NCBI GenBank assembly: GCA_937922795.1 | Contig: CALAJK010000086.1 | Span: forward strand, 1-62,244 | Length of the DNA stretch: 62,244 nucleotides | DNA from: an uncultured Anaerolineae bacterium | Lineage (GTDB): Bacteria; Chloroflexota; Anaerolineae; Aggregatilineales; Phototrophicaceae | Reading direction: 5' to 3' | In this document: positions 1-62,244 of the stretch, in pieces | Layout of the letters: every line of letters starts with the position of its first letter | How positions within the stretch are numbered: position 1 is the stretch's first letter | Translations under genes and position numbers: made by a program | The notes under the pieces: model-generated | Databases searched by the model: none | What the model was told of the DNA's origin: nothing | Seen by the model: only the letters and a program-made list of their open reading frames with translations

Positions 1-102
1 GTCATCAAACGCTTGTTTGGCGATGTCATTCGCTCGCGCTCATGGCGACTTCAGCGGCGCGAACCGATGCTCAAGGCGCTCGTCTACAACCTGCACCGTT
101 AG
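1..102 (+). CDS. Transposase, C-terminal end only (runs off the window edge)
   Basis: The reading frame is open from base 1 to a TAG at 100-102 and gives 33 residues. They contain IKRLFGDVIRSRS, then QRRE and KALVYNL. This matches the pattern at the extreme C-terminus of many IS4/IS5/IS1182-type DDE transposases, where an (I)K..FGD.(V/I)RS stretch is followed by Q..E....K.L..N. The start and catalytic residues lie outside the window, so intactness cannot be judged. It lies just upstream of the lysoplasmalogenase gene on the opposite strand. The family assignment rests on a short segment only. Confidence 0.6.
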   Translation, partial: VIKRLFGDVIRSRSWRLQRREPMLKALVYNLHR

Positions 103-109
103 GTGCTGC

Positions 110-787
110 CTATCCTCGATCTATCTTTGCAACTGAGCACAGACCACTGAATAATTGAGCTGCAAGCAGCAGATCGCTGAACAGGAACAGGGCGGCGCCT
201 AGCGCCATAAGGACAAATGCGCTATACGACAGCGCCAGAACGGTGGCCAGCCCCGCCGTAGTCGCCAGCAGCAGCGCGTAAGGCAGCGCCGCCCAGTGCA
301 GAACTGTCGCTCGCTGCCCCCTGAAAACGACGAGATACCATCCCGCCGCGCCGAAGGCCAACCATGCCGCTAGCGCCCACCAGTCAATAAAGACCATCCC
401 CCCGCTTAGTTGAGCGCTGACCAACAAACAGGCCGCAATGTAGGCGAGATGTCCTAACCCAAAGGCTCCAATACCCCCCATGACGTAGTTGTTGGCAGCC
501 AGCAGCCGCGCCATGAACAGGTCGCCCAAGAAACCTAGCGCCATCCCAACGGCCACGCCGACGGCAAACCCCTCTGCGCCGGTGCCGCGCGCGTTGATCC
601 ACCAGATCGCCCCAGCTGCGACCAGCGCCGCCGAAGACGCCATACGCATCCAGGTGGGACTGCGATGAGTTTGGTCAGCGTTCAGGCAGCCCGCTGCCAT
701 CCCGCCAAACAAGCAGACTGCCCAGATCGCCCACAAGCCAACCAGCGCAAACCGGCTGAGACTGTCTGTTATGGCTGGGAAGATCAT
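110..787 (-). CDS. Lysoplasmalogenase (YhhN/TMEM86 family) membrane protein
   Basis: A 225-residue, very hydrophobic protein with about seven to eight predicted membrane helices. Family-typical signatures are GDLFMARLL near residues 88-96, GAFGLGHLAYIAA shortly after it, and FSDLLLAAQLF near 200; the conserved GD and SD aspartates are the presumed catalytic carboxylates. The family hydrolyses the vinyl-ether bond of lysoplasmalogen, although many bacterial members lack biochemical proof. The start codon overlaps the end of the VOC gene by four bases (ATGA), so the two are probably co-transcribed and translationally coupled. The substrate is inferred from family only. Confidence 0.8.
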   Translation of the reverse strand: MIFPAITDSLSRFALVGLWAIWAVCLFGGMAAGCLNADQTHRSPTWMRMASSAALVAAGAIWWINARGTGAEGFAVGVAVGMALGFLGDLFMARLLAANNYVMGGIGAFGLGHLAYIAACLLVSAQLSGGMVFIDWWALAAWLAFGAAGWYLVVFRGQRATVLHWAALPYALLLATTAGLATVLALSYSAFVLMALGAALFLFSDLLLAAQLFSGLCSVAKIDRG

Positions 788-1188
788 GGCTGCGGCCTCC
801 AGGCCGGATCTTCAAATCGTTGAATCTCGATCAGATGTCCATCAGGATCGCGTAGGAAGCAATGGAAGATATTGTACTGCGGGTTAAAGGCCGGCGCTTT
901 TTCGAAAATTACTCCCTGCTGGCTCAGGAACGCATGCCACTCCGCTACCTGCGGCGTCACCAGCGTCAAGATCACAGATGCCGGTGGAGCAGACGTTAGC
1001 GCTGCCCCGGACTGCCGCTGGCAGAAACCGATATAGGCGCCGGGACAGGTGCGGTAGATGCGGCATGTGCCTTGATCTAGCGCCAATTCCAAACCCAGCA
1101 GCTTCTCATAAAACTGGGCGGTCATCGCCAGATCGGCCACGTACAAAAATGTGATCTGCTGTTCGATTGGGGGTCGCTGCATTGTCAT
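784..1188 (-). CDS. VOC (glyoxalase/bleomycin-resistance) superfamily protein
   Basis: A 134-residue single-unit VOC protein. It has the two beta-alpha-beta-beta-beta modules expected of the family: QITFLYVADLAMTAQFYEKL at the N-terminus and HCFLRDPDGHLIEIQRF near residues 110-127. The DPDGHLIE motif places a conserved glutamate that normally binds the metal. VOC proteins range from glyoxalases to dioxygenases and antibiotic-binding proteins, so no substrate can be assigned. It is first in a two-gene minus-strand unit, its stop overlapping the lysoplasmalogenase start. An in-frame ATG at residue 3 is an alternative start. Confidence 0.8.
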   Translation of the reverse strand: MTMQRPPIEQQITFLYVADLAMTAQFYEKLLGLELALDQGTCRIYRTCPGAYIGFCQRQSGAALTSAPPASVILTLVTPQVAEWHAFLSQQGVIFEKAPAFNPQYNIFHCFLRDPDGHLIEIQRFEDPAWRPQP

Positions 1189-1296
1189 CCAACTCTTTCA
1201 GCTCAGCTTGTGAAATCTACCCGAATCGATGCCCAGTTTTCATAGTCAAGATATACTAGTTCAAGTCTGACATCTTGACATTCGAAAAGGCCACCT

Positions 1297-2499
1297 ATGA
1301 AGACACAAGAATACATCGCCCTGGAAGAACGTTACAATGCTCGCAATTACAAACCGCTGGACGTCGTTTTAGAACGCGGCCAGGGCATCTGGGTATGGGA
1401 TGTTGAAGGCAACCGCTACCTGGATTTTCTCAGCGCCTACTCGGCCGTCAACCAGGGACATGCCCACCCGCGCATTCTCCAGGCGATGATCGAACAAGCG
1501 GCGCGGCTGCCTCTCACCTCGCGCGCCTTCCGCAACGACCAACTGCCGCTGCTAGCCCAAGAGCTGTGTGAGCTTACCGGCTATGAGATGATGCTGCCCA
1601 TGAACACCGGCGCTGAAGCGGTAGAAACTGCCCTGAAGGCCGCTCGCAAATGGGGCTACCAGGTCAAAGGCGTTCCTGAGAGCAAAGCAGAGATCATCGC
1701 GTGTGAGGGCAATTTTCAGGGGCGCACCATCACCATCATCAGCTTTTCCACCGAGCCGCAGTACCGCGAAGGTTTCGGCCCGTTCACACCAGGCTTCGTC
1801 ACCATCCCCTACGGAGACGCCGATGCGCTGGAGCAGGCCATCACCCCCCATACCGTCGCCTTCTCTGTTGAACCGATCCAAGGTGAAGGCGGAGTGATCG
1901 TGCCGCCAGAGAGCTATCTTCGGCGTGTGCGCGATATCTGTACGCGCCACAATGTCCTGCTGATCGCCGACGAAATCCAAACCGGTCTGGGCCGCACTGG
2001 CCGGCTGTTTGCCTGTGACTGGGAAGGGGTGAAACCCGACGTCGTCACCATCGGCAAAGCGCTCTCCGGCGGCTTCTATCCTGTCTCAGCAGTGCTGGCC
2101 AGCCGTGACGTGTTAGGGGTCTTCCGACCAGGCGATCACGGATCCACCTTCGGCGGCAACCCGTTGGGCGCGGCGGTAGCGCGGACGGCGCTCAAGGTGT
2201 TGGTCGAAGAGGGACTGATCGAAAACGCTCGCCTCCAAGGGGAATATCTGATGGGACGGCTGCAGCGCATCGAAAGCCCGCATATCAAACAGGTGCGGGG
2301 GCGCGGCCTGCTGATCGGCGTCGAGCTGCATGCCGAGGCTGGCGGCGCGCGCCGCTTCGCCGAAGCCCTCAAACGCGAAGGTTTGCTGTGCAAAGAAACT
2401 CACGAGACAGTTATTCGCTTTGCGCCGCCTCTAGTGATCACGCGTGATGATTTGGACTGGGCGCTGGAACGCATCGAGCGTGTTTTGATGATGCCCTGA
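1297..2499 (+). CDS. rocD: Ornithine--oxo-acid aminotransferase (PLP-dependent, class III)
   Basis: A 400-residue class III aminotransferase, the normal length for RocD. The start [18 protein letters not shown] followed by [13 protein letters not shown] is characteristic of ornithine aminotransferases. PLP-binding elements are visible: [12 protein letters not shown] for phosphate binding, ADEIQTG with the pyridine-contacting Asp225, and GKALSGG with the Schiff-base Lys254. It transfers the delta-amino group of ornithine to 2-oxoglutarate, giving glutamate semialdehyde for proline/glutamate metabolism. An AAAAGG ribosome site lies just before the ATG. A peptide-importer operon follows 120 bases downstream, which would fit use of imported arginine/ornithine; that link is inference. 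Confidence 0.93.
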
Positions 2500-2618
2500 G
2501 GAGAGGCGTCCCAATCTGTAGCGAAATCTGGGTAGGTGTGGTATATATGCTGTGCCTGGCCTGAAGTTTGCAAGAGGCCTTTGAATTGTTTTACATTTTG
2601 GGGAAAGGATTATCCAAC

Positions 2619-4283
2619 GTGAGCAAACATCTGCGATTCTTTAGTCTGGCGGCGATCATTGTGCTGCTGATCGCCGCGCCGGTCGCTGCACAGGATGCGC
2701 TGAAAACCTTCACGTTCGGCGAGTTTGGCGATCCGGTCAAACTTGACGCAGCAGTCGTCACCGACGGCATCTCGTTCCGCGTCACCCGTCAGGGCTGTGA
2801 AAACCTATTGGAATTCATTCCTGGGACAACCCAGCCGGGACCTGGCCTGGCCAAGAGCTGGTCAGTGAGTGATGACGGCCTGACCTGGACGCTCCAGCTT
2901 GAGGAAGGTGTGACCTTCCATGACGGCACGCCCTTCAACGCTGAGGCGGTCAAATGGAACTTCGATCGCTGGCGCTTCACTGATCATCCACAGCATTTCC
3001 CTGAGGCCGTATTCGAGTACTATGAGGCCCAATTTGGTGGCTTCGACGATGACTCGATCATCACGAATGTAGAAGCCACAGGCGAGTATGAGATAGTCTT
3101 CACCCTCAGCCAACCGATGGGCGCTTTTCTAAATAACTTGGCTATGTCCATGTTCTCCATCTCCAGCCCAGCGGCTGTCGAGAAATATGGTCCGGATTAT
3201 GGCACGCCTGCGGTAGGCTTCGTCTGCACTGGCCCGTTCAAATTCGTCAAGTGGGAGACGGGCGTTGAGACGGTGCTGGAGCGCTACGCCGATTACTGGG
3301 GCGAGTTCACCGGCAACGTCGATCGCATCGTTTATCGTCCCATTCCAGATAACGCTGCGCGTTTTGCCGCGCTCCAGAACGGCACTATTGATGCCTTCGA
3401 GCAGCCCAACGTGCAAGACATTCCAGCTATCGAGGCTTCAGACGACCTGTACATCATGCTGCGGCCGTCCTTCAATGTGTTTTATCTGGCTTTCAACTAC
3501 CGGATCGCTGAATTTCGCAACCCACTGGTGCGCCAGGCTATCTCTCTGGCCATTGACCGCCAGGAGATTGTGGATGCCTTCTATGTAGACGGCGCTGTCG
3601 TCGCTAACACGATGAACCCGCCGACAATTGCGGTGGGTTTCAACGAGAACATTGTGACCCCTTACGATCCGGAGCTGGCCAAGCAGAAGCTGGCAGAAGC
3701 CGGTTTCCCGAACGGCATTGACCGGGTGAATGTGCTGGCCGTGGACGCTGAAGGCAATGTGACGGATGAGGTCGTCGAGACTATCCCTGTGCGCGTCTAT
3801 TACATGCCCGTGGTTCGCCCCTACAATCCAGCTGGCGAGGCTATTGGCGAGGCGATCGCCAGTTACTTGCAAGACATTGGCATCAAAGCCGAGCTGGCAA
3901 GCGCTGGCGACTGGGCGACCTATCTAGCGCAGCGCCGTAATGGCGAGCTGTTAGGCCTTTACCAGCTTGGCTGGACGGGCGACAACGGTGATCCGGATAA
4001 CTTCATCGGGTACTTCTTCTCAGCCGCCGACAAGCCCATGCCGCGCGAGGGCTTCTACCAGAATGCTAGGGTGGCCGAGCTGCTGCAGCAGGCTCGTGTT
4101 TTGAGCGACCCGGCAGCGCGTGAACCGCTGTATGAAGAGGCCGAAGCCATCATGGCAGCTAACGCTGAGCGCATCTACATTGCCCATGGGCCAGTGCCGC
4201 TCGCGTTCAACAAACGTGTAACCGGCTACATCCCAAGCCCAATGGGTGATGAGAAGTTCAGCACGATCATCCTGACAGACTGA
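2619..4283 (+). CDS. ABC importer solute-binding protein, family 5 (peptide/nickel/opine type)
   Basis: A 554-residue protein if translation begins at the GTG at 2619, which I prefer because GGGGAAAGG sits 8-10 bases before it and it opens a clean signal peptide. A longer in-frame start at 2568 would put 17 extra residues ahead of it. The signal ends in PVAAQD, a type-I site with no lipobox cysteine. The mature part has the family-5 layout, including the VTFHDGTPFNAEAVKWN motif. Two cysteines (RQGCENL and FVCTGPF) may form a disulfide. It delivers oligopeptides or similar ligands to the two permeases encoded next. The ligand is not evident. Confidence 0.88.
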   Translation: MSKHLRFFSLAAIIVLLIAAPVAAQDALKTFTFGEFGDPVKLDAAVVTDGISFRVTRQGCENLLEFIPGTTQPGPGLAKSWSVSDDGLTWTLQLEEGVTFHDGTPFNAEAVKWNFDRWRFTDHPQHFPEAVFEYYEAQFGGFDDDSIITNVEATGEYEIVFTLSQPMGAFLNNLAMSMFSISSPAAVEKYGPDYGTPAVGFVCTGPFKFVKWETGVETVLERYADYWGEFTGNVDRIVYRPIPDNAARFAALQNGTIDAFEQPNVQDIPAIEASDDLYIMLRPSFNVFYLAFNYRIAEFRNPLVRQAISLAIDRQEIVDAFYVDGAVVANTMNPPTIAVGFNENIVTPYDPELAKQKLAEAGFPNGIDRVNVLAVDAEGNVTDEVVETIPVRVYYMPVVRPYNPAGEAIGEAIASYLQDIGIKAELASAGDWATYLAQRRNGELLGLYQLGWTGDNGDPDNFIGYFFSAADKPMPREGFYQNARVAELLQQARVLSDPAAREPLYEEAEAIMAANAERIYIAHGPVPLAFNKRVTGYIPSPMGDEKFSTIILTD

Positions 4284-4304
4284 ACCGATACTTGATCTTT
4301 GCTC

Positions 4305-4342
4305 TTCGCCCCGCTGTGTAGATAGATGCATGGCGGGGCGAA
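4305..4342 (+). terminator. Intercistronic hairpin after the binding-protein gene
   Basis: A perfect 10-bp stem, TTCGCCCCGC at 4305-4314 and GCGGGGCGAA at 4333-4342, encloses an 18-base loop and is followed by ATTTTACC. It lies between the solute-binding-protein stop and the permease start. It may act as a leaky terminator or a 3' mRNA stabiliser that raises binding-protein expression above the permeases. The short U run makes full termination unlikely. Confidence 0.6.
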
Positions 4343-4379
4343 ATTTTACCCGCGCTGTGTGCGTTAGCGCAGGCGATCC

Positions 4380-5387
4380 ATGGCAAAATACATCCTACGC
4401 CGTTTTATCGAAGCTCTTCCTGTCATTTTCGGCGTCTCCGTTCTAGTGTTCCTGCTGCTGCACTTCATCCCTGGCGATCCGGCGACGGTGATGCTGGGCG
4501 AACGCGCCAGCGAAGAGAACGTTCAGGCGCTGCGCGAACGCTTGGGTCTCAACCGTCCGCTTCCAGAGCAGTATGTCATCTGGATCGGCAACATCCTGCA
4601 AGGCGACCTGGGGCGCACAATCAAGGGCAATATCCCGGTCTCGGATGAAATCCGCAATCGATTTCCGGCCACGGTCGAATTGAGCCTGTTCGCCCTCACC
4701 CTGGCGACGCTCATCGGCGTGCCCGTCGGCATCGTCTCGGCGGTGCGCCGGAGCTCGGTGATCGACACCGTGAGCATGTTAGGAGCGCTCATCGGCGTCT
4801 CCATCCCGGTTTTCGTGCTAGGTCTGCTCCTCATCTTCTTTCTAGGGGTTGAATTGCGCCTCTTCCCCTTCGTGGGGCGCATGACTTTTGGCATACAATT
4901 GGAGCGCGTCACCGGGCTGCTCACGGTTGACTCCCTCCTGGCGGGCAACTGGACCGCGTTTCAGGACGCGCTTAAACATCTGTTTCTGCCCGGCGTCACG
5001 CTGATGACCATTCCGCTGGCGGTCATTGCGCGCATCACGCGCTCAGCCATGCTGGAGGTGCTCAATCAGGATTACATCCGTACAGCCCGCGCCAAAGGGC
5101 TGTCGGAACGGCGCGTCATCAATTTTCACGCGCTGCGCAACGCGCTCCTGCCCGTCGTGACTATCATCGGCTTGCAGTTAGGCCGTTTGCTCTCCGGCGC
5201 CGTCCTCACCGAGACGATTTACTCCTGGCCGGGCATCGGCAAATGGCTCTTCGACTCGATCATTGGCCGCGAATATCCGATTGTCCAAGCCGTCACCCTG
5301 ATGATCGCGCTGATCTACGTGCTGGCCAATCTGCTTGTGGACATTCTGTATCTCTTCATTGATCCGAGAGTGAGGGCTGCCGCATGA
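4380..5387 (+). CDS. ABC importer permease, DppB/OppB type
   Basis: A 335-residue inner-membrane permease with about six helices. The N-terminal helix carries the HFIPGDPA motif typical of DppB proteins. The BPD_transp_1 domain follows, with the coupling (EAA) loop at RTARAKGLSERRVINFHALRN around residues 236-256 and a C-terminal SWPGIGKWL segment. It forms the translocation pore with the DppC-type protein encoded immediately downstream; their reading frames overlap by four bases. No ATP-binding subunit is encoded in this operon, so ATPases must come from elsewhere in the genome. Confidence 0.92.
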   Translation: MAKYILRRFIEALPVIFGVSVLVFLLLHFIPGDPATVMLGERASEENVQALRERLGLNRPLPEQYVIWIGNILQGDLGRTIKGNIPVSDEIRNRFPATVELSLFALTLATLIGVPVGIVSAVRRSSVIDTVSMLGALIGVSIPVFVLGLLLIFFLGVELRLFPFVGRMTFGIQLERVTGLLTVDSLLAGNWTAFQDALKHLFLPGVTLMTIPLAVIARITRSAMLEVLNQDYIRTARAKGLSERRVINFHALRNALLPVVTIIGLQLGRLLSGAVLTETIYSWPGIGKWLFDSIIGREYPIVQAVTLMIALIYVLANLLVDILYLFIDPRVRAAA

Positions 5388-6340
5388 GTCAGGCCGCGCC
5401 TGTCGCCATCACCCGTGCCAATGGGTCTGAACTCCAGGCATATTCGGTCGGGCGGGACATCGCCCGCCGCCTCTGGCGCAGCAGCAGCGCCCGCGTTGGC
5501 GGGACGCTGGTCGCGATTGTGCTGGTCATCTCGATCTTCGTGCCATTGTTCGATGATTACAACGCGCTGCGCGACCGCAACCTGCGCGCGCGCTATGCCC
5601 CGCCCGACTGCATCATCGGTTTGATCGCTGGCAATGTGCCTTCCTTTGATCAGATGACGTGCGAATATCCCTTCGGCGCTGATATCAATGGGCGCAGCAT
5701 CTTCCGGCGCGTGGGACATGGCATGTCGGTGTCGCTGGCAGCTGGCGTCATCTCTGTGGCGATCGCGCTGAGCATCGGCTCTGTCATCGGCTTAATCAGC
5801 GGCTACTTTGGAGGGTGGATCGAGAGCCTAGGCATGCGCTTGATGGATGTCATCCTGGCCTTCCCCTCGCTCTTGCTGGCGATTGCGCTGGTCACAGTTG
5901 TCGGTCCCAGCCTGACGAACGGCATGATCGCGGTCGCTATCACGCAGATCCCAGTTTACGCCCGGTTGTCTCGCTCGATGGCCATCAGCATCCGCAATAC
6001 CGAATACGTGTTGGCCGCGCGCAGCACCGGCGCTGGTAGCTTCACCATCATCCGGCAGCACGTGCTGCCTAACAGCCTGGCCCCACTGATCGTACAGTCC
6101 ACTCTGAGCATGGGCACAGCGGTCATCGAGACGGCAGCGCTGGGGTTCCTGGGACTAGGACAGCAGCCGCCCTTCCCCGAACTCGGCAAGATGCTGGCTG
6201 ACAGCCAAGCGGCTCTAGCCAGCGGCCTATGGTGGGTGATGGTTTTTCCTGGTCTGGCCATCATCCTGATGGTGCTGGGCTTCAATCTGCTGGGCGATGC
6301 GCTGCGCGATGCGCTTGATCCCCGTCTGCGCGGCAACTAA
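5384..6340 (+). CDS. ABC importer permease, DppC/OppC type
   Basis: A 318-residue second permease of the family-5 importer. It has the N-terminal single helix, an extracytoplasmic segment ending in the DppC-typical YPFGADINGRSIFRRV motif, and the BPD_transp_1 domain with the EAA loop AARSTGAGSFTIIRQHVLPN near residue 209. The loop before the FGAD motif contains two cysteines (PPDCIIG and MTCEYPF) that may pair. It starts inside the DppB-type gene (ATGA overlap) and its stop codon overlaps the convergent HisN gene, so transcription units meet here with no spacer and no obvious terminator. Confidence 0.92.
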   Translation: MSQAAPVAITRANGSELQAYSVGRDIARRLWRSSSARVGGTLVAIVLVISIFVPLFDDYNALRDRNLRARYAPPDCIIGLIAGNVPSFDQMTCEYPFGADINGRSIFRRVGHGMSVSLAAGVISVAIALSIGSVIGLISGYFGGWIESLGMRLMDVILAFPSLLLAIALVTVVGPSLTNGMIAVAITQIPVYARLSRSMAISIRNTEYVLAARSTGAGSFTIIRQHVLPNSLAPLIVQSTLSMGTAVIETAALGFLGLGQQPPFPELGKMLADSQAALASGLWWVMVFPGLAIILMVLGFNLLGDALRDALDPRLRGN

Positions 6341-7119
6341 TCGCTGCAGCCGCGCACAATCTGCATGACGGGTTCGAACAGCCAACTATTCGTTGCGATG
6401 GCGTTGGCCGAATAGATGGTGGGTTTCCCATCCCAATCGGTGAAAGTTCCGCCAGCCTCCTCCAGGATGACCTGAAATGGCCCGTTGTCCCATACTTTCA
6501 TGACCGGGTCAAGCATGATCTCGGCGCGGCCAGTAGCCACCAGCGCGTGTCCATATGCATCGCCCCAGGTGCGCTGAATATAAGTAGCTTGTATCAGCGC
6601 ATCCCAGGCTCGCTGACGGCCGTGCTGCGCGAATGCATCGATTTCGCTGGCCAGCAGCACCGCGTCCTTCAGCTCCCGCACCTCAGAAACGTGGCAGCGG
6701 CGCCCGTTCCAGTAGCAGCCGAAGCCTTGCGCGGCATAGATTGTCTCGGACAGCGCCGGGAAGTGCGCCACCCCCACAATCGGGCGCTGCCCATCGCTCA
6801 ATGCCACGAGCATGCCATACAGCGGCACGCCCTGCACAAACGATTTCGTGCCGTCAATTGGGTCAATGATCCAGGTGTAGGCCGTCTGGCCAGACTGCTG
6901 CCCGAATTCCTCGCCCCAGATGCCATGTTCCGGCCAGTAGCGCTGAATTAGCTCGCGCAGCTTTTGCTCGGCCTTCCGGTCGGCCACCGTGACTGGGGAG
7001 TGATCGCCCTTTCTCTCTACGGCGATTCCCGTCTGGAAGTATCCCAGCGTGATCCGCCCGGCTTGCCAGACGGCTTCAAGCGCAAACTCAAGGCTTGCGC
7101 GCAGTTGTGTTGTGTCCAT
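6337..7119 (-). CDS. hisN: Inositol-monophosphatase-family phosphatase, likely histidinol-phosphatase (HisN type)
   Basis: A 260-residue member of the Li+-sensitive, Mg2+-dependent phosphatase family. Metal-binding motifs are complete: GEEFG near residue 70, IDPIDGTKSFVQGVP near 85-99, and WDNGPF near 212. The GTKSF.(R/Q)G variant is the one usual in histidinol-phosphatases (HisN, last phosphatase of histidine synthesis), whereas inositol phosphatases usually carry GT.NF. The ATG at 7119 shares one base with the upstream stop (TGATG); a GTG three bases earlier is the alternative. It is coupled to the enoyl-CoA hydratase gene, which does not suggest histidine synthesis, so the substrate remains uncertain. 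Confidence 0.82.
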   Translation of the reverse strand: MDTTQLRASLEFALEAVWQAGRITLGYFQTGIAVERKGDHSPVTVADRKAEQKLRELIQRYWPEHGIWGEEFGQQSGQTAYTWIIDPIDGTKSFVQGVPLYGMLVALSDGQRPIVGVAHFPALSETIYAAQGFGCYWNGRRCHVSEVRELKDAVLLASEIDAFAQHGRQRAWDALIQATYIQRTWGDAYGHALVATGRAEIMLDPVMKVWDNGPFQVILEEAGGTFTDWDGKPTIYSANAIATNSWLFEPVMQIVRGCSD

Positions 7120-7910
7120 CACTTTCCCCTAAACTGCGGCAGTCGCTTTTCCAGAAAGGCGCTAATGCCCTCAATATGATCCGCTGTCTGCCCAGCTAGA
7201 TCCTGAAGCTCAGCCTCTTTATCCAGCGCTTCCGCCAGCGTATGATCCAGAGCGAACTCAACTGCTGACTTGATGTAGTCGATCGTCACAGTCGGCCCAT
7301 TTGCCAGCTCGGAAGCGAGTTCTACCGCCCGGCGCATCAGATCGGTGTCTGGAGTCACTTCGTTGACGATGCCCAGCGTCAACGCCTCCTGCGCGCTCAC
7401 TCGGCGACCGCTCAGCATCAGCTCAAGCGCGCGCGCCGGCCCCACCAGGCGGGGGAGTAGCCAGCTTGAGCCGCTGTCCGGAACTAACCCCACTTTGACG
7501 AACGCCTGCATAAACGACGCGCTCTCGGCTGCGATGCGCAGATCACAGGCCAGCGCTAGGCTCATACCCGCGCCGGCTGCGACGCCGTTGATCGCGCCGA
7601 TGATGATTTTGGGCAAGCGGCGCATCCGTAGAATGAGTGGATTGTACAGCCCGCGCAGGTGCTCGCCATACCGCAGCGCGCCGCTGGCCGCCTGCGCCAG
7701 GGCGGCGGCCAGATCCTGTCCAGGACAGAAGCCGCGGCCGGCGCCGGTGAGGATGATGACATGGATGGCATCATCGGCCTCAGCCTGGCTGAATGCGTCA
7801 TCCAGTTCGCGCAGCATGGTATCGGTCAGCGCGTTCAGTTTGTCTGGCCGGTTGAGCGTGATCGTCAGAATACGTTGGTCAATTTCACAGCGTAGCGTGT
7901 CGTAATCCAT
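7119..7910 (-). CDS. Enoyl-CoA hydratase/isomerase (crotonase) family protein
   Basis: A 263-residue crotonase-fold protein. The acyl-CoA/oxyanion motif appears as GAGRGFCPGQDL near residues 55-66 and GVAAGAGMSLALACDLRIAA near 107-126. The FCPGQDL form and the general layout resemble PaaG-type 2-(1,2-epoxy-1,2-dihydrophenyl)acetyl-CoA isomerases as well as ordinary enoyl-CoA hydratases. Both act on CoA thioesters in the cytoplasm. No other phenylacetate genes are present, so I leave the reaction open. It is first in a two-gene unit with the HisN-type phosphatase. Confidence 0.87.
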   Translation of the reverse strand: MDYDTLRCEIDQRILTITLNRPDKLNALTDTMLRELDDAFSQAEADDAIHVIILTGAGRGFCPGQDLAAALAQAASGALRYGEHLRGLYNPLILRMRRLPKIIIGAINGVAAGAGMSLALACDLRIAAESASFMQAFVKVGLVPDSGSSWLLPRLVGPARALELMLSGRRVSAQEALTLGIVNEVTPDTDLMRRAVELASELANGPTVTIDYIKSAVEFALDHTLAEALDKEAELQDLAGQTADHIEGISAFLEKRLPQFRGK

Positions 7911-7994
7911 TTCCTAGCCTCAGAAGCGAATAGATCGAACCGGTTGGGAATGTAAAAAGGTCTGCATAGCGTTGAGCGTTCGTTTGAGCGCCGC

Positions 7995-8735
7995 TCAGGT
8001 TGCAGGCGTCAGGCTCTCCAGCGGCGCCGGGTGATGCCCAAAGCGCACGCTCGGGCCGGCGCTGGGCGCTGCCCAACGCACCCCGTTGGCAATTACCTGG
8101 AGCACTTCAGGTTGGTAGTAGGTCGGGTAAGTTTCGTGGCCAGGGCGAAAGTAAAAGATCTTGCCTTTCCCACGGTGATAACAGCAGCCGCTGCGGAACA
8201 CTTCGCCGCCCTGGAACCAGCTCACCAGCACCAAAGCATCTGGCGCGGGGATGTCAAAATGCTCACCGTACATCTCTTCATGGGGGATCTCGAAGTATTC
8301 ATTCAGGCCGGCGGCGATCGGATGTCCTGGCTCAACCACCCAGATGCGCTCGCGTTCGCCGGCCTCGCGCCACTTCAAGTTACACGATGTGCCCATCAGC
8401 CGTTTGAAAATCTTGGAGAAGTGCCCTGAGTGCAGTACGATCAGTCCCATGCCATCCTGAATGACGCGCTGGTGCACTTGGGTCACAATATCGTCGCGGA
8501 CTTCATCATGCGCTCGGTGTCCCCACCAGATCAGCACGTCGGTATCGGCCAGAACGGCTGGCGGCAGTCCGTGTTCCGGCTCGTCGAGGGTGGCGCTGCG
8601 CACCTTCATCCCCAAGCTCTGCAGATGGTCAACGATTGGTTGGTGCAAACCGGCTGGGTAGATTTCTTGGACGCGCGGGTTAGTTTTCTCATGGCGGCCT
8701 TCGTTCCAGACTGTTACACGCAGATCGCTTTCCAT
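7995..8735 (-). CDS. ThuA-like domain protein (trehalose-utilisation type)
   Basis: A 246-residue protein with the class-I glutamine-amidotransferase-like ThuA fold. The start [12 protein letters not shown], then [35 protein letters not shown], and [17 protein letters not shown]-like segments near the C-terminus are typical. ThuA proteins occur in disaccharide degradation loci; the fold does not imply amidotransferase activity, since the catalytic cysteine is absent. A GAGGAT ribosome site precedes the ATG. It stands alone, 84 bases from the enoyl-CoA hydratase gene downstream, so its substrate is not indicated. Confidence 0.85.
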
Positions 8736-8918
8736 GATATGGTTATCCTCTAGATGCTGAACGCTGTTTGAGGTTGATTGTACCTACAAAACGAGTATCT
8801 CAGGATAGAAAACATGCCAGGAAGCGACATCCATCACTTCGCCTGAATGGATAGCATTCGCTATTGTTAGCAGTATCAAAAGATCTTTTCGAGTATTTCT
8901 CAGCTTTAGGAGAGCTTC

Positions 8919-10238
8919 ATGCCGCGTACACGAATTCTCATCATGGGCGCAGCTGGCCGTGACTTTCATAACTTTAACGTGCACTTTCGCAATCGTGAGC
9001 AGTATGAAGTCGTGGCGTTCACGGCGACGCAGATTCCAGGCATTGGTGGGCGCATCTATCCGCCGGAACTGGCTGGCCCTCTCTATCCGCGGGGTATTCC
9101 TATTTATGACGAGCGCGACCTGCTGCAAGTCATTCGTGAACATCAGGTGGAGCAGGTTGTCTTCGCTTACAGTGATGTCTCATATGAATATGTGATGCAC
9201 CGCGCTGCTCAGGTCTTGGCGGTCGGCGCTGACTTTCGTTTGATGGGCATAGGATCTACTCAGATACCAAGTGTGAAGCCGGTTGTTTCAATCGGTGCTG
9301 TTCGTACTGGCAGCGGTAAAAGCCAAACGGCGCGTCATGTTGTCACGACGTTAAAAGCGTTTGGTTTGCGAGTCGTCGCTGTCCGCCACCCTATGCCCTA
9401 TGGCAATCTGATCGCTCAATCTGTACAGCGCTTTGCTGAGTATGATGATCTGGATGAATACGCGTGCACGATTGAAGAACGCGAGGAATATGAGCCCTAT
9501 ATTGACCGAGGAGCGGTGATTTACGCGGGCGTGGACTACGAAGCGATTCTGCGCCGCGCCGAGCAGGAAGCGGATGTTATTGTTTGGGACGGCGGTAACA
9601 ATGATCTTCCTTTCATTCGTTCGGACTTCCATATCGTTGTAGTTGATCCGCACCGCCCCGGTCATGAGCGAAGTTATCATCCGGGCGAGGCTAACGTGCG
9701 TCTGGCCCAAGTCGTGGTTATCAACAAAGTAGATACGGCTGACTATGCGAATATTCAGGCCGTCCGCGCCAGCGTTCAGCAGCTCAATCCAGATGCGATC
9801 ATCCTCGAAGCGGCGTCGCCGCTCTTCGTAGAACGGCCGCAGATCATCCGCGGCAGGCGCGTTTTGGTGATCGAAGATGGCCCAACCACGACACACGGCG
9901 AGATGGGCTATGGCGCCGGCGTGATCGCCGCGCGCCGTTACGGCGCAGCGGAGATCATAGACCCGCGCCCCTTCGCTGTCGGCTCCATTCAGGACACGTA
10001 TGCGCAGTACCCGTCAACCGGCCCGGTGCTGCCAGCCATGGGCTACGGCGCCCAACAGATGGCCGATCTAGAGGTCACCATCAACGGTTCAGATGCTGAC
10101 CTCGTCATCGCCGCCACACCGATTGATCTGCGGCGCATCATCAAAGTTCGCATCCCTATCGAGCGCGTTCGCTATGAGCTTCAGATCATCGGCGCGCCGA
10201 CGCTGGCCGACTTGCTGGCCGAGCGTTTTAAGCCGTAA
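8919..10238 (+). CDS. Cyclic 2,3-diphosphoglycerate synthetase-like P-loop protein
   Basis: A 439-residue protein with an N-terminal Rossmann-like region (RILIMGAAGRDFHNFN), a P-loop GAVRTGSGKSQT at about residues 126-137, a later INKVDTAD segment resembling the GTPase NKxD motif, and DGGNNDLPF. This combination is that of the archaeal cyclic 2,3-diphosphoglycerate synthetase family. In methanogens the enzyme makes the thermoprotectant cDPG from 2,3-diphosphoglycerate and ATP; bacterial homologues are of unproven function. AGGAGAG precedes the ATG. It is followed by a convergent small membrane-protein gene and the 2-oxoacid:ferredoxin oxidoreductase operon. Confidence 0.8.
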   Translation: MPRTRILIMGAAGRDFHNFNVHFRNREQYEVVAFTATQIPGIGGRIYPPELAGPLYPRGIPIYDERDLLQVIREHQVEQVVFAYSDVSYEYVMHRAAQVLAVGADFRLMGIGSTQIPSVKPVVSIGAVRTGSGKSQTARHVVTTLKAFGLRVVAVRHPMPYGNLIAQSVQRFAEYDDLDEYACTIEEREEYEPYIDRGAVIYAGVDYEAILRRAEQEADVIVWDGGNNDLPFIRSDFHIVVVDPHRPGHERSYHPGEANVRLAQVVVINKVDTADYANIQAVRASVQQLNPDAIILEAASPLFVERPQIIRGRRVLVIEDGPTTTHGEMGYGAGVIAARRYGAAEIIDPRPFAVGSIQDTYAQYPSTGPVLPAMGYGAQQMADLEVTINGSDADLVIAATPIDLRRIIKVRIPIERVRYELQIIGAPTLADLLAERFKP

Positions 10239-10252
10239 CTGGCAGTCCACAG

Positions 10253-10276
10253 GGGGGTGCCTGGCGCGGCATCCCC
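10253..10276. terminator. Possible bidirectional hairpin between convergent genes
   Basis: A 9-bp stem (GGGGGTGCC with GGCATCCCC, one G-U pair) and a six-base loop lie between the stop of the cDPG-synthetase-like gene and the 3' end of the convergent small gene, touching its stop codon. Neither side has a T run, so it is at best a weak factor-independent terminator. Confidence 0.35.
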
Positions 10277-10434
10277 TAGTATGAGGTTTCCATATCGAAC
10301 AAGCCTTGTTCTTTGGCCTGGTGCAGCGCCCAGCGGTAGAAATAGACCGAAACCACGCTCAACGCCAGCGCCATCCCGACCAGGATTCCCACCAGCTCGA
10401 CATCGCTTGAATCGGCCAACGTAGAGGAAACCAT
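10276..10434 (-). CDS. Small CcoS-like single-span membrane protein (52 aa)
   Basis: An ATG at 10434 opens a 52-residue frame ending in TAG at 10276. It has a short polar start, one hydrophobic helix (ELVGILVGMALALSVVSVYF, residues 13-32), then YRWALHQAKEQGLFDMETSY. The pattern of one membrane span, aromatic-W-A, then GxFD plus acidic residues is that of CcoS, the small assembly/copper-loading factor of cbb3-type cytochrome oxidases (typically ...FFWAxxxGQFDDLE). No oxidase genes are nearby and no strong ribosome site precedes the ATG. It fills most of the otherwise empty stretch 10239-10617. The CcoS assignment is pattern-based. Confidence 0.5.
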   Translation of the reverse strand: MVSSTLADSSDVELVGILVGMALALSVVSVYFYRWALHQAKEQGLFDMETSY

Positions 10435-10560
10435 CAACAGATGCTAAACGAAATGAGCGTTCACTGGCTGCCAAAGACAGCACATCAGTTCTAAATCCAC
10501 AATGCAAGCAGCATGATGATATACCCGCCAACACATGACGCTTTACACTGGCACGGAATT

Positions 10561-10581
10561 TCCACAATGGACTACTGTGGA
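10561..10581. repeat. Inverted repeat upstream of the oxidoreductase operon
   Basis: TCCACA at 10561-10566 and TGTGGA at 10576-10581 form a perfect 6-bp inverted repeat with a nine-base centre, about 37 bases before the ferredoxin-subunit start. It could be a regulator site or a leader hairpin for the operon. No matching regulator gene is adjacent. Confidence 0.35.
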
Positions 10582-10617
10582 GTCGAGGATGACCGTCGCT
10601 AGAAGGATTTGATTGCT

Positions 10618-10866
10618 ATGACTTCAGGAACGATTGTTATTGATCAGGAACGCTGCAAAGGCTGCGGACTGTGCCCAACCGTTTGCCCGCAGCACGTCAT
10701 CCATCTGCTGGACGATCAACTGAACGCCAGGGGCTATCACCCCGCGGCGCTGGTTGATCCTGAAGGTCACTGCACAGGCTGTGGCATCTGCGCAGTCATC
10801 TGCCCGGACGTATGCATCACCGTCTATCGCGAGGCGCGCGCGGCTCGGCGTCCGGTCATGGCCTAG
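10618..10866 (+). CDS. 2-oxoacid:ferredoxin oxidoreductase, ferredoxin-like (delta) subunit
   Basis: An 82-residue iron-sulfur protein when started at the ATG at 10618, which has AGAAGGA ten bases upstream; a TTG three codons earlier is less likely. Two CxxCxxCxxxCP clusters, [12 protein letters not shown] and [12 protein letters not shown], bind two [4Fe-4S] centres. The protein passes electrons from the thiamine-pyrophosphate catalytic subunits to external ferredoxin. It leads a delta-alpha-beta-gamma operon, with a 20-base gap to the alpha gene. This order is the one used by Kor/Vor-type enzymes. Confidence 0.9.
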
Positions 10867-10886
10867 CCGGATTGGAGGCAGAACGC

Positions 10887-11960
10887 ATGGCGCGAGAGTT
10901 GATGAAAGGCAATATAGCCATCGCCGAAGCGGCCGTTCGAGCCGGACTTCAAGCCTATTTTGGTTATCCCATCACGCCCCAAACTGAACTCCTAGAATAT
11001 CTATCACAGCGCATGGTCGAGCTAGGGCGCATCTTTCTGCAGGCCGAGAGCGAAATTGCGGCCATCAACATGGTGTATGGCGCAGCCAGCACAGGCGTCC
11101 GGGTGATGACATCTTCTTCCAGTCCCGGTATCAGCCTGATGCAAGAGGGATTCTCTTACCTAGCCGGGGCCCAACTTCCCTGCGTCGTGGTCGATGTCAT
11201 GCGGGGCGGACCCGGACTAGGCAATATCCTTCCGTCCCAGGGAGACTATTTTCAAGTGACCCGTTCGGCCGGTCACGGCGATTTCCATCCCATCGTGTTA
11301 GCGCCGGCCTCTGTTCAGGAAGCGATAGATTTCACCGTCCTAGCGTTTGATTTAGCGGAGCAGTACCGTCATCTGGTCATGGTAGTCGCTGACGGTCAGA
11401 TCGGCCAGATGATGGAGCCTGCTGAACTGCCATCCATGCGTGAGGTTCAGACGGTTGGGCCAGACTGGGCGCTGACCGGCGCGCGTGGACGTCCGAAACG
11501 GCTGATCTCTTCCATCTACATGCTCGGCGAAGAAGGTGAAGCCTTCAACCGCCAGGTTCAAGCTCGTCTGCAGCTCATCAAAAGCCGGGAGCAGCGCTGC
11601 TTCGAATACCAGACCGAAGACGCCGAGCTGCTCGTTATCGGCTACGGCACAGCCGGACGAATCGCCTACACCGCCGTCGAGGCTGCGCGCGCGGCCGGGT
11701 TGAAAGTCGGCTTGCTGCGTCCGCAGACGCTCTGGCCGTTCCCAGAGGAACGTATCTCCACCCTATCTGACAGCATCCGTGCCTGTCTGGTCGTTGAGAT
11801 GAACGCCGGCCAGATGATTGATGATGTGCGGCTGGCCATTGGCGGCCAGGTTCCCGTTGATTTCTATGGCCGAATGGGCGGCGTCGTACCTATGCCAGAC
11901 GATATTCTGGCGGCAATCGAGGAAACTTACGCCCGAATGACAGTTCGTGTCCGCGCTTAA
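10887..11960 (+). CDS. vorB: 2-oxoacid:ferredoxin oxidoreductase alpha subunit (VorB/KorA type)
   Basis: A 357-residue protein from the ATG at 10887, preceded by GGAGG; the frame continues 25 codons upstream inside the previous gene. The start [20 protein letters not shown] and [11 protein letters not shown] near residues 24-34 are hallmarks of the pyrimidine-binding alpha subunit of 2-oxoacid oxidoreductases that annotation systems call VorB (3-methyl-2-oxobutanoate) or KorA (2-oxoglutarate). With the beta subunit it performs CoA-dependent oxidative decarboxylation of a 2-oxoacid. The sequence does not let me choose between branched-chain 2-oxoacids and 2-oxoglutarate. Confidence 0.88.
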
Positions 11961-11988
11961 CGCTTGAAGTGCTTGAGGAGGGATTCAC

Positions 11989-12771
11989 GTGGTCGCTACC
12001 CTCATCCCACCAATCGAAATGGATGTGATCTATGAGCGGCCCACAGCGCTGTCGCCGGTTCATACGCATTACTGTCCAGGCTGTACCCATGGTATTGCTC
12101 ACCGACTGTTAGCTGAATGCCTCGATGAGTTGGGACTTCGAGAACAGACGGTGTTGATCGCTCCGGTCGGCTGCTCAGTCTTCATCTACAACTACTTTGA
12201 GGTTGACTCGTGCGTTGCCCCGCATGGACGCGCGCCTGCCGTCGCTACCGGCGTCAAGCGCGTGCTGCCTGATCGCATCGTCGTCACCTATCAGGGTGAT
12301 GGCGACCTGGTATCTATCGGCGCTGGAGAAGTGCTGCATGCGGCGGCGCGCGGCGAGCGCATCACCACTGTTTTCATCAACAACGCTGTTTACGGCATGA
12401 CGGGTGGCCAGATGGCGCCCACCACCCTGCCCGGCCAGAAGACGACCTCCTCGCCCGCTGGACGAGATATACGGATGACTGGCAATCCAATTCGTATGAG
12501 CGAGGTCATCGCCCAGTTGGGCGGCGCTGTTTACGTAGTGCGCCGTTCCCTACACGATGTCGCCAACATCCGCAAGGCGAAGAAAGCCATCCTCACCGCC
12601 TTGAAAGTCCAAATGGCCGGACTGGGATTCAGCCTGGTCGAGCTGCTGTCAACCTGTCCGACCAACTGGGGCATGTCGCCACCTGAAGCAATGGAGTGGG
12701 TTGAGCGGCACATGGTTCCTGTATTTCCGCTGGGCGATTTCAAAGTCACAGATGCTGTAAAAGATCTTTGA
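11989..12771 (+). CDS. 2-oxoacid:ferredoxin oxidoreductase beta subunit (TPP-binding)
   Basis: A 260-residue subunit starting with GTG behind a GAGGAGGG site. HYCPGCTHG near residues 27-35 supplies a conserved cysteine pair, and the TPP/Mg2+ motif runs from GDGDLVSIG to [13 protein letters not shown]-terminal segment [18 protein letters not shown] is characteristic of KorB/VorA proteins. It binds thiamine pyrophosphate and, with the alpha subunit, decarboxylates the 2-oxoacid. It lies 28 bases after the alpha gene and 29 before the gamma gene, in one operon. Confidence 0.92.
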
Positions 12772-12800
12772 TTTGTGATACGGAGCTGGAGTAAATCGCC

Positions 12801-13355
12801 ATGCAAAAAGAATTCTTGTTTGCGGGTTTCGGCGGTCAAGGAGTGATGTTCGCCGGACAGTTGCTGGCACATGCCGCAATGAGCGCCGGCCTAGAAGTCA
12901 CCTGGATTCCATCCTACGGACCTGAAATGCGCGGCGGCACTGCTCACTGCTTCGTTGTGATCAGCGACAGCCCCATCGGATCGCCCATCAGCAAACACCC
13001 CCAAGCGGCCGTCGTCTTCAACAACCCGTCGTTTGCGCGCTACGAACCGATTGTCGCAGCGGGCGGGGTGCTGGCTTATAACAGCACCTTGATCACGCAG
13101 TCCAGCCAGCGCACAGATATTCTGCTGCTGCCTGTCCCTGCCACCCAGATCGCTGACGAAGTAGGCGATCTGCGCCTAGCTAATGTGGTCATGTTGGGGG
13201 CTGTGTTGACCGCCTTCCCCGCCCTGCCGCTCGACATCATCAAGCGCGCGCTGGAAGAGCACCTGCCAGAGCGCCGTCGTCACCTGCTGCCGCTGAATCT
13301 TCAGGCGCTGGAGGCTGGCGCTGCCCACGCTCAAAGATTCGTTCAGCCCGCATGA
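12801..13355 (+). CDS. 2-oxoacid:ferredoxin oxidoreductase gamma subunit
   Basis: A 184-residue subunit of the pyruvate ferredoxin/flavodoxin oxidoreductase catalytic-gamma domain family. The glycine-rich start FAGFGGQGVMFAGQLLAHAA and PSYGPEMRGGTAHCFVVIS are strongly conserved family motifs. It completes the four-subunit enzyme and contributes to CoA binding. It begins 29 bases after the beta gene; the CBS-domain gene follows after 75 bases with its own ribosome site. Confidence 0.92.
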   Translation: MQKEFLFAGFGGQGVMFAGQLLAHAAMSAGLEVTWIPSYGPEMRGGTAHCFVVISDSPIGSPISKHPQAAVVFNNPSFARYEPIVAAGGVLAYNSTLITQSSQRTDILLLPVPATQIADEVGDLRLANVVMLGAVLTAFPALPLDIIKRALEEHLPERRRHLLPLNLQALEAGAAHAQRFVQPA

Positions 13356-13430
13356 CGCCCAACCGATGATTCGCTATCATCAGGACTGTTTACCTGCGCC
13401 GCCTGGCGTCACTTCAAGGAGATCGCTCAG

Positions 13431-13856
13431 ATGTTGACAGTCGCCGACATCATGACCTCAAACCCGGCCACCGCCGGTCGCAGCGCGTCACTTGGTGAAA
13501 TCCTGGGCCTGATGAAAGCGCGCAACTGCCGCCAGATACCGATCGTAGAGGAAGGGCGGGTGATCGGCATCGTCAGCGACCGTGACATTCGGCTGGCGAT
13601 GAATTCATCCTTCGTGCTCCATGAGCGCTCTCAGGATCAAGCCCTGCTGACGCAGATCACCGCCGAAGCCTGCATGACCCACAACCCGATGACCATCGAA
13701 GCCGGTGAAGCCGCGGTCAAAGCGGCTGAACTGCTGCTCACCTATAAGTTCGGCGGTCTGCCGGTTGTCCAGCAGAATCAGCTCGTGGGCATTGTCACCA
13801 TCAGCGATATCCTGCGCAGCTACATCGACTTAATGCGCGAACGCGAATCCGGATGA
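13431..13856 (+). CDS. CBS-domain pair protein
   Basis: A 141-residue protein made only of two CBS motifs, the first around residues 1-60 (TVADIMTSNPATAG to IVSDRDIRLA) and the second around 75-135 (EACMTHNPMTIE to GIVTISDILRSYI). Such Bateman modules bind adenosyl nucleotides and act as energy sensors or regulators. AAGGAGA precedes the ATG. It follows the ferredoxin oxidoreductase operon in the same direction, so it may modulate that enzyme, but the partner is not shown by the sequence. Confidence 0.9.
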   Translation: MLTVADIMTSNPATAGRSASLGEILGLMKARNCRQIPIVEEGRVIGIVSDRDIRLAMNSSFVLHERSQDQALLTQITAEACMTHNPMTIEAGEAAVKAAELLLTYKFGGLPVVQQNQLVGIVTISDILRSYIDLMRERESG

Positions 13857-13888
13857 ACCGCGTCGGGGTTGCAAGAGCCCGGCCAAAG

Positions 13889-14767
13889 TCAGGCTGCGCC
13901 TCGGCGCTGGCGCATCAACCAGATATAGCCATCTTCCAGGCTCGGCTCAAGCGCCAGAGCGCCATCAGTTGATGCCGGCGCGCCTAATACCCGGTACTGC
14001 ACCCCGTGCTGGAGCTGCAGCGTAGACACAACCATCAGATCTCCCGCCGGACGTTCGCCGGCTGTCGTGATCGCCCATACATGCCCGCGCACCTGCTCGA
14101 TGAGATCGGCGGGGGCGCCGCGAAACAGCGCGCGCCCCTGGCTGATGACAGCCAGATCATTACAACTGTGGCTGATATCTTCCACAATATGCGTGGAGAG
14201 GATGATAGTGCACCGGGCGGCCATTTCTGACAGTAGATTGCGGAAACGAACGCGCTCCTCCGGGTCCAGCCCTACAGTTGGTTCATCTACGATCAGCAGC
14301 TTCGGATCGCCCAGCAATGCCTGCGCCACGCCAATGCGCCGACGCATACCGCCGGAATAAGTCTTGAGTTTTCGATCGGCGACATCCACCAAACGCACCT
14401 CTTCGAGCAGCCGCTCAATCTGGCGCCGGCGCTCCCCAGCTTCGGTGATGCCCTTCAAGATCGCTATATAGTCTAGAAACTCGCGCCCGGTCAGGTTGGG
14501 GTACAACCCCAGATCCTGCGGCAGGTAACCTAACAGCGCTTTAGCGGCCATACGGCCTGCCACAGTATGCAGATCATGGCCAAAAACGCGCACCGTGCCG
14601 GAAGTCGGCTGGATGATACCGGCTAGAATCCGCATCAGCGTCGTCTTGCCCGCCCCATTCGGCCCCACTAGGCCGAACATACCGGAGCCGACCTCAAGAT
14701 CAAGACCATCCAGCGCTCGCACACCGCCAACATAAGTCTTGGTCAAATCATGGATTTCGATCATCAT
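13889..14767 (-). CDS. ABC-2 type exporter, ATP-binding protein
   Basis: A 292-residue ATPase: Walker A GPNGAGKTT near residues 36-44, Q-loop YLPQDLGLYPNLTGREFL, signature YSGGMRRRIGVAQAL near 139-153, Walker B LLIVDEPTVGLDPEER, and a switch histidine in ILSTHIVEDI. About 60 residues follow the core, as in Bacteroides- and Bacillus-type ABC-2 ATPases. It is last in a five-gene minus-strand unit with two membrane permeases, a membrane protein and an ECF sigma factor, comparable to YxlF of the B. subtilis sigY operon. It is convergent with the CBS-protein gene. Confidence 0.9.
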   Translation of the reverse strand: MMIEIHDLTKTYVGGVRALDGLDLEVGSGMFGLVGPNGAGKTTLMRILAGIIQPTSGTVRVFGHDLHTVAGRMAAKALLGYLPQDLGLYPNLTGREFLDYIAILKGITEAGERRRQIERLLEEVRLVDVADRKLKTYSGGMRRRIGVAQALLGDPKLLIVDEPTVGLDPEERVRFRNLLSEMAARCTIILSTHIVEDISHSCNDLAVISQGRALFRGAPADLIEQVRGHVWAITTAGERPAGDLMVVSTLQLQHGVQYRVLGAPASTDGALALEPSLEDGYIWLMRQRRGAA

Positions 14768-14808
14768 TCGCCCCTGTTCATCCCACTATCGCGGCCAGAC
14801 AGCCTTGT

Positions 14809-15648
14809 TTAAGCGCGCTGCGCGCGGCGGCGCATCCATGACCAGACGACCAGCGCCGCTATGATCACCTCGATCAGGCCGATCGCCAGAGCCTGTGCCG
14901 TATCCGCCGACAAAAACGGGACCGGCGTGGACGAATAGGCGTCGAAACGGGTATACCGCATGATGATCGGCGCACGCATCGGGCTTAGATACGCGACCAG
15001 ATTGCTATCGCCCGCCAGCACGCTGCCCAGCGCAACTACCCCTACCCCCCAGATCATGATGATCAGCAGCGCCGCTCGGCGTCGAGTAGGCTGTCCAGCC
15101 GCTAACAGCACTGCCAGCGATCCGTTCAAAGCGATCAACGCCCCGCTGCCCAGCAGCCACATTTGCAGATAGCTCACCAGGTCATACGGTCCGACGAACA
15201 CCCACCAGCTTATCGCCGTGGCCCCCGCGGCAAACACGATGCCGGTCATAGCCGCCATGAAAACTCCGGCCACTTTTCCTGCCAAGTAGACGCCAATCGC
15301 CAGCGGCAGGCTGTCAAGCAGCTCACGGGTGCGCAATTGCTCATCTAATGGGATTGTATCCGCCACTAGCACCGGCAGCACGAAGGCCAGCGCGCCTCCG
15401 ACCGGCGCCCAGGTGGCGAACAGGATCGTGAAGGTCAGCACATCTATGCCGTGAGCACCCTGTTCCTGATCTAACTGACTAACAAGCTGTCGCATGCTGT
15501 CTTGACCCATCTCGCCGGCGGTCACCACTGCTAAAACCACGGTGATGAGCGTCATCGCCAACGTGACGACCAACAGCGACCGGCGGCGCCAGTGCATCCG
15601 AAACTCATACGCTACGATCCCCGATAGCTGAGATATGGTCACGTGCAT
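14809..15648 (-). CDS. ABC-2 type exporter, membrane permease
   Basis: A 279-residue integral membrane protein with about six helices, starting MHVTISQLSGIVAYEFRMHWRRRS, the usual cytoplasmic opening of ABC-2 permeases. I use the ATG at 15648 because it lies one base after the preceding gene's stop; a longer frame begins at 15717. A long extracytoplasmic stretch follows the first helix (ending GIDVLTF), and EQLRTRELLDSLPL resembles the coupling-helix region. It likely pairs with the neighbouring permease and the ATPase encoded 41 bases downstream. Confidence 0.8.
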   Translation of the reverse strand: MHVTISQLSGIVAYEFRMHWRRRSLLVVTLAMTLITVVLAVVTAGEMGQDSMRQLVSQLDQEQGAHGIDVLTFTILFATWAPVGGALAFVLPVLVADTIPLDEQLRTRELLDSLPLAIGVYLAGKVAGVFMAAMTGIVFAAGATAISWWVFVGPYDLVSYLQMWLLGSGALIALNGSLAVLLAAGQPTRRRAALLIIMIWGVGVVALGSVLAGDSNLVAYLSPMRAPIIMRYTRFDAYSSTPVPFLSADTAQALAIGLIEVIIAALVVWSWMRRRAQRA

Positions 15649-15649
15649 G

Positions 15650-16630
15650 TCAGCCTCCAGCTTGGCGTCCACGCCTGGACGCACCCAGCAGCACACGCTC
15701 AGAATCCCGCAGTTCACGCGCTGCCAGCCTGACCAGCCCTATCCCGACGAGCAGCACACACAGCCGGTTCAACCCGTAATCGCCGCCGCTCAAATGATCA
15801 GGCTGAAGATAAGGGTGAACTGGCCAGATCACCGGCGTCAGATAGTTCAAGGGGACAATCATCGGCACATTCGGCAGCAGCACGCTGCTGAAGAAAACGA
15901 ACACAAACCAGATAATTGCCGTGATCGCCGCGCCAAAAGCCGCTACCCGCGTTCGCAGCGTCGTATAGGCGCCGATACCGCTGAGGAGCGCCGCCGGCGG
16001 GATCCAGCGCAGCAGCGCCGTCTCGCCAGCTTGGCCAGGCATAGCCGACATACCAGCCAGCGTGCCAGCCAACCCGATCACGCCAAACACAGCCCAGATC
16101 ATCGCCAGGCGTTCTAGCAGCGCCCAGGCCAGTGGGCGCGGGCACGCCAGCATCACCTCCAGCCCCGGTTCATCGTCTGGCGCAAAGGCCAGCGCACAGT
16201 GGATACCGATCGCCAGCGGCAGGCCGAGTTCGACCGCGCGTTGGCGATCAAACCAGGGCATGACGCTGTCCGCGCCCGGCAGCAAAAACACGCCCATCCC
16301 CAGAATCGCCCCCACGATCAACGGCCAGGCGAGCGCTCCCCGGCTTACTCGCCAGGCGAAAAGACCGCGCTGCTGCCACCCGAGGATCACAGCCGTCGCC
16401 GCCGGCCAACCTACGCTCACCACGAGCGCCAGCGCCGATGCTTGAGCCAAGGATCGCACCTCCGCCAGGCTCAGAGGAACGCCCCGCGCCAGACTGGCCG
16501 CCAAAAAGACGATGCCGGCTGCTCCTACCAACCCCAGGCTGAGACGAGCTGCCTGCGCTACATACGCTAAGCGCGGTCTTTGGCTGTATAGATTCTGAGT
16601 GCCGGCGAATCTACTCAAATGGCGGCTCAT
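15650..16630 (-). CDS. Multi-span membrane protein, probable second ABC-2 permease
   Basis: A 326-residue hydrophobic protein from the ATG at 16630, which overlaps the preceding stop by four bases; an upstream in-frame start at 16711 lies inside the previous gene. It has roughly eight to ten predicted helices separated by short loops and ends with a basic tail. There is no recognisable catalytic motif. Its place between a permease gene and a sigma-linked membrane protein suggests it is part of the exporter, though a purely regulatory role is possible. Confidence 0.7.
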   Translation of the reverse strand: MSRHLSRFAGTQNLYSQRPRLAYVAQAARLSLGLVGAAGIVFLAASLARGVPLSLAEVRSLAQASALALVVSVGWPAATAVILGWQQRGLFAWRVSRGALAWPLIVGAILGMGVFLLPGADSVMPWFDRQRAVELGLPLAIGIHCALAFAPDDEPGLEVMLACPRPLAWALLERLAMIWAVFGVIGLAGTLAGMSAMPGQAGETALLRWIPPAALLSGIGAYTTLRTRVAAFGAAITAIIWFVFVFFSSVLLPNVPMIVPLNYLTPVIWPVHPYLQPDHLSGGDYGLNRLCVLLVGIGLVRLAARELRDSERVLLGASRRGRQAGG

Positions 16631-17496
16631 GCCTGACTCCCTCGCTGCCGGTGGTACTCGACCATTTGCAGCGCTGCCAGCGTCATCAGGATGGCCGCCA
16701 GCGCCAGCCATGCACGCGATTCAGGCGCAGCGAGACCCGGCAGCGACAGAAGCTGCAACCATGAATTCGGCGGGGCAGTCGTATACAGCAGCACATGCAG
16801 CCCCCACAGTCCGAAGCCGGAGACAGCGCCAACCACTGAGTCGCGGACGACGATGCTGAGGAAGAAGGTGAAAGCCGACAGAAAAGCCATCGGGAACAGC
16901 CACGATAGCACCAGCGGCCATAACTGAACTTCGGCTTTAGCCGCTGCCAGCAGCACACTGCCGGCCAGCCCCAACGCGAAATTGAAGCCGAACACCAGCG
17001 TCAGCCTGGCCAACAACAGCAGTTGTGACGAGACGCGCGTGGTATGTTCAAGTTCGAGGACTGGCTCCAGGTCGGAGTCATAAAGCAGCGCCACACCCGC
17101 CGCCACCACAATAGGCGCCAACACCGCCAGCGGCGCTAGGCCGCCCACCCTCACATCGTAGATCGTCAGCGTCACCAGAACGCCCAGCGCCATCACCAGC
17201 GCCGATGCCGTCCAAATCTCGGCTTGCACGACCCTGACCTGGGCGCGGAGCAGCAGCCATGCCCATCTCAGGGGTTCAGCCCGCGGCGGTGATGGCAGCT
17301 CCAGCATTAGCCGTTCGATCAATTGGCGCGTTTCGTCTGGCGTCGAGGATGGCGCGGCCCAGTTCCGCATCTGCATGACGAAAGGCAGCATAGCTTCGCC
17401 TTCTTCATGGTTTTCCAGATCCTCAATCAGCATGGCTTTCAGCCGGCTTTCGTCTGATGAGAGCCGATCAGATTCTGGGGATTGGCGCATGCTCAT
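16627..17496 (-). CDS. Sigma-associated membrane protein (possible anti-sigma factor)
   Basis: A 289-residue protein with a cytoplasmic N-terminal region of about 95 residues (acidic/helical, with LIEDLENHEEGEAMLPFV and a Leu-rich ERLMLELP segment) followed by about six membrane helices. It starts with ATG overlapping the sigma-factor stop by four bases. No zinc-binding HxxxCxxC motif is visible in the N-terminal region, so it is not a canonical ZAS anti-sigma factor. Position next to an ECF sigma gene and size of the cytoplasmic domain make it the best anti-sigma candidate. A permease-like role in the exporter is the alternative. Confidence 0.6.
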   Translation of the reverse strand: MSMRQSPESDRLSSDESRLKAMLIEDLENHEEGEAMLPFVMQMRNWAAPSSTPDETRQLIERLMLELPSPPRAEPLRWAWLLLRAQVRVVQAEIWTASALVMALGVLVTLTIYDVRVGGLAPLAVLAPIVVAAGVALLYDSDLEPVLELEHTTRVSSQLLLLARLTLVFGFNFALGLAGSVLLAAAKAEVQLWPLVLSWLFPMAFLSAFTFFLSIVVRDSVVGAVSGFGLWGLHVLLYTTAPPNSWLQLLSLPGLAAPESRAWLALAAILMTLAALQMVEYHRQRGSQA

Positions 17497-18053
17497 CTCG
17501 CTTGCTCCCATTCCATCATCGCTTCGCGCAGGCGGCGCAGGCCTAAACTCAACCGAGACTTCACCGTGCCGAGCGGAATGTCCAATATCTGACTGATCTC
17601 AGCCAGCGAAAACTCCTGGTAATACCGCAGCACCACCACTTCGCGCTGAGCTTCCGGCAGGCGCCCCAGCGCGACCGCAATCTGACGCGCCTCAACTGCT
17701 GCGACCAGAAGCGTTTCTGGCGGTTCGCCATCATCTTCAACATCGTGTGGCCAATCATATTCTCGTTCCGTCGCTCTCCAGCGCACGGCCGCCCGTTTGT
17801 AATGATCGCGCGCCAGATTGGTCGCGATCGCGTATAGCCAGGGCTTGAACGGCCGCGGATACTGGTAACGTTTAATGCTGCGCATCAGTCGTAAAAACGT
17901 CTCCTGCGCCAGATCTTGCGCTAACGCGCGATCGCCCCCTGTCGTCCGGTACAGATAGCCCATCAGCGCATCATGATGGCGCTCAACCAACGCTGCCAAT
18001 GCGTCACGATCGCCCTGCTGGATGCGGCACGCCAGATCTTCGTTGGTGATCAA
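17493..18053 (-). CDS. ECF-type RNA polymerase sigma factor
   Basis: A 186-residue sigma-70 family protein of ECF size. Region 2 is seen in LVERHHDALMGYLYRTTG, AQDLAQETFLRLMRSI and FKPWLYAIATNLARDHYKR; region 4 in LPEAQREVVVLRYYQEFSLAEISQIL and GTVKSRLSLGLRRLRE. The start is a TTG at 18053 with CAGGAG seven bases ahead. The gene heads an overlapping operon with a membrane protein and an ABC-2 exporter. That arrangement parallels the B. subtilis sigY-yxlCDEFG operon, in which the sigma factor controls its own operon. Confidence 0.92.
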   Translation of the reverse strand: MITNEDLACRIQQGDRDALAALVERHHDALMGYLYRTTGGDRALAQDLAQETFLRLMRSIKRYQYPRPFKPWLYAIATNLARDHYKRAAVRWRATEREYDWPHDVEDDGEPPETLLVAAVEARQIAVALGRLPEAQREVVVLRYYQEFSLAEISQILDIPLGTVKSRLSLGLRRLREAMMEWEQAR

Positions 18054-18101
18054 CGATGCGCTCCTGATGGCATCGAGTTCTTCAATTCAGTCTATCCCTG
18101 T

Positions 18102-18126
18102 TACGACTGAGCAGACCAAAGGTTCA
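18102..18126 (-). promoter_or_regulatory. Candidate ECF-type promoter of the sigma/exporter operon
   Basis: On the minus strand TGAACC (18126-18121), 15 bases and then CGTA (18105-18102) match the general ECF form GAAC-N16-CGT. The element lies about 50 bases before the TTG start of the sigma gene, as expected for autoregulation. The match is short and could be chance. Confidence 0.35.
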
Positions 18127-18134
18127 CAAGTTTC

Positions 18135-18162
18135 TTGGATGCCCGAATGAACTGGGTATAAT
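18135..18162 (+). promoter_or_regulatory. Candidate sigma-70 promoter of the S9 peptidase gene
   Basis: A perfect TATAAT at 18157-18162 is preceded 16 bases upstream by TTGGAT (18135-18140), a partial -35 match. It points to the S9 peptidase start at 18211, leaving a leader of about 40 bases. It lies back to back with the divergent sigma-operon promoter. Confidence 0.5.
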
Positions 18163-18210
18163 CCACAGTCGTTGACTCACATAAACTTGCCCAAAGGATG
18201 GAAATGTTAG

Positions 18211-20283
18211 ATGTCCCAGCCAAGACGGCCGATCACGGCTGAGGATTTATGCCAGATCACTTACGTCGAAGAGCCCCAAATCAGCCCAGACGGACGCTGG
18301 ATTGCATTTGTGCAGGTGACCGTAGACCGCCTGGAGAACGCTTACAAGCGTAACATCTGGCTGGCGCCAACCCGCGGTGGCCAACCGCTGCAGCTCACCC
18401 GGAGCGGCAAAGACACCCAACCACGCTGGAGTCCAGATGGCGCGTTCCTGGCGTTCACTTCCGCGCGTGATGAGAAGCCACAAATCTACCTGCTGCGCAT
18501 GGTTGAGCCCGGCGGGGAAGCGCGCCAGCTCACCCGTCTCCCCAACGGCGCGCACAGCCCAGCCTGGTCGCCCGATGGCCAGCAGATTGCTTTTCTGGCC
18601 GGCTTGAACGCAGCCGAGCGCGAACGCGAAGACCAGTCCCAGGAAGAGCCGCCCCCTGCCGACAAGCTGGAGGGCAAACATCGCAAAGAGCGCAAGGAGC
18701 ACGACGAGGCCAAGCGTTGGGATCCACGCATTGTGCAGCGCCTCCCCTACCGCACCGGCACCGCCTTTCTCGACGATCGCTTCGCCCAAGTCTACGTGAT
18801 CGCCACCGCTGAAACGCCACAGGGGGAACCGGCGCGGCCCCGCCGCCTGACCCAGGTGGACGCTGATCATAACCCGCCACAGTGGTCACCGGATGGCCAA
18901 TACCTTTACACCGCGCGCATTAGCGACCCGCTGCGCGATGAACCCTGGCGCTGGAGCAATCTATACCGAATTCGCGTGGCGGACGGCGAGACTCAGGAAC
19001 TGACCGACGAGAGTTACAGCAGCAGCGCGCCGCTGCCATCGCCAGACGGACAGTGGGTCGCCTACATTCGTTTTCCGCGGGAGCGGCTGAGCGAGCGCAT
19101 CACCCGTCTGGCGATCATCCCGGCCGGCGGTGGCCAACCCCGCGACTTGAACCTGGAACTCGACCGCTCTATCGGAGACTTCCGCTGGCTTCCGGACAGC
19201 AGCGGCCTGGTGTGCACGGTTCTCAGCGAGGGCAATATCCAGATTCATCGTGTCACGCTGGCTGACAATCGCTTTGAGGTTCAACTAGGTGGCACCCTGC
19301 ACGTAGACAGGTTAGATGTACACACCGCTGGCATCGCTTACGCAGCCAGCACGCCGGCCAATCCGTCCGAACTCTACTGGCTGCCAACCGGCAGCCCAGA
19401 ACCGCAGCAGTTAACCCAGGTGAACGCCCGTTTTCTAGAGCGCGTCATCATCCAAGATATGCACGAACTGCGCTGGCGGTCGCCGTCAGGCGTCGAAATT
19501 CAGGGCTGGTATATGCTGCCGGTCGGCTATGAAACCGGCAAAACCTATCCGCTGGCGCTCAATATCCACGGCGGCCCCCACGTTATGTGGGGCCCGGCGA
19601 TGAAGAGCATGTGGCACGAATGGCAGTTCCACGCCGCGCGCGGTTATGTCGTCTTTTTTTGCAATCCGCGCGGCGCAGAGGGCTATGGAGAGTCGTTCCA
19701 GATGGCGCTTCACGCCGCCTGGGGCGAGATCGCCTTTGACGATCTCATGGCCGGCGTTGATGCGCTGCTGGCGCATGGCTTCGTCGATCCATCTCGGCTG
19801 GCAGTCACCGGGGGTTCATACGGCGGCTATATGACCGCCTGGATCACAGCGCATACGCAGCGGTTCGCCTGCGCCGTTGCCCAGCGCGGCGTCTACAATC
19901 TGCTGGCTTTCACCGGCGTCACCGATATTCCCAGCTTCATCCCCACTGAATTCGGCATCGAGCCGTGGGAAAATCCCGAATACTTGTGGCAGCATTCCCC
20001 ACTAGCGCATGCGCACAAAATCAAAACCCCGCTGCTGCTCATTCACAGCGAAAATGATTTCCGTGTGCCCATCTCCGAAGCCGAACAGTTATTCGCGTAT
20101 GTGCGGCGCAGCGGCGGCACAGTCCAGTTGGTGCGCTTCCCCCGTGAAGGCCACGAGATGAGCCGCAGCGGCGAGCCTGAACACCGCATCGCCAGTCTAA
20201 CCCTTATGGTTGAGTGGTTCGACCAGTACTGCCAGCCGCGCCGTGACACACAGCCCGATCCGATATCCCAGGAGGTCAAATGA
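18211..20283 (+). CDS. S9-family serine peptidase (acylaminoacyl-peptidase/prolyl-oligopeptidase type)
   Basis: A 690-residue cytosolic peptidase. Residues up to about 400 form a beta-propeller with repeated SPDG(R/Q)W blades, and the C-terminal 250 residues form the alpha/beta-hydrolase domain. The triad is complete: Ser536 in GGSYGGY, Asp616 in ENDFRVP and His648 in EGHEMS. A charged insert of about 40 residues (EREREDQSQEEPPPADKL and on) splits the propeller near residue 140. There is no signal peptide. The enzyme removes residues from short peptides; it overlaps an M20 amidohydrolase gene by four bases, which suggests joint peptide degradation. Confidence 0.93.
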   Translation: MSQPRRPITAEDLCQITYVEEPQISPDGRWIAFVQVTVDRLENAYKRNIWLAPTRGGQPLQLTRSGKDTQPRWSPDGAFLAFTSARDEKPQIYLLRMVEPGGEARQLTRLPNGAHSPAWSPDGQQIAFLAGLNAAEREREDQSQEEPPPADKLEGKHRKERKEHDEAKRWDPRIVQRLPYRTGTAFLDDRFAQVYVIATAETPQGEPARPRRLTQVDADHNPPQWSPDGQYLYTARISDPLRDEPWRWSNLYRIRVADGETQELTDESYSSSAPLPSPDGQWVAYIRFPRERLSERITRLAIIPAGGGQPRDLNLELDRSIGDFRWLPDSSGLVCTVLSEGNIQIHRVTLADNRFEVQLGGTLHVDRLDVHTAGIAYAASTPANPSELYWLPTGSPEPQQLTQVNARFLERVIIQDMHELRWRSPSGVEIQGWYMLPVGYETGKTYPLALNIHGGPHVMWGPAMKSMWHEWQFHAARGYVVFFCNPRGAEGYGESFQMALHAAWGEIAFDDLMAGVDALLAHGFVDPSRLAVTGGSYGGYMTAWITAHTQRFACAVAQRGVYNLLAFTGVTDIPSFIPTEFGIEPWENPEYLWQHSPLAHAHKIKTPLLLIHSENDFRVPISEAEQLFAYVRRSGGTVQLVRFPREGHEMSRSGEPEHRIASLTLMVEWFDQYCQPRRDTQPDPISQEVK

Positions 20284-21464
20284 CGCCCGCTCATACCATC
20301 CTCGAACAGGCACGTCAGCTGCAAACTGATCTGGTCGCTTGGCGGCGCGACATTCACATGCACCCCGAATTGAGCTTTGAGGAAGTCCGCACGGCTCGGT
20401 TGGTCGCTGATACGCTTCATGCGATGGGCATCGAAGCCCAAACTGGCGTGGGCAAAACCGGCGTGGTAGCGCGTCTAGGCGAGGGCAAACCGGTCATCGG
20501 CATCCGCGCCGATATGGATGCCCTGCCTATTCAGGAAGCCAACGACGTGCCCTATGCCTCGCAAATTCCGGGGAAAATGCACGCCTGCGGTCACGACGCC
20601 CACACCGCCATTCTGCTGGGGGTAGCCAGAATCCTGAATGAGATGCCCGACCGCCCGGCGGGCGAAATCCGGCTGCTCTTTCAGCCGAGCGAAGAAACCG
20701 AAGACGCCGAAGGCAAGAGCGGCGCTGTGCGCATGATCGAAGAGGGCGCGCTAGAAGGCATAGATGCGGTGATCGCGCTGCACGTCGCCAGCGGCATTCC
20801 CTCCGGCAAGATCCGCATCGGCGGCGGCTACGTTTCGGCGTCGGTCGATTCGTTCGAGGCAGTCATCATCGGCGAAGGCTGCCACGGCGCTTACCCACAG
20901 TACGGCATAGACCCGATCTATCTGCTGGCGCAGGTGATCAACGCTGTTCATGGCATCCGTGCGCGCCGCGTGAATCCCGTGCGCCCGGCCGTGATCTCTA
21001 TCGGCTCCGTTCACGGCGGCGTCGCCGACAATGTGATCCCTGACCGCGTCGCCATCAAAGGCACGATCCGGAGCTATGACGACAGCACGCGCGAGCAGCT
21101 CTGGGCGGAGCTAGAGAAGGCGCTGGGTGTGGCGCGCGCGCTAGGCGGCGATTTCCAACTCCGGATCGTCAAGGGCTATCCGTCGATGATCAACGACCAA
21201 GGCGTGTCCGACCTCATTCAAGGGGCGGCTGTTGACATACTCGGTCCGGATGCGCTGCACATCGAGGAACCCGGCATGGGCGCTGAGGATTTCAGCTACA
21301 TGACTCGTCTGGCGCCTGGCGCGATGTTTCATCTAGGCGCTCAATTGGACTCGGTGAACCGCCCTCATCACAGTCCGATCTTCGACCTCGACGAGTCGGC
21401 GCTGCCCATCGGCGCTGCCGTCCTGGTCGAGTCAGCGTGTCGGCTGCTGCGCCAGATGGCCTGA
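20280..21464 (+). CDS. M20-family metallo-amidohydrolase (M20D)
   Basis: A 394-residue M20D enzyme. Typical elements are the N-terminal RRDIHMHPELSFEE, GIRADMDALPIQE, the metal-binding CGHDAHTA near residues 102-109 and FQPSEETEDAEG. A dimerisation domain lies in the middle, and GMGAEDFSYM near 340 supplies a C-terminal ligand. Relatives hydrolyse N-acyl amino acids, hippurate or IAA conjugates; the exact amide is not shown. It starts within the S9 peptidase stop (ATGA), so the two are translated together, consistent with sequential breakdown of blocked peptides. Confidence 0.9.
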   Translation: MTPAHTILEQARQLQTDLVAWRRDIHMHPELSFEEVRTARLVADTLHAMGIEAQTGVGKTGVVARLGEGKPVIGIRADMDALPIQEANDVPYASQIPGKMHACGHDAHTAILLGVARILNEMPDRPAGEIRLLFQPSEETEDAEGKSGAVRMIEEGALEGIDAVIALHVASGIPSGKIRIGGGYVSASVDSFEAVIIGEGCHGAYPQYGIDPIYLLAQVINAVHGIRARRVNPVRPAVISIGSVHGGVADNVIPDRVAIKGTIRSYDDSTREQLWAELEKALGVARALGGDFQLRIVKGYPSMINDQGVSDLIQGAAVDILGPDALHIEEPGMGAEDFSYMTRLAPGAMFHLGAQLDSVNRPHHSPIFDLDESALPIGAAVLVESACRLLRQMA

Positions 21465-21501
21465 CCCGGAAAATGTTGAGCGGTGACAGGAGCGATGTCT
21501 C

Positions 21502-23139
21502 ATGACAACTTACGCTTTAGGCGGCGAGCTGGTGGCGCGGGCGCTGGCCGCTCAGGGTGTGACCACACTCTACACTTTGTGCGGCGGTCATGTTATGCCC
21601 ATCTATGACGGCTGTCTGAACAACGGCATCCGCATCATTGACTTCCGTCACGAACAGGCTGCCGCTCATGCCGCCGATGCCCACGCCCGGCTGACGCGCA
21701 ATGTCGGCGTCGCCGTCGTCACGGCCGGCCCTGGCGTGACCGACGCAGTCACCGGCGTCGCTAACGCCTACGAAGCGCGCAGCCCGCTGGTGCTGCTGGG
21801 CGGCGCCGCGCCGCTCAAGACCAAGGGGATGGGAGCGCTTCAGGAAATCCCCCAACTAGGCCTCTTCCAGGACATCACGAAAGTGCGTTTCACCATCACC
21901 CAAACTGAGCACATTCCCGACAGGTTGGCTGAAGCTTTCCAGATCGCTTTGAGTGGGCGGCCTGGCCCTGTCTTCGTTGAGCTTCCTTTCGATGTGCTGT
22001 TCAATGCCGTTGAGCCGCCGCCTATCCACCCTCGCGTCGCCATCGAGCCCACACCGCCGGCGCTGGGGGCGGTGGCCAGCATGTTCGAACTTTTGCGAGC
22101 TGCCCAAAAGCCGCTGATCATCGCCGGCACTCAAGTGTATTGGGATCAGGCGCATAACGCTCTGCGTGAACTCACCGAACAGACCAGCATTCCTGTCTTC
22201 ACCAATGGGGCCGGGCGCGGCACACTTCCGATGACGCATCCCAATTGTTTCAAGTCCGCTCGCGGCGCCGCCCTACGCGAGGCCGACGTCGTCATTCTGC
22301 TGGGCACACCGCTCGACTTTCGTCTGAAATATGGCCAGGAAGGCTGGAACCCACAGGCTAAGCTCATTCAGATCGAAAACGATCCCGCCGAACTTCACCG
22401 CAACCGCCGGGCTGATGTCGCCATCGTCGCCGATGCCCGCCTAGTGCTGGAGGCGTTGATCGAGGGTTTGCACGGCCTGCGTTGGGATGCATGGTTGGCT
22501 CGCCTGCGTCTGCTAGAGGACCAGAAGAATGAGGAGCTCAAGCGCTGGATGGCGCTGGATGACATCCCGATCAATCACTTCCGTTTCGCCGCTGCCATTA
22601 ACCAGTTCATCGGCGAAGATACGCTCATCATTGGCGATGGCGGCGATATTGTCGCCGCCTGCGCTAAAGTGATTGACCTCACGCACCCCGGTCAGTGGCT
22701 CGACCCCGGCCCTCTGGGCTGTCTAGGCGTAGGCGCGCCCTTCGCTATTGCCGCCCAACATCTGCACCCACAGAAGCGAGTCCTGATCATCAGCGGTGAT
22801 GGCTCGTTCGGCTTAAATGGCTTCGAGTTCGATACGGCTGTGCGCTTCGGGCTGCCGATCGTCGCCATCGTGGGCAACGACGCCGGTTGGGGACAAATTC
22901 GCACGCCGCAGATCCAGATGGTCGGCGAGAGCCGCGCCGTCGCCACCGCGCTCGCCCCTACCCGCTACGATCGAATTGTCGAGGCGATGGGGGGATATAG
23001 CGAGTATGTCGAACATCCCGATGACATCCTGCCGGCCTTAGAACGCGCTTTCGCCAGCCGCAAGCCGGCCTGTGTCAACGTGATGATCGACCCCCAGGGA
23101 ATGGCGAAGACCGGCGCCAGCACGCCCTACATCGTCTGA
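21502..23139 (+). CDS. Thiamine-pyrophosphate-dependent enzyme (acetolactate synthase / 2-hydroxyacyl-CoA lyase-like)
   Basis: A 545-residue member of the acetolactate-synthase superfamily with the full three-domain layout: N-terminal PYR domain with the catalytic glutamate in DFRHEQAAAHAADAHAR (about residue 51), a central domain, and a C-terminal PP domain with GDGSFGLNGFEFDTAV near 432 and NDAGW as the second half of the Mg2+/TPP motif. The YTLCGGHVMPIYDG start resembles 2-hydroxyacyl-CoA lyase and oxalyl-CoA decarboxylase relatives more than biosynthetic IlvB. No small regulatory subunit gene is adjacent, which also argues against IlvB. It lies 37 bases after the M20 gene. Confidence 0.85.
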   Translation: MTTYALGGELVARALAAQGVTTLYTLCGGHVMPIYDGCLNNGIRIIDFRHEQAAAHAADAHARLTRNVGVAVVTAGPGVTDAVTGVANAYEARSPLVLLGGAAPLKTKGMGALQEIPQLGLFQDITKVRFTITQTEHIPDRLAEAFQIALSGRPGPVFVELPFDVLFNAVEPPPIHPRVAIEPTPPALGAVASMFELLRAAQKPLIIAGTQVYWDQAHNALRELTEQTSIPVFTNGAGRGTLPMTHPNCFKSARGAALREADVVILLGTPLDFRLKYGQEGWNPQAKLIQIENDPAELHRNRRADVAIVADARLVLEALIEGLHGLRWDAWLARLRLLEDQKNEELKRWMALDDIPINHFRFAAAINQFIGEDTLIIGDGGDIVAACAKVIDLTHPGQWLDPGPLGCLGVGAPFAIAAQHLHPQKRVLIISGDGSFGLNGFEFDTAVRFGLPIVAIVGNDAGWGQIRTPQIQMVGESRAVATALAPTRYDRIVEAMGGYSEYVEHPDDILPALERAFASRKPACVNVMIDPQGMAKTGASTPYIV

Positions 23140-23161
23140 GGAAGTTAACCGCTTCAGGCCG

Positions 23162-23476
23162 CTACCCTGGCTTCGGCACGTAGCGCGCCAGGATCGCTTC
23201 AAGCTGGTCGAGTTCAACGGCGTTGAACACGTCATGGGCCGGATAGACGATCAGGTTCGGGCCGGCGCCGCACATGCTCAGGCAGTTAGCGGTTTCCAGC
23301 TTCACCGACGTCGTCTGCTGGCTTTCGTTCATCTGGCGAACCAGCGTTTCCAGCCGTCCGTACAACCGGTCAGCCCGCCGGCTCAGATTGCAGTACTGCC
23401 CCCGGCACAACACCAGTCGAATCCGCCTCGGCGCATCAGGATTCGACATGCCAGCAGACAAAGTCGCGTCGGTCAT
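23162..23476 (-). CDS. Thioredoxin-fold [2Fe-2S] ferredoxin
   Basis: A 104-residue protein of the thioredoxin-like 2Fe-2S ferredoxin family. The four ligand cysteines are visible as CRGQYC and then CLSMCG about 40 residues later, followed by GPNLIVYP. Such proteins resemble the NuoE C-terminal domain and pass electrons in the cytoplasm. Its ATG shares a base with the gamma-glutamyltransferase stop (TGATG), so it is translationally coupled to that gene and is the last member of the Liv operon. A redox partner is not evident. An internal ATG at residue 10 is a possible alternative start. Confidence 0.85.
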   Translation of the reverse strand: MTDATLSAGMSNPDAPRRIRLVLCRGQYCNLSRRADRLYGRLETLVRQMNESQQTTSVKLETANCLSMCGAGPNLIVYPAHDVFNAVELDQLEAILARYVPKPG

Positions 23477-25095
23477 CAGAATGTCGCCGCCAGCCCATCC
23501 TTGCGTGGATCGCTGCCACCATACAACACGCCGGTGGCCGCGTCACGCCGGATGATCTGGCCATCGCCAAACAGCCCGCGCGCCCGTCCCGACACCGGAC
23601 GAACCCGGTGGCCAAGTTCAGCCAGGCGCGCCATCGTGGCCACCGGGATGCCCTCTTCCAGCGCCAGCGTGCTGTCAGATGTGCCGGCTTCCAGGCACCA
23701 CCGGGGACGATTCAGCGCTTCTTGCGGGTTCAGGTCATCGTCCAACATGGCGCTGAGCACCTGAAAATGCCCCTGCGGCTGCATGAAACCGCCCATCACC
23801 CCGAAACACGCCCACAGTTCGCCATCCTTCAGCGCCAGCGCCGGGATGATCGTATGGTAGGGGCGCTTACCACCCGCCAGGGCGTTGGGATGCCCCGGTT
23901 CCAAACTGAAGCAGGCGCCGCGGTTTTGCAGAAACACGCCCGTCCCACGGGCGACAATTCCGGTTCCGAAGCCCATGTACAGGCTGTTGATGAACGAACA
24001 TGCGTTGCCCCGGCCATCCACCACGCTCAGGTAAACCGTGCTGGAGCCCGGCAGCGGCTGCCCATAAGTTGGCGGCAGCATCGCTCGTTCCGGCGAGATC
24101 AATGCGCGGCGCGTTTCAGCGTATTCTCGGCTCAGCAGCGCCGCCACTGGCGCCGGGTTGGTTTCCCAATCGGCGATATACTGGCGCGCGTCGGCAAAAG
24201 CCAGGCGCATCACTTCTACCATGAGATGCAGGCGTTGGGGCGAGTCCCACGCCAGGTCGCCTAAACGCCAGGCTGAGGCGATATTGAGCGCAATCAACGC
24301 CGCCAGCCCCTGACCATTGGGAGGGTGCTCATAAACTGCTACATCGCGGTACACCGTGGAGATGGGATCACCCCAGGTCGAAGTATGCCGCCGCAAATCC
24401 TCATGCGTGAGCACCCCGCCCTGTTCTTGCACAGTCGTCACAATCGCGTCGGCGATCGGACCGGTATAGAATGCCTGCGGGCCGCCTTCAGCCACAGTCC
24501 TGAGCGTTCGCGCCAGATCAGGCAGCCGCACAATTTCGCCAGTCCGTGGAGCTCGCCCGCCGGGCAGATAGTCTGCTGCGTAAGGGCTCTGACGCAGCAG
24601 GGGTTCCGCTGCCTGCCAGCTTGCTGCAAACACCGGGTGTACCGGGAAACCTGCTTCAGCATAGTGGATCGCGTCCACCAGGACATCGGCCAGCGTCATG
24701 CTGCCGTGCCGCTGCAGCAGGTCGTGCCAACCAGCAGCAGCGCCCGGCACCGTGACAGCATGCGCGCTGCGTTCAGGGACTACAGTGCAGCCCGCCGCCC
24801 TTAGGTCTTCTAACCTCAAAGCCAGCGGCGCGCGACCGCTGCCGTTCAATGCGCTGATCTGGCGCGTCTGGGCATCAAAGTACAGCGCAAAGCAGTCCCC
24901 GCCGATGCCCGTTGAAGCCGGTTCGGTCACATTCAGCACGGCTGCGGTGGCGATAGCTGCATCGGCGGCATTGCCCCCCTGCCGTAAGATATGCAGCCCC
25001 GCTTGCGCCGCCAGCGGATTGCTGGCTGCCACCATCCCGCGCCGGCCAACGACCATGGAACGGCGCGAGCGAAAGTCAAAAGTCATGGGTTTCAT
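23476..25095 (-). CDS. ggt: Gamma-glutamyltransferase (Ntn hydrolase), no signal peptide
   Basis: A 539-residue gamma-glutamyltransferase/hydrolase. The N-terminal substrate-binding segment GRRGMVAASNPLAAQAG, QGGNAADAAIATAAVLNVTEP and GIGGDCF are family-typical. The autoprocessing site lies at about residue 352, where SSTVYLSVVD places the nucleophile Thr353; GGKRPYHTIIPAL follows. The protein lacks a signal peptide, unlike periplasmic Ggt of E. coli, so it probably works in the cytoplasm on imported gamma-glutamyl compounds. It begins 15 bases after livF and overlaps the ferredoxin gene, making it part of the amino-acid importer operon. Confidence 0.92.
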   Translation of the reverse strand: MKPMTFDFRSRRSMVVGRRGMVAASNPLAAQAGLHILRQGGNAADAAIATAAVLNVTEPASTGIGGDCFALYFDAQTRQISALNGSGRAPLALRLEDLRAAGCTVVPERSAHAVTVPGAAAGWHDLLQRHGSMTLADVLVDAIHYAEAGFPVHPVFAASWQAAEPLLRQSPYAADYLPGGRAPRTGEIVRLPDLARTLRTVAEGGPQAFYTGPIADAIVTTVQEQGGVLTHEDLRRHTSTWGDPISTVYRDVAVYEHPPNGQGLAALIALNIASAWRLGDLAWDSPQRLHLMVEVMRLAFADARQYIADWETNPAPVAALLSREYAETRRALISPERAMLPPTYGQPLPGSSTVYLSVVDGRGNACSFINSLYMGFGTGIVARGTGVFLQNRGACFSLEPGHPNALAGGKRPYHTIIPALALKDGELWACFGVMGGFMQPQGHFQVLSAMLDDDLNPQEALNRPRWCLEAGTSDSTLALEEGIPVATMARLAELGHRVRPVSGRARGLFGDGQIIRRDAATGVLYGGSDPRKDGLAATF

Positions 25096-25110
25096 GGGCG
25101 GCCTGGCGTG

Positions 25111-25824
25111 TCAAGCTTCGCCTAAGTAAACCTTACGCACCGCTTCGTCATGGATCAACACGCTGGCCTTATCACTCAAAGCGACTAAGCCGCTCTGCAG
25201 CACGTAGCCGTGATGGGCGATCTCCAGCGCCATCCGGGCGTTCTGCTCTACTAGTAGGATCGTCGTGCCCTGCTCATTGATGCGGCGGATCAGCTCAAAA
25301 ATCTCCTCAACCAGCACCGGCGCCAGCCCCATCGAAGGCTCGTCCAGCAGTAAAATGCGCGGGCGAGCCATCAGCGCCCGGCCGATCGCCAGCATCTGCT
25401 GTTCGCCGCCCGACAGCGTGCCGCCTAGCTGATTGTGGCGTTCTTTCAACCGCGGCAGCCGGCTGAAGATGAATTCCATATCCTGGGCGATTTGAGCCGG
25501 GTTCTTTTGGGTGAACGCGCCCATCTCCAGGTTCTCGCGCACAGTCAACCGGGTGAAGATCTTGCGTCCCTCCGGCGACTGTACCACGCCGCGCGCGACG
25601 ATCTGATGCGCTGGCAGATGCGTGATATCCTCGCCGTTCAGCAGAATGCGCCCCTTGGCCGCCGGTGTGATACCGCAGATCGTGTTCAACGTGGTCGTCT
25701 TGCCCGCCCCATTGCCGCCGATCAGCGTGACAATTTCGCCCTGCTCAACCGCCAGGCTGACCCCCTTCAGGGCATGAATACGGCCGTAGTACGTATGGAT
25801 GTCTTCAACTTGCAGCAGAGTCAT
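25111..25824 (-). CDS. livF: Branched-chain amino-acid ABC importer ATPase LivF
   Basis: A 237-residue ATPase: Walker A GGNGAGKTTTLN near residues 36-47, signature LSGGEQQMLAIGRAL and Walker B ILLLDEPSMGLAPVL. The VVQSPEGRKIFTRLTV segment is specific to LivF. It powers uptake together with LivG. Its ATG overlaps the livG stop by four bases. Downstream, gamma-glutamyltransferase begins after only 15 bases. Confidence 0.93.
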   Translation of the reverse strand: MTLLQVEDIHTYYGRIHALKGVSLAVEQGEIVTLIGGNGAGKTTTLNTICGITPAAKGRILLNGEDITHLPAHQIVARGVVQSPEGRKIFTRLTVRENLEMGAFTQKNPAQIAQDMEFIFSRLPRLKERHNQLGGTLSGGEQQMLAIGRALMARPRILLLDEPSMGLAPVLVEEIFELIRRINEQGTTILLVEQNARMALEIAHHGYVLQSGLVALSDKASVLIHDEAVRKVYLGEA

Positions 25825-26630
25825 GACCCAGACGCTCGCATTTCTGTAGATGAGGTTGCGATCCGGGTGGAACCCAGGTACGCCTCAATCACACGCGGAT
25901 CGCGCTGCACTTCTGCCGGCAGCCCTTCAGCAATTTTCTCGCCGTAATCCATCACGCTCACCTGATCAGACACATTCATCACCAACTTCATATCGTGCTC
26001 GATCAGGAAGATAGTTAGGTCATGCTCATCGCGCAGCCGGCGGATGAACATCATCATCTCGTCTGTTTCATGGGGGTTCATGCCAGCAGTTGGCTCGTCA
26101 AGCAGCAGCAGCTTCGGCTCGGAGGCCAGCGCACGCGCGATCTCCAGCCGGCGCTGAAGTCCATACGGCAGGTTCTCAGCCAGGAAATCGCCCTGTTCCG
26201 CCAAACCGATGAACTCGAGCAGCTCCAGCGCTCGCTCCAGCGCCTGCCGCTCCTCGCGGCGGGTGGATGGCAGCCCCAGTACCGCCGCTATCGGATGCGA
26301 GCGCAGACGGGTATGCATGCCTACCAGGATGTTCTCGATGACCGTCATGCCGGTGAACAGACGAATATTCTGGTACGTTCGCGCGATACCCAGGCGCGTG
26401 ATCTGATCCGGTCGCAGCCCACGTATCGACTGCCCCTGAAACAGCATGGTGCCTTCTTCAGGCACGTAGAACCCAGTCACACAGTTGAAAAAGGTGGTCT
26501 TGCCGGCGCCGTTCGGGCCGATCAAACTGGCAATCGCGCCGCGCGGAATTTCGAGATCAACGTTCCGGACGGCCGTCAGCCCGCCAAACCGCTTGACGAT
26601 GCCCTGGGCTTTTAGGATGATGTCTCCCAT
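25821..26630 (-). CDS. livG: Branched-chain amino-acid ABC importer ATPase LivG
   Basis: A 269-residue ATPase with Walker A GPNGAGKTTFFNCVTGF near residues 38-54, the LivG-typical GIARTYQNIRLF, a degenerate signature NLPYGLQRRLEIARAL, and Walker B LLLLDEPTAGMNPHETDE. The C-terminal GEKIAEGLPAEVQRDPRVIEAYLG is characteristic of LivG. It couples to LivM and LivH at the cytoplasmic face. It starts one base after the livM stop. Confidence 0.93.
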   Translation of the reverse strand: MGDIILKAQGIVKRFGGLTAVRNVDLEIPRGAIASLIGPNGAGKTTFFNCVTGFYVPEEGTMLFQGQSIRGLRPDQITRLGIARTYQNIRLFTGMTVIENILVGMHTRLRSHPIAAVLGLPSTRREERQALERALELLEFIGLAEQGDFLAENLPYGLQRRLEIARALASEPKLLLLDEPTAGMNPHETDEMMMFIRRLRDEHDLTIFLIEHDMKLVMNVSDQVSVMDYGEKIAEGLPAEVQRDPRVIEAYLGSTRIATSSTEMRASGS

Positions 26631-26631
26631 G

Positions 26632-28674
26632 TCAGGCTCCCTTCTGCGCTCGATACAGCAGAGCTTGCTCGGATAAGCGGCGCAGCGGCGGCGGCAGCAG
26701 CCCCTGAGGTTTCGACAGCATCGTCACAACTAACAGCACGCCGAAGGCCAGCAGCCGATAATCCTGGAGCTCGCGCAGCACCTCCGGTAAGCCGATTAAC
26801 ACGAATGCGCCCAGTATCACCCCTGGAATAGATCCCATACCGCCGATGATGATCATGCTGACGACGTTAATCGAGACGAGCAAGGTGAAGCTGTTGGGAA
26901 AAATCCCTTGCAGCCAAGATCCAAAAATCGCCCCCCCTAACCCAGCGAACGACGCGCCGGTAGCATAAGCCAGCAGCTTGATCCGAACCACATCGATGCC
27001 CATGGCGCGCGCTACGTCTTCATCAGCGCGCATCGCGCGCCAGGCGCGGCCCAAACGAGTGCCGCCCAGGCGCACGACCACGAACGCCGCGACCATCACC
27101 CCAGCTAGAATCAGATAATAAATGCTGGTAGCGCCGCCCAAGCCGATTCGCCAGGCCGGATTGAGCGCCGTCAGGTCCAGCACTGGAAACGGAATATTGG
27201 CAATGCCCTGCGCGCCGCCCAGCAGCGGACTGAACGTATTGGACAGCGCGATCAAACGGATGATCTCGCCGAAACCCAGGGTGACGATCGCCAGATAGTC
27301 GCCGCGCAGGCGCAGGATCGGAATGCCGAGCAGTAGTCCAGCGCAGCCTGCCACGAGAATGCACAGCGGCCAGGCCTGCCAGAACGTCAGCACGCCGGTA
27401 CAGGTTGTGGCGATATCGGCCCGGGCGATCTCAGACGGATTGATGCCGCCGCAGGTGATCAAACTAGGCGTGGTCAAGATGCCCACGGTGTAAGCGCCGA
27501 TGGCAAAGAAAGCCACATAGCCCAGGTCCAGCAGGCCGGCATAGCCAATGGTCACCGTCAAGCCAATGCCCATGATGACATACAGGCCAACCAGATCGAT
27601 CACGCTGGTGATGTACTGCCCCAAGAATGACGGCGCGGCCAGCATTAGCACAAAAGCGATGGCGACTGCGATACGACGCACGGACTGCTGCGCCTGCGGG
27701 TCTAAATCTTCGAACCGGCTTTCTGCCTGTCTGTTGAAACCCGGCATGAACCAGAAAGTAAAGCTCAGGATGAAGAACGTGATGACGGCCATTGTTAGGG
27801 TCATACCGCCCTGAGCATTCAACCCGCCTAGGATGATGACCGCGACCAGCAGCCCCACTCCTGCGTAGAAGATTCCTCGCGGCGCGGCTGAGATCATCAC
27901 GCCGACCAGACCAAAAACTCCAAAAACAACCATCGAGGCTGCCGCATCGGTCGTCAAGAGCCGCGGCATATCCCCTGCGCCGCGGAGTACACTGCCGGCC
28001 TCTAGACCGCTGCCGGCAGCAACCGCCAACACCAAACCAGCAGCCGCGCCGATCACCGTGCCAGCGAGCAGTCGGATGGACAGCGGCCGCCCGATCATAC
28101 GCCCCCCGGCGATATAGCCGCCGCCGCCGACAGCAGCCAGCGCCAGCGCGTCCGGCAGCGTGATGACCTTGTTGATCTGCGACTGAAGCACGCCGACGAC
28201 TACCGTCAGCGCCAGCGCCATCAGCCCGACCTGCCGTACCCGGACAGGCAGCATCAACAGGGCGCTGCTGATCACTCCTAAGACCAAGCTGAGAGCCAGC
28301 AGCGCCAGCAAGCCGGGCAGCAGCTCCAGGCCGAAGGTCAACGCCGGCCCGATCGGATCGGTCTTGAGATCAGGAAATATGAATGTCAAGTCGATGCTCG
28401 CCTCGATCAATACAACTAACGCCAGTCCTACGCCGACGATGAGACTGGCGAGCATCCCTGTCACCACTGCCGTCCGCATGCCGCTCTGCTGGCTCCGAGC
28501 GGCCACATACAAGCCCGTCCCGCCCACGATGATCGCCAGCAGCACCTGACTCAGATTGAGGACGCCTGCGATGACAAAACGCTCCTCGAACTTACCGAAC
28601 ACCGCCGTCAGCGCCACAATGATAGTGGCGATGGCCATATACAGGCCGAACCGCAGCGCATCTGTATTCAACAT
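26632..28674 (-). CDS. livM: Branched-chain amino-acid ABC importer permease LivM with extended N-terminal membrane region
   Basis: A 680-residue permease, about twice the usual LivM length. Residues from about 355 on are the normal LivM domain: YVIMGIGLTVTIGYAGLLDLG, FAIGAYTVGIL, the ILRLRGDYLAIVTLGFGEI loop, and GTRLGRAWRAMRADEDVARAMG. The first 350 residues hold about nine to ten further hydrophobic segments with no family I recognise. An extracytoplasmic loop carries two cysteines (ITCGG and TTCTG). It lies between livH and livG with gaps of three and one bases. Confidence 0.9.
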   Translation of the reverse strand: MLNTDALRFGLYMAIATIIVALTAVFGKFEERFVIAGVLNLSQVLLAIIVGGTGLYVAARSQQSGMRTAVVTGMLASLIVGVGLALVVLIEASIDLTFIFPDLKTDPIGPALTFGLELLPGLLALLALSLVLGVISSALLMLPVRVRQVGLMALALTVVVGVLQSQINKVITLPDALALAAVGGGGYIAGGRMIGRPLSIRLLAGTVIGAAAGLVLAVAAGSGLEAGSVLRGAGDMPRLLTTDAAASMVVFGVFGLVGVMISAAPRGIFYAGVGLLVAVIILGGLNAQGGMTLTMAVITFFILSFTFWFMPGFNRQAESRFEDLDPQAQQSVRRIAVAIAFVLMLAAPSFLGQYITSVIDLVGLYVIMGIGLTVTIGYAGLLDLGYVAFFAIGAYTVGILTTPSLITCGGINPSEIARADIATTCTGVLTFWQAWPLCILVAGCAGLLLGIPILRLRGDYLAIVTLGFGEIIRLIALSNTFSPLLGGAQGIANIPFPVLDLTALNPAWRIGLGGATSIYYLILAGVMVAAFVVVRLGGTRLGRAWRAMRADEDVARAMGIDVVRIKLLAYATGASFAGLGGAIFGSWLQGIFPNSFTLLVSINVVSMIIIGGMGSIPGVILGAFVLIGLPEVLRELQDYRLLAFGVLLVVTMLSKPQGLLPPPLRRLSEQALLYRAQKGA

Positions 28675-28677
28675 GGT

Positions 28678-29844
28678 TCAGGCCTTCTTCTCCGACAGAA
28701 CTTCGCCAAAAATGCCCGTCGGACGGAAAATCAATACCAAAATGAGCATGCCAAACACGATCACGTCGCGCAGTTGGTTGGGAATGCCCAGCAAAGACGG
28801 GGCGATCGACTCGACCATGCCTAAGAACATGCCGCCGAACATCGCGCCCGGTATATTGCCGATGCCGCCGACGACCGCGGCTGTAAAGGCTTTGATGCCG
28901 GGGAAGAACCCCATGAACGGCTGCACCTGAGTGTTGTACAGCGCGAAGAAGACCCCGCCGGCGCCGGCCAGGACCGCGCCCAGCACAAATGTCGTCACGA
29001 TCACCCGATCAACGTCGATGCCCATCAACGCGGCCGTCTTCTTGTCCTCGGCCACAGCCCGCATGGCTTTCCCGGTCTTCGTGCGCTTCACGAAGAACCA
29101 CAACGCTGCCATGAAAATGACAGCCAGGAAGAAAACCAGAAAATAAATCGGACGAATCTGTAGTGACAGGCCGAGGAATTCGACCTCGTAACGACCGCCG
29201 ATGAGATCCAGGCCGCGGCAAACCTGCGCCCCATTCACCTCAATGCACTCTAGGTTATTGAAGATGCCGGGCAGCACGAAGAAATTGACATCAGGATACA
29301 CCCGCGTGCCAGAGCCGAACAGCCGAAGGAAGAGCTGTTGAAGTGTGATCGAAGCGCCAATCGCCGTGATCAACGGGACTAGGCGCGGCGCGCCCCGCAG
29401 CGGCCGGTACGCAATGCGCTCCAGCAGCACCGCAATCGTCACTGAGGCAGACATCCCGACCAGCACTGTGATGAGCAGCGCTAAAAAGGTCTGATCATCT
29501 AAGAAGCCGGATTGATCCATCGCATTGATCGCAAAGAACCCGATATAGGCTCCGGCCATGAACACTTCGCTGTGAGCGAAGTTAATCATCGATAGGATGC
29601 CGTACACCAGCGTATAGCCCAATGCGATGAGCGCATAAATGCTGCCCTGCGCCAGACCGAAAATGAAAAGACGGACGAAGCGCTCAAGGGTGAATTGGCC
29701 GGACGCAATATTAGCGATCGCAATGTAAGCCAAATACGCCATCAAGATGATGCCAACAAGCCGCAGTGGATTGCGAAGATTTCTATCCAGGAAACCCGTC
29801 CACCGGCTAGGTGAGGACACGAGCGTGGGGGTATCCGATACCAT
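28678..29844 (-). CDS. livH: Branched-chain amino-acid ABC importer permease LivH
   Basis: A 388-residue permease when started at the ATG at 29844; the frame is open 46 codons further upstream, but that part reads through the intercistronic hairpin region and looks non-coding. LivH motifs are clear: FGLAQGSIYALIALGYTLVYG, INFAHSEVFMAGAY, RPLRGAPRLVPLITAIGASI and the coupling-loop TKTGKAMRAVAEDKKTAALMG. An extracytoplasmic insert of about 50 residues contains a cysteine pair (LECIEV and QVCRGL). It forms the membrane channel with LivM. Confidence 0.9.
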   Translation of the reverse strand: MVSDTPTLVSSPSRWTGFLDRNLRNPLRLVGIILMAYLAYIAIANIASGQFTLERFVRLFIFGLAQGSIYALIALGYTLVYGILSMINFAHSEVFMAGAYIGFFAINAMDQSGFLDDQTFLALLITVLVGMSASVTIAVLLERIAYRPLRGAPRLVPLITAIGASITLQQLFLRLFGSGTRVYPDVNFFVLPGIFNNLECIEVNGAQVCRGLDLIGGRYEVEFLGLSLQIRPIYFLVFFLAVIFMAALWFFVKRTKTGKAMRAVAEDKKTAALMGIDVDRVIVTTFVLGAVLAGAGGVFFALYNTQVQPFMGFFPGIKAFTAAVVGGIGNIPGAMFGGMFLGMVESIAPSLLGIPNQLRDVIVFGMLILVLIFRPTGIFGEVLSEKKA

Positions 29845-29936
29845 ATCGATCCTGCCTGATTTCCAAGAATTTATTGGCGAGAAGTCCTGCAAGAGATTCT
29901 CGTCCGTCAGCAATCTCCGATTCGGACTATATAGGG

Positions 29937-29963
29937 GCAGAGGCGGGGTTACCCCACCTCTGC
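29937..29963 (-). terminator. Strong intercistronic hairpin between livK and livH
   Basis: On the minus strand GCAGAGGTGGGG, a three-base loop (TAA) and CCCCGCCTCTGC form a 12-bp stem with one G-U pair, extendable by about three pairs. It sits 38 bases after the livK stop and about 90 before the livH start. No T run follows directly, so partial termination or protection of the livK message against 3' decay is more likely than a full stop. Confidence 0.65.
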
Positions 29964-30000
29964 TCCTCACCATCTCGATCAAGAGCCAGCGAAATACTCG

Positions 30001-31233
30001 CTAGGACTCAGGCACCTCAATTGTGATTGAACCGTCGGGGTTCGGCACGCCCACCGCGACCTCAATTTCAGCGCCGCCCTCGCCATACTGGATGATACCG
30101 ATCTTAGCCGCCGAACATTCGCCCGTGCCGTCGCAGTTGAGAACGCCGCTCAGACCTTTGAAGTCTTTGATCGAGCGAATATATTCCTGCAAGGCCGCGC
30201 GATCGATCACCAGATTGCCGTCCGCGTCCAGCGTGCCTACCGCCTCAATGGCATCCAGGATCATGTTAGTGGCGTCATAAGCGTTCGGCCAGAACGGACC
30301 AGTGGGCTTCTCCAGACCATACTTTTCCAGATACTTAGCCAGCACCTCGGCGACAGTGTCCGACTCTTCGGGGATGGCCGACGACGCGTAGGTGCCAACC
30401 GCTGCTGCGCCGGCCAGCGTCGGGTACTCACCGCCCTTGATGCCGTCTGCGCCCATGAAGATCACGTCCTTCATGCCCGCATCTGCGCGCTGCTGCGCCA
30501 GACGCGCGCCTTCTGCCGCAAAACCGCCGAAGTAGATCAGCTCCGGCTCTTCAGCCGCAATATTCTCCAGCGTGCTGCGGAAGTTGGTCTCGCCCACGTT
30601 GACCGCGTCCGCCGCTACAACTTCGCCACCCAGCTCAGTGAACCGTTTGGTGACGACTTCAACCAACCCAGCTCCGTAGGGGCTGCCATCGTGAATTGTG
30701 GCAATCTTGCGCACACCCAGCGTGTTGTAGATGAACTCTGCCGCCACCACACCCTGGAAGCCGTCCGACACCACAGCACGGTTGAAGCTGGTGTAGCCGC
30801 TCAGCGTCAAGCCAGGAGCCGTGCAGCTCGGGCTGATGCTGGAATAACCCGCCGCATCAAAAATGGGAGCGGCAGCGCGGCACGCGCTGGAGCACATCGG
30901 CCCGACCACGCCGACCACGCCGGCATCGGCCACGAAACGGTTTGCAACCGTCTGACCACCTTCTGCCGAGCACAGATCATCCTGGGGATCCAGCTTGACG
31001 GCGAACTCTTTGCCCTCAACTGTGACGGTCGGGCGGGCATCCAGCGCCAGCTCGGCGCCGCGCTGAATATCTTCGCCCAACGGAGCGAGACCTTCGCCGC
31101 TGAGCGCCGCCGCCAAGCCGATCACGACCGAGCCGTCGGGCGCAATCGTCACGACTGGCGCATCCTGAGCGCTTGCGGCGGCCACCGTCAGCAGCATCAC
31201 CGCCAAAACAAGAACCACAAACTTTCGTAACAT
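30001..31233 (-). CDS. livK: Branched-chain amino-acid ABC importer substrate-binding protein LivK
   Basis: A 410-residue type-I periplasmic-binding-fold protein. The N-terminal signal ends in AASAQD, a signal-peptidase-I site; there is no lipobox cysteine. The mature start VVIGLAAALSGEGLAPLGEDIQRG is typical of LivK/LivJ. Several cysteines are present in probable pairs (DDLCSAEGG; MCSSACRA and SPSCTAPG; LNCDGTGECSA). It captures amino acids or small amides for LivHM. GAGGAGGAG precedes the ATG, and a near-consensus promoter lies 70 bases upstream. Confidence 0.92.
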   Translation of the reverse strand: MLRKFVVLVLAVMLLTVAAASAQDAPVVTIAPDGSVVIGLAAALSGEGLAPLGEDIQRGAELALDARPTVTVEGKEFAVKLDPQDDLCSAEGGQTVANRFVADAGVVGVVGPMCSSACRAAAPIFDAAGYSSISPSCTAPGLTLSGYTSFNRAVVSDGFQGVVAAEFIYNTLGVRKIATIHDGSPYGAGLVEVVTKRFTELGGEVVAADAVNVGETNFRSTLENIAAEEPELIYFGGFAAEGARLAQQRADAGMKDVIFMGADGIKGGEYPTLAGAAAVGTYASSAIPEESDTVAEVLAKYLEKYGLEKPTGPFWPNAYDATNMILDAIEAVGTLDADGNLVIDRAALQEYIRSIKDFKGLSGVLNCDGTGECSAAKIGIIQYGEGGAEIEVAVGVPNPDGSITIEVPES

Positions 31234-31300
31234 GCAGTCTCCTCCTCACTGAATATCGTTTAACTTTGCCATAACCTCGCCTGATCGGCTGGGCAGCAAG

Positions 31301-31329
31301 AGTATACTCACTTACACCGTTTGCGTCAA
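31301..31329 (-). promoter_or_regulatory. Sigma-70 promoter of the liv operon
   Basis: On the minus strand TTGACG (31329-31324), exactly 17 bases and TATACT (31306-31301) give a near-consensus housekeeping promoter. Predicted transcription starts near 31294, leaving a leader of about 60 bases with a GAGGAGGAG ribosome site before livK. No operator-like repeat is obvious around it. Confidence 0.75.
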
Positions 31330-31510
31330 AGCGAGTAGTTCAGGTCGTCGGTCTTAGCGAAAGTATAGAATAAACGGGATTTTATATGGTGTAACAACCG
31401 AGTTCACCGTAAAATTGCTCAACTCAGAACGGCTAATCTTTATATGAATTGCATAAATCACCAACTGAGGGGGCAGACGTCGTTTTCGCCCTGGAGCACG
31501 CAGGTTCGGC

Positions 31511-31687
31511 ATGAACGGGAACAAATCTCATCTCATGAGCGATCTGCCCAAAACGCGCACCGCGAAGATTGTCCGCCGACTGATCCGTCAGCATTATCTG
31601 AACGAGCCGCTCGGCGATACATCGAGTCTGATGAACCCGGAAGTGCTCCAAACCCTGCCGACCGCTCAAACACCAGCCCACGGTTGA
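31511..31687 (+). CDS. Possible small protein (58 aa), unknown
   Basis: An ATG at 31511 opens a 58-residue frame to TGA at 31687. It starts MNGNKSHLMSDLPKTRTAKI, has a basic helical centre (VRRLIRQHYLNEPLG) and ends SSLMNPEVLQTLPTAQTPAHG. The composition looks protein-like and it lies in the only gap above 400 bases without an assigned gene (31234-31704), but the ribosome site is poor (GCAGG) and I recognise no family. The minus strand and another plus frame are also open here, so coding status is uncertain. Confidence 0.3.
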   Translation: MNGNKSHLMSDLPKTRTAKIVRRLIRQHYLNEPLGDTSSLMNPEVLQTLPTAQTPAHG

Positions 31688-31704
31688 GCCGAACCATCTA
31701 GCTG

Positions 31705-33216
31705 TCACGAACCGGCAGGGAACCGGGCGCGGCGCTGGAGCGCGCCCAAGATGCGCTCAACTCCATCTTCAGCTTGTTGAGTCAGCGTGTCCAACTCAAT
31801 CAGTTTCGACCGCGCCATCGCCTCACTCCCCAATTGCGCCGCGTTGAGCCGCGCATTTGTCGCCGAAGCGCGCAAGGCCGCCCACGCCAGCCACATACCT
31901 GCCGCTGCCTCTCCGATTCCATGAGCGCTCCCCTGCTCCGCAATCTCGACCAATAGCGTCATGACCTCAACCGTTCGCCGGCACACATGCAGAGGCGTTT
32001 CAATGGCCGCCAACAGCGCCTGCTGCGCGGCTGGTGCGTCTTTCTGCAAGCGCCTAGCCGCCAGATACCGCTCAAAGGCCGCAGCGTCTCCAGATACCGC
32101 CCTCTCCAACTCCTGACGCAGCGTATCCGCGCGCTGAGCGATCGCTGTCATGCGCTCGGCCACATCCGCGTAGCGGGCATTGTTCAGCGTCAGTCGCGCC
32201 GTCATACTCGTCAGCGCTGCGGCCAATGCCCCAGCGTAGGCGGCCGCCGCGCCGCCGCCTGGGGCCGCCGTGCCGGCCGCCAGCCGCTCTAGGAAACCTG
32301 GTTCTGCTGTATGACCGCGCTCAATCGCCGCCAGACGGTTCTCAAGGATTTTATCTGGCGAGAGCGAGTCGAGCTGCAGATACCACTGCGCCGCGTCGTT
32401 CAGCGCCGCCTGGGGGATCAAACCGATCAGCTCAGAACGCTCGATCCCCACCCCATAACGCGCCGCCTCCCGCCGGATGAACTCGACCACCCGAGCGACA
32501 GGCGTCTGCACATAATCCGTCAAGTTCATAGAAACCTGCGCCCGCCCCCCCACTGACAGACCTAACGCTTTTACGTAGCGCAAGCCGCCGGAAGAGTGGC
32601 GCACGGCGACGGCGATTTTCTGGGCGATGCGCACATCATCTGTGGTCAGATATACGTTGAAGGCAATCAGCGGTGGGCGTGCACCGATCGCCACTGCGCC
32701 GGCTTTGCCCAACCAACGCGGCCCGAAATCAGGCGCGCGGTCTGCGTCCGACTCGATCGTTTGCTTTAACCCCTCATACTGACCGCGGCGCACAGCTTCG
32801 AGATTTTTACGGTCAGGTCGGACGGCGGCCGCCTCATACAAATAGACCGGTATCCCCAGTTCCTCGCCCACGCGCTGGCCAAGCTGGCGCGCCAACTGGG
32901 CGCATTCCTCCAGTGTCACGCCGCGCAGCGGCACGAAGGGGACGACGTCGGCTGCGCCGATGCGGGGATGCTGCCCCTGGTGGGAGTCCAGATCGATCAA
33001 TGCGGCTGCTGTGCGCACCACGGCAAACGCGGCCTCCAAGACGGGTTCCGGCTCGCCTACGAACGTCAACACGGTGCGGTGATGATCGGGATCGCTGGAG
33101 CAGTCGAGGAGATGAACGCCGGGAACCGCTTGCACAGCCGCTGCTACCGCAGCAATCACTTCGGGACGCCGCCCCTCCGAGATGTTCGGCACGCATTCTA
33201 CCCAGCGCTCGCCCAT
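31705..33216 (-). CDS. ftcD: Glutamate formiminotransferase / formiminotetrahydrofolate cyclodeaminase fusion
   Basis: A 503-residue bifunctional enzyme starting at the ATG at 33216 behind AAGGGGGGAA; the frame continues 40 codons further upstream without support. The N-terminal formiminotransferase domain (about 1-300) shows ECVPNISEGRRPEVI, DPDHHRTVLTFVG, HPRIGAADVVPFVP and a GLRYVKALG segment. The C-terminal cyclodeaminase domain (about 320-503) starts FLERLAAGTAAPGGGAAAAYAGALAAALTSM with its glycine-rich folate-binding stretch. It moves the formimino group from formiminoglutamate (histidine degradation) to tetrahydrofolate and releases ammonia. No other hut genes are in the window. Confidence 0.93.
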   Translation of the reverse strand: MGERWVECVPNISEGRRPEVIAAVAAAVQAVPGVHLLDCSSDPDHHRTVLTFVGEPEPVLEAAFAVVRTAAALIDLDSHQGQHPRIGAADVVPFVPLRGVTLEECAQLARQLGQRVGEELGIPVYLYEAAAVRPDRKNLEAVRRGQYEGLKQTIESDADRAPDFGPRWLGKAGAVAIGARPPLIAFNVYLTTDDVRIAQKIAVAVRHSSGGLRYVKALGLSVGGRAQVSMNLTDYVQTPVARVVEFIRREAARYGVGIERSELIGLIPQAALNDAAQWYLQLDSLSPDKILENRLAAIERGHTAEPGFLERLAAGTAAPGGGAAAAYAGALAAALTSMTARLTLNNARYADVAERMTAIAQRADTLRQELERAVSGDAAAFERYLAARRLQKDAPAAQQALLAAIETPLHVCRRTVEVMTLLVEIAEQGSAHGIGEAAAGMWLAWAALRASATNARLNAAQLGSEAMARSKLIELDTLTQQAEDGVERILGALQRRARFPAGS

Positions 33217-33240
33217 GCTGTTCCCCCTTCTCAACGAAAA

Positions 33241-33261
33241 GCCGCGGTTGATACCCGCGGC
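33241..33261 (-). terminator. Factor-independent terminator after the exporter operon
   Basis: On the minus strand GCCGCGG, seven bases and CCGCGGC form a 7-bp GC stem immediately followed by TTTTCG. It lies 32 bases past the stop of the second ABC exporter gene and before the FtcD start, separating the two transcription units. Confidence 0.65.
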
Positions 33262-33292
33262 GGCTAATCGTACATCAAACGCTATATCCGCG

Positions 33293-35227
33293 TCAGTCGC
33301 TGCCGGCAGGGAGCGCCGATGGGGAAACGCGCCCATTAGCGGCGGGCATCTCCGCCTCGACCTCTCGGCGGAACTGGCTCATGTACAGATCGTAATACGC
33401 CCCGCGCCGCGCCAGCAGTTCGGCATGCGTTCCTCGCTCGACGATCTCGCCGTTCTGCAGCACCAACACCTGATCCGCATTACGAATGGTGCTCAGCCGG
33501 TGCGCGATGACGAAGCTGGTTCGCCCTTCCAGTAGTCTCTCAAATGCCTTCTGGATCAAGCGTTCTGTGCGCGTATCGACGCTGGAAGTTGCCTCGTCTA
33601 GGATCAAGATGCGCGGGTTCATCAGCGCCACGCGGGCGATGGCGATGAGCTGGCGCTGCCCCTGGCTTAGGCCGCTCCCGCGTTCTCCCAGCACCGTCTG
33701 GTAACCCTGTGGCAGCCGTTCGATGAACTGGTCAGCAGCGACCAACCGCGCGGCAGCCATCACTTCCTCATCGGTGGCCTCCAAGCGTCCATAACGGATA
33801 TTATTCACCACCGTATCCGAGAACAGGAAGGTATCCTGAAGTACGATCCCAATCTGACGGCGCAGGCTGGCCGCGGTGACATCCCGCACATCCATCCCGT
33901 CAATCCTGACGCTGCCGCGCGTCACATCGTAGAAGCGCGGGATCAGGTTGATGATCGTCGTCTTGCCGGCGCCGGTCGGGCCAACGATCGCCACTGTCTG
34001 ACCAGGCTGCGCTTCGAGGTGAATGCCGCGCAGCACAGGCTCCCCTGCTTCGTATTCCGCCCATACTTCATCGAACACGACGTGTCCTTGAATCGGCGGC
34101 ATTTCGCGCGCGTCGGGTTTGTCAACAATGGCCGGCTCGACCTCCATCAAGCCAAAGATGCGCTCGCCGCCAGCGATCGCGCTTTGCACGTTCGTCCACA
34201 GCACGGCAATCTGCTGAATCGGCTGGTTGAAACGCTGCACATACTGCAAAAACGTGAATACCGTGCCTAGCGAAATGACGATCGTCCCCAACAGCGGCTC
34301 ATCTCTCAAGACGGATAACCCGCCGACCACCACCACAACGCCCAGCGCCACATAACCCAACGCCTCCAGCACCGGGTTCAGGGCGCTGGTGAAGCTGGCA
34401 GCGCGAATGTTCGCGTCGCGATTGGCAGCATTGACCCGTCGAAAATGCTCGATGTTCTCGTCCTCGCGATTAAAAGCCTGCACCTCGCGCACACCGGCGA
34501 TGCTCTCTTGCAGATCAGCGTTGACGCTGCCCATTTCGCGCCGGCTGCGACGGAAAGCCTGGCGCGCCTGGCCGGAAAAATAGACCGTCGCCGCGATCAT
34601 CAGCGGCACAACCGATAGACTGAGCAGCGCATACGGCACATTGGTTTGCAGCATCCTCACGATGATCCAGACGATCAGCAAACCGCCGCTCAACACCTGC
34701 ACCAGCGCAAAACTCAACGCCTGCTGGATCGTCTCCGAATCGCTGGTGAAACGGCTCATGATATTGCCCGCTTCGTTTTCGGCGTAATAGCCCAGATGCA
34801 AGCGAGTGATATGCCGGAAAACATCCTTGCGAATCTGGCGCAGCGCGTTCTGGCTGGCCCACGTCATAGTGAAAAACATCAGGCCGCTGAAAACAGAGCC
34901 CGCTATGTACAGCGCCACCAGTAAGCCCACGATCCCTAACAAACCTGCCAGCTTGGCTTCTAGCGCCGCATCCGGCGTCGCCAGGGCATCGAACCAGCAG
35001 GTTGAACCGGGGCGCGGGAACAGATAACAGTCTACCGCCTGGCCTACCAGCTCTGGCCCGACCACCTGAGCCCAGGTAGTGATCACCATGAGCGCCGCCA
35101 CCAACACCAGCGCATACCAGCGCTGGCGGAAATAGCTCCAGAACCGCGCCAGGGTAGCGCCCACTCGCTTGGGCTTGATCGCGTCACGTTCTAGCAGACG
35201 TCGCGCGCCGTCTAAACCTCCCATCAT
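33293..35227 (-). CDS. Heterodimeric ABC exporter subunit with catalytic Walker B
   Basis: A 644-residue fused membrane/ATPase half-transporter (six helices, then the nucleotide-binding domain). Walker A GPTGAGKTTIINLIPRFYD lies near residue 420, the signature is LSQGQRQLIAIARV, and Walker B LILDEATSSVD carries the catalytic Glu545. The signature deviates from LSGGQ. The partner encoded upstream has the canonical signature but Asp in place of the catalytic Glu, so together they make one consensus and one degenerate ATP site, as in TM287/288 and BmrCD. Export substrate (drug, lipid or peptide) is unknown. The gene starts five bases after its partner. Confidence 0.9.
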   Translation of the reverse strand: MMGGLDGARRLLERDAIKPKRVGATLARFWSYFRQRWYALVLVAALMVITTWAQVVGPELVGQAVDCYLFPRPGSTCWFDALATPDAALEAKLAGLLGIVGLLVALYIAGSVFSGLMFFTMTWASQNALRQIRKDVFRHITRLHLGYYAENEAGNIMSRFTSDSETIQQALSFALVQVLSGGLLIVWIIVRMLQTNVPYALLSLSVVPLMIAATVYFSGQARQAFRRSRREMGSVNADLQESIAGVREVQAFNREDENIEHFRRVNAANRDANIRAASFTSALNPVLEALGYVALGVVVVVGGLSVLRDEPLLGTIVISLGTVFTFLQYVQRFNQPIQQIAVLWTNVQSAIAGGERIFGLMEVEPAIVDKPDAREMPPIQGHVVFDEVWAEYEAGEPVLRGIHLEAQPGQTVAIVGPTGAGKTTIINLIPRFYDVTRGSVRIDGMDVRDVTAASLRRQIGIVLQDTFLFSDTVVNNIRYGRLEATDEEVMAAARLVAADQFIERLPQGYQTVLGERGSGLSQGQRQLIAIARVALMNPRILILDEATSSVDTRTERLIQKAFERLLEGRTSFVIAHRLSTIRNADQVLVLQNGEIVERGTHAELLARRGAYYDLYMSQFRREVEAEMPAANGRVSPSALPAGSD

Positions 35228-35232
35228 GGCGG

Positions 35233-37188
35233 TTACTGAGCCTCCTGCACAGCGCCGGTGACCTCTACCGGCGCATCTTCGACGAGCTGTGAATGATAGA
35301 TTTCAGCGTAAATCGGGCTGCTCTCCATGAGTTCCTCATGCTTGCCGCTGGCTGCGATCTGTCCCTTGTCCAGCACCAGGATCTGATCAGCGTTGAGCAC
35401 CGTGCTGATGCGCTGCGCGATCACAAAACTGGTGCGCCCCCGCATCAAGTTGTCCAGCGCCTTTTGAATTTGATATTCCGTCACCAGGTCTACGCTGCTG
35501 GTCGAATCATCCAGGATCAACAGCCGTGGGTTCAGCAGCAGCGCCCTGGCGATGGCGATGCGCTGCTTCTGCCCACCGGAGAGCGTCGCGCCGCGCTCAC
35601 CTACGCGCGTATCGTAGCCGTCGGGAAAACTCATGATGAAATCGTGGGCGGCGGCGGCTTTGGCCGCGTTCACCACTTCCTCCAGCGAGGCTTCAGGCCG
35701 ACCAAAAGCGATGTTGTCGCGAATCGTGCCGCCGAACAGGTTGGTCTCTTGCAGCACGATCCCGATCTGAGATCGCAGGCTGTCGAGCGTCACGTCGCGC
35801 ACATCGTGGCCATCAATCAAGACTGCGCCCTCGCTGACATCGTAGAAACGCGGGATCAGGTTGATGATCGTCGTCTTGCCGCTGCCGGTCGCGCCCAACA
35901 GCGCGATCGTCTGCCCTGGCTCTGCTGTGAAGCTGACGTGTTTGAGCACCGGCTCGGCACTGCCGAAATACCTGAACGTGACATCCTTGAACTCGACTCG
36001 ACCCTGGATCGGCGGCAGCGGCCTCGCCCCCGGTTTATCGGTGACGTCGCTTTTAGCATCCAGGATTTCAAATATCCGGCTGGCCGAAGCGGAAGCCTGA
36101 GCCATAAGCGAGATGATGAAGCCCAACTGCCCTAACGGGAAGAAGACATAGATCAGGTATAGGCTGAATTTCTGATACTCGCCCAGATTAAGCGTGCCGT
36201 TCAGGATCTGCGCGCCGCCGAAGTACAGGATCGCCGCCTGCCCCAACTGCGCCACCAGAAAGATGACCGGGAATAGAAAAGCAAACGTCCGGCTGACCTT
36301 CAAGCTCTGTGCCAGAAGATCATCAGCCGCCCGGTCAAACCGCCGCTGCTCATAGGGCTCGCGCACGAAAGCCTTGACAACCTTGATCCCAGCCAGCGCC
36401 TCTTGAAGCACCGTGTTCATAGCCGAGATGCGCCGCTGCACTTCCACGAACAGCGGCTGGCTGAGCGCGCCAAAGACCACGAACAGCACCAACGCGATCG
36501 GCAGGGTGGGCAGTATCACCAGCGTCAGCCGCCAGTTAGTAGCCAGCAGAATGACCAGCGTCACCGACAGCAGAATGAATGCCTGCGCCGCCAGCACCAA
36601 GCCCTGAGCGATGAACAAGCGCACTTTTTCTACATCATCGGTGGCGCGGATCATCAACTGGCCGGTTTGGTTCTGATCATGATAGCTGAACGACATCCGC
36701 TGGATTTTCGCGAAGATCTCATTGCGAAAATCAAACGCCACACCCTGCGAGGTCTTCTCTGCCATGTACGCCTGAACGAACGAGAAAACGCCCCGCATGA
36801 CCGCAAAGGCCACGATAAAAAGCGCGGCGTTAATCAACAGCGCTTCAGCGTTAGCCTGATCAATGCGCAGTTGGTCAAGCGTCTTACCAACCTGCTGCGC
36901 CGCCAGACTCTGCGCCGCCGCTTGCAGCGCCGGGACGGGCGCTTGAATGCCGAGGATACCGTTGGCGATCGCCCCACTGGTGACGGCATCGATCATGTTC
37001 TGCACTAATTGGGGAACGGCGAGCTGCGCCAGCGTGGCGATGAGCAGCGCACCGTAAGCAACCAGCGTTGAACGGCGATGGCGGCCTAGATAGCGGATAG
37101 CGCGCACTAAGCCGCCATTTCGTGGAAGCTGTGAACCGCGTCCCGATCGGCTCCAGCGAGATGCTGCCTGTGCTCCCAAAGCTCTCAA
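35233..37188 (-). CDS. Heterodimeric ABC exporter subunit with degenerate Walker B
   Basis: A 651-residue half-transporter: six membrane helices with the exporter coupling regions, then a nucleotide-binding domain with Walker A GATGSGKTTIINLIPRFYD, canonical signature LSGGQKQRIAIARAL and Walker B LILDDSTSSVD, where Asp561 replaces the catalytic Glu. This is the usual degenerate half of a heterodimeric exporter. The frame opens with TTG at 37188; no in-frame ATG lies near the start and the ribosome site is weak, so the exact start is uncertain. It follows a MarR gene by 38 bases. Confidence 0.88.
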   Translation of the reverse strand: MRALGAQAASRWSRSGRGSQLPRNGGLVRAIRYLGRHRRSTLVAYGALLIATLAQLAVPQLVQNMIDAVTSGAIANGILGIQAPVPALQAAAQSLAAQQVGKTLDQLRIDQANAEALLINAALFIVAFAVMRGVFSFVQAYMAEKTSQGVAFDFRNEIFAKIQRMSFSYHDQNQTGQLMIRATDDVEKVRLFIAQGLVLAAQAFILLSVTLVILLATNWRLTLVILPTLPIALVLFVVFGALSQPLFVEVQRRISAMNTVLQEALAGIKVVKAFVREPYEQRRFDRAADDLLAQSLKVSRTFAFLFPVIFLVAQLGQAAILYFGGAQILNGTLNLGEYQKFSLYLIYVFFPLGQLGFIISLMAQASASASRIFEILDAKSDVTDKPGARPLPPIQGRVEFKDVTFRYFGSAEPVLKHVSFTAEPGQTIALLGATGSGKTTIINLIPRFYDVSEGAVLIDGHDVRDVTLDSLRSQIGIVLQETNLFGGTIRDNIAFGRPEASLEEVVNAAKAAAAHDFIMSFPDGYDTRVGERGATLSGGQKQRIAIARALLLNPRLLILDDSTSSVDLVTEYQIQKALDNLMRGRTSFVIAQRISTVLNADQILVLDKGQIAASGKHEELMESSPIYAEIYHSQLVEDAPVEVTGAVQEAQ

Positions 37189-37226
37189 CTCTTTCTACTC
37201 GATGTTGATTTCACTGCGAGATGCGG

Positions 37227-37727
37227 TCAGTCTTCAGCCGTATCCGAAGGGTTCGCTGTCTGCCATTCAGCCTGCTTGGCCAGAACAGCGCGTTCTAAAG
37301 CCTCGACGACCATGCGTTGCTCGTGTAAGGGCAGCGCATTTAAGAACTCGACCATCAACGCACATCGTGAAGCCTGCGCTTCACGGATGGCGAGCGCGCC
37401 CTCCGCGCTCAAGTAGAGGCGCATTAAACGGGCATCTGCCGCGTCTGGTCGGCGCTCAATCAGGCCGGCAGCCTGCATATCGCGCACAGCGGTGGATATC
37501 GCCGCCGGCGTGACCCCCAACTTTTCAGCCAGATCTTTCTGGACGATGCCTGGCTCGTGATGGAGCAAGTGCAGCGCTTGAAGCTGATTGACAGGCAGCC
37601 GAGCGATGCGAGGATGCGGCTGATGGCGCAGTCGTGCCAGTTGAGCAAAGCGTTCAAACACGTGCATGAAGCGCTGCGCTAACTCATGCGCCTCATCCAA
37701 CTCGCCAGATTTCCGGGATGGGTTCAT
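37227..37727 (-). CDS. MarR-family transcriptional regulator
   Basis: A 166-residue winged-helix regulator. LPVNQLQALHLLHHEPGIVQKDLAEKLGVTPAAISTAVRDM is the MarR helix-turn-helix region (about residues 46-88), followed by the wing GLIERRPDAADARLMRLYLSAEG with the family-typical R.D.D/A.R. It probably represses itself and the downstream ABC exporter, as do many MarR proteins controlling efflux pumps. A perfect 14-bp palindrome lies 37 bases upstream of its start, between it and the divergent ATP-grasp cluster. Confidence 0.92.
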   Translation of the reverse strand: MNPSRKSGELDEAHELAQRFMHVFERFAQLARLRHQPHPRIARLPVNQLQALHLLHHEPGIVQKDLAEKLGVTPAAISTAVRDMQAAGLIERRPDAADARLMRLYLSAEGALAIREAQASRCALMVEFLNALPLHEQRMVVEALERAVLAKQAEWQTANPSDTAED

Positions 37728-37763
37728 CTCCCTCCAGGTCAGCCGCTCACGAATCGCTTAGTT

Positions 37764-37777
37764 AAGTTAATTAACTT
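37764..37777. promoter_or_regulatory. MarR-type operator palindrome
   Basis: AAGTTAATTAACTT is a perfect 14-bp palindrome in an AT-rich patch of an otherwise GC-rich region. It lies 37 bases before the MarR start and 107 before the first ATP-grasp gene. Its size and symmetry fit a MarR dimer site, and the position would allow control of both divergent units. Confidence 0.65.
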
Positions 37778-37883
37778 CAATCAGTGTAGCACGCGAATTC
37801 AAGCTGTCAAGCAGCAGATAGATCCGGTTTGCGTTTAGGCCGCGGAATGCTATGATTACGAAGTATTCCAAAGGGGGAATGTG

Positions 37884-39086
37884 ATGTCTGATCCGGTGAC
37901 TATTCTGGCGATAAGCAGCTACTTCAAAGGCGAAGCGTTCCTTCGGCAGTGCAAGCGCGAAGACTGTCGCGTTTTTCTGCTCACTGAAGAAAAGCTGGCG
38001 CACGAAAACTGGCCCCGCGAGAGCCTGGACGACCTATTTTTGATGCCCGATCTCTCGCGCCTGCAAGATGTCATCCACGCTGTCAGCTATCTGTTTCGCA
38101 GCACAGTCATTGACCGGATCATCCCACTCGATGAATACGACGTCGAAACGGCTGCTGCGCTGCGTGAACACCTGCGCCTGCCGGGCCCAGGGCAAACGGC
38201 GACCCGTTTCTTCCGCGACAAGTTAGCCATGCGTATGAAAGCGCAGGCGGCGGGCATTCTGGTCCCGGATTTCACGCCGGTTTTCAATTATGATCGCCTG
38301 CGCGAGTACCTGGGGCGTGTGCCCCCACCCTGGCTGCTCAAACCCCGGACTGAGGCGGGGGCGATGGGCATCAAACGCATCTACGAAGCGGAAGAACTGT
38401 GGCGTTGGTTAGATCAGCTTGGCGATCGTCAGTCGTATTTCCTGCTCGAACACTACGTGCCCGGTGACATTTTTCATGTCGACTCGATCATCTGGGATGG
38501 CGAAGTCCGTTTCGCCAGCGCCCAGAAGTATGGTCAACCACCGATGACGGTCGCCCACGAAGGCGGCATCTTCACGACCCGCACCCTACCCGCCGAAGCG
38601 CCTGACGCGCAGGCGCTGCTAGCGCTGAATGCGCAAGTTGTCGAGGCATTAGGGATTCAACGTGGGGTAGCCCACGCAGAATACATCAAAGCGCACGCAG
38701 ATGACCGCCTGTACTTTTTGGAGTGCGCTGCGCGAGTAGGAGGCGCGCACATTGCCGATCTGATCGAAGCCAGCCGGGGATTGAACCTCTGGGCTGAATG
38801 GGCGCGCCTGGAAACTGCCAGTGCGCGCGGCCAGACGTATCAACTGCCGGCGCTCAAAAAGCTGCATGGCGGCCTGTTAGTCTCGCTCGCCCGCCAGGAA
38901 CACCCGGACACCTCAGCCTATACCGATCCGGAAATTGTGTGGCGCCTGGACAAAAAACATCATGTAGGCTTGATCGTCGTCTCTGAAGACCATGATCGGG
39001 TGACCCACCTGCTGGAGGACTATACCCGGCGCTTCGTGACGGATTTCCTGGCCGTTCAGCCACCAAAAGACAGACCCACGAACTGA
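37884..39086 (+). CDS. ATP-grasp ligase (biotin-carboxylase-like), substrate unknown
   Basis: A 400-residue ATP-grasp enzyme starting at the ATG at 37884, six bases after AAGGGGG (a GTG lies one codon earlier). Residues 1-110 form a Rossmann-like pre-ATP-grasp domain. FRDKLAMRMKAQAAGI opens the ATP-grasp part, and PPWLLKPRTEAGAMGIKRI gives the ATP-binding lysine and glycine loop near 150-165. FLLEHYVPGDIFHVDSI and LYFLECAARVGGAHI provide the Mg2+-binding acidic residues. Such enzymes join a carboxylate, via acyl phosphate, to an amine. First gene of a six-gene plus-strand cluster. Confidence 0.82.
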   Translation: MSDPVTILAISSYFKGEAFLRQCKREDCRVFLLTEEKLAHENWPRESLDDLFLMPDLSRLQDVIHAVSYLFRSTVIDRIIPLDEYDVETAAALREHLRLPGPGQTATRFFRDKLAMRMKAQAAGILVPDFTPVFNYDRLREYLGRVPPPWLLKPRTEAGAMGIKRIYEAEELWRWLDQLGDRQSYFLLEHYVPGDIFHVDSIIWDGEVRFASAQKYGQPPMTVAHEGGIFTTRTLPAEAPDAQALLALNAQVVEALGIQRGVAHAEYIKAHADDRLYFLECAARVGGAHIADLIEASRGLNLWAEWARLETASARGQTYQLPALKKLHGGLLVSLARQEHPDTSAYTDPEIVWRLDKKHHVGLIVVSEDHDRVTHLLEDYTRRFVTDFLAVQPPKDRPTN

Positions 39087-39133
39087 GACGGATTCACGCC
39101 GTTTTCACCAGACATTCTCAATCCGAGCGTTCA

Positions 39134-40327
39134 ATGCCCGGTACGATAGATAGAGGCCGTCACATCGTCCACAGCACAGCGCCTATGCCCATGTTCACCT
39201 CGAACTATCCTTACTACCAACCCGGACATCCCTCGCTGTTGTCCACCTTGGAACGGACGGGGGCTTTACCGCAGTTCACAGGCCGCGGCGTCGTCATCGC
39301 GTTCATCGACTCCGGCTTTTACCCACACCGTGACCTAGAAGGCCGCATCTTGATGCATGTGGATGCGTCCACCAATCGAGTCATCGAGCAAGGCGCTGAC
39401 TTCCCGGCGAGCGATTTGAGCTGGCACGGGCAGATGACCAGCGTGATCGCCGCCGGCAGCGGCCGTACTTCCGGCGGGCGGTTTCGGGGCATTGCTTCGG
39501 AAGCTCAACTGGTGTTGATAAAAGTCAGCACACCGCAAGGCCAGATCAAAGAACGGGATATACTACGAGGGCTGCTGTGGCTGGCCGACACACACCGACG
39601 CCTCAACGTCCGCGTGGTCAATATCTCGGTAGGCGGTGATTTCGCCAGCAGTGATCCCGACCATCCACTGCATCGGACGATTCGCAAACTGGTTGCCGCC
39701 GGGGTGACCGTCGTCATCGCGGCCGGCAATCGTGGCGCCAATGAGCTTTTGCCGCCCGCCAGCGCCGCAGAGGCCGTAATCGTGGGCGGAGTTAACGACT
39801 ACAACTCAAACGATCCCAGCCTGTGGACACTCTATCATCACAACTATGGCCGCGCTTACGATGGCTCCTGCAAACCCGACCTTCTGGCGCCCGCGAACTG
39901 GATTGCCTCGCCCATCCTGCCGGGTTCATCCGTCGCGCGTGAAGTGCGCTGGCTGGCCGAGCTCCTCAAAACTTCCGACGAGTCCTATATCCAGCATGTG
40001 ATCCGCCAGGGCTATCGCGATCTCGGCATCCCCCGCGACGTCGCCTTCCACGCCGACGAGCATCTTTACGCCATGCTCCAGCGGCGCATTCACGCTCACA
40101 AAATCATCGACGCCTACCACCAACATGTGGATGGCACTTCCGTGGCCGCGCCCATTGTCACCGCAGTCATCGCTCAGATGCTCCAGGTCAACCCCAGTTT
40201 GACGCCATCTCAGATTCGCGCTATTCTGACGCGCACAGCCTGCCCGCTGCCTGATGCGCCTCCGGAGAAGCAAGGCGCGGGCGTGCTGAATGCAGCGCGA
40301 GCAGTGCAGGCCACGGGCGGGTCTTGA
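39134..40327 (+). CDS. Subtilisin-like (S8) serine protease without signal peptide
   Basis: A 397-residue S8 protease with a complete catalytic set: Asp59 in AFIDSGFYPH, His98 in SWHGQMTS, oxyanion Asn199 in AAGNRGAN, and Ser336 in DGTSVAAPIV. The stretch between Asn199 and Ser336 is 137 residues, roughly double that of subtilisin BPN', so an insert of about 70 residues (including LAELLKTSDESYIQHVIRQG) lies near the active site. There is no signal peptide or clear prodomain, so it appears intracellular. The start is uncertain; an in-frame ATG at 39185 is possible. It is the second gene of the ATP-grasp cluster. Confidence 0.88.
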   Translation: MPGTIDRGRHIVHSTAPMPMFTSNYPYYQPGHPSLLSTLERTGALPQFTGRGVVIAFIDSGFYPHRDLEGRILMHVDASTNRVIEQGADFPASDLSWHGQMTSVIAAGSGRTSGGRFRGIASEAQLVLIKVSTPQGQIKERDILRGLLWLADTHRRLNVRVVNISVGGDFASSDPDHPLHRTIRKLVAAGVTVVIAAGNRGANELLPPASAAEAVIVGGVNDYNSNDPSLWTLYHHNYGRAYDGSCKPDLLAPANWIASPILPGSSVAREVRWLAELLKTSDESYIQHVIRQGYRDLGIPRDVAFHADEHLYAMLQRRIHAHKIIDAYHQHVDGTSVAAPIVTAVIAQMLQVNPSLTPSQIRAILTRTACPLPDAPPEKQGAGVLNAARAVQATGGS

Positions 40328-40349
40328 GCGGCTGGATAAGCGGCAGATC

Positions 40350-41069
40350 ATGAATCGTGAATATCATCGGTGGTACAGCTCGTCCTTGGGTCGGGACATG
40401 GAACTGCTCGTTTTCGGCCATGCGGGCGCGCGCGTGCTAGTTTTTCCTACGTCAAAAGGCAAGTTTTACGAATGGGAAGACCGCGGCATGATCGGCTCGC
40501 TCTGGCAGCACCTGAGCCAGGGCTGGCTGCAGGTGTTTTGTGTGGACAGCGTGGATGCAGAAAGCTGGTACAACGGTTGGGCGCACCCAGGCGCGCGCGC
40601 TTACCGCCACGCCCAGTATGACGGTTACCTGTACAAAGAGGTGCTGCCGTTCACGCTCTCCAAGAACAGCAACCCTTTCTTGATCACGATGGGGGCCAGT
40701 TTTGGCGCCTACCACGCCATGAATTTTGGCCTCAAACATCCGGACAAGGTAGATCGTATTCTGGCCTTCAGCGGCTTGTTTGATATTCGCTGGTTTACTG
40801 ACGGTTACAGCGATGATTACGTATTCTTCAACAATCCTATGCAGTATATCGCTTATGAGAACGATCCGCAGCGTCTCAACTGGCTGCGGCATCTGGACAT
40901 CATCATCGCTACAGGACGCGATGACCGGCTCATCGATCAGGCGCGCAGCCTGTCCGGCCTACTGTGGCAGAAGGGCATCGGCAACGCGCTGCGCGAGTGG
41001 GATGGTTGGTCGCACGATTGGCCGTATTGGGAAAAAATGATGCACCTTTACATCGGCGGGCATGATTGA
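40350..41069 (+). CDS. Esterase-family alpha/beta hydrolase
   Basis: A 239-residue alpha/beta hydrolase of the esterase-D-like group, starting at the ATG at 40350, 22 bases after the protease stop. NREYHRWYSSSLGRDMELLVFG is a beta-rich start. The likely triad is Ser117 in GASFGAY, Asp191/192 in TGRDDRL and His222 in GWSHDW. An all-cytosolic sequence without a signal suggests intracellular ester hydrolysis or acyl transfer. Relatives of this size are often annotated COG4947 esterases and I recall them near ATP-grasp genes; I could not verify this here. Confidence 0.82.
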   Translation: MNREYHRWYSSSLGRDMELLVFGHAGARVLVFPTSKGKFYEWEDRGMIGSLWQHLSQGWLQVFCVDSVDAESWYNGWAHPGARAYRHAQYDGYLYKEVLPFTLSKNSNPFLITMGASFGAYHAMNFGLKHPDKVDRILAFSGLFDIRWFTDGYSDDYVFFNNPMQYIAYENDPQRLNWLRHLDIIIATGRDDRLIDQARSLSGLLWQKGIGNALREWDGWSHDWPYWEKMMHLYIGGHD

Positions 41070-41136
41070 CGCGCAGCGCTGGCTGTCTGCATACGGTAAG
41101 ATTTGAGCGGCGCATCACCTCTTGGAGACTACACTT

Positions 41137-42117
41137 ATGGTTATGGTTAACAGTGCATCCCGCGATCCTCTGCGAATTGGCCTGTTCGTTGGCCGGGAAT
41201 GGTCCTGGCCGCCAGCATTCATCGAAGAGGTCAATCGGCGTAACGCAGGCATCATCGCGGAATATGTGAAAATCGGCGGCACGCTCATGAATGAACCCTG
41301 TCCTTACCGTGTGATCGTTGACCGCATTTCACATGAAGTGCCGTACTACCGTCTGTATCTCAAGAACGCGGTGCTCCAAGGAGTGAAGGTGATCAATGAT
41401 CCCTTCATGTGGACGGCCGATGACAAGTTCTTCGGCGCGTCGCTGGCAACGAAACTCGGTGTGGCCTCTCCGCGCACCGTCGCGCTGCCTAATAAGGACT
41501 ACGTTCCTGGCATCGTCCACAACGAAAGCCTGCGCAATCTCAAGTACCCGCTGGACTGGAACGCGCTGGTCGAGATGGTCGGCGGCATGCCGTGTGTGCT
41601 CAAGGATGCGCATGGCGGCGGGTGGAAAGAAGTCTATGTCGTCCATTCAGTCGCTGAGCTCATTTGGCGCTATAACCAGAGCGGCCTGTTGACGATGATT
41701 CTGCAGGAGTACATTCAGTGGGATGATTACTGTCGCTGCATGTGCTTGGGGCAGGACGAGATTTACGTGATGAAGTACGACCCCAACACGCGCCAGTATC
41801 ATGACCAGCACAACTTCGAGCCCGCGCTGCTCGAACGCATCGTGTCCGACGCTCGCAAGCTGAACCAGGCGCTAGGCTACGATATGAACACAGTTGAGTT
41901 TGCCATCAAGGATGGCGTGCCCTACGCGATTGATTTCATGAACCCTGCGCCAGATATGGATGTGAACTCATTGGGACGCAAACATTTCGATTGGATGGTG
42001 ACTCACATGGCCGATCTGACCATTCGGTTGGCGCAGAGCGGCGACCGCACGCTGGATCGCTACGTATGGGGGAAACAACTACAGCAGCCGCCCCCCCAAC
42101 CTTCAAACGCTGGCTGA
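41137..42117 (+). CDS. RimK-like ATP-grasp ligase, substrate unknown
   Basis: A 326-residue ATP-grasp protein from the ATG at 41137, with GGAG nine bases ahead. After an N-terminal domain that reads like a glutathione-synthetase/RimK pre-domain (GVKVINDPFMWTADDKF), the ATP-binding part shows MPCVLKDAHGGGWKEVYVV near 155-175, LQEYIQWDDYCRCMCLG, and VEFAIKDGVPYAIDFMNPAPDMD, where DFMNPAPD takes the place of the usual E-x-N Mg2+ motif. Expected chemistry is ATP-driven amide or thioester formation. Only six bases separate it from the next ATP-grasp gene, so the two probably act together. Confidence 0.82.
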   Translation: MVMVNSASRDPLRIGLFVGREWSWPPAFIEEVNRRNAGIIAEYVKIGGTLMNEPCPYRVIVDRISHEVPYYRLYLKNAVLQGVKVINDPFMWTADDKFFGASLATKLGVASPRTVALPNKDYVPGIVHNESLRNLKYPLDWNALVEMVGGMPCVLKDAHGGGWKEVYVVHSVAELIWRYNQSGLLTMILQEYIQWDDYCRCMCLGQDEIYVMKYDPNTRQYHDQHNFEPALLERIVSDARKLNQALGYDMNTVEFAIKDGVPYAIDFMNPAPDMDVNSLGRKHFDWMVTHMADLTIRLAQSGDRTLDRYVWGKQLQQPPPQPSNAG

Positions 42118-42123
42118 TCGTCT

Positions 42124-43470
42124 ATGCTTGCCCAGGCGATTGATACCTATCACAGCCTGCTCGACGATGAACTGGCGCAGGCCGCCAGCGCCGAACTGTT
42201 CGCCCGTCTGCGCCCGTTAAGCCTCTACTTTGGCGATCGGCCGATCTGCACCGTGCTGCGCCCCTACTTCTACTTCAACGACCAGTGGAACTACATGCAG
42301 CGCGAGACGGAAGTCTTGCTCAGCGCTTTCGCCGTCGCCCATGCAGCTTGCCTAGCTGACGCCAAGCTGCGCGAGCAGCTCGCGCTCGAAGCCTACGAGG
42401 AAGCGCTGTTCAGCCTCGACATCGGCGCGGCTGTGCCCTGGACAAGCTCCCGTCTAGACTCGTTCTTCATCGCCGATGAGCGGCGGCTGCAGTTCGTCGA
42501 GTACAACGCCGAGACGCCGGCTGGCATGGGTTACGAAGATATTCTGGCCGAGCTGTTCATGCAGCTCGAACCGATGAAGCGCTTCCTCAAGCACTATGCG
42601 GTGCAGAGCATGCCGATGCGCGGCAAGCTGTTGGCGGCGCTCATGCGCGGCTACCGCGACTGGGGCGGGCATGGCATTCCGCAGATCGCCATCGTCGATT
42701 GGGGGTACGTCCCCACCCTCAACGAACACGCGATCATTCGCGGCTTCTTCGAACAGCATGGCGTTCGGACGATTCTGGCCGATCCACGCATGCTTGAGTA
42801 CCGTGATGGCCACCTGTGGGCTGAGGATTTTCGCATTGATCTGATCTACAAACGGGTGCTGTGCAGCGAACTCATCCATCGCATGGGACAGGATAATCCG
42901 ATCGTGCAGGCAGTGCGCGACCGGGCCGTGTTCATGACCAACTCCTTCAGCGCCAAACTTCTGGCAAAGAAAGCCAGCCTGGCCTTCTTAAGCGACGAGG
43001 CCAACGCCCATCTGTTCACCCCGGAACAGCGCGCCGCCATTGACGCCCATATCCCCTGGACGCGCCGCGTGACGGATCGCAAGACGACTTATCAGGGACG
43101 CTTGGTTGACTTGCTTGAATTCATCGCCGACCACCGCGAACGTCTGGTGCTGAAACCGAATGATGAGTACGGCGGTTCAGGCGTGGTGCTGGGATGGGAA
43201 GTCAGCGCTGAGACGTGGAACCAGGCCATACGCCAGGCGCTCAGCACGCCGCACGTCGTCCAGGAGCGTGTTCACCCCATCATCCGCGACTTTCCCGCGG
43301 TCATTGATGGACGTCTTGACATCAGTCCGCGCTATGTAGATGCCAACCCCTATGTTTTCTACGGCCATACCGTCTACGGCTGCCTGACGCGGCTGTCATC
43401 GGTCTCCCTGCTGAATGTGACGGCGGGCGGCGGCTCGGTGGTGCCAACTTTTCTGCTGCAGAAACGCTGA
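42124..43470 (+). CDS. Circularly permuted / glutathionylspermidine-synthase-like ATP-grasp enzyme
   Basis: A 448-residue protein with motifs in the order seen in glutathionylspermidine synthase and other circularly permuted ATP-grasp proteins: an acidic Mg2+ motif RRLQFVEYNAETPAGMGYED near residues 121-140 comes first, and the ATP-binding lysine with glycine loop, ERLVLKPNDEYGGSGVVLGW near 340-359, comes last, followed by VVQERV. The C-terminus ends with an unusual glycine-rich LLNVTAGGGSVVP. It is likely to form an amide bond between a carboxylate and an amine; neither substrate is evident. It sits between the RimK-like ligase and the lyase gene. Confidence 0.78.
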   Translation: MLAQAIDTYHSLLDDELAQAASAELFARLRPLSLYFGDRPICTVLRPYFYFNDQWNYMQRETEVLLSAFAVAHAACLADAKLREQLALEAYEEALFSLDIGAAVPWTSSRLDSFFIADERRLQFVEYNAETPAGMGYEDILAELFMQLEPMKRFLKHYAVQSMPMRGKLLAALMRGYRDWGGHGIPQIAIVDWGYVPTLNEHAIIRGFFEQHGVRTILADPRMLEYRDGHLWAEDFRIDLIYKRVLCSELIHRMGQDNPIVQAVRDRAVFMTNSFSAKLLAKKASLAFLSDEANAHLFTPEQRAAIDAHIPWTRRVTDRKTTYQGRLVDLLEFIADHRERLVLKPNDEYGGSGVVLGWEVSAETWNQAIRQALSTPHVVQERVHPIIRDFPAVIDGRLDISPRYVDANPYVFYGHTVYGCLTRLSSVSLLNVTAGGGSVVPTFLLQKR

Positions 43471-43480
43471 ACGTCGCGCT

Positions 43481-44920
43481 ATGGAGCTGACCTTGAGCGA
43501 CGCCTTCACCCATGACACTTTCCTCAGCCCGTTCACCTGGCGTTACGGTTCTGACGCCATGCGCGCCATCTGGTCGGAAACCTACAAGCGGCGTTTATGG
43601 CGACGCATTTGGGTGGCGCTCGCCGAAGCGCAGTGCGCAGCGGGCATCGTGACGGCGGAACAAGCTGCTGACTTGCGGGCTCATCAAGATCACATTGACC
43701 TGAAGCGATCATCAGAAATCGAGGCGGTCATCCATCATGATTTGATGGCCGAAATCCGGTGTTTTGCCGAGCAGTGTACAGTTGGCGGCGGCATTTTACA
43801 TCTGGGCGCCACCAGCGCCGATATCGAAGACAACGCGGATGCGCTGCGTCTGCGGGAAAGCCTGAAACTCATCCTCACCGGCGTACGCGGCTTGTTGTAC
43901 GCGCTGGCCGAGCAGATTGACCGTCACGCGGAAACTGTCTGCATGGCGTTCACTCACCTGCAGCCGGCCGAGCCGACCACTATCGGCTACCGGCTGGCGG
44001 GTTACGCCCAGGATTTACTGGCCGATTACGACACCCTGGCTCAAACACATGATCAGATCCGCGGCAAGGGACTTAAAGGGGCGGTTGGCACACGGGCGGC
44101 CTTTGCTGAACTGCTGGCCGGCAGCGCGATGACGCCGGAAGCGCTGGAAACCCGCGTGATGGCCGCGCTCAACTTGCCAGCTTACGCGATCACCGGGCAG
44201 ACTTACCCGCGCCGGCAGGATTGGCAGGTCTTGAACGCATTGGCCGGACTGGGGCTGTCGGTCTACAAGCTGGCGTTTGACCTGCGTCTGCTGCAGTCGC
44301 CCTCCATCGGCGAATGGGCCGAACCCTTCGGCGCATCTCAGGTGGGGTCGTCAGCCATGCCCTTCAAGCAGAATCCCATCCACGCCGAAAATCTGGACAG
44401 CCTGGCGCGTTTTCTGGCCGCCCTGCCCCGCGTCGCCTGGGACAATGCCGCTCACAGCCTGCTGGAGCGTACCCTCGACGATTCGGCCAACCGCCGCCTG
44501 ATTTTGCCGGAGGCTTTCTTGACGGCCGATGAACTGCTGCGGCGAGCCGGGCGTATCGTGAAAGGCCTGCAAATTAACCTGGACAGCATTCAACGCAATC
44601 TAGCGCGCTACGGCGTTTTCGCCGCCACCGAACGCCTGCTGATGGCGGGCGTCAAGCGCGGCGCGGACCGCCAGGCATGGCATGAGATCATTCGCGAACA
44701 CAGCCTAATCGCTTGGGACGCCTTGCGTCAGGGGCTGCCCAACCCGCTGGCTGACCGCCTGGCCGCCGACATACGTATCACCCAGGTGATCGAGCCGGCG
44801 GTCGTGCGCGATCTGCTGCGCGCCGAGTCGCACATCGGCGATGCGCCGCAGCGGGCGCTCGCCCAAGCACAGCGTATCCGCGCTGCTTTATCGGAAAACA
44901 GCAAGGATCTCGATCATTGA
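43481..44920 (+). CDS. purB: Adenylosuccinate-lyase-family enzyme
   Basis: A 479-residue member of the fumarase/aspartase superfamily. Conserved elements are HLGATSADIEDNADALRLRE, FTHLQPAEPTTIGYR with the catalytic histidine near 158, and the mobile signature loop GSSAMPFKQNPIHAEN with its catalytic serine near 290. The GSSAMP.K.NP form and sequence suit PurB, which makes AMP and opens SAICAR with fumarate release. It starts ten bases after the permuted ATP-grasp gene. Either it is the housekeeping PurB placed in this cluster by chance, or a paralogue that removes fumarate from a pathway intermediate. The 3' end overlaps the convergent Tat gene by seven bases. Confidence 0.82.
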   Translation: MELTLSDAFTHDTFLSPFTWRYGSDAMRAIWSETYKRRLWRRIWVALAEAQCAAGIVTAEQAADLRAHQDHIDLKRSSEIEAVIHHDLMAEIRCFAEQCTVGGGILHLGATSADIEDNADALRLRESLKLILTGVRGLLYALAEQIDRHAETVCMAFTHLQPAEPTTIGYRLAGYAQDLLADYDTLAQTHDQIRGKGLKGAVGTRAAFAELLAGSAMTPEALETRVMAALNLPAYAITGQTYPRRQDWQVLNALAGLGLSVYKLAFDLRLLQSPSIGEWAEPFGASQVGSSAMPFKQNPIHAENLDSLARFLAALPRVAWDNAAHSLLERTLDDSANRRLILPEAFLTADELLRRAGRIVKGLQINLDSIQRNLARYGVFAATERLLMAGVKRGADRQAWHEIIREHSLIAWDALRQGLPNPLADRLAADIRITQVIEPAVVRDLLRAESHIGDAPQRALAQAQRIRAALSENSKDLDH

Positions 44921-45345
44921 TCGACGCGCTCGCCGCCGCTCCAAGTGCCCAGATCGGGCGCTGTGGGGCCGGTAGCTGAGGGCGTTGGCGCAGCGGCGCG
45001 ACCATTGCTCTCCGACACACTGGCTGCCCGCTTCACCTGTGTGAGCTGCTTGCTCGTCTCATCCAGCGCTTCTTGAACCGGTTTGGTGACCGGGGATAGG
45101 GCTCTGTTCACCTGCTGGTTGATGCTTGAGCGCGTCGGCGGCGTCTTGGGAAGATCGACGTCCATGCCGGCTTCTCGAAACTCTCGCTCAATATAGGACA
45201 TACTTTCTGCCCACAACGCGCGCAGTTTCGCGGTGTACTGCCCCAGGACATACGCCCATCGAATCATCCGCTTGGGGCCAGCCACCACCAGCATGATGAT
45301 GAGGATGGCAATCAGCTCAGCGCCGCCAATACCCAGGATTTCCAT
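44914..45345 (-). CDS. TatA/TatB-like twin-arginine translocase component
   Basis: A 143-residue protein from the ATG at 45345, preceded by AGAGGTG. It begins MEILGIGGAELIAILIIMLVVAGPKRMIRW: a single N-terminal membrane helix, then the G-P-K-R hinge and an amphipathic helix (YVLGQYTAKLRALW), the TatA/B layout. A flexible proline/serine-rich tail of about 80 residues, with KQLTQVKRAASV, follows. The length and tail lean towards TatB rather than short TatA. No tatC is nearby. It is tail-to-tail with the lyase gene. Confidence 0.8.
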   Translation of the reverse strand: MEILGIGGAELIAILIIMLVVAGPKRMIRWAYVLGQYTAKLRALWAESMSYIEREFREAGMDVDLPKTPPTRSSINQQVNRALSPVTKPVQEALDETSKQLTQVKRAASVSESNGRAAAPTPSATGPTAPDLGTWSGGERVDQ

Positions 45346-45528
45346 GACTGCCGCACCTCTGCTTAGCTTCTGACGCTTCGGATTGTACCCTACTGCATCC
45401 AGAGCATACAATCAGCAATCGCGTTCGTGCAGACAAACGCGAATCAACTCAGGCGGTCGTTTATCCCACAACCGCCCGAGCTCATGCCCCGCTTATCCCA
45501 AGATGACAGAACGCCGCTTCAGCCTTTT

Positions 45529-47187
45529 TCAGGCCTGACCGCCGCGCACCTGACGCCGGATCTGTTTGAGACGCTTCATGACGTTATTCGCGCCTCGTCC
45601 AAAATAGTCGTAAAGCAGCTTGTAGTCGGCATAGAGCTGATCATAAATCGCGGCATTTTCGGCGATCGGGCCGACCGTCTCATCCTTCAACCGTCCCATA
45701 TGCTCAGCCGCCTGCTGAATGTTGGGGTAAACCCCGGCAGCAACGGCGGCGTGCATGGCCGATCCTAACGCCGGCGACTGGGCTGAGCCGGCGAACTTCA
45801 GCGGTTTGCGCGTGACGTCTGCGTAGATCTGCACCAACAGCTTGTTGCGCTCCGGTAGGCCGCCAGCCAGCACCAGCTCATTCACCGGGATGCCGCGCTC
45901 CTCGAACGAGTCGATGATGATGCGCGTGCCGAACGCGGTCGCCTCAATCAACGCCCGGTAGATATCAGGCGCTTTAGTGGCCAGCGTCGCGCCGATCAAC
46001 AAACCTGTCAGATCAGCATCTACCAATACCGACCGATTGCCATTCCACCAGTCCAAGGCCAGCAGCCCCGACTCGCCGGGCTTCTGTTTGGCGGCTTCCT
46101 GTTCGAGATATTGGTGCAGATTCAAACCGGCTGCTTTGGCCGCTTCGTGGTACTCCGGCGGGACTGCATTATCCACAAACCACGCAAAGATATCGCCTAC
46201 ACCGCTCTGTCCGGCCTCGTACCCATAGTAGCCGGGGATGATCCCGTCGCGCACCACGCCGCACATGCCTTCGACTGTTTGCAGCCCTTCGCCTACGATC
46301 ATATGACAAGTAGACGTGCCCATGATCATCACCATCTGCCCTGGCCCCGTCACTTTCACCGCCGGCACGGTGACGTGGGCATCCACGTTGGCCACCGCCA
46401 CCGCCGTTCCGGGAAGCAGACCGGTCCAGGCTGCCGCCTGCTCAGTCAGGCCGCCCGCTCTACCGCCCAGCGGGGCGAACTCTCGGCTCATTTTTGTGTC
46501 GACGACATCGGCAAAGCGCGGGTCTAGCGCCGCGAAGAACTCTCGCGACGGATAAACCCCATCTTGAACGATGGCCTTGTAACCTGCCGTACAGGTATTG
46601 CGCGTTTCATTGCCTGTCAACTGCCAGATAACCCAGTCAGCCGCCTCGATGAGGCGATCAGCCGCTGCATAAACCTCCGGCGCTTCCTGCAAAATTTGCA
46701 GCGCTTTGCTGAAAAACCATTCCGAGGAAATCTTGCCGCCGTAGCGGTCAAGCCAGCTCTCGCCCATCCGCCGCGCCGTCTCATTGATCTGGTCAGCTTG
46801 GGGCTGTGAGGCATGGTGCTTCCATAACTTCACCCAGGCATGGGGGTTGTCGCGCCACTCCGGCAGCACGCACAGCGGCGTCCCGTCACGCTTAGTGGGC
46901 ATCATCGTGCAAGCCGTGAAATCTATGCCGATGCCAACTACTTCATCTGGCCGAACACCGCTCTCTTTCAACACGGCAGGGATCGTCTGTTTGAAAACTT
47001 CGATGTAGTCCATCGGGTCTTGCAGCGCCCAGTCGGGCGGCAGCGGACGGTCGCTGCCGGGCAAATGCTCATCAATCACGCCGTTGCTGTACGGGTGAAC
47101 AGCCGTGGCCACTTCGCGGCCATCGCGCACATCCACCAGCACTGCGCGCCCTGACTCTGTGCCGAAATCAATGCCGAGTGTGTACAT
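45529..47187 (-). CDS. araB: Ribulokinase
   Basis: A 552-residue FGGY-family sugar kinase. [43 protein letters not shown] and [18 protein letters not shown] are typical of AraB-type ribulokinases, and the C-terminal [22 protein letters not shown] holds the nucleotide-binding region. It phosphorylates L-ribulose to L-ribulose 5-phosphate in arabinose breakdown. GAGGGAAAA precedes the ATG. Last gene of the minus-strand sugar locus, 76 bases after the alcohol dehydrogenase gene. No araA or araD gene is in the window. Confidence 0.93.
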
Positions 47188-47263
47188 AAGCTTTTTCCCT
47201 CATGCTCCAAAAGAGAACCTGCTCTGATCCACAAAATGGCCCAGGCCTTATACACTTAACCAT

Positions 47264-48316
47264 CTAACCGGTAGGTGTGTTCGGCAGCACAACAGCCCGG
47301 ATGACTTCATCTGAGTAGTTGGCGGCAGTCTCAAAAGCGTCTCGCGTCTGCTCTAGGCTGAATGTATGCGAAGCCAGAACATCCAAATCTACCCGCCTAT
47401 CCTGCGCCAGCGCGATAGCTGCCGGATACGTGTGTTTCATCCGCCGCGACGACAGGATCGCCAGCTCTTTTCGCCGGGCTGCCGAAGCGCGGAAAGTGAT
47501 GAAATCTTCTACGGGAATGCCCACAATGACCACCCGACCGCCATGGCGCGCCATCTCAACACATTGGTTAGCTGTCGCGTCTGCCCAGGCTGCCTCGATC
47601 GCTACATCAACTCCGCGCCGATTGGTCAGCCGCATGACTTCTTGCACCAGGTCGACTTCGTCGGCTTTGAGCGCCACGTCGGCGCCGTAATCAGCCGCCA
47701 GCGCCAGCCGCCAGGCATAACGATCCGCTGCGAAAATGCGGCGCGCCCCGGCCAACCGCGCCAGCCGCACCAGCAGCAGCCCGATCGCCCCGCAGCCAAC
47801 GACAGCTACATCCTCGCCTACCTGAATTTGCGCCAAGCGGATGGCGTGCAGCGCGACGCCAAGCGGCTCCAGCATGGCCGCGCTCACATCGGAGATGGTG
47901 TCTGGCACAGGAACGCATGTCTGAGCCGGATACAGCATCCGCTGGCGCAACGCACCGTGGTATGGATAAAGACCCATGAACATCAACCGCTCACACAGAT
48001 GAGGATCGCCCGCCTGGCAGCGCTCGCAGACGCCGCAGGCGATGGCTGGGTCGATCGCTACGCGCTGCCCCACGCGCAGTTGACGCTCATCAACGCCGGG
48101 ACCCACCGCCAGGACGACGCCTGCCGCCTCATGACCTAGCGTGAGCGGTTGTTCAGGCGCTATTCCGCCGACGCTGCCGAAGAGATAGGTGTGCAAGTCG
48201 CTGCCGCAAATCCCCACAGCGGTGACTTCCAACAACACGCTGCCCGGTCCGGGGTCTACATCGGGGATCGTCTCGACGCGAATATCACGAACGCCGTAGA
48301 GGAAAGCGGATCGCAT
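47264..48316 (-). CDS. Zinc-dependent alcohol/polyol dehydrogenase (MDR family)
   Basis: A 350-residue medium-chain dehydrogenase. The catalytic zinc site shows GICGSDLHTY (Cys37) and GHEAAGVV; the structural zinc lobe is CGVCERCQAGDPHLC near 94-108; VGCGAIGLLLVRLARLAGARRI is the NAD(P)-binding Rossmann motif. Similar proteins include sorbitol, threonine and L-arabinitol dehydrogenases. Between a ribulokinase and a xylulokinase gene it plausibly interconverts a polyol and a ketose, or handles another sugar of the locus. The substrate is inferred from context. Confidence 0.88.
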   Translation of the reverse strand: MRSAFLYGVRDIRVETIPDVDPGPGSVLLEVTAVGICGSDLHTYLFGSVGGIAPEQPLTLGHEAAGVVLAVGPGVDERQLRVGQRVAIDPAIACGVCERCQAGDPHLCERLMFMGLYPYHGALRQRMLYPAQTCVPVPDTISDVSAAMLEPLGVALHAIRLAQIQVGEDVAVVGCGAIGLLLVRLARLAGARRIFAADRYAWRLALAADYGADVALKADEVDLVQEVMRLTNRRGVDVAIEAAWADATANQCVEMARHGGRVVIVGIPVEDFITFRASAARRKELAILSSRRMKHTYPAAIALAQDRRVDLDVLASHTFSLEQTRDAFETAANYSDEVIRAVVLPNTPTG

Positions 48317-48340
48317 AGGGTGTTATATACCTTGTACCAG

Positions 48341-48649
48341 TCAAACCCAGGCCGTCGCATCGGGGAAGATGGGCGTATAGCGCACCCCGCTGCGCGGCTC
48401 CGCCATCATATCTGCTACGGCATCCCGCCAGCGCAGATAATGTGCGGTCTCTTTGTGACGCGCTGGCGCCTCCGCATCCCGGTACACCTCAATCAGCATG
48501 AAGCGCGTTGGATCGTCCGCTTGCTGAATGAAATCGAACCGGGCAATGCCGGGTTCCTGCACGCTGTTCTTGACGTTATCCAGGGTCGCTGCGATGAAAG
48601 CGTCCACCGCCTCCGGCTTAACGTGAACAGACACCAGAACGAGATGCAT
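48341..48649 (-). CDS. Antibiotic-biosynthesis-monooxygenase-fold (ABM) protein
   Basis: A 102-residue ferredoxin-like-fold protein from the ATG at 48649. [51 protein letters not shown] and [14 protein letters not shown] are the standard ABM pattern also found in LsrG. In sugar loci such proteins often act as isomerases or mutarotases, or have unknown roles. It lies between xylB (13 bases away) and the dehydrogenase gene (24 bases away), so it belongs to their transcript. Confidence 0.88.
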
Positions 48650-48662
48650 ACGCCGATTCCTC

Positions 48663-50159
48663 CTACGACTCAAACTCGACCAGCGCATTGAAGGTCGGCT
48701 TCAGCGCCGGGTACAGACCTCTAAAAGCTGGATACAGCCGGTTATAGCTGTCGATGCCTGGGTCTTCAGGGGCGATTGTGTCCACCCGGCGCACCATCTG
48801 AGCGCAGGCTGAGGGCACATCAGGCCAGGCGCCAACGCCAACCGCCCCCAGGATCGCCGCGCCGAAAGCCCCGCCCTCACTGGTATTCACAGTATAAAGA
48901 GGGATGCCCATCACATCTGCGACAATCTGCCGCCAGATCGGGCTGTTCGCAGCCCCGCCGCTAACTACGGCTTCCGCCGGACGAACGCCCAACCCGCGCA
49001 GCAGCTCCAGCAGATCGCGCATGCCGAATGCCACCCCCTCCATGACGGAGCGCACCAGGTGCGGCAGACTGTGGCGAAGCGTCAGACCAACAAAAGCCCC
49101 GCGCGCCAACGGATCCGTATGCGGGTGGCGCTCGCCGGTCAGGTACGGCGCGAACAGCAGCCCCAACGATCCGTATGGAACCGAAGCGGCCATCTGGTTC
49201 AATTCATCGTAGGATCTTCCGGCCAAGATTTCATCATGCAGCCAGCGGAAACTTCCTGCGGCGCTCAGCATGACACCCATATGGAACCAGGTGCCGGGGA
49301 TGGGGCCGCAAAACGTATGCAGCCGCCCATTCGGTTCTGGCGTGTAGCGGTCGCTCACCGCATAAGCCACGCCTGAAGTGCCCACTGTCAGGCTGCACTG
49401 CCCCATTGAGACGATGCCGTTGCCCACACCGCCGGCCGGTTGATCGCCGGCGCCGCCGACGATGGGCGTACCGGGGCGCAAACCGGTCGCCTCAGCCCCG
49501 GCCTGGCTGACATACGCGCTGACGTCCGTCGATTCGCACAGCTCCGGCAGCCAGGCGCGCGGAATGTCAAGCGCCGCCAGCATCTCATCAGACCAAGCGC
49601 GCTTGCCGATGTCCATCGCGCCAAAACCCGAACCCTCAGTCACGTCCATCACGTAAGCGCCGCTGAGCTTGTAGCGGATGTAATCCTTCGGCAGCAGCAC
49701 ATGGGCGATCTGTCGGTAAAGCTCCGGTTCATGCTCGCGCATCCACACCAGTTTAGGGGCCGTGAACCCAGGGGGCAAAATGCTGCCGATGATCTGATAC
49801 AGCCGCTTAGCCCCCACTTTCTCGGTGATTGCTTCACACTGCGGCCCGCTGCGCTGGTCATTCCATAAGATGGCCGGGCGCAGCGGTCGGCCCTGAGCAT
49901 CCAACGCCGTCAGTCCATGCATTTGCCCGGTCAAACCAACTGCGGCCACCTCGTCAGGGCTTACGCGCTTGAGCACATCACGCAGCGCTTGGCTGGTTGC
50001 CCGCCACCATTCTTCAGGATCTTGCTCCGACCACAGCGGCCGGGGGGTGGATAACTCATGGGGATAACTCTGGCTGGTGATCACCTCGCCTTGCTCGTCA
50101 ATCACCAGCGCCTTCGATGCTGTCGTGCTGACATCAATGCCAATGAAGTATCGGGCCAT
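48663..50159 (-). CDS. xylB: Xylulokinase
   Basis: A 498-residue FGGY kinase. [38 protein letters not shown] (the xylulokinase-typical GQMHG) and [13 protein letters not shown] lie in the N-terminal domain; the C-terminal part shows [21 protein letters not shown] and [12 protein letters not shown]. It phosphorylates D-xylulose. I start at the ATG at 50159 behind GAGG; a GTG two codons earlier is possible. About 170 bases without recognisable genes separate it from the GH1 gene upstream, so it could have its own promoter. Confidence 0.92.
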
Positions 50160-50330
50160 GGCCACAACCTCGTGGTCAAAAGGTATAATTGGCGTCTGAG
50201 TTTAACCAGCGCTGCCGTTGTATAACAGTGCCATTTTCCCTCTTGCGGGTTGCTGATCGTCACCTCTGGCTAGCGCCTGGTTCCAGCAAACGGCGAGAGG
50301 TGCGCGCCACGCTTCGATAAAACTGTCGCA

Positions 50331-51662
50331 TTACGCCAGAATCTGATTTTGACGGATCACCTCAGCATACCATTGACCGCTGTCCTTGACGATGCGCTGC
50401 TGGGTAGCATAGTCTACATAGACGATGCCAAATCGTTGGGTATATCCCAGGCTCCATTCAAAATTATCCATCAACGACCAGACGAAGTAGCCGCGCAGCG
50501 GGACGCCTGCCTGAATGGCGCGCTCAGCCGCATCGAAATGCTGGCGGAGATAATCCCTACGCGCCTCATCATGCACTTTCCCATCAGGGGTCAAAACATC
50601 GGCGAAGGCGGCGCCGTTCTCCGTCACGAACAGCGCTCTGGGCTGATATTCGCGGTGGACGCGCACCAAAAGTTGGTACAGCCCCTCTGGATAAACTTCC
50701 CACCCCATTGTGGTGAAGGCCGCGTTTGCAGGCTTTACCGGACGCGCAGCCGTCACGCCCGAAGAAGCCGCTTCGACCAGCGTGCGTGTATAGTAGTTGA
50801 TGCCCAGGAAATCCAGAGGAGCTGCCGCCTGTGCTACCGCATCCAGATCAATGCCGTCTAACCATTCAGCGACCCAATTGATCACGTCGGTGGGATAATG
50901 GCCTTTGAACACAGCATCCAGGAGCCAGCGGTTCTTGAACCCGTCTTCACGCCAGGCCGCCTGAACATCTTCAGAGCGTTCCGTCGCCGGCTCGAAGTAT
51001 CCCAGATCAATTGTGATGCCTGCCGACACATCCTGCACATTGCGGCGCAGAATCGCTATGGCCGCGCCATGCGCCAGCAGTTGATGATGCAGCACACGGT
51101 AAGCCGTGCCCAGATCGCACAAACCGGGGGCGTGAATGCCCAACCAGTTGCCCAGGAAGGCCACAACCCACGGCTCATTCAACGTGATCCAGTCTTTGAC
51201 CCGGTCACCCAGCCGCCGCGATACCCGATCCGTGTATTCGCCGAACCATTGGACAACTTCAGGGTTATCCCAACCACCGCGATCTTGTAACGCTTGAGGA
51301 AGATCCCAATGATACAGTGTGACGAAGGGACGAATATTGACGGCCAGCAGCTCATCTACCAACCGGTCATAGAAGTCCAGCCCAACCTCATTTGGGGCGC
51401 CTGTCCCAAACGGCAGCACGCGCGGCCACGCAATTGAGAAACGGTAGGCGCGCAGCCCAATTCGAGCCATCAACACCACATCGCTGCGGTAGAGGTGATA
51501 GTGATCGCAGGCGACATCGCCGGTATCCCCATTAAGAACTTTGCCCGACGTGTGCGAGAACCGTGACCAGATGCACTCGCCGCGGCCATCTTCCCTGACA
51601 GCCCCCTCAATCTGGTAGCTGGCGGTCGCAGCGCCCCACAAAAATCCCTCAGGAAATGTCAT
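50331..51662 (-). CDS. GH1 beta-glucosidase/beta-glycosidase
   Basis: A 443-residue glycoside hydrolase family 1 enzyme. The start FPEGFLWGAATASYQIEGAV is the family hallmark; the acid/base Glu163 is in ITLNEPWV and the nucleophile Glu348 in LFVTENGAAF. Phe-Glu-Trp-Ser near the C-terminus (DNFEWSLGYTQRFG) is the aglycone-site pattern. Without a signal peptide it acts in the cytoplasm on imported oligosaccharides such as cellobiose or related beta-glycosides. Confidence 0.94.
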   Translation of the reverse strand: MTFPEGFLWGAATASYQIEGAVREDGRGECIWSRFSHTSGKVLNGDTGDVACDHYHLYRSDVVLMARIGLRAYRFSIAWPRVLPFGTGAPNEVGLDFYDRLVDELLAVNIRPFVTLYHWDLPQALQDRGGWDNPEVVQWFGEYTDRVSRRLGDRVKDWITLNEPWVVAFLGNWLGIHAPGLCDLGTAYRVLHHQLLAHGAAIAILRRNVQDVSAGITIDLGYFEPATERSEDVQAAWREDGFKNRWLLDAVFKGHYPTDVINWVAEWLDGIDLDAVAQAAAPLDFLGINYYTRTLVEAASSGVTAARPVKPANAAFTTMGWEVYPEGLYQLLVRVHREYQPRALFVTENGAAFADVLTPDGKVHDEARRDYLRQHFDAAERAIQAGVPLRGYFVWSLMDNFEWSLGYTQRFGIVYVDYATQQRIVKDSGQWYAEVIRQNQILA

Positions 51663-51736
51663 GATGTCCTCAATGCCTGGCGGCCATATGCTCCTAAACA
51701 GCTAATACCTTCTGTTCACTCTAGCCTTGCTCGCGC

Positions 51737-52810
51737 TCACTCCGCCCACTCCATAGGCTGCGGCGGCGCAAACCTGGAATGCACGTCCACTGGTCGATTT
51801 TCAGCCATCGAACGAGCGGCGGCGGTGAGCACTTCGGTCACATGTGCGGCTTGCTCGCCGGAAAAACGATGAGGTCTATTCTCAAGCATTGCCCGCACCA
51901 GCTCATGCACGCCGCGGCCCCAGGGAACATGTGCATCACTGTTCGGCCTGATCAGCGGCACTTCCTCCAGGGCCTGTCCAAACTCCGCATACAGCACGCG
52001 CGAACTAAAATTATGCCAGCTTTCCAAAACCAGCGACCCCGCGTCGCCATGGAACTCGATTCCTGTCTGGCGGGTCGACTGGTTGCTGACATAAAAATCC
52101 GTCGTGAGGCGAACGACTGCGCCGGTTTCGATCTCCAACACCGTCACCGCAAAATCCGGCGTGGTGATGTGGAAAGTGTGTTGATCCTTGGTGACTCGCT
52201 CAGGCAGCAGAACCTTGCCATAGGCTATGACCCGCCGCACCGGCCCCAAAATGGCCGTCAGAATCGTCAGCGGATAGACCCCAACATCGAACAGCGCCCC
52301 GATCTCATAAAAAGAGGCTGGAGCTGGATGCCAGGATTCAATTCGGCCCCAATTCACGTCTGCATAAGCCACGCGAACCGTCCCCAGCCGATTCTCTCGT
52401 ATCCACTTCCAGGCCGTCTGCTGCGCCTCACCGATGAGGGTGAATGGGGAGCAAGCCAGCCTCAAACCGAGCGTTTTCGCCAGCTCAACCAGCGCCATCG
52501 CGTCTTCAGCATGGGTCGCCAGCGGCTTCTCGCTGTATACATGCTTTCCGGCCTTGAGGCTGCGCTCTGTGATCTCCTTATGCGCAAAATGCGACGTTAA
52601 GTTGACCACAATATCGACGTGTGGATCGGCCAACAGTGCTTCAAGGCTGTTGTAAACCTCCGTACCGTGCTGATCCGCAAACGTCTGAGCGCGCTGAACG
52701 TCAATATCGGCCACGCCCAGCAGCTTGATCTCCGGATAGGTCTTGAGATCCTGCACGTACGGCCCAGCGATATTGCCGCAGCCGACGATGGCCACTCCAT
52801 ATTGGCTCAT
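51737..52810 (-). CDS. Gfo/Idh/MocA-family oxidoreductase
   Basis: A 357-residue NAD(P)-dependent oxidoreductase. The N-terminal Rossmann fold begins YGVAIVGCGNIAGPYVQDL, and YSEKPLATHAEDAMALVE contains the conserved EKP motif. The C-terminal part has the usual open beta-sheet domain with an aromatic-rich DFYVSNQSTRQ region. Such enzymes oxidise or isomerise sugars, inositols or their derivatives. The ATG overlaps the isomerase/epimerase stop by four bases, so they probably act on the same substrate. Confidence 0.9.
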   Translation of the reverse strand: MSQYGVAIVGCGNIAGPYVQDLKTYPEIKLLGVADIDVQRAQTFADQHGTEVYNSLEALLADPHVDIVVNLTSHFAHKEITERSLKAGKHVYSEKPLATHAEDAMALVELAKTLGLRLACSPFTLIGEAQQTAWKWIRENRLGTVRVAYADVNWGRIESWHPAPASFYEIGALFDVGVYPLTILTAILGPVRRVIAYGKVLLPERVTKDQHTFHITTPDFAVTVLEIETGAVVRLTTDFYVSNQSTRQTGIEFHGDAGSLVLESWHNFSSRVLYAEFGQALEEVPLIRPNSDAHVPWGRGVHELVRAMLENRPHRFSGEQAAHVTEVLTAAARSMAENRPVDVHSRFAPPQPMEWAE

Positions 52811-53607
52811 GATGACATCCACTCCTTGAGCAGCTGCAAATTCGCAATCAGATCATCGGTCGGATCGAACTGATCCGGCTCATGTTCAACACTGATCGGC
52901 CCGGTATAGCCTAATTGCTTCAGCGCCCTCACACAATTTTCAACCGGCACACAACCTTCACCAAAGCGACAGGTCTCATGCCCCCCTGGCTGGCGCACAT
53001 CCTTCAGATGGATGTGAAATAACCGATGGCCGAGTTTGCGTACAGCTTCAGCCGCGTCATAACCCTGTGTCCCATACCAACCAGTATCCACTGTTGTGCC
53101 GACTACATCCTCGTCTTCACCGATCTGCGCCAGCATCGCTTCAGGCGTCTTCTGTGCGTGATTCTCCATTCCTAACCTCAGGCCTGAATCGCGCAGCTTC
53201 GAGACCACAAAAGCGCGATCGTTCTCAAGCAAGCCCGTCATGCCGCCCAGCAGCGCACATCCCAGCCTGGTGGCCAACGAACAAGTCGCCGTGAATGCCT
53301 CACGAGAAGCGCCGAAGTCTCCGGCCAGGCTGACCACGGGCAGGTGGTAACGTTCCAGCAACTGCCGCGCCGTTTCAATGTGGACATCCGTCGCCCAGGA
53401 AGGGTGCAAGATCGCCAGCCACAAATCAATCGCTTCATAGCCCATGGCTTGGATGTCGCGCAGATAAGCCTCAAATCGCGTTCCAAACGTGTCTGCATTC
53501 CGGAAATGATCCTGTGTGGCGCGGTCACCCTGCATCCAGCCTTCAGTCATCCGGTAACCGAGCTGCCGAGCCACAAAGTTGGCCGTCATGAACGAAATCG
53601 TCTGCAT
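52807..53607 (-). CDS. Sugar phosphate isomerase/epimerase-type TIM-barrel protein
   Basis: A 266-residue TIM-barrel protein of the AP-endonuclease-2/xylose-isomerase-like family. Metal-binding residues can be seen around LGMENHAQ (Glu), GTTVDTGWYG (Asp), LFHIHLKDV (His) and SVEHEPDQFD (Glu). Members interconvert ketoses or inososes. Coupled by an ATGA overlap to a Gfo/Idh/MocA oxidoreductase, a pair seen in many inositol or rare-sugar pathways. The exact sugar is unknown. Confidence 0.87.
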   Translation of the reverse strand: MQTISFMTANFVARQLGYRMTEGWMQGDRATQDHFRNADTFGTRFEAYLRDIQAMGYEAIDLWLAILHPSWATDVHIETARQLLERYHLPVVSLAGDFGASREAFTATCSLATRLGCALLGGMTGLLENDRAFVVSKLRDSGLRLGMENHAQKTPEAMLAQIGEDEDVVGTTVDTGWYGTQGYDAAEAVRKLGHRLFHIHLKDVRQPGGHETCRFGEGCVPVENCVRALKQLGYTGPISVEHEPDQFDPTDDLIANLQLLKEWMSS

Positions 53608-53694
53608 TACCGCCCCACTTTCGATTTAAAAAAGTGTCCAACTGCTGAGCCTAATTGACTGCTGGCCATCCCACCGTCGTCCCACCGGCGCAGT

Positions 53695-53903
53695 TTACGC
53701 CACCCACATATCAAAGGTGAACAGCGTCGTCAGCATCCCCATCAGCAGCAAGCTGCCCACCGTCCAGGCGCGATCAAACACCTGCTCGATCAGAACCCAC
53801 AAGGCTGAAACCGCGTTGACACGATCGTTTGAAAGCCTAACAGCACCAGCGACCAGACGCCCCATATCAGAACGAGGATCCGGATCGAAGCGCGAATGCC
53901 CAT
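53695..53903 (-). pseudogene. Small two-helix membrane protein with an apparent frameshift
   Basis: An ATG at 53903, two bases after the glycosidase stop, opens MGIRASIRILVLIWGVWSLV and continues LLGFQTIV before running into a stop. A second frame, shifted by one base, carries on as NAVSALWVLIEQVFDRAWTV, then GSLLLMGMLTTLFTFDMWVA and stops at 53695. Joined near 53820-53828, they give one protein of about 68 residues with two hydrophobic helices. The simplest reading is a one-base deletion (real or an assembly error). The second frame alone also has an ATG and could be a 56-residue protein. Confidence 0.45.
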
Positions 53904-53905
53904 GC

Positions 53906-55198
53906 TTAAGCCGCCGGAATGAGGTAAACCGTCACCGACTGTCCAGGAACCGTGATCATATCGCCGATATCTTGGGTCGCGATCCACTCAGCCCGATGAT
54001 CGGGGTCGAACAGCCAGACTTCAGCCATCCCGCCTGGGACAAAACCGATCAGCTTCAACGGCGCAGTGACCGGCTCTATATACCGGTTAACCACCAAGAC
54101 GGTCAAGACGCCGTCGTCTCGAAGCGCAGCGAAAACTGACACATCGGGATGTGTAGAGGCTGAAGCAACCAGCTCCTGACCAAACTTCTGGTACATCTGA
54201 AATGTGTAGTACACCGGCCGCACATCATAACCGGCGAGGATGCCGAAAGTTCGTCCGCCGCGGCTCTGTAGGTCAAAATACGAAACAGCCACGACTTGCT
54301 GCCGAATTAAGCGCCCTAACACATCCGCGAACCAGATGGCGTTATAGTGCGAGTCTAAAGACGCCTCGCCGCCGATAGTGCTCGTCCATGAAGAATTGAC
54401 TTCTGTAACGGCAATCGGCAGATCCCTGCCAACTGTCTCACGAATGATCCGGCGCAAACCGGGGATGATATGGTCGTCCCACTCGCTGCTGTTCTGGCGC
54501 AGATCTTCGATGCTAATTCGTGGATTGGCCTTACTACGCGGGAAGGGGTAACGATGAATCGAAACGATATCGACTAAATCGCCATTGGCTTTCAGGAATT
54601 CCTGCACCCAATCACGCCCTCGGCTGTCCTTGGGATTAGTCTCAGCAATTCCCGTGTACTGATGAACGTCTGGGCCAATCAATGCGAGATCAGGATCAAC
54701 GGCCAGGATAGCCTCGGCGTGCAGCCGCCAGTCGCGGTTGTAGTCATCAGTGGTGTATTCGGTCTGAAAGAGCGACGCAAACAGCGACGGTTCGTTGCCG
54801 ATGCTCCAGTAACGAATCTGGTAGCCCTTATCCACATTGGCGTATCGTACAATCGCCGCTGACTTTCCGGGCGTACTGCCAAACAGGCGCAGGGTGACCG
54901 CCGGCTCAGCGCCAAGCTGTCGTGAGAGCCCGACGAACAAATCGAGAAACCCGGCATCCAGATCCCGCTCGTCGCTCCAGCCCCCGCCCAATCGCAAAAA
55001 GCGAAGCCCCAGAGCCTGTGCCCGCGGCATCAACTCAGCGGGAACCGCATTGTAGATGCCGTAGTTGCTGCCATACACATACGGGCTGATTGCGCCGAGC
55101 GACTGCGAAGCATCAACGATCAACTCGCCTTGCGGCTGCCCCGCAACGCTCATAGACGATAACATGACCAATGCCGCCAGAAGGAAGATGCGTATCAT
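53906..55198 (-). CDS. Secreted clan GH-A glycosidase (GH51/GH39/GH79-like)
   Basis: A 430-residue protein with a clear signal peptide (MIRIFLLAALVMLSSMSVAG). The mature part begins LIVDASQSLGAISPYVYGSN and LRFLRLGGGWSDE, which resembles alpha-L-arabinofuranosidases (GH51) and related families. Putative acid/base Glu136 lies in WSIGNEPSLF and the nucleophile Glu266 in AVTEVNSSW. A beta-sandwich appendage follows the barrel (VLTVLVVNRYIEPV). It probably releases arabinose or other sugars from hemicellulose outside the cell. It starts within the stop of the GH5-like gene. Confidence 0.8.
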   Translation of the reverse strand: MIRIFLLAALVMLSSMSVAGQPQGELIVDASQSLGAISPYVYGSNYGIYNAVPAELMPRAQALGLRFLRLGGGWSDERDLDAGFLDLFVGLSRQLGAEPAVTLRLFGSTPGKSAAIVRYANVDKGYQIRYWSIGNEPSLFASLFQTEYTTDDYNRDWRLHAEAILAVDPDLALIGPDVHQYTGIAETNPKDSRGRDWVQEFLKANGDLVDIVSIHRYPFPRSKANPRISIEDLRQNSSEWDDHIIPGLRRIIRETVGRDLPIAVTEVNSSWTSTIGGEASLDSHYNAIWFADVLGRLIRQQVVAVSYFDLQSRGGRTFGILAGYDVRPVYYTFQMYQKFGQELVASASTHPDVSVFAALRDDGVLTVLVVNRYIEPVTAPLKLIGFVPGGMAEVWLFDPDHRAEWIATQDIGDMITVPGQSVTVYLIPAA

Positions 55199-56427
55199 GT
55201 CTCTTGCTCATCTGCTAGATAGCGTTGATACAGGCGGGTGATATTTCCGATCGGATCGGCATAGTAATCATCAGGGGAAAGATCAAGATGAACACGCCGG
55301 CTGGGTTCTGTTCGCACAACTGGGCGGGACGCCACAAAACGGCGTATCACCTCTGCATGAGGCTTCAAAGAACCGTCTGGACGTACAAGACCAAAAAAAC
55401 GCTCATGGCGGGCTTCATCGCACGGCGGCCTATCCCACAATTCCGACGCGTAGTCTGCGTAGCACCACAGAAAAGCGCCTGTCGCGCCCACTTCCACCAA
55501 CCGCGGAAGGACTGCCTGCACGTAAGCCGCCAGATCATCTTCTGACGCCATGAACTGTGACCGAGGCTGACCATAGGCCGTCCAATTCCAGATTTGTGAT
55601 GGCTCACCCGGGGCCGCCGTACACCCTCCCCACTCCTCCATGAGCGTCGGCTTGCCGCACATTGCGGTGACCAACGCGCAGGTGAACGGTACCCAATCTG
55701 GGTCCAAGGGATGGCGCGCTTGCGGCACATACATCGGATACGAATGCATGACCGCGACATCCGTTTCAGCGTAGATGTCATGAATGCGCAGGCCGTTATC
55801 TTCAAACAGGCTGCCGCTGTGGAGCCCACAAGTGACCGGATGCGCGCCATCCACTTCATGAATGAGCTGAGTCATATTGCGCGCCCAGGCTCGTCCGGCT
55901 GCCGCACTGGCTGGCCAGGCGAAAAGGTCGGGTTCGTTGCCCAGATTCCACATCCACACCGCCGGATGATCCTTGAAGGCGCTCACCACAGCGCGCACTA
56001 GCAGCGCTTCTGCCTCTAGGGCGATCCGGTCGTGGAACGGATTACGATATGCCCCGCTGACAACCCGCCCACCGCTCACAAGCTGGCGTAAGTGCGGCGA
56101 AGGCGGCGGGGCGTAAGCGTCACACAACCACTTCGGCGCCCAATTTGGGCCGCTCATGTGGCCAGTGAAAAATGTCACGTCTAGTTTCAGGTTATTTTCT
56201 GAGGCGACATCAGCCACCTGCTCAAGATGGCGCAAACAAACGCTGGAAACCTGATCGGGCGCGGGCTGCCAGTCATCCCACAGCAGAAACAGCCGCACCA
56301 CGTCCATCCCCAGATCGGCAATCAAGGCGAACTCATCACGCACTTCATCTATGTCAAAATCCGACCACCAATACATCGCCTTGCGGCGAGGCCAATAATT
56401 CACACCCAGCAGAAACGGCTGCGTCAT
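55195..56427 (-). CDS. GH5-like glycosidase (clan GH-A), cytoplasmic
   Basis: A 410-residue TIM-barrel glycosidase. PFLLGVNYWPRRKAMYWW and DLGMDVVRLFLLWDDWQP are the start of the barrel; the acid/base Glu165 lies in WNLGNEPDLFAW and the nucleophile is one of Glu264/265 in LMEEWGG. A late GAFLWCYADYASE matches the usual tryptophan strand. There is no signal peptide, so it should act on imported oligosaccharides. Substrate (mannan, glucan or arabinoxylan fragments) cannot be named. It overlaps the next glycosidase by four bases. Confidence 0.82.
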   Translation of the reverse strand: MTQPFLLGVNYWPRRKAMYWWSDFDIDEVRDEFALIADLGMDVVRLFLLWDDWQPAPDQVSSVCLRHLEQVADVASENNLKLDVTFFTGHMSGPNWAPKWLCDAYAPPPSPHLRQLVSGGRVVSGAYRNPFHDRIALEAEALLVRAVVSAFKDHPAVWMWNLGNEPDLFAWPASAAAGRAWARNMTQLIHEVDGAHPVTCGLHSGSLFEDNGLRIHDIYAETDVAVMHSYPMYVPQARHPLDPDWVPFTCALVTAMCGKPTLMEEWGGCTAAPGEPSQIWNWTAYGQPRSQFMASEDDLAAYVQAVLPRLVEVGATGAFLWCYADYASELWDRPPCDEARHERFFGLVRPDGSLKPHAEVIRRFVASRPVVRTEPSRRVHLDLSPDDYYADPIGNITRLYQRYLADEQET

Positions 56428-56458
56428 GCCTCACGCTCAATTCTTTAGTAGGACAAAC

Positions 56459-56472
56459 TGCTGCTAGCAGCA
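56459..56472. repeat. Perfect 14-bp palindrome between permease and glycosidase genes
   Basis: TGCTGCTAGCAGCA is perfectly self-complementary and lies in the 68-base gap between the second sugar permease and the GH5-like gene. It could be a protein site or a chance palindrome; as RNA it has no loop. No relation to the AGCGCT operators is visible. Confidence 0.3.
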
Positions 56473-56495
56473 ATCTGCTCAGATCAATCCAGTCG

Positions 56496-57578
56496 CTACT
56501 TCTCGACACCCGTGATGACGACGCCGCGCATGAATACGCGCTGCGCCATGAAGAAAATGAGCACCGGCAACGCCAAACCCATCAAAGCCGTAGCTTGAAT
56601 CAGATGAGGCTGTTGACCATACTGGAAGTTGAAAACCTGGATGCCAACAGAGATCGGCTGCAGCTCCGGCTTGCCCAGCAAATAGATCAACGGCATGAAA
56701 TAATCATTCCAGGCGAATACCGTGTGGAACAGCGCCACCGCGACGATCACCGGCCACGACTGAGGGATGATCACGCTCAACAGAATGCGAAACGGCCCGG
56801 CGCCGTCAATCATGGCCGCTTCATCTAGATCGCGCGGCAATGTTAGGAAATACTGCCTGATCAAAAACACATTGTACGCATTAGCAAAGAAATGCGGCAC
56901 GATCAACGGCAGCCACGTTCCCACCCAGCCAATCCGCGCAAAAAATGTGTAAGTCGGCACCAGGGTGACCTGCGAAGGGAGGATAATTGTGCCGATCAAA
57001 ATCAGAAACAGGATGCGCTTGCCAGGGATCGGAAACCGCGCGAAGGCATAAGCGACAGAGATGCAAGACAGCAGTGTGCCGATCACCCCAAGCACAGCGA
57101 TGACCAGCGTGTTGAAAATCAAACGCGGAAAATTCACCTGCTGCCAGGCTATGGCAAAATTACCCCAACGCGGAGCCAGTCGCTCGACCGGTTCCAGAGT
57201 CCGCCAGGAGCCTTTCCAGACGATGGGTTCAGCAGTCGGATCAGCCGGATCGATGAACGTGCTCTCTTGACGACCCTTGATGAACAAAGCCAGCTCGCGC
57301 ACGCCATCTTCAAACGGCACCTTGACGACATCATATTCTTTGCCTTCATAGGTGAATTTCACCCGGTCCACCGGCAAGATGGAACCCCTAGCGCTGGCGG
57401 TGATCTGTTCTTTATCTTTGATCGCCGTCAGCGCTGAATAGGCAAACGGCGTCAGGAAAGCGCTGACCAAAATGAGGGCGAACAAGGTCAGAAGCGCTGA
57501 CGCGCCGAATTTTCCGAGTTGATGAAGATACCAGGGAGAAGCGATTGTCGAACTGATAACCCGCGTCTGTATCGCCAT
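56496..57578 (-). CDS. CUT1 sugar ABC importer permease, MalG/UgpE type, with a large loop insert
   Basis: A 360-residue permease started at the ATG at 57578, which shares a base with the upstream stop (TAATG). The common domain is seen in LIFNTLVIAVLGVIGTLLSC, PSQVTLVPTYTFF, the EAA loop DEAAMIDGAGPFRILLSVIIPQ and WNDYFMPLIYL. Between helix 1 and helix 2 there is an insert of roughly 90 residues, with VDRVKFTYEGKEYDVVKVPF and FIDPADPTAEPIVWKGSW, that most CUT1 permeases (about 280 residues) lack. The insert should face outside. It pairs with the MalF-type permease. Confidence 0.9.
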   Translation of the reverse strand: MAIQTRVISSTIASPWYLHQLGKFGASALLTLFALILVSAFLTPFAYSALTAIKDKEQITASARGSILPVDRVKFTYEGKEYDVVKVPFEDGVRELALFIKGRQESTFIDPADPTAEPIVWKGSWRTLEPVERLAPRWGNFAIAWQQVNFPRLIFNTLVIAVLGVIGTLLSCISVAYAFARFPIPGKRILFLILIGTIILPSQVTLVPTYTFFARIGWVGTWLPLIVPHFFANAYNVFLIRQYFLTLPRDLDEAAMIDGAGPFRILLSVIIPQSWPVIVAVALFHTVFAWNDYFMPLIYLLGKPELQPISVGIQVFNFQYGQQPHLIQATALMGLALPVLIFFMAQRVFMRGVVITGVEK

Positions 57579-58543
57579 TAGAACCCATCCCCACTTGCGT
57601 AATAGACCCATCGGCGCGAGCTCACAAACAACGCCAGCGTGGCGATGAAGGCCATAGCGAATAACAGCCAGGCCAACGCCGAGCCATACCCCATTTCCTT
57701 GAACACAAAGGCGGTCTTGTATAGGTGTAAGTTGAAAAACATCTGCGCGTTGCCGGGGCGACCAGTTCCCTGAGAAAGTATGTAAGGGATTTCAAAATAT
57801 CGGAATAAACCGATGACGGACAGCACGAGATTGTAGAAAATGACCGGCGAAATCATGGGCAGCGTCACGTTGCGGAAGCGCCCCCATGGACCTGCCCCAT
57901 CAACTGTGGCCGCCTCATACAGTTCAGTAGGCACGCCCTGCATGGCGGCCAGCGTGATCAGGAAAGCGTTTCCGATACCCCATATGCCGATGATGTTGAG
58001 CGCCGGGTAAATCCAAACGATGTCGTTGAGCCAGTTCGGCCCGGCGATCCCGAGCAGCCCTAGAAACCGGTTAATCCACCCTGTTTCAGTATTGAGCATA
58101 CCCTGCCAGATGTACACTGAAGACACCACCGGCACCATATACGGCATATAGAACAGCGTCCGCAGAATACGCTTGCCCTTCAACTGCTTAGCGTTGAGCA
58201 AAGCGGCCAGGCCTACCGGCAAAATGATGGACAGCGGAAGCGCAATCAAAGCGAACTTGAAAGTCGCCGCCAGCGAAATGCCCACCAAGGGGTCGGTGAA
58301 GATCTTCATGTAATTGGCAAAGCCGAGCCAATGGATTTCATCGGCTCGGTTCAAGTTATAGTCCGTGAATGATAGGATCAGCGACGCTGCCAGGGGAAAC
58401 AAGGTGAAGGCTAAAAAGCCAATGATCCACGGAGACAAAAAAATGAATCCCCAGATTTGCTGGATACGTTTCAAACTCATTCCAGATCGAGGGACACCTG
58501 ACGAGTCATAGATTAGAGGACGGGATTGTTCAACTGTGCTCAT
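57578..58543 (-). CDS. CUT1 sugar ABC importer permease, MalF/UgpA type
   Basis: A 321-residue permease with six helices. WGFIFLSPWIIGFLAFTLFPLAASL at the N-terminus, FYMPYMVPVVSSVYIW, and the EAA loop ELYEAATVDGAGPWGRFRNVTLPMISP near 211-237 are typical of the first CUT1 permease. It forms the channel with the MalG-type protein encoded next. No ATPase gene of the MsmX/UgpC type is in the locus, so a shared ATPase must be used. Confidence 0.92.
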   Translation of the reverse strand: MSTVEQSRPLIYDSSGVPRSGMSLKRIQQIWGFIFLSPWIIGFLAFTLFPLAASLILSFTDYNLNRADEIHWLGFANYMKIFTDPLVGISLAATFKFALIALPLSIILPVGLAALLNAKQLKGKRILRTLFYMPYMVPVVSSVYIWQGMLNTETGWINRFLGLLGIAGPNWLNDIVWIYPALNIIGIWGIGNAFLITLAAMQGVPTELYEAATVDGAGPWGRFRNVTLPMISPVIFYNLVLSVIGLFRYFEIPYILSQGTGRPGNAQMFFNLHLYKTAFVFKEMGYGSALAWLLFAMAFIATLALFVSSRRWVYYASGDGF

Positions 58544-58651
58544 CCGTCTTCCCTTCGACTTGAGCCGACCGGCTGTCGGCCCCCGCGAACGATATTTGCG
58601 TTTGCACCCTCCTGACGGTCGTGAAGTGCGGAGTCAGGTCAGGATGAGAAC

Positions 58652-58678
58652 ATAGGGGCGGCTGTTCACCGCCCCTAT
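58652..58678 (-). terminator. Intercistronic hairpin after the sugar-binding-protein gene
   Basis: A perfect 10-bp stem (ATAGGGGCGG and CCGCCCCTAT) with a seven-base loop begins 18 bases after the binding-protein stop and ends about 110 before the permease start. The sequence after it on the minus strand (GTTCTCATCC) is not T-rich, so partial termination or message protection is likely. Confidence 0.65.
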
Positions 58679-58695
58679 TTCGCTACTTGATGAGT

Positions 58696-60048
58696 TTACT
58701 GGACTTCGTCGAAGATCGCCTGCAGATCAGCCAGGAACTTGTCAATCTCAGCATCGACGTCCAATCCCGGCGTGTTCGCCAACAGCGTGGTGAAAGCAGA
58801 GATGCGATCACGCGCCTTGAGATAGTTAGGCATCCAGGCCTCGTGGCTGGGATTATCCGAGTAATTCAACCCCTGTTTCACCACTTCCCAGTTAACCCCT
58901 TGTGGATATTTCTCATCCAGGCGGCGGAAGAACTCATCTTGATCCTGCTCGCGCGCCGGCATGCCGCCGTAGACCGATAGCAAATCGAGCGACGCCTCGC
59001 CAACCAGATAGGTCAGCACTCTGAAAGACTCATCTGGGTGCTTGGTGCCCTTGAATATACGGAAGGTATCGGCGTGCAGGCGCACATTCCATTTGCCTTG
59101 ATATGAAGGCAGCGCCGCGGCATTCCACTCCGAGCCCTCCAGACAGCAGGTATACCAGAGATGAGATTGCGCCATCGCGAGATTGCCGGAGTTAAATGGG
59201 TTGCCCGCGCCGAGCGCATCGCTCTGCTCAGCCGCAGCGGTTGGGATGAAATGATCCTTCCACATACCATCATAGAACCACTTATAGCCGGTGCGCCAAG
59301 CCTCACCCATCTGAGCCTTGCCGGTCTCCGGGTTCCACAGGCTCTCAGCGCCCCACAGCGTTGGGATTTGCCGGCCCTCGCCGTACCACTGGAAGTGGAA
59401 ACCCCACTGAACGATGTTATCTGGATCGAACTCTGGCATCGTGGCATCGTTGCCGTTGGCATCCACCGTCAGGATCATGGCGATTTCGCGCAGTGTATCC
59501 ACATCCCACTCGACTTCCGTGCCATCCGGCATTACATACGGATCGCCATAGTTAGCGGGCGGGTAGTTCAAGCCGGCTTCATCAAACATCGCCGGACGGT
59601 AGTAGAGCATGGACGGGAAAGTCGCCAGCGGCAGACCGATGAGGCCTTCGGGCGTCCGGTAAAAATTCACCGCCGCCTCATTCCACTGGGTCAAATTGTA
59701 GCCGGTCTTCTCGACCAGAGGCTGCAGATCCAGCCAATTGCCGCCGAAGGCATTCGCGCCGTCTGACCCCACTGGACCGATGATATCTGGGGCATTCCCC
59801 GCAGCGATCAGCGTGCTGAGGGTGTCGCGAGCCACCGTGTTCTCAGCTACGTTAAGCACGAGTTCAATATCGGGATTGGCCGCGTTGAACGCCGCTACGA
59901 CCTTTTCTTGCATTTCACGCTGCTCTGGCGCGCCGCCCGTCCCTAAGCCAATAAACCATACAATCTGCACTTTGTCCTGCGCGGCGGCCGGGACTAAACC
60001 CAGCGCTAACCCCAGCAGACACAGAACCAACAACAGCTTTTTCGACAT
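58696..60048 (-). CDS. Sugar ABC importer extracellular solute-binding protein, family 1
   Basis: A 450-residue protein from the ATG at 60048, behind GGGGAGA. The signal MSKKLLLVLCLLGLALGLVP ends in AAAQD, a type-I cleavage site; no lipobox is present. The mature protein has the family-1 look: VVAAFNAANPDIELVLNV, ANAFGGNWLDLQPLVEKTG, IGLPLATFPSMLYYR and FKGTKHPDESFRVLTYL. It captures an oligosaccharide for the CUT1 permeases. An AGCGCT-centred operator lies about 40 bases upstream, suggesting control by the adjacent LacI protein. Confidence 0.92.
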   Translation of the reverse strand: MSKKLLLVLCLLGLALGLVPAAAQDKVQIVWFIGLGTGGAPEQREMQEKVVAAFNAANPDIELVLNVAENTVARDTLSTLIAAGNAPDIIGPVGSDGANAFGGNWLDLQPLVEKTGYNLTQWNEAAVNFYRTPEGLIGLPLATFPSMLYYRPAMFDEAGLNYPPANYGDPYVMPDGTEVEWDVDTLREIAMILTVDANGNDATMPEFDPDNIVQWGFHFQWYGEGRQIPTLWGAESLWNPETGKAQMGEAWRTGYKWFYDGMWKDHFIPTAAAEQSDALGAGNPFNSGNLAMAQSHLWYTCCLEGSEWNAAALPSYQGKWNVRLHADTFRIFKGTKHPDESFRVLTYLVGEASLDLLSVYGGMPAREQDQDEFFRRLDEKYPQGVNWEVVKQGLNYSDNPSHEAWMPNYLKARDRISAFTTLLANTPGLDVDAEIDKFLADLQAIFDEVQ

Positions 60049-60074
60049 GGTGAATTCTCCCCTTATAACTATTC

Positions 60075-60088
60075 GTGAAGCGCTCAAG
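60075..60088. promoter_or_regulatory. LacI-family operator upstream of the sugar-binding-protein gene
   Basis: GTGAAGCGCTCAAG is an imperfect inverted repeat around AGCGCT, the core recognised by many LacI-family proteins. It lies 27-40 bases before the binding-protein start and shares its AGCGCT centre with the element upstream of the LacI gene. Confidence 0.55.
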
Positions 60089-60144
60089 TTGATTTTTGAT
60101 GAGCATTTCAGTCATCGAAAAACGCCGAAAACACCCCCTTTCAT

Positions 60145-61173
60145 CTAGGTTTGCTTTCGTCCTGCACCACACGACTCGCGGACAACCAGTTCGACTGGTA
60201 GGATCTTCTGGATGCAGGTGGACACCTGGCCATCAAGCAGGCCCGCCAGCATTTGAGACGCTATCATGCCCATCTCGCGAATGGGCTGCCGCACAGTCGT
60301 CAAACGCGGGTTGGTAGTCATGGCGGCCGGCATGTCGTCGTAGCCGACAACTCCCACGTCTTCACCCACGACCAATCCGCACTCTCGAATAGCCCGCATC
60401 GCGCCAATCGCCATCATATCGTTGGCAGCACATACCGCATTGACGCCAACCTGAAGCAGCTGCGTCATACACGCATACCCGGAAGCTTCATCAAAATATC
60501 CCACGCGGATGTAGGCATCCGGCAGCCCCATCCCCGCCTCTTCCAGCGCCTCGCGATAGCCGACGAGGCGATCGCGGGACCAGCCCATGTTCATCGGACC
60601 AGAGATGACACCTATCCGATCCCAACCAAGATTGATGAGGTGTTTGATCGCCTGTTTCGCTCCGTCCTGATTGGCGACATCAACGAAATTGATGTTGTCC
60701 TTCACCGGCGGTGGCCCGATCAACACAAACGGGAAATGCGCTTCTAGGAGCATGGAGATCAGCGGATCGTCATCAATCGCCGATGAAACGATGATCCCAT
60801 CGAACAGAGAATGGTTGAGCACGCGCTGGTAAAATCGCTGGCCGCTCTCGGCGCCGCTGCCAATCCACAGCATCACGGCATAATCGCACGCCTCAGCCCC
60901 TGCCACAATGCCATGAATGAGGGTAGGAAAGTAGGGATCCGTAAAAGTGGTCGCTGACGCGACGGCTTGCGGAATGACCAGGCTAATCACCCTAGTTTGC
61001 TGGGTGACTAGAGCCCGTGCGGCGACGTTGGGGCGGTAGTTCTGTTCCCGGATGACGCGCCAGACTCGCTCGCGGGTGGCGGGATTAACCCGTGGGTGGT
61101 GGTTGATCACCCGCGAAACGGTTGAGCGAGAAACGCCAGCTAAACGAGCAATATCTTCAAGATTAAGACGCAT
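60145..61173 (-). CDS. LacI-family transcriptional regulator
   Basis: A 342-residue regulator starting at the ATG at 61173. LNLEDIARLAGVSRSTVSRVIN is the LacI helix-turn-helix, followed by the hinge helix region RPNVAARALVTQQTRVIS. The rest is the type-I periplasmic-binding-like sensor domain (VISLVIPQAVAS to the C-terminus), which would bind a sugar inducer. It probably represses itself and the downstream sugar importer and glycosidase genes. It lies 96 bases upstream of the binding-protein gene in the same direction. Confidence 0.94.
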   Translation of the reverse strand: MRLNLEDIARLAGVSRSTVSRVINHHPRVNPATRERVWRVIREQNYRPNVAARALVTQQTRVISLVIPQAVASATTFTDPYFPTLIHGIVAGAEACDYAVMLWIGSGAESGQRFYQRVLNHSLFDGIIVSSAIDDDPLISMLLEAHFPFVLIGPPPVKDNINFVDVANQDGAKQAIKHLINLGWDRIGVISGPMNMGWSRDRLVGYREALEEAGMGLPDAYIRVGYFDEASGYACMTQLLQVGVNAVCAANDMMAIGAMRAIRECGLVVGEDVGVVGYDDMPAAMTTNPRLTTVRQPIREMGMIASQMLAGLLDGQVSTCIQKILPVELVVRESCGAGRKQT

Positions 61174-61193
61174 AATTGTAATCTTGCGCTTTA

Positions 61194-61207
61194 TGGGAGC
61201 GCTCTCA
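61194..61207. promoter_or_regulatory. LacI-family operator at the regulator's own promoter
   Basis: TGGGAGCGCTCTCA differs at one position from the palindrome TGGGAGCGCTCCCA, which I recall as the CelR box of Thermobifida. It starts 11 bases downstream of the -10 element and overlaps the expected transcription start, an ideal position for autorepression. Confidence 0.7.
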
Positions 61208-61218
61208 CATTTTCTCAT

Positions 61219-61248
61219 AGTATAGGTCAACATCGATTCGGTTGTCAA
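61219..61248 (-). promoter_or_regulatory. Sigma-70 promoter of the LacI regulator gene
   Basis: On the minus strand TTGACA (61248-61243), 18 bases and TATACT (61224-61219) give a near-consensus promoter. The operator described at 61194-61207 follows directly, and the leader to the ATG at 61173 is about 40 bases. Confidence 0.7.
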
Positions 61249-61325
61249 CTGGGTCTGCTTGAGAACCGGACACAAAGGGTTGACAAGCTATAATCAGAGG
61301 GAGACAGGCAAGAGGAGGGTGAGCC

Positions 61326-61712
61326 ATGGCACTGCGCAGTGAAGCATAGGATTAATATCAGGTGTATGTAGCAACCTTTGACACGCTGATGGGAGACCAG
61401 CGCACGAAAACGACGTTTGCCGAGGTCATCCAGGGAATTATCGGCAGCGACAGTCTGTGCGCCTCGCAGATTGCCCGTTTTTCCCCCAGACTGGCCAGCA
61501 GCCAGTGGGCGGACAAACGGGTGCGGCGGATGGCAACCGGGGAGAGTACGGGACGCAGTCGGTCGGACGCCGACAGCCTGATGGCGGCGCTGCGCGAAGA
61601 AGCGATCGCCAGGTTGCGGGGGGAAGCGGACCTGACGCTGGTGCTGGATGGGATGGAGCTGCGGCGCGCGGGGGCGACGGCTCAGGCAGGGCTGATGCGG
61701 GTGAAGGTTTAA
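61326..61712 (+). pseudogene. Transposase fragment, N-terminal part, disrupted by stop codons
   Basis: GAGGAGGG and an ATG at 61326 start MALRSEA, then TAG (61347) and TAA (61353) interrupt the same frame, which continues as YVATFDTLMGDQRTKTTFAE through GIIGSDSLCASQIARFSP and ATGESTGRS to DLTLVLDGMELRR, ending at 61712. The layout (short N-terminal helical region, then a DGxxLR-type first catalytic aspartate) resembles DDE transposases, but the exact IS family is not clear to me. The C-terminal two-thirds are missing, cut where the ISAs1 remnant begins. Confidence 0.6.
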
Positions 61713-62244
61713 TGAGAAAGGCGAGCTGCGACCAGTCGGCTGCCCGACCAAGATAAGCCCGATACTCCGGCTGTGACACAACCCAACACTGCCGCAGCTC
61801 ACGACAGTGATGCCTTTCGCTCACCTGCTTGGCGGTGTCGTAGACCACCTGTTGATAGTTCTCCGCCTCAAACCCGTCGAATATGTCCTGTAAGTCCCCG
61901 TACCAACGTGCCTTGATTCGCCTTCACGGGGAGCAAATAGTCCGCCTTACGCTGGAGGACGGCGGCGGCCGTGGCAGTTTGCGTGTTCAGCGCATCCATC
62001 GTCACCAAACAGCCTTCCCACTCCAGTCCCGACAACAACTGGGGGATCGCCGTGATTTCATTCGATTCGTCAGCGACTTTGCGCTGTCCCAACACCAGCC
62101 GGTTCTCACTGGCCTAGGCACTCATCATCCAAATTCCGTCCCGCTCATGGGCTCCTCTTGGGAACGCCGCAGTTTCTTCCCATCCGCTGCCACCACTTGA
62201 CCGCGTGTGATCGTGCACACCTGCTGCGTCCACGCGACAAAGTG
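61713..62244 (-). pseudogene. ISAs1-family transposase remnant
   Basis: Pieces of an ISAs1 (DDE) transposase are readable on the minus strand from the window edge. First comes GQVVAADGKKLRRSQEE (the first catalytic-Asp region), then after a frameshift near 62130 and a TAG at 62116-62114, ASENRLVLGQRKVADESNEI with TAIPQLL, then CLVTMDALNTQTA and LLPVKANQGTL. A second frameshift near 61890 leads into EAENYQQVVYDTAKQVSE and QCWVVSQPEYRAYL. The order matches the family, so this is a decayed copy, truncated at about 61713 and running out of the window. Confidence 0.8.

What the first reader, a model, noticed from the sequence alone, without database searches (positions are those of the whole stretch)
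37884..44920. Six-gene cluster of three ATP-grasp ligases, an intracellular subtilisin, an esterase and a PurB-family lyase
Seen: six plus-strand genes with gaps of 6 to 67 bases, of which three carry ATP-grasp folds of three kinds (biotin-carboxylase-like, RimK-like, circularly permuted/glutathionylspermidine-synthase-like). Known: ATP-grasp enzymes make amide or peptide bonds, and clusters of several ATP-grasp genes with hydrolases often build ribosome-independent peptides or amide conjugates. Inferred: this is a pathway for an undescribed small peptide or amide, with the protease and esterase for maturation, turnover or self-protection. No precursor-peptide gene is visible in the gaps, which argues against a graspetide RiPP.
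Basis: partly seen in the sequence, partly recalled or inferred. Interest (0 to 1): 0.8.

Follow-up and report, generated by a model that had tools for sequence, protein, structure and literature searches.

The report
Conserved amide-ligase gene cluster in Chloroflexota
Five neighbouring genes, kept together in related Chloroflexota bacteria, look like an assembly line that joins amino acids or amines without the ribosome into an unidentified small molecule; the sixth gene looks like an ordinary purine-synthesis gene that happens to sit beside them.

Summary
In detail: six plus-strand genes with 6-67 base gaps. Five (A-E, 37884-43470) form a conserved unit. The sixth (F, PurB) does not belong: it passes the purB cut-off, is the only purB found in the genome, and occurs in relatives with and without the others. 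A is an L-amino-acid-ligase-like ATP-grasp, B an S8 subtilase without a visible signal peptide, C a PF00756 serine hydrolase, D a RimK/LysX-like ATP-grasp; E has the glutathione-synthetase/glutathionylspermidine-synthetase/YgiC fold. Catalytic residues are kept in all five.

Across 61 genomes (own plus 60 relatives) D occurs with E in 32 of 33, with C in 32 of 33 and with A in 26 of 33; 27 of the 28 genomes without D also lack A. Across 400 genomes of the phylum D co-occurs with a GCS2 (glutamate-cysteine-ligase-like) carboxylate-amine ligase (78 of 98 D genomes; 78 of 82 GCS2 genomes), adjacent or far away. The window's genome has no GCS2.

Best reading: a ribosome-independent pathway, organised like glutathione/glutathionylspermidine synthesis, making an unknown peptide or amide; in the window's lineage an L-amino-acid ligase may have taken over the first step, although some relatives show neither ligase. 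Product unknown.

The parts
37884..39086 (+). Gene A: L-amino-acid-ligase-like ATP-grasp enzyme (400 aa from the ATG)
   Evidence: Profile of 21 rows against the PDB: 4wd3 L-amino acid ligase E=1.1e-27, 3vot 3.2e-15, BacD 1.4e-12. K113, K153, E189, E266, E280, R284 identical in 30 of 30 rows. In 26 of 33 D-positive and 1 of 28 D-negative genomes. Its place and strand vary between lineages while it stays at the locus.
39134..40327 (+). Gene B: subtilisin-family (S8) protease; no hydrophobic N-terminal stretch by eye, so probably intracellular
   Evidence: PF00082 E=2.9e-38. D59, H98, S336 identical in 44 of 44 rows. In 35 of 51 loci with good flanks but 3 of 20 loci from the wider phylum.
40350..41069 (+). 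Gene C: alpha/beta serine hydrolase, PF00756 esterase family
   Evidence: PF00756 E=1.6e-9. S116, D191, H221 (numbering of A3) invariant in 39 of 39 rows. In 32 of 33 D-positive and 0 of 28 D-negative genomes, also when far from D.
41137..42117 (+). Gene D: RimK/LysX-like ATP-grasp ligase
42124..43470 (+). Gene E: circularly permuted ATP-grasp ligase with the fold of glutathione synthetase / glutathionylspermidine synthetase / YgiC
43481..44920 (+). Gene F: adenylosuccinate lyase PurB; neighbour, judged not part of the system
   Evidence: TIGR00928 376.6 bits against cut-off 326.2. Only hit over the cut-off in the genome; the two weaker hits are argH (beside an argG-like ORF) and fumC by eye. 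Found in 17 of 28 genomes without D.

Best explanation
Genes A-E encode a ribosome-independent pathway that makes an unknown small peptide or amide with at least three ATP-dependent amide-bond formers. By family, each should activate a carboxylate as an acyl phosphate and couple it to an amine. In the wider phylum the core is a GCS2-type ligase (gamma-glutamyl-type first bond), the RimK/LysX-like ligase D (adds an amino acid, possibly glutamate-like) and the glutathione-synthetase/glutathionylspermidine-synthetase-fold ligase E (closes the peptide with an amino acid or a polyamine), with hydrolase C removing, transferring or recycling an acyl or amide group. In the window's lineage GCS2 is missing and the L-amino-acid ligase A may supply the first bond; subtilase B may do turnover or trimming. 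Shown: the genes, synteny, co-occurrence, folds, conserved catalytic residues and the absence of GCS2. Inferred: that all five serve one product, the order of steps, the substrates, and the roles of B and C. PurB is a bystander. Estimates: one shared small-molecule pathway for A, C, D, E about 0.7; a gamma-glutamyl/glutathione-like product phylum-wide about 0.35; polyamine as E's amine donor about 0.3.
For: Co-occurrence in 61 genomes (own plus 60): D with E 32/33, with C 32/33, with A 26/33; among 28 D-negative genomes E, C and A occur in 1, 0 and 1. C is kept with D even when unlinked: 386 kb away in G042, on other contigs in G048, G053, G058. In 51 genome-collection loci with good flanks: E 50, C 46, B 35, A 24, GCS2 11, F 3. 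A stays at the locus through rearrangement: upstream +, upstream -, or downstream. GCS2 at 523 bits or more: in 78 of 98 D genomes, and 78 of 82 such GCS2 genomes have D; within 4 kb in 52 of 78. Of 20 wider-phylum loci: E 16, GCS2 14, C 13. Folds; catalytic residues. E's R-x-D and E-x-N have the spacing of R139/D141/E163/N165 of Cp1B, whose alanine changes abolish or weaken activity (PMC12568646, passages). Outside the phylum an A-like ATP-grasp sits directly before a C homologue in Peptoclostridium and Sinorhizobium RAC02, and directly after an E homologue in a Streptomyces; an E homologue lies one gene from a glutamate-cysteine-ligase-family gene in Selenomonas.
Against: No substrate is known for any of the five. 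A is missing from 7 of 33 D-positive genomes; G014 is a contig-edge case and G036 is fragmented, but G031 (98% complete, 20 contigs) has neither A nor any GCS2, and G042 (5 contigs) lacks A. At 20 of 51 well-flanked loci neither A nor GCS2 is present, so a first-ligase swap does not explain every case. B and A are lineage-limited. RimK/LysX relatives modify proteins (recalled), so D could too. Within the 61 genomes GCS2 shows no association with D (7/33 against 11/28, p=0.16). Fisher tests treat genomes as independent, which they are not.
Confidence: 0.6

Rival explanations
1. Protein modification: D, like RimK or LysX, ligates amino acids to a protein or carrier protein; E adds a further group; the S8 protease B and hydrolase C remove it.
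For: D's nearest folds are RimK and LysX/ArgX, which act on ribosomal protein S6 or LysW (recalled; RimK-RpsF and ArgX-LysW complexes are in the titles). B is a protease without a visible signal, in 35 of 51 loci.
Against: E and GCS2 belong to small-molecule ligase families, and A is nearest to L-amino-acid ligases that make dipeptides. I saw no carrier or substrate-protein gene recurring in the locus maps, but ORFs under 90 codons were not mapped there. B is in only 3 of 20 wider-phylum loci.
Confidence: 0.2
2. A low-molecular-weight thiol or trypanothione-like cofactor: a gamma-glutamyl-cysteine-like core extended by D and E, with C as a thioesterase or amidase for adducts.
For: GCS2, a glutathione-synthetase-fold enzyme and a PF00756 hydrolase recur together. 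Bacillithiol's BshC is absent from 61 of 61 genomes. A Peptidase C26 gene, a family that holds gamma-glutamyl hydrolases, lies in 6 of the 80 loci.
Against: The four GCS2 proteins of the system that I tested are PRK13515 'carboxylate-amine ligase', below the cut-offs of the glutamate-cysteine ligase models; cysteine specificity is unshown. The window lacks GCS2. BshC is also absent from the 28 D-negative genomes, so its absence is weak evidence.
Confidence: 0.2
3. Two or more unrelated small operons lie side by side, for example D-E on its own, with A, B and C chance neighbours.
For: A, B and C are missing from some loci; C is unlinked in several genomes.
Against: Unlinked C and GCS2 still co-occur with D; A is nearly confined to D-positive genomes (1 of 28 D-negative).
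Confidence: 0.1
4. All six genes including the PurB lyase form one pathway, with F as a specialised lyase (as in nitrosuccinate chemistry).
For: F is within 300 bases of E in 6 of the 30 genomes (own included) that hold both; NCBIfam holds a model, PRK02186 (890 positions), whose first part A matches and whose later part F matches, both far below its cut-off.
Against: F passes the purB cut-off and is the only purB found; it is in 17 of 28 genomes without D and mostly elsewhere in genomes with D.
Confidence: 0.03

Closest known systems
Glutathione / glutathionylspermidine synthesis (GCS2 or GshA, glutathione synthetase, glutathionylspermidine synthetase; E. coli YgiC/YjfC peptide-spermidine ligases)
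   Different: An additional RimK/LysX-like ligase, an L-amino-acid ligase, an esterase-family hydrolase and a subtilase; no amidase domain on E; no GCS2 in the window's genome; substrates unknown.
L-amino-acid ligase pathways (4wd3, BL00235 and BacD type dipeptides; dapdiamide DdaF)
   Same: A is closest to these by profile with ATP-grasp residues kept.
   Different: Here A sits with two other ATP-grasp ligases of other kinds; no NRPS or warhead genes seen at the locus.
E-64 pathway Cp1B-type ATP-grasp ligase (PMC12568646, passages)
   Different: Fungal, works with an ANL-family enzyme and an oxygenase, activates trans-epoxysuccinate.
Amidoligase clusters with ATP-grasp, GCS2-like and hydrolase genes (Iyer et al. 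2009, content recalled; seen only as a reference in PMC4431377)
   Same: Same general kind: several amide ligases with hydrolases, predicted to make novel peptides.
   Different: Whether this exact C-D-E-GCS2 set is described there could not be checked (not held).

Membership tests
Adenylosuccinate lyase PurB (gene F) | Score above the TIGR00928 equivalog cut-off | tested here: met
   376.6 bits against 326.2
Adenylosuccinate lyase PurB (gene F) | Only enzyme of its kind in the genome, hence housekeeping | tested here: met
   The other two hits in G000 are under the cut-off and read as argH and fumC; the genome is 85% complete
L-amino-acid ligase (gene A) | Sequence relation to solved L-amino-acid ligases and ATP-grasp catalytic residues | tested here: met
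   4wd3 E=1.1e-27; residues identical in 30 of 30 rows
L-amino-acid ligase (gene A) | ATP-dependent dipeptide formation | not testable with these tools
   Needs enzyme assay
Glutathione/glutathionylspermidine synthetase fold (gene E) | Whole-length permuted ATP-grasp fold | tested here: met
Glutathione/glutathionylspermidine synthetase fold (gene E) | Acyl-phosphate-forming residues R-x-D and E-x-N | tested here: met
   R110, D112, E126, N128 in 71 of 71 rows; pattern from Cp1B passages. Matched by motif spacing, not by a residue-level superposition
Bifunctional glutathionylspermidine synthetase/amidase | N-terminal amidase domain | tested here: not met
   E begins at the ligase part; its model aligns to residues 211-618 of 2io8
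Glutathione pathway | A gamma-glutamyl ligase (GCS2/PF04107) in the same genome | tested here: not met
   None in G000 (85% complete) nor in any of the 25 D-positive genomes of family f1; present in 78 of 98 D-positive genomes of the phylum sample. Other gamma-glutamyl ligase families were not sought
RimK/LysX family ligase (gene D) | Fold and metal/ATP residues | tested here: met
RimK/LysX family ligase (gene D) | Score above the rimK_fam model cut-off | tested here: not met
   24.9 bits against 143.4
Graspetide RiPP | Linked precursor-peptide gene | tested here: inconclusive
   Gaps of 6-67 bases leave no room; a precursor elsewhere was not sought
S-formylglutathione hydrolase (gene C) | Match to an S-formylglutathione hydrolase model in NCBIfam | tested here: inconclusive
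   The only NCBIfam match was PRK07581, weak; PF00756 is met

The most novel reading that the evidence does not exclude
Chloroflexota make a phylum-characteristic, glutathione/trypanothione-like conjugate (a gamma-glutamyl or L-amino-acid dipeptide extended by D and capped by E, perhaps with a polyamine) that serves as a general small-molecule cofactor; the window's lineage has swapped the ancestral GCS2 first step for an L-amino-acid ligase.
Probability: 0.17. Interest if true: 0.85.

Novelty: new variant of a known kind. Interest (0 to 1): 0.55.

Why it matters
If right, a large and mostly uncultured phylum carries a multi-ligase pathway whose product is unknown. It would give a concrete target (the product of D and E) for asking which small conjugate these bacteria use, and a possible case in which the first ligase of an amide pathway was exchanged. 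It would also supply three stand-alone ATP-grasp ligases for enzymatic amide synthesis.

Tried and rejected
PurB as a pathway member: rejected. Order-level GCS2 genes as the first ligase of D-positive relatives: G042, G043, G048, G049, G053, G054 and G059 have an unlinked GCS2. In a tree of 40 rows these seven form one clade with GCS2 of two D-less genomes (100/100, branch 0.44); the nearest rows to that clade are five D-linked GCS2 of other families, at weak support (81/54), and the root is only the midpoint, so whether this clade is a paralogue or an offshoot of the linked gene is open. Its scores on the GCS2 profile (456-531 bits) straddle the line used. Bacillithiol: BshC 0 of 61, which says nothing specific about D. 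D on plasmids: no match. Rfam: no match in the window. Promoter and terminator scan: no more than in shuffles (3 against 2.8; 7 against 6.3). Literature: searches listed nothing that I recognised as this cluster; they search one open-licence library and I looked at listings and, for four papers, at passages only (PMC4431377, PMC12568646, PMC10948618, PMC6282198; the last never names Chloroflexus). Iyer et al. 2009 is not held, so absence from print is not claimed. Three fetched loci (L118, L132, L134) hold a D paralogue with none of the partners; the D family is wider than the system. In one search the three positions given for C were off by one and are not used; C's triad rests. A first reading undercounted E and C because overlapping ORFs hid hits; one search has the full counts.
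Full report
Observation. Six plus-strand ORFs lie at 37884-44920 with gaps of 47, 22, 67, 6 and 10 bases. Pfam and NCBIfam place them as ATP-grasp (A), Peptidase_S8 (B), Esterase PF00756 (C), no Pfam family with a weak rimK_fam hit (D), CP_ATPgrasp_2 (E) and purB (F). The window lies in a 3.6-Mb assembly, 85% complete; that it is a Chloroflexota is inferred from the labels of the nearest loci (mostly Anaerolineae and Chloroflexi MAGs), and 'Chloroflexota' for the 400 genomes below rests on the same inference.

The sixth gene is not part of it. F scores 376.6 bits on the purB equivalog model (cut-off 326.2). In the whole genome it is the only hit over the cut-off; the two weaker hits read as argH, directly beside an argG-like ORF, and fumC (gene names by eye). 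In 61 genomes (the window's own and 60 relatives) an F relative is found in 48, including 17 of the 28 without D, and it lies within 300 bases of E in only 6 of the 30 genomes that hold both, the window's own among the 6. This is most simply a housekeeping PurB beside the cluster in a few close relatives.

The other five are a unit. Over the same 61 genomes D is in 33, E in 33, C in 32 and A in 27. D and E share 32 genomes, and in all 32 they lie within 1 kb. D and C share 32; C is within 2.5 kb of D in 24 of these, but in others it is far away (386 kb in G042; other contigs in G048, G053, G058) and still present. A is in 26 of 33 D-positive and 1 of 28 D-negative genomes. The one E hit without D (G029) and the one A hit without D (G017) are partial matches. 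G014 lacks A and C most likely because its contig ends beside D: L004 stops 62 bases past it, as does L033 on a 35,245-base contig. Fisher p-values (D-E 4.8e-15, D-C 1.5e-16, D-A 1.5e-9, D-F 0.0035) are not corrected for shared ancestry.

Gene order. A scan of one genome per species gave 249 stretches that encode a D relative, of which the best 80 were kept. D was recovered as an ORF in 77 of these; 51 have at least about 4 kb on both sides. In the 51, E is present in 50, C in 46, B in 35, A in 24, GCS2 in 11, C26 in 4 and F in 3; 20 of the 51 have neither A nor GCS2. A moves: upstream on the same strand in the window's kin, upstream on the opposite strand in L046, L047, L049, L050, L052, and downstream of E or GCS2 in L073, L087, L094, L099, L102, L105, L109, L111. 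A gene that stays at a locus while changing place and strand is good evidence of a functional tie. Six of the 80 loci carry a Peptidase C26 gene and none of those six has A; one of them, L061, matches Pfam's Peptidase_C26 and, below cut-off, a gamma-glutamyl-GABA hydrolase model. These loci and the G genomes overlap, so the two counts are not independent.

A fourth ligase in the wider phylum. D is hit in 98 of 400 genomes, remote paralogues included. Of 20 loci that I chose from these hits, 16 have E, 14 a GCS2-family gene, 13 C, 3 B and 2 A; the GCS2 and A of L133 are of remote types. Four system GCS2 proteins (L107, L119, L124, L129) pass the cut-offs of PRK13515 'carboxylate-amine ligase' and of the YbdK-like subfamily, but not those of the glutamate-cysteine ligase models. 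Searching the 400 genomes for this GCS2 gave 82 genomes at 523 bits or more; 78 of them are D-positive, and 78 of the 98 D-positive genomes have it, within 4 kb of D in 52. Of the 20 D-positive genomes without it, 7 have only a remote D (at most 314 bits) and in one (G299) the GCS2 hit is split over contigs at lower scores. In family f32 17 of 22 D-positive genomes have it, none within 4 kb; two of these unlinked genes (L156, L157) fall beside a linked one in the tree (100/97). The window's genome has no GCS2 at all, nor has any of the 25 D-positive genomes of its family. So the window's set appears derived: GCS2 absent, L-amino-acid ligase A present. This is not a clean exchange: loci with both exist (L094, L102, L105, L109, L111, L119), G031 has neither, and seven D-positive genomes of sister families hold an unlinked GCS2 whose relation to the linked gene the tree does not settle.

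Other phyla. On plasmids, 17 records hold a C homologue (26-47% identity) and 13 an E homologue. I looked at four of the former: in Peptoclostridium and Sinorhizobium RAC02 an ATP-grasp ORF matching A's profile (80 and 96 bits) lies directly upstream of C; in Thiodictyon and one Rhizobium none does. Of three E records, a Streptomyces has an A-like ORF (43 bits) directly after E, a Selenomonas has a glutamate-cysteine-ligase-family gene one gene (a MATE efflux transporter) away, and Sinorhizobium fredii shows neither. The theme is therefore not confined to Chloroflexota.

Mechanism. Shown: the set, its co-occurrence, its folds, its intact active sites. Inferred: that it builds one small product by successive ATP-dependent amide bonds. 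The most economical order is a first bond by GCS2 (or A in this lineage), extension by D, and capping by E with an amino acid or amine; C would hydrolyse or transfer an acyl or amide group of the product or an intermediate; B's part is least certain. No gap can hold a usual precursor-peptide gene, so a graspetide is unlikely but not excluded.

Standing. The kind (multi-ligase amide clusters) is known in general; Iyer et al. 2009 is recalled for it and was not readable here. I did not recognise the specific C-D-E-GCS2 set, its spread or the A-bearing form in the listings, which cover only open-licence papers. I rate it a new variant of a known kind.

Noticed in passing
window 33293-37188 (-) and 37227-37727 (-): Two ABC exporter half-genes and a MarR-type regulator are transcribed away from gene A; the same ABC-MarR-A order recurs in 7 mapped relatives (L032, L035-L039, L044), so regulator or exporter could serve the cluster in this genus.
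   Followed up: partly
window 44914-45411 (-): A short protein with a weak TatB match (32.4 bits, cut-off 56.5) faces gene F; similar ORFs recur in 5 loci (cluster 39).
   Followed up: partly
window 45529-50165 (-): Ribulokinase and xylulokinase (both over their cut-offs) flank a zinc alcohol dehydrogenase-like gene and a small LsrG-like one (both under cut-offs): perhaps a pentose-use cluster.
   Followed up: partly
window 31705-33336 (-): One ORF joins glutamate formimidoyltransferase (over cut-off) to a methenyltetrahydrofolate cyclohydrolase-like part (under cut-off).
   Followed up: no
L118, L132, L134: A divergent D paralogue (290-318 bits) stands alone without C, E or GCS2; the genome behind L117 and L118 has both forms.
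   Followed up: no
L133 2477-9894: Three A-like ATP-grasp genes, a GCS2 gene of the PRK13517 type and a remote D lie together, with a C-like ORF at the edge: possibly a different, larger amide pathway.
   Followed up: no
L061, L062, L064, L065, L070: A Peptidase C26-type gene sits directly upstream of B in loci that lack A; L151 appears to be the same contig as L065.
   Followed up: partly
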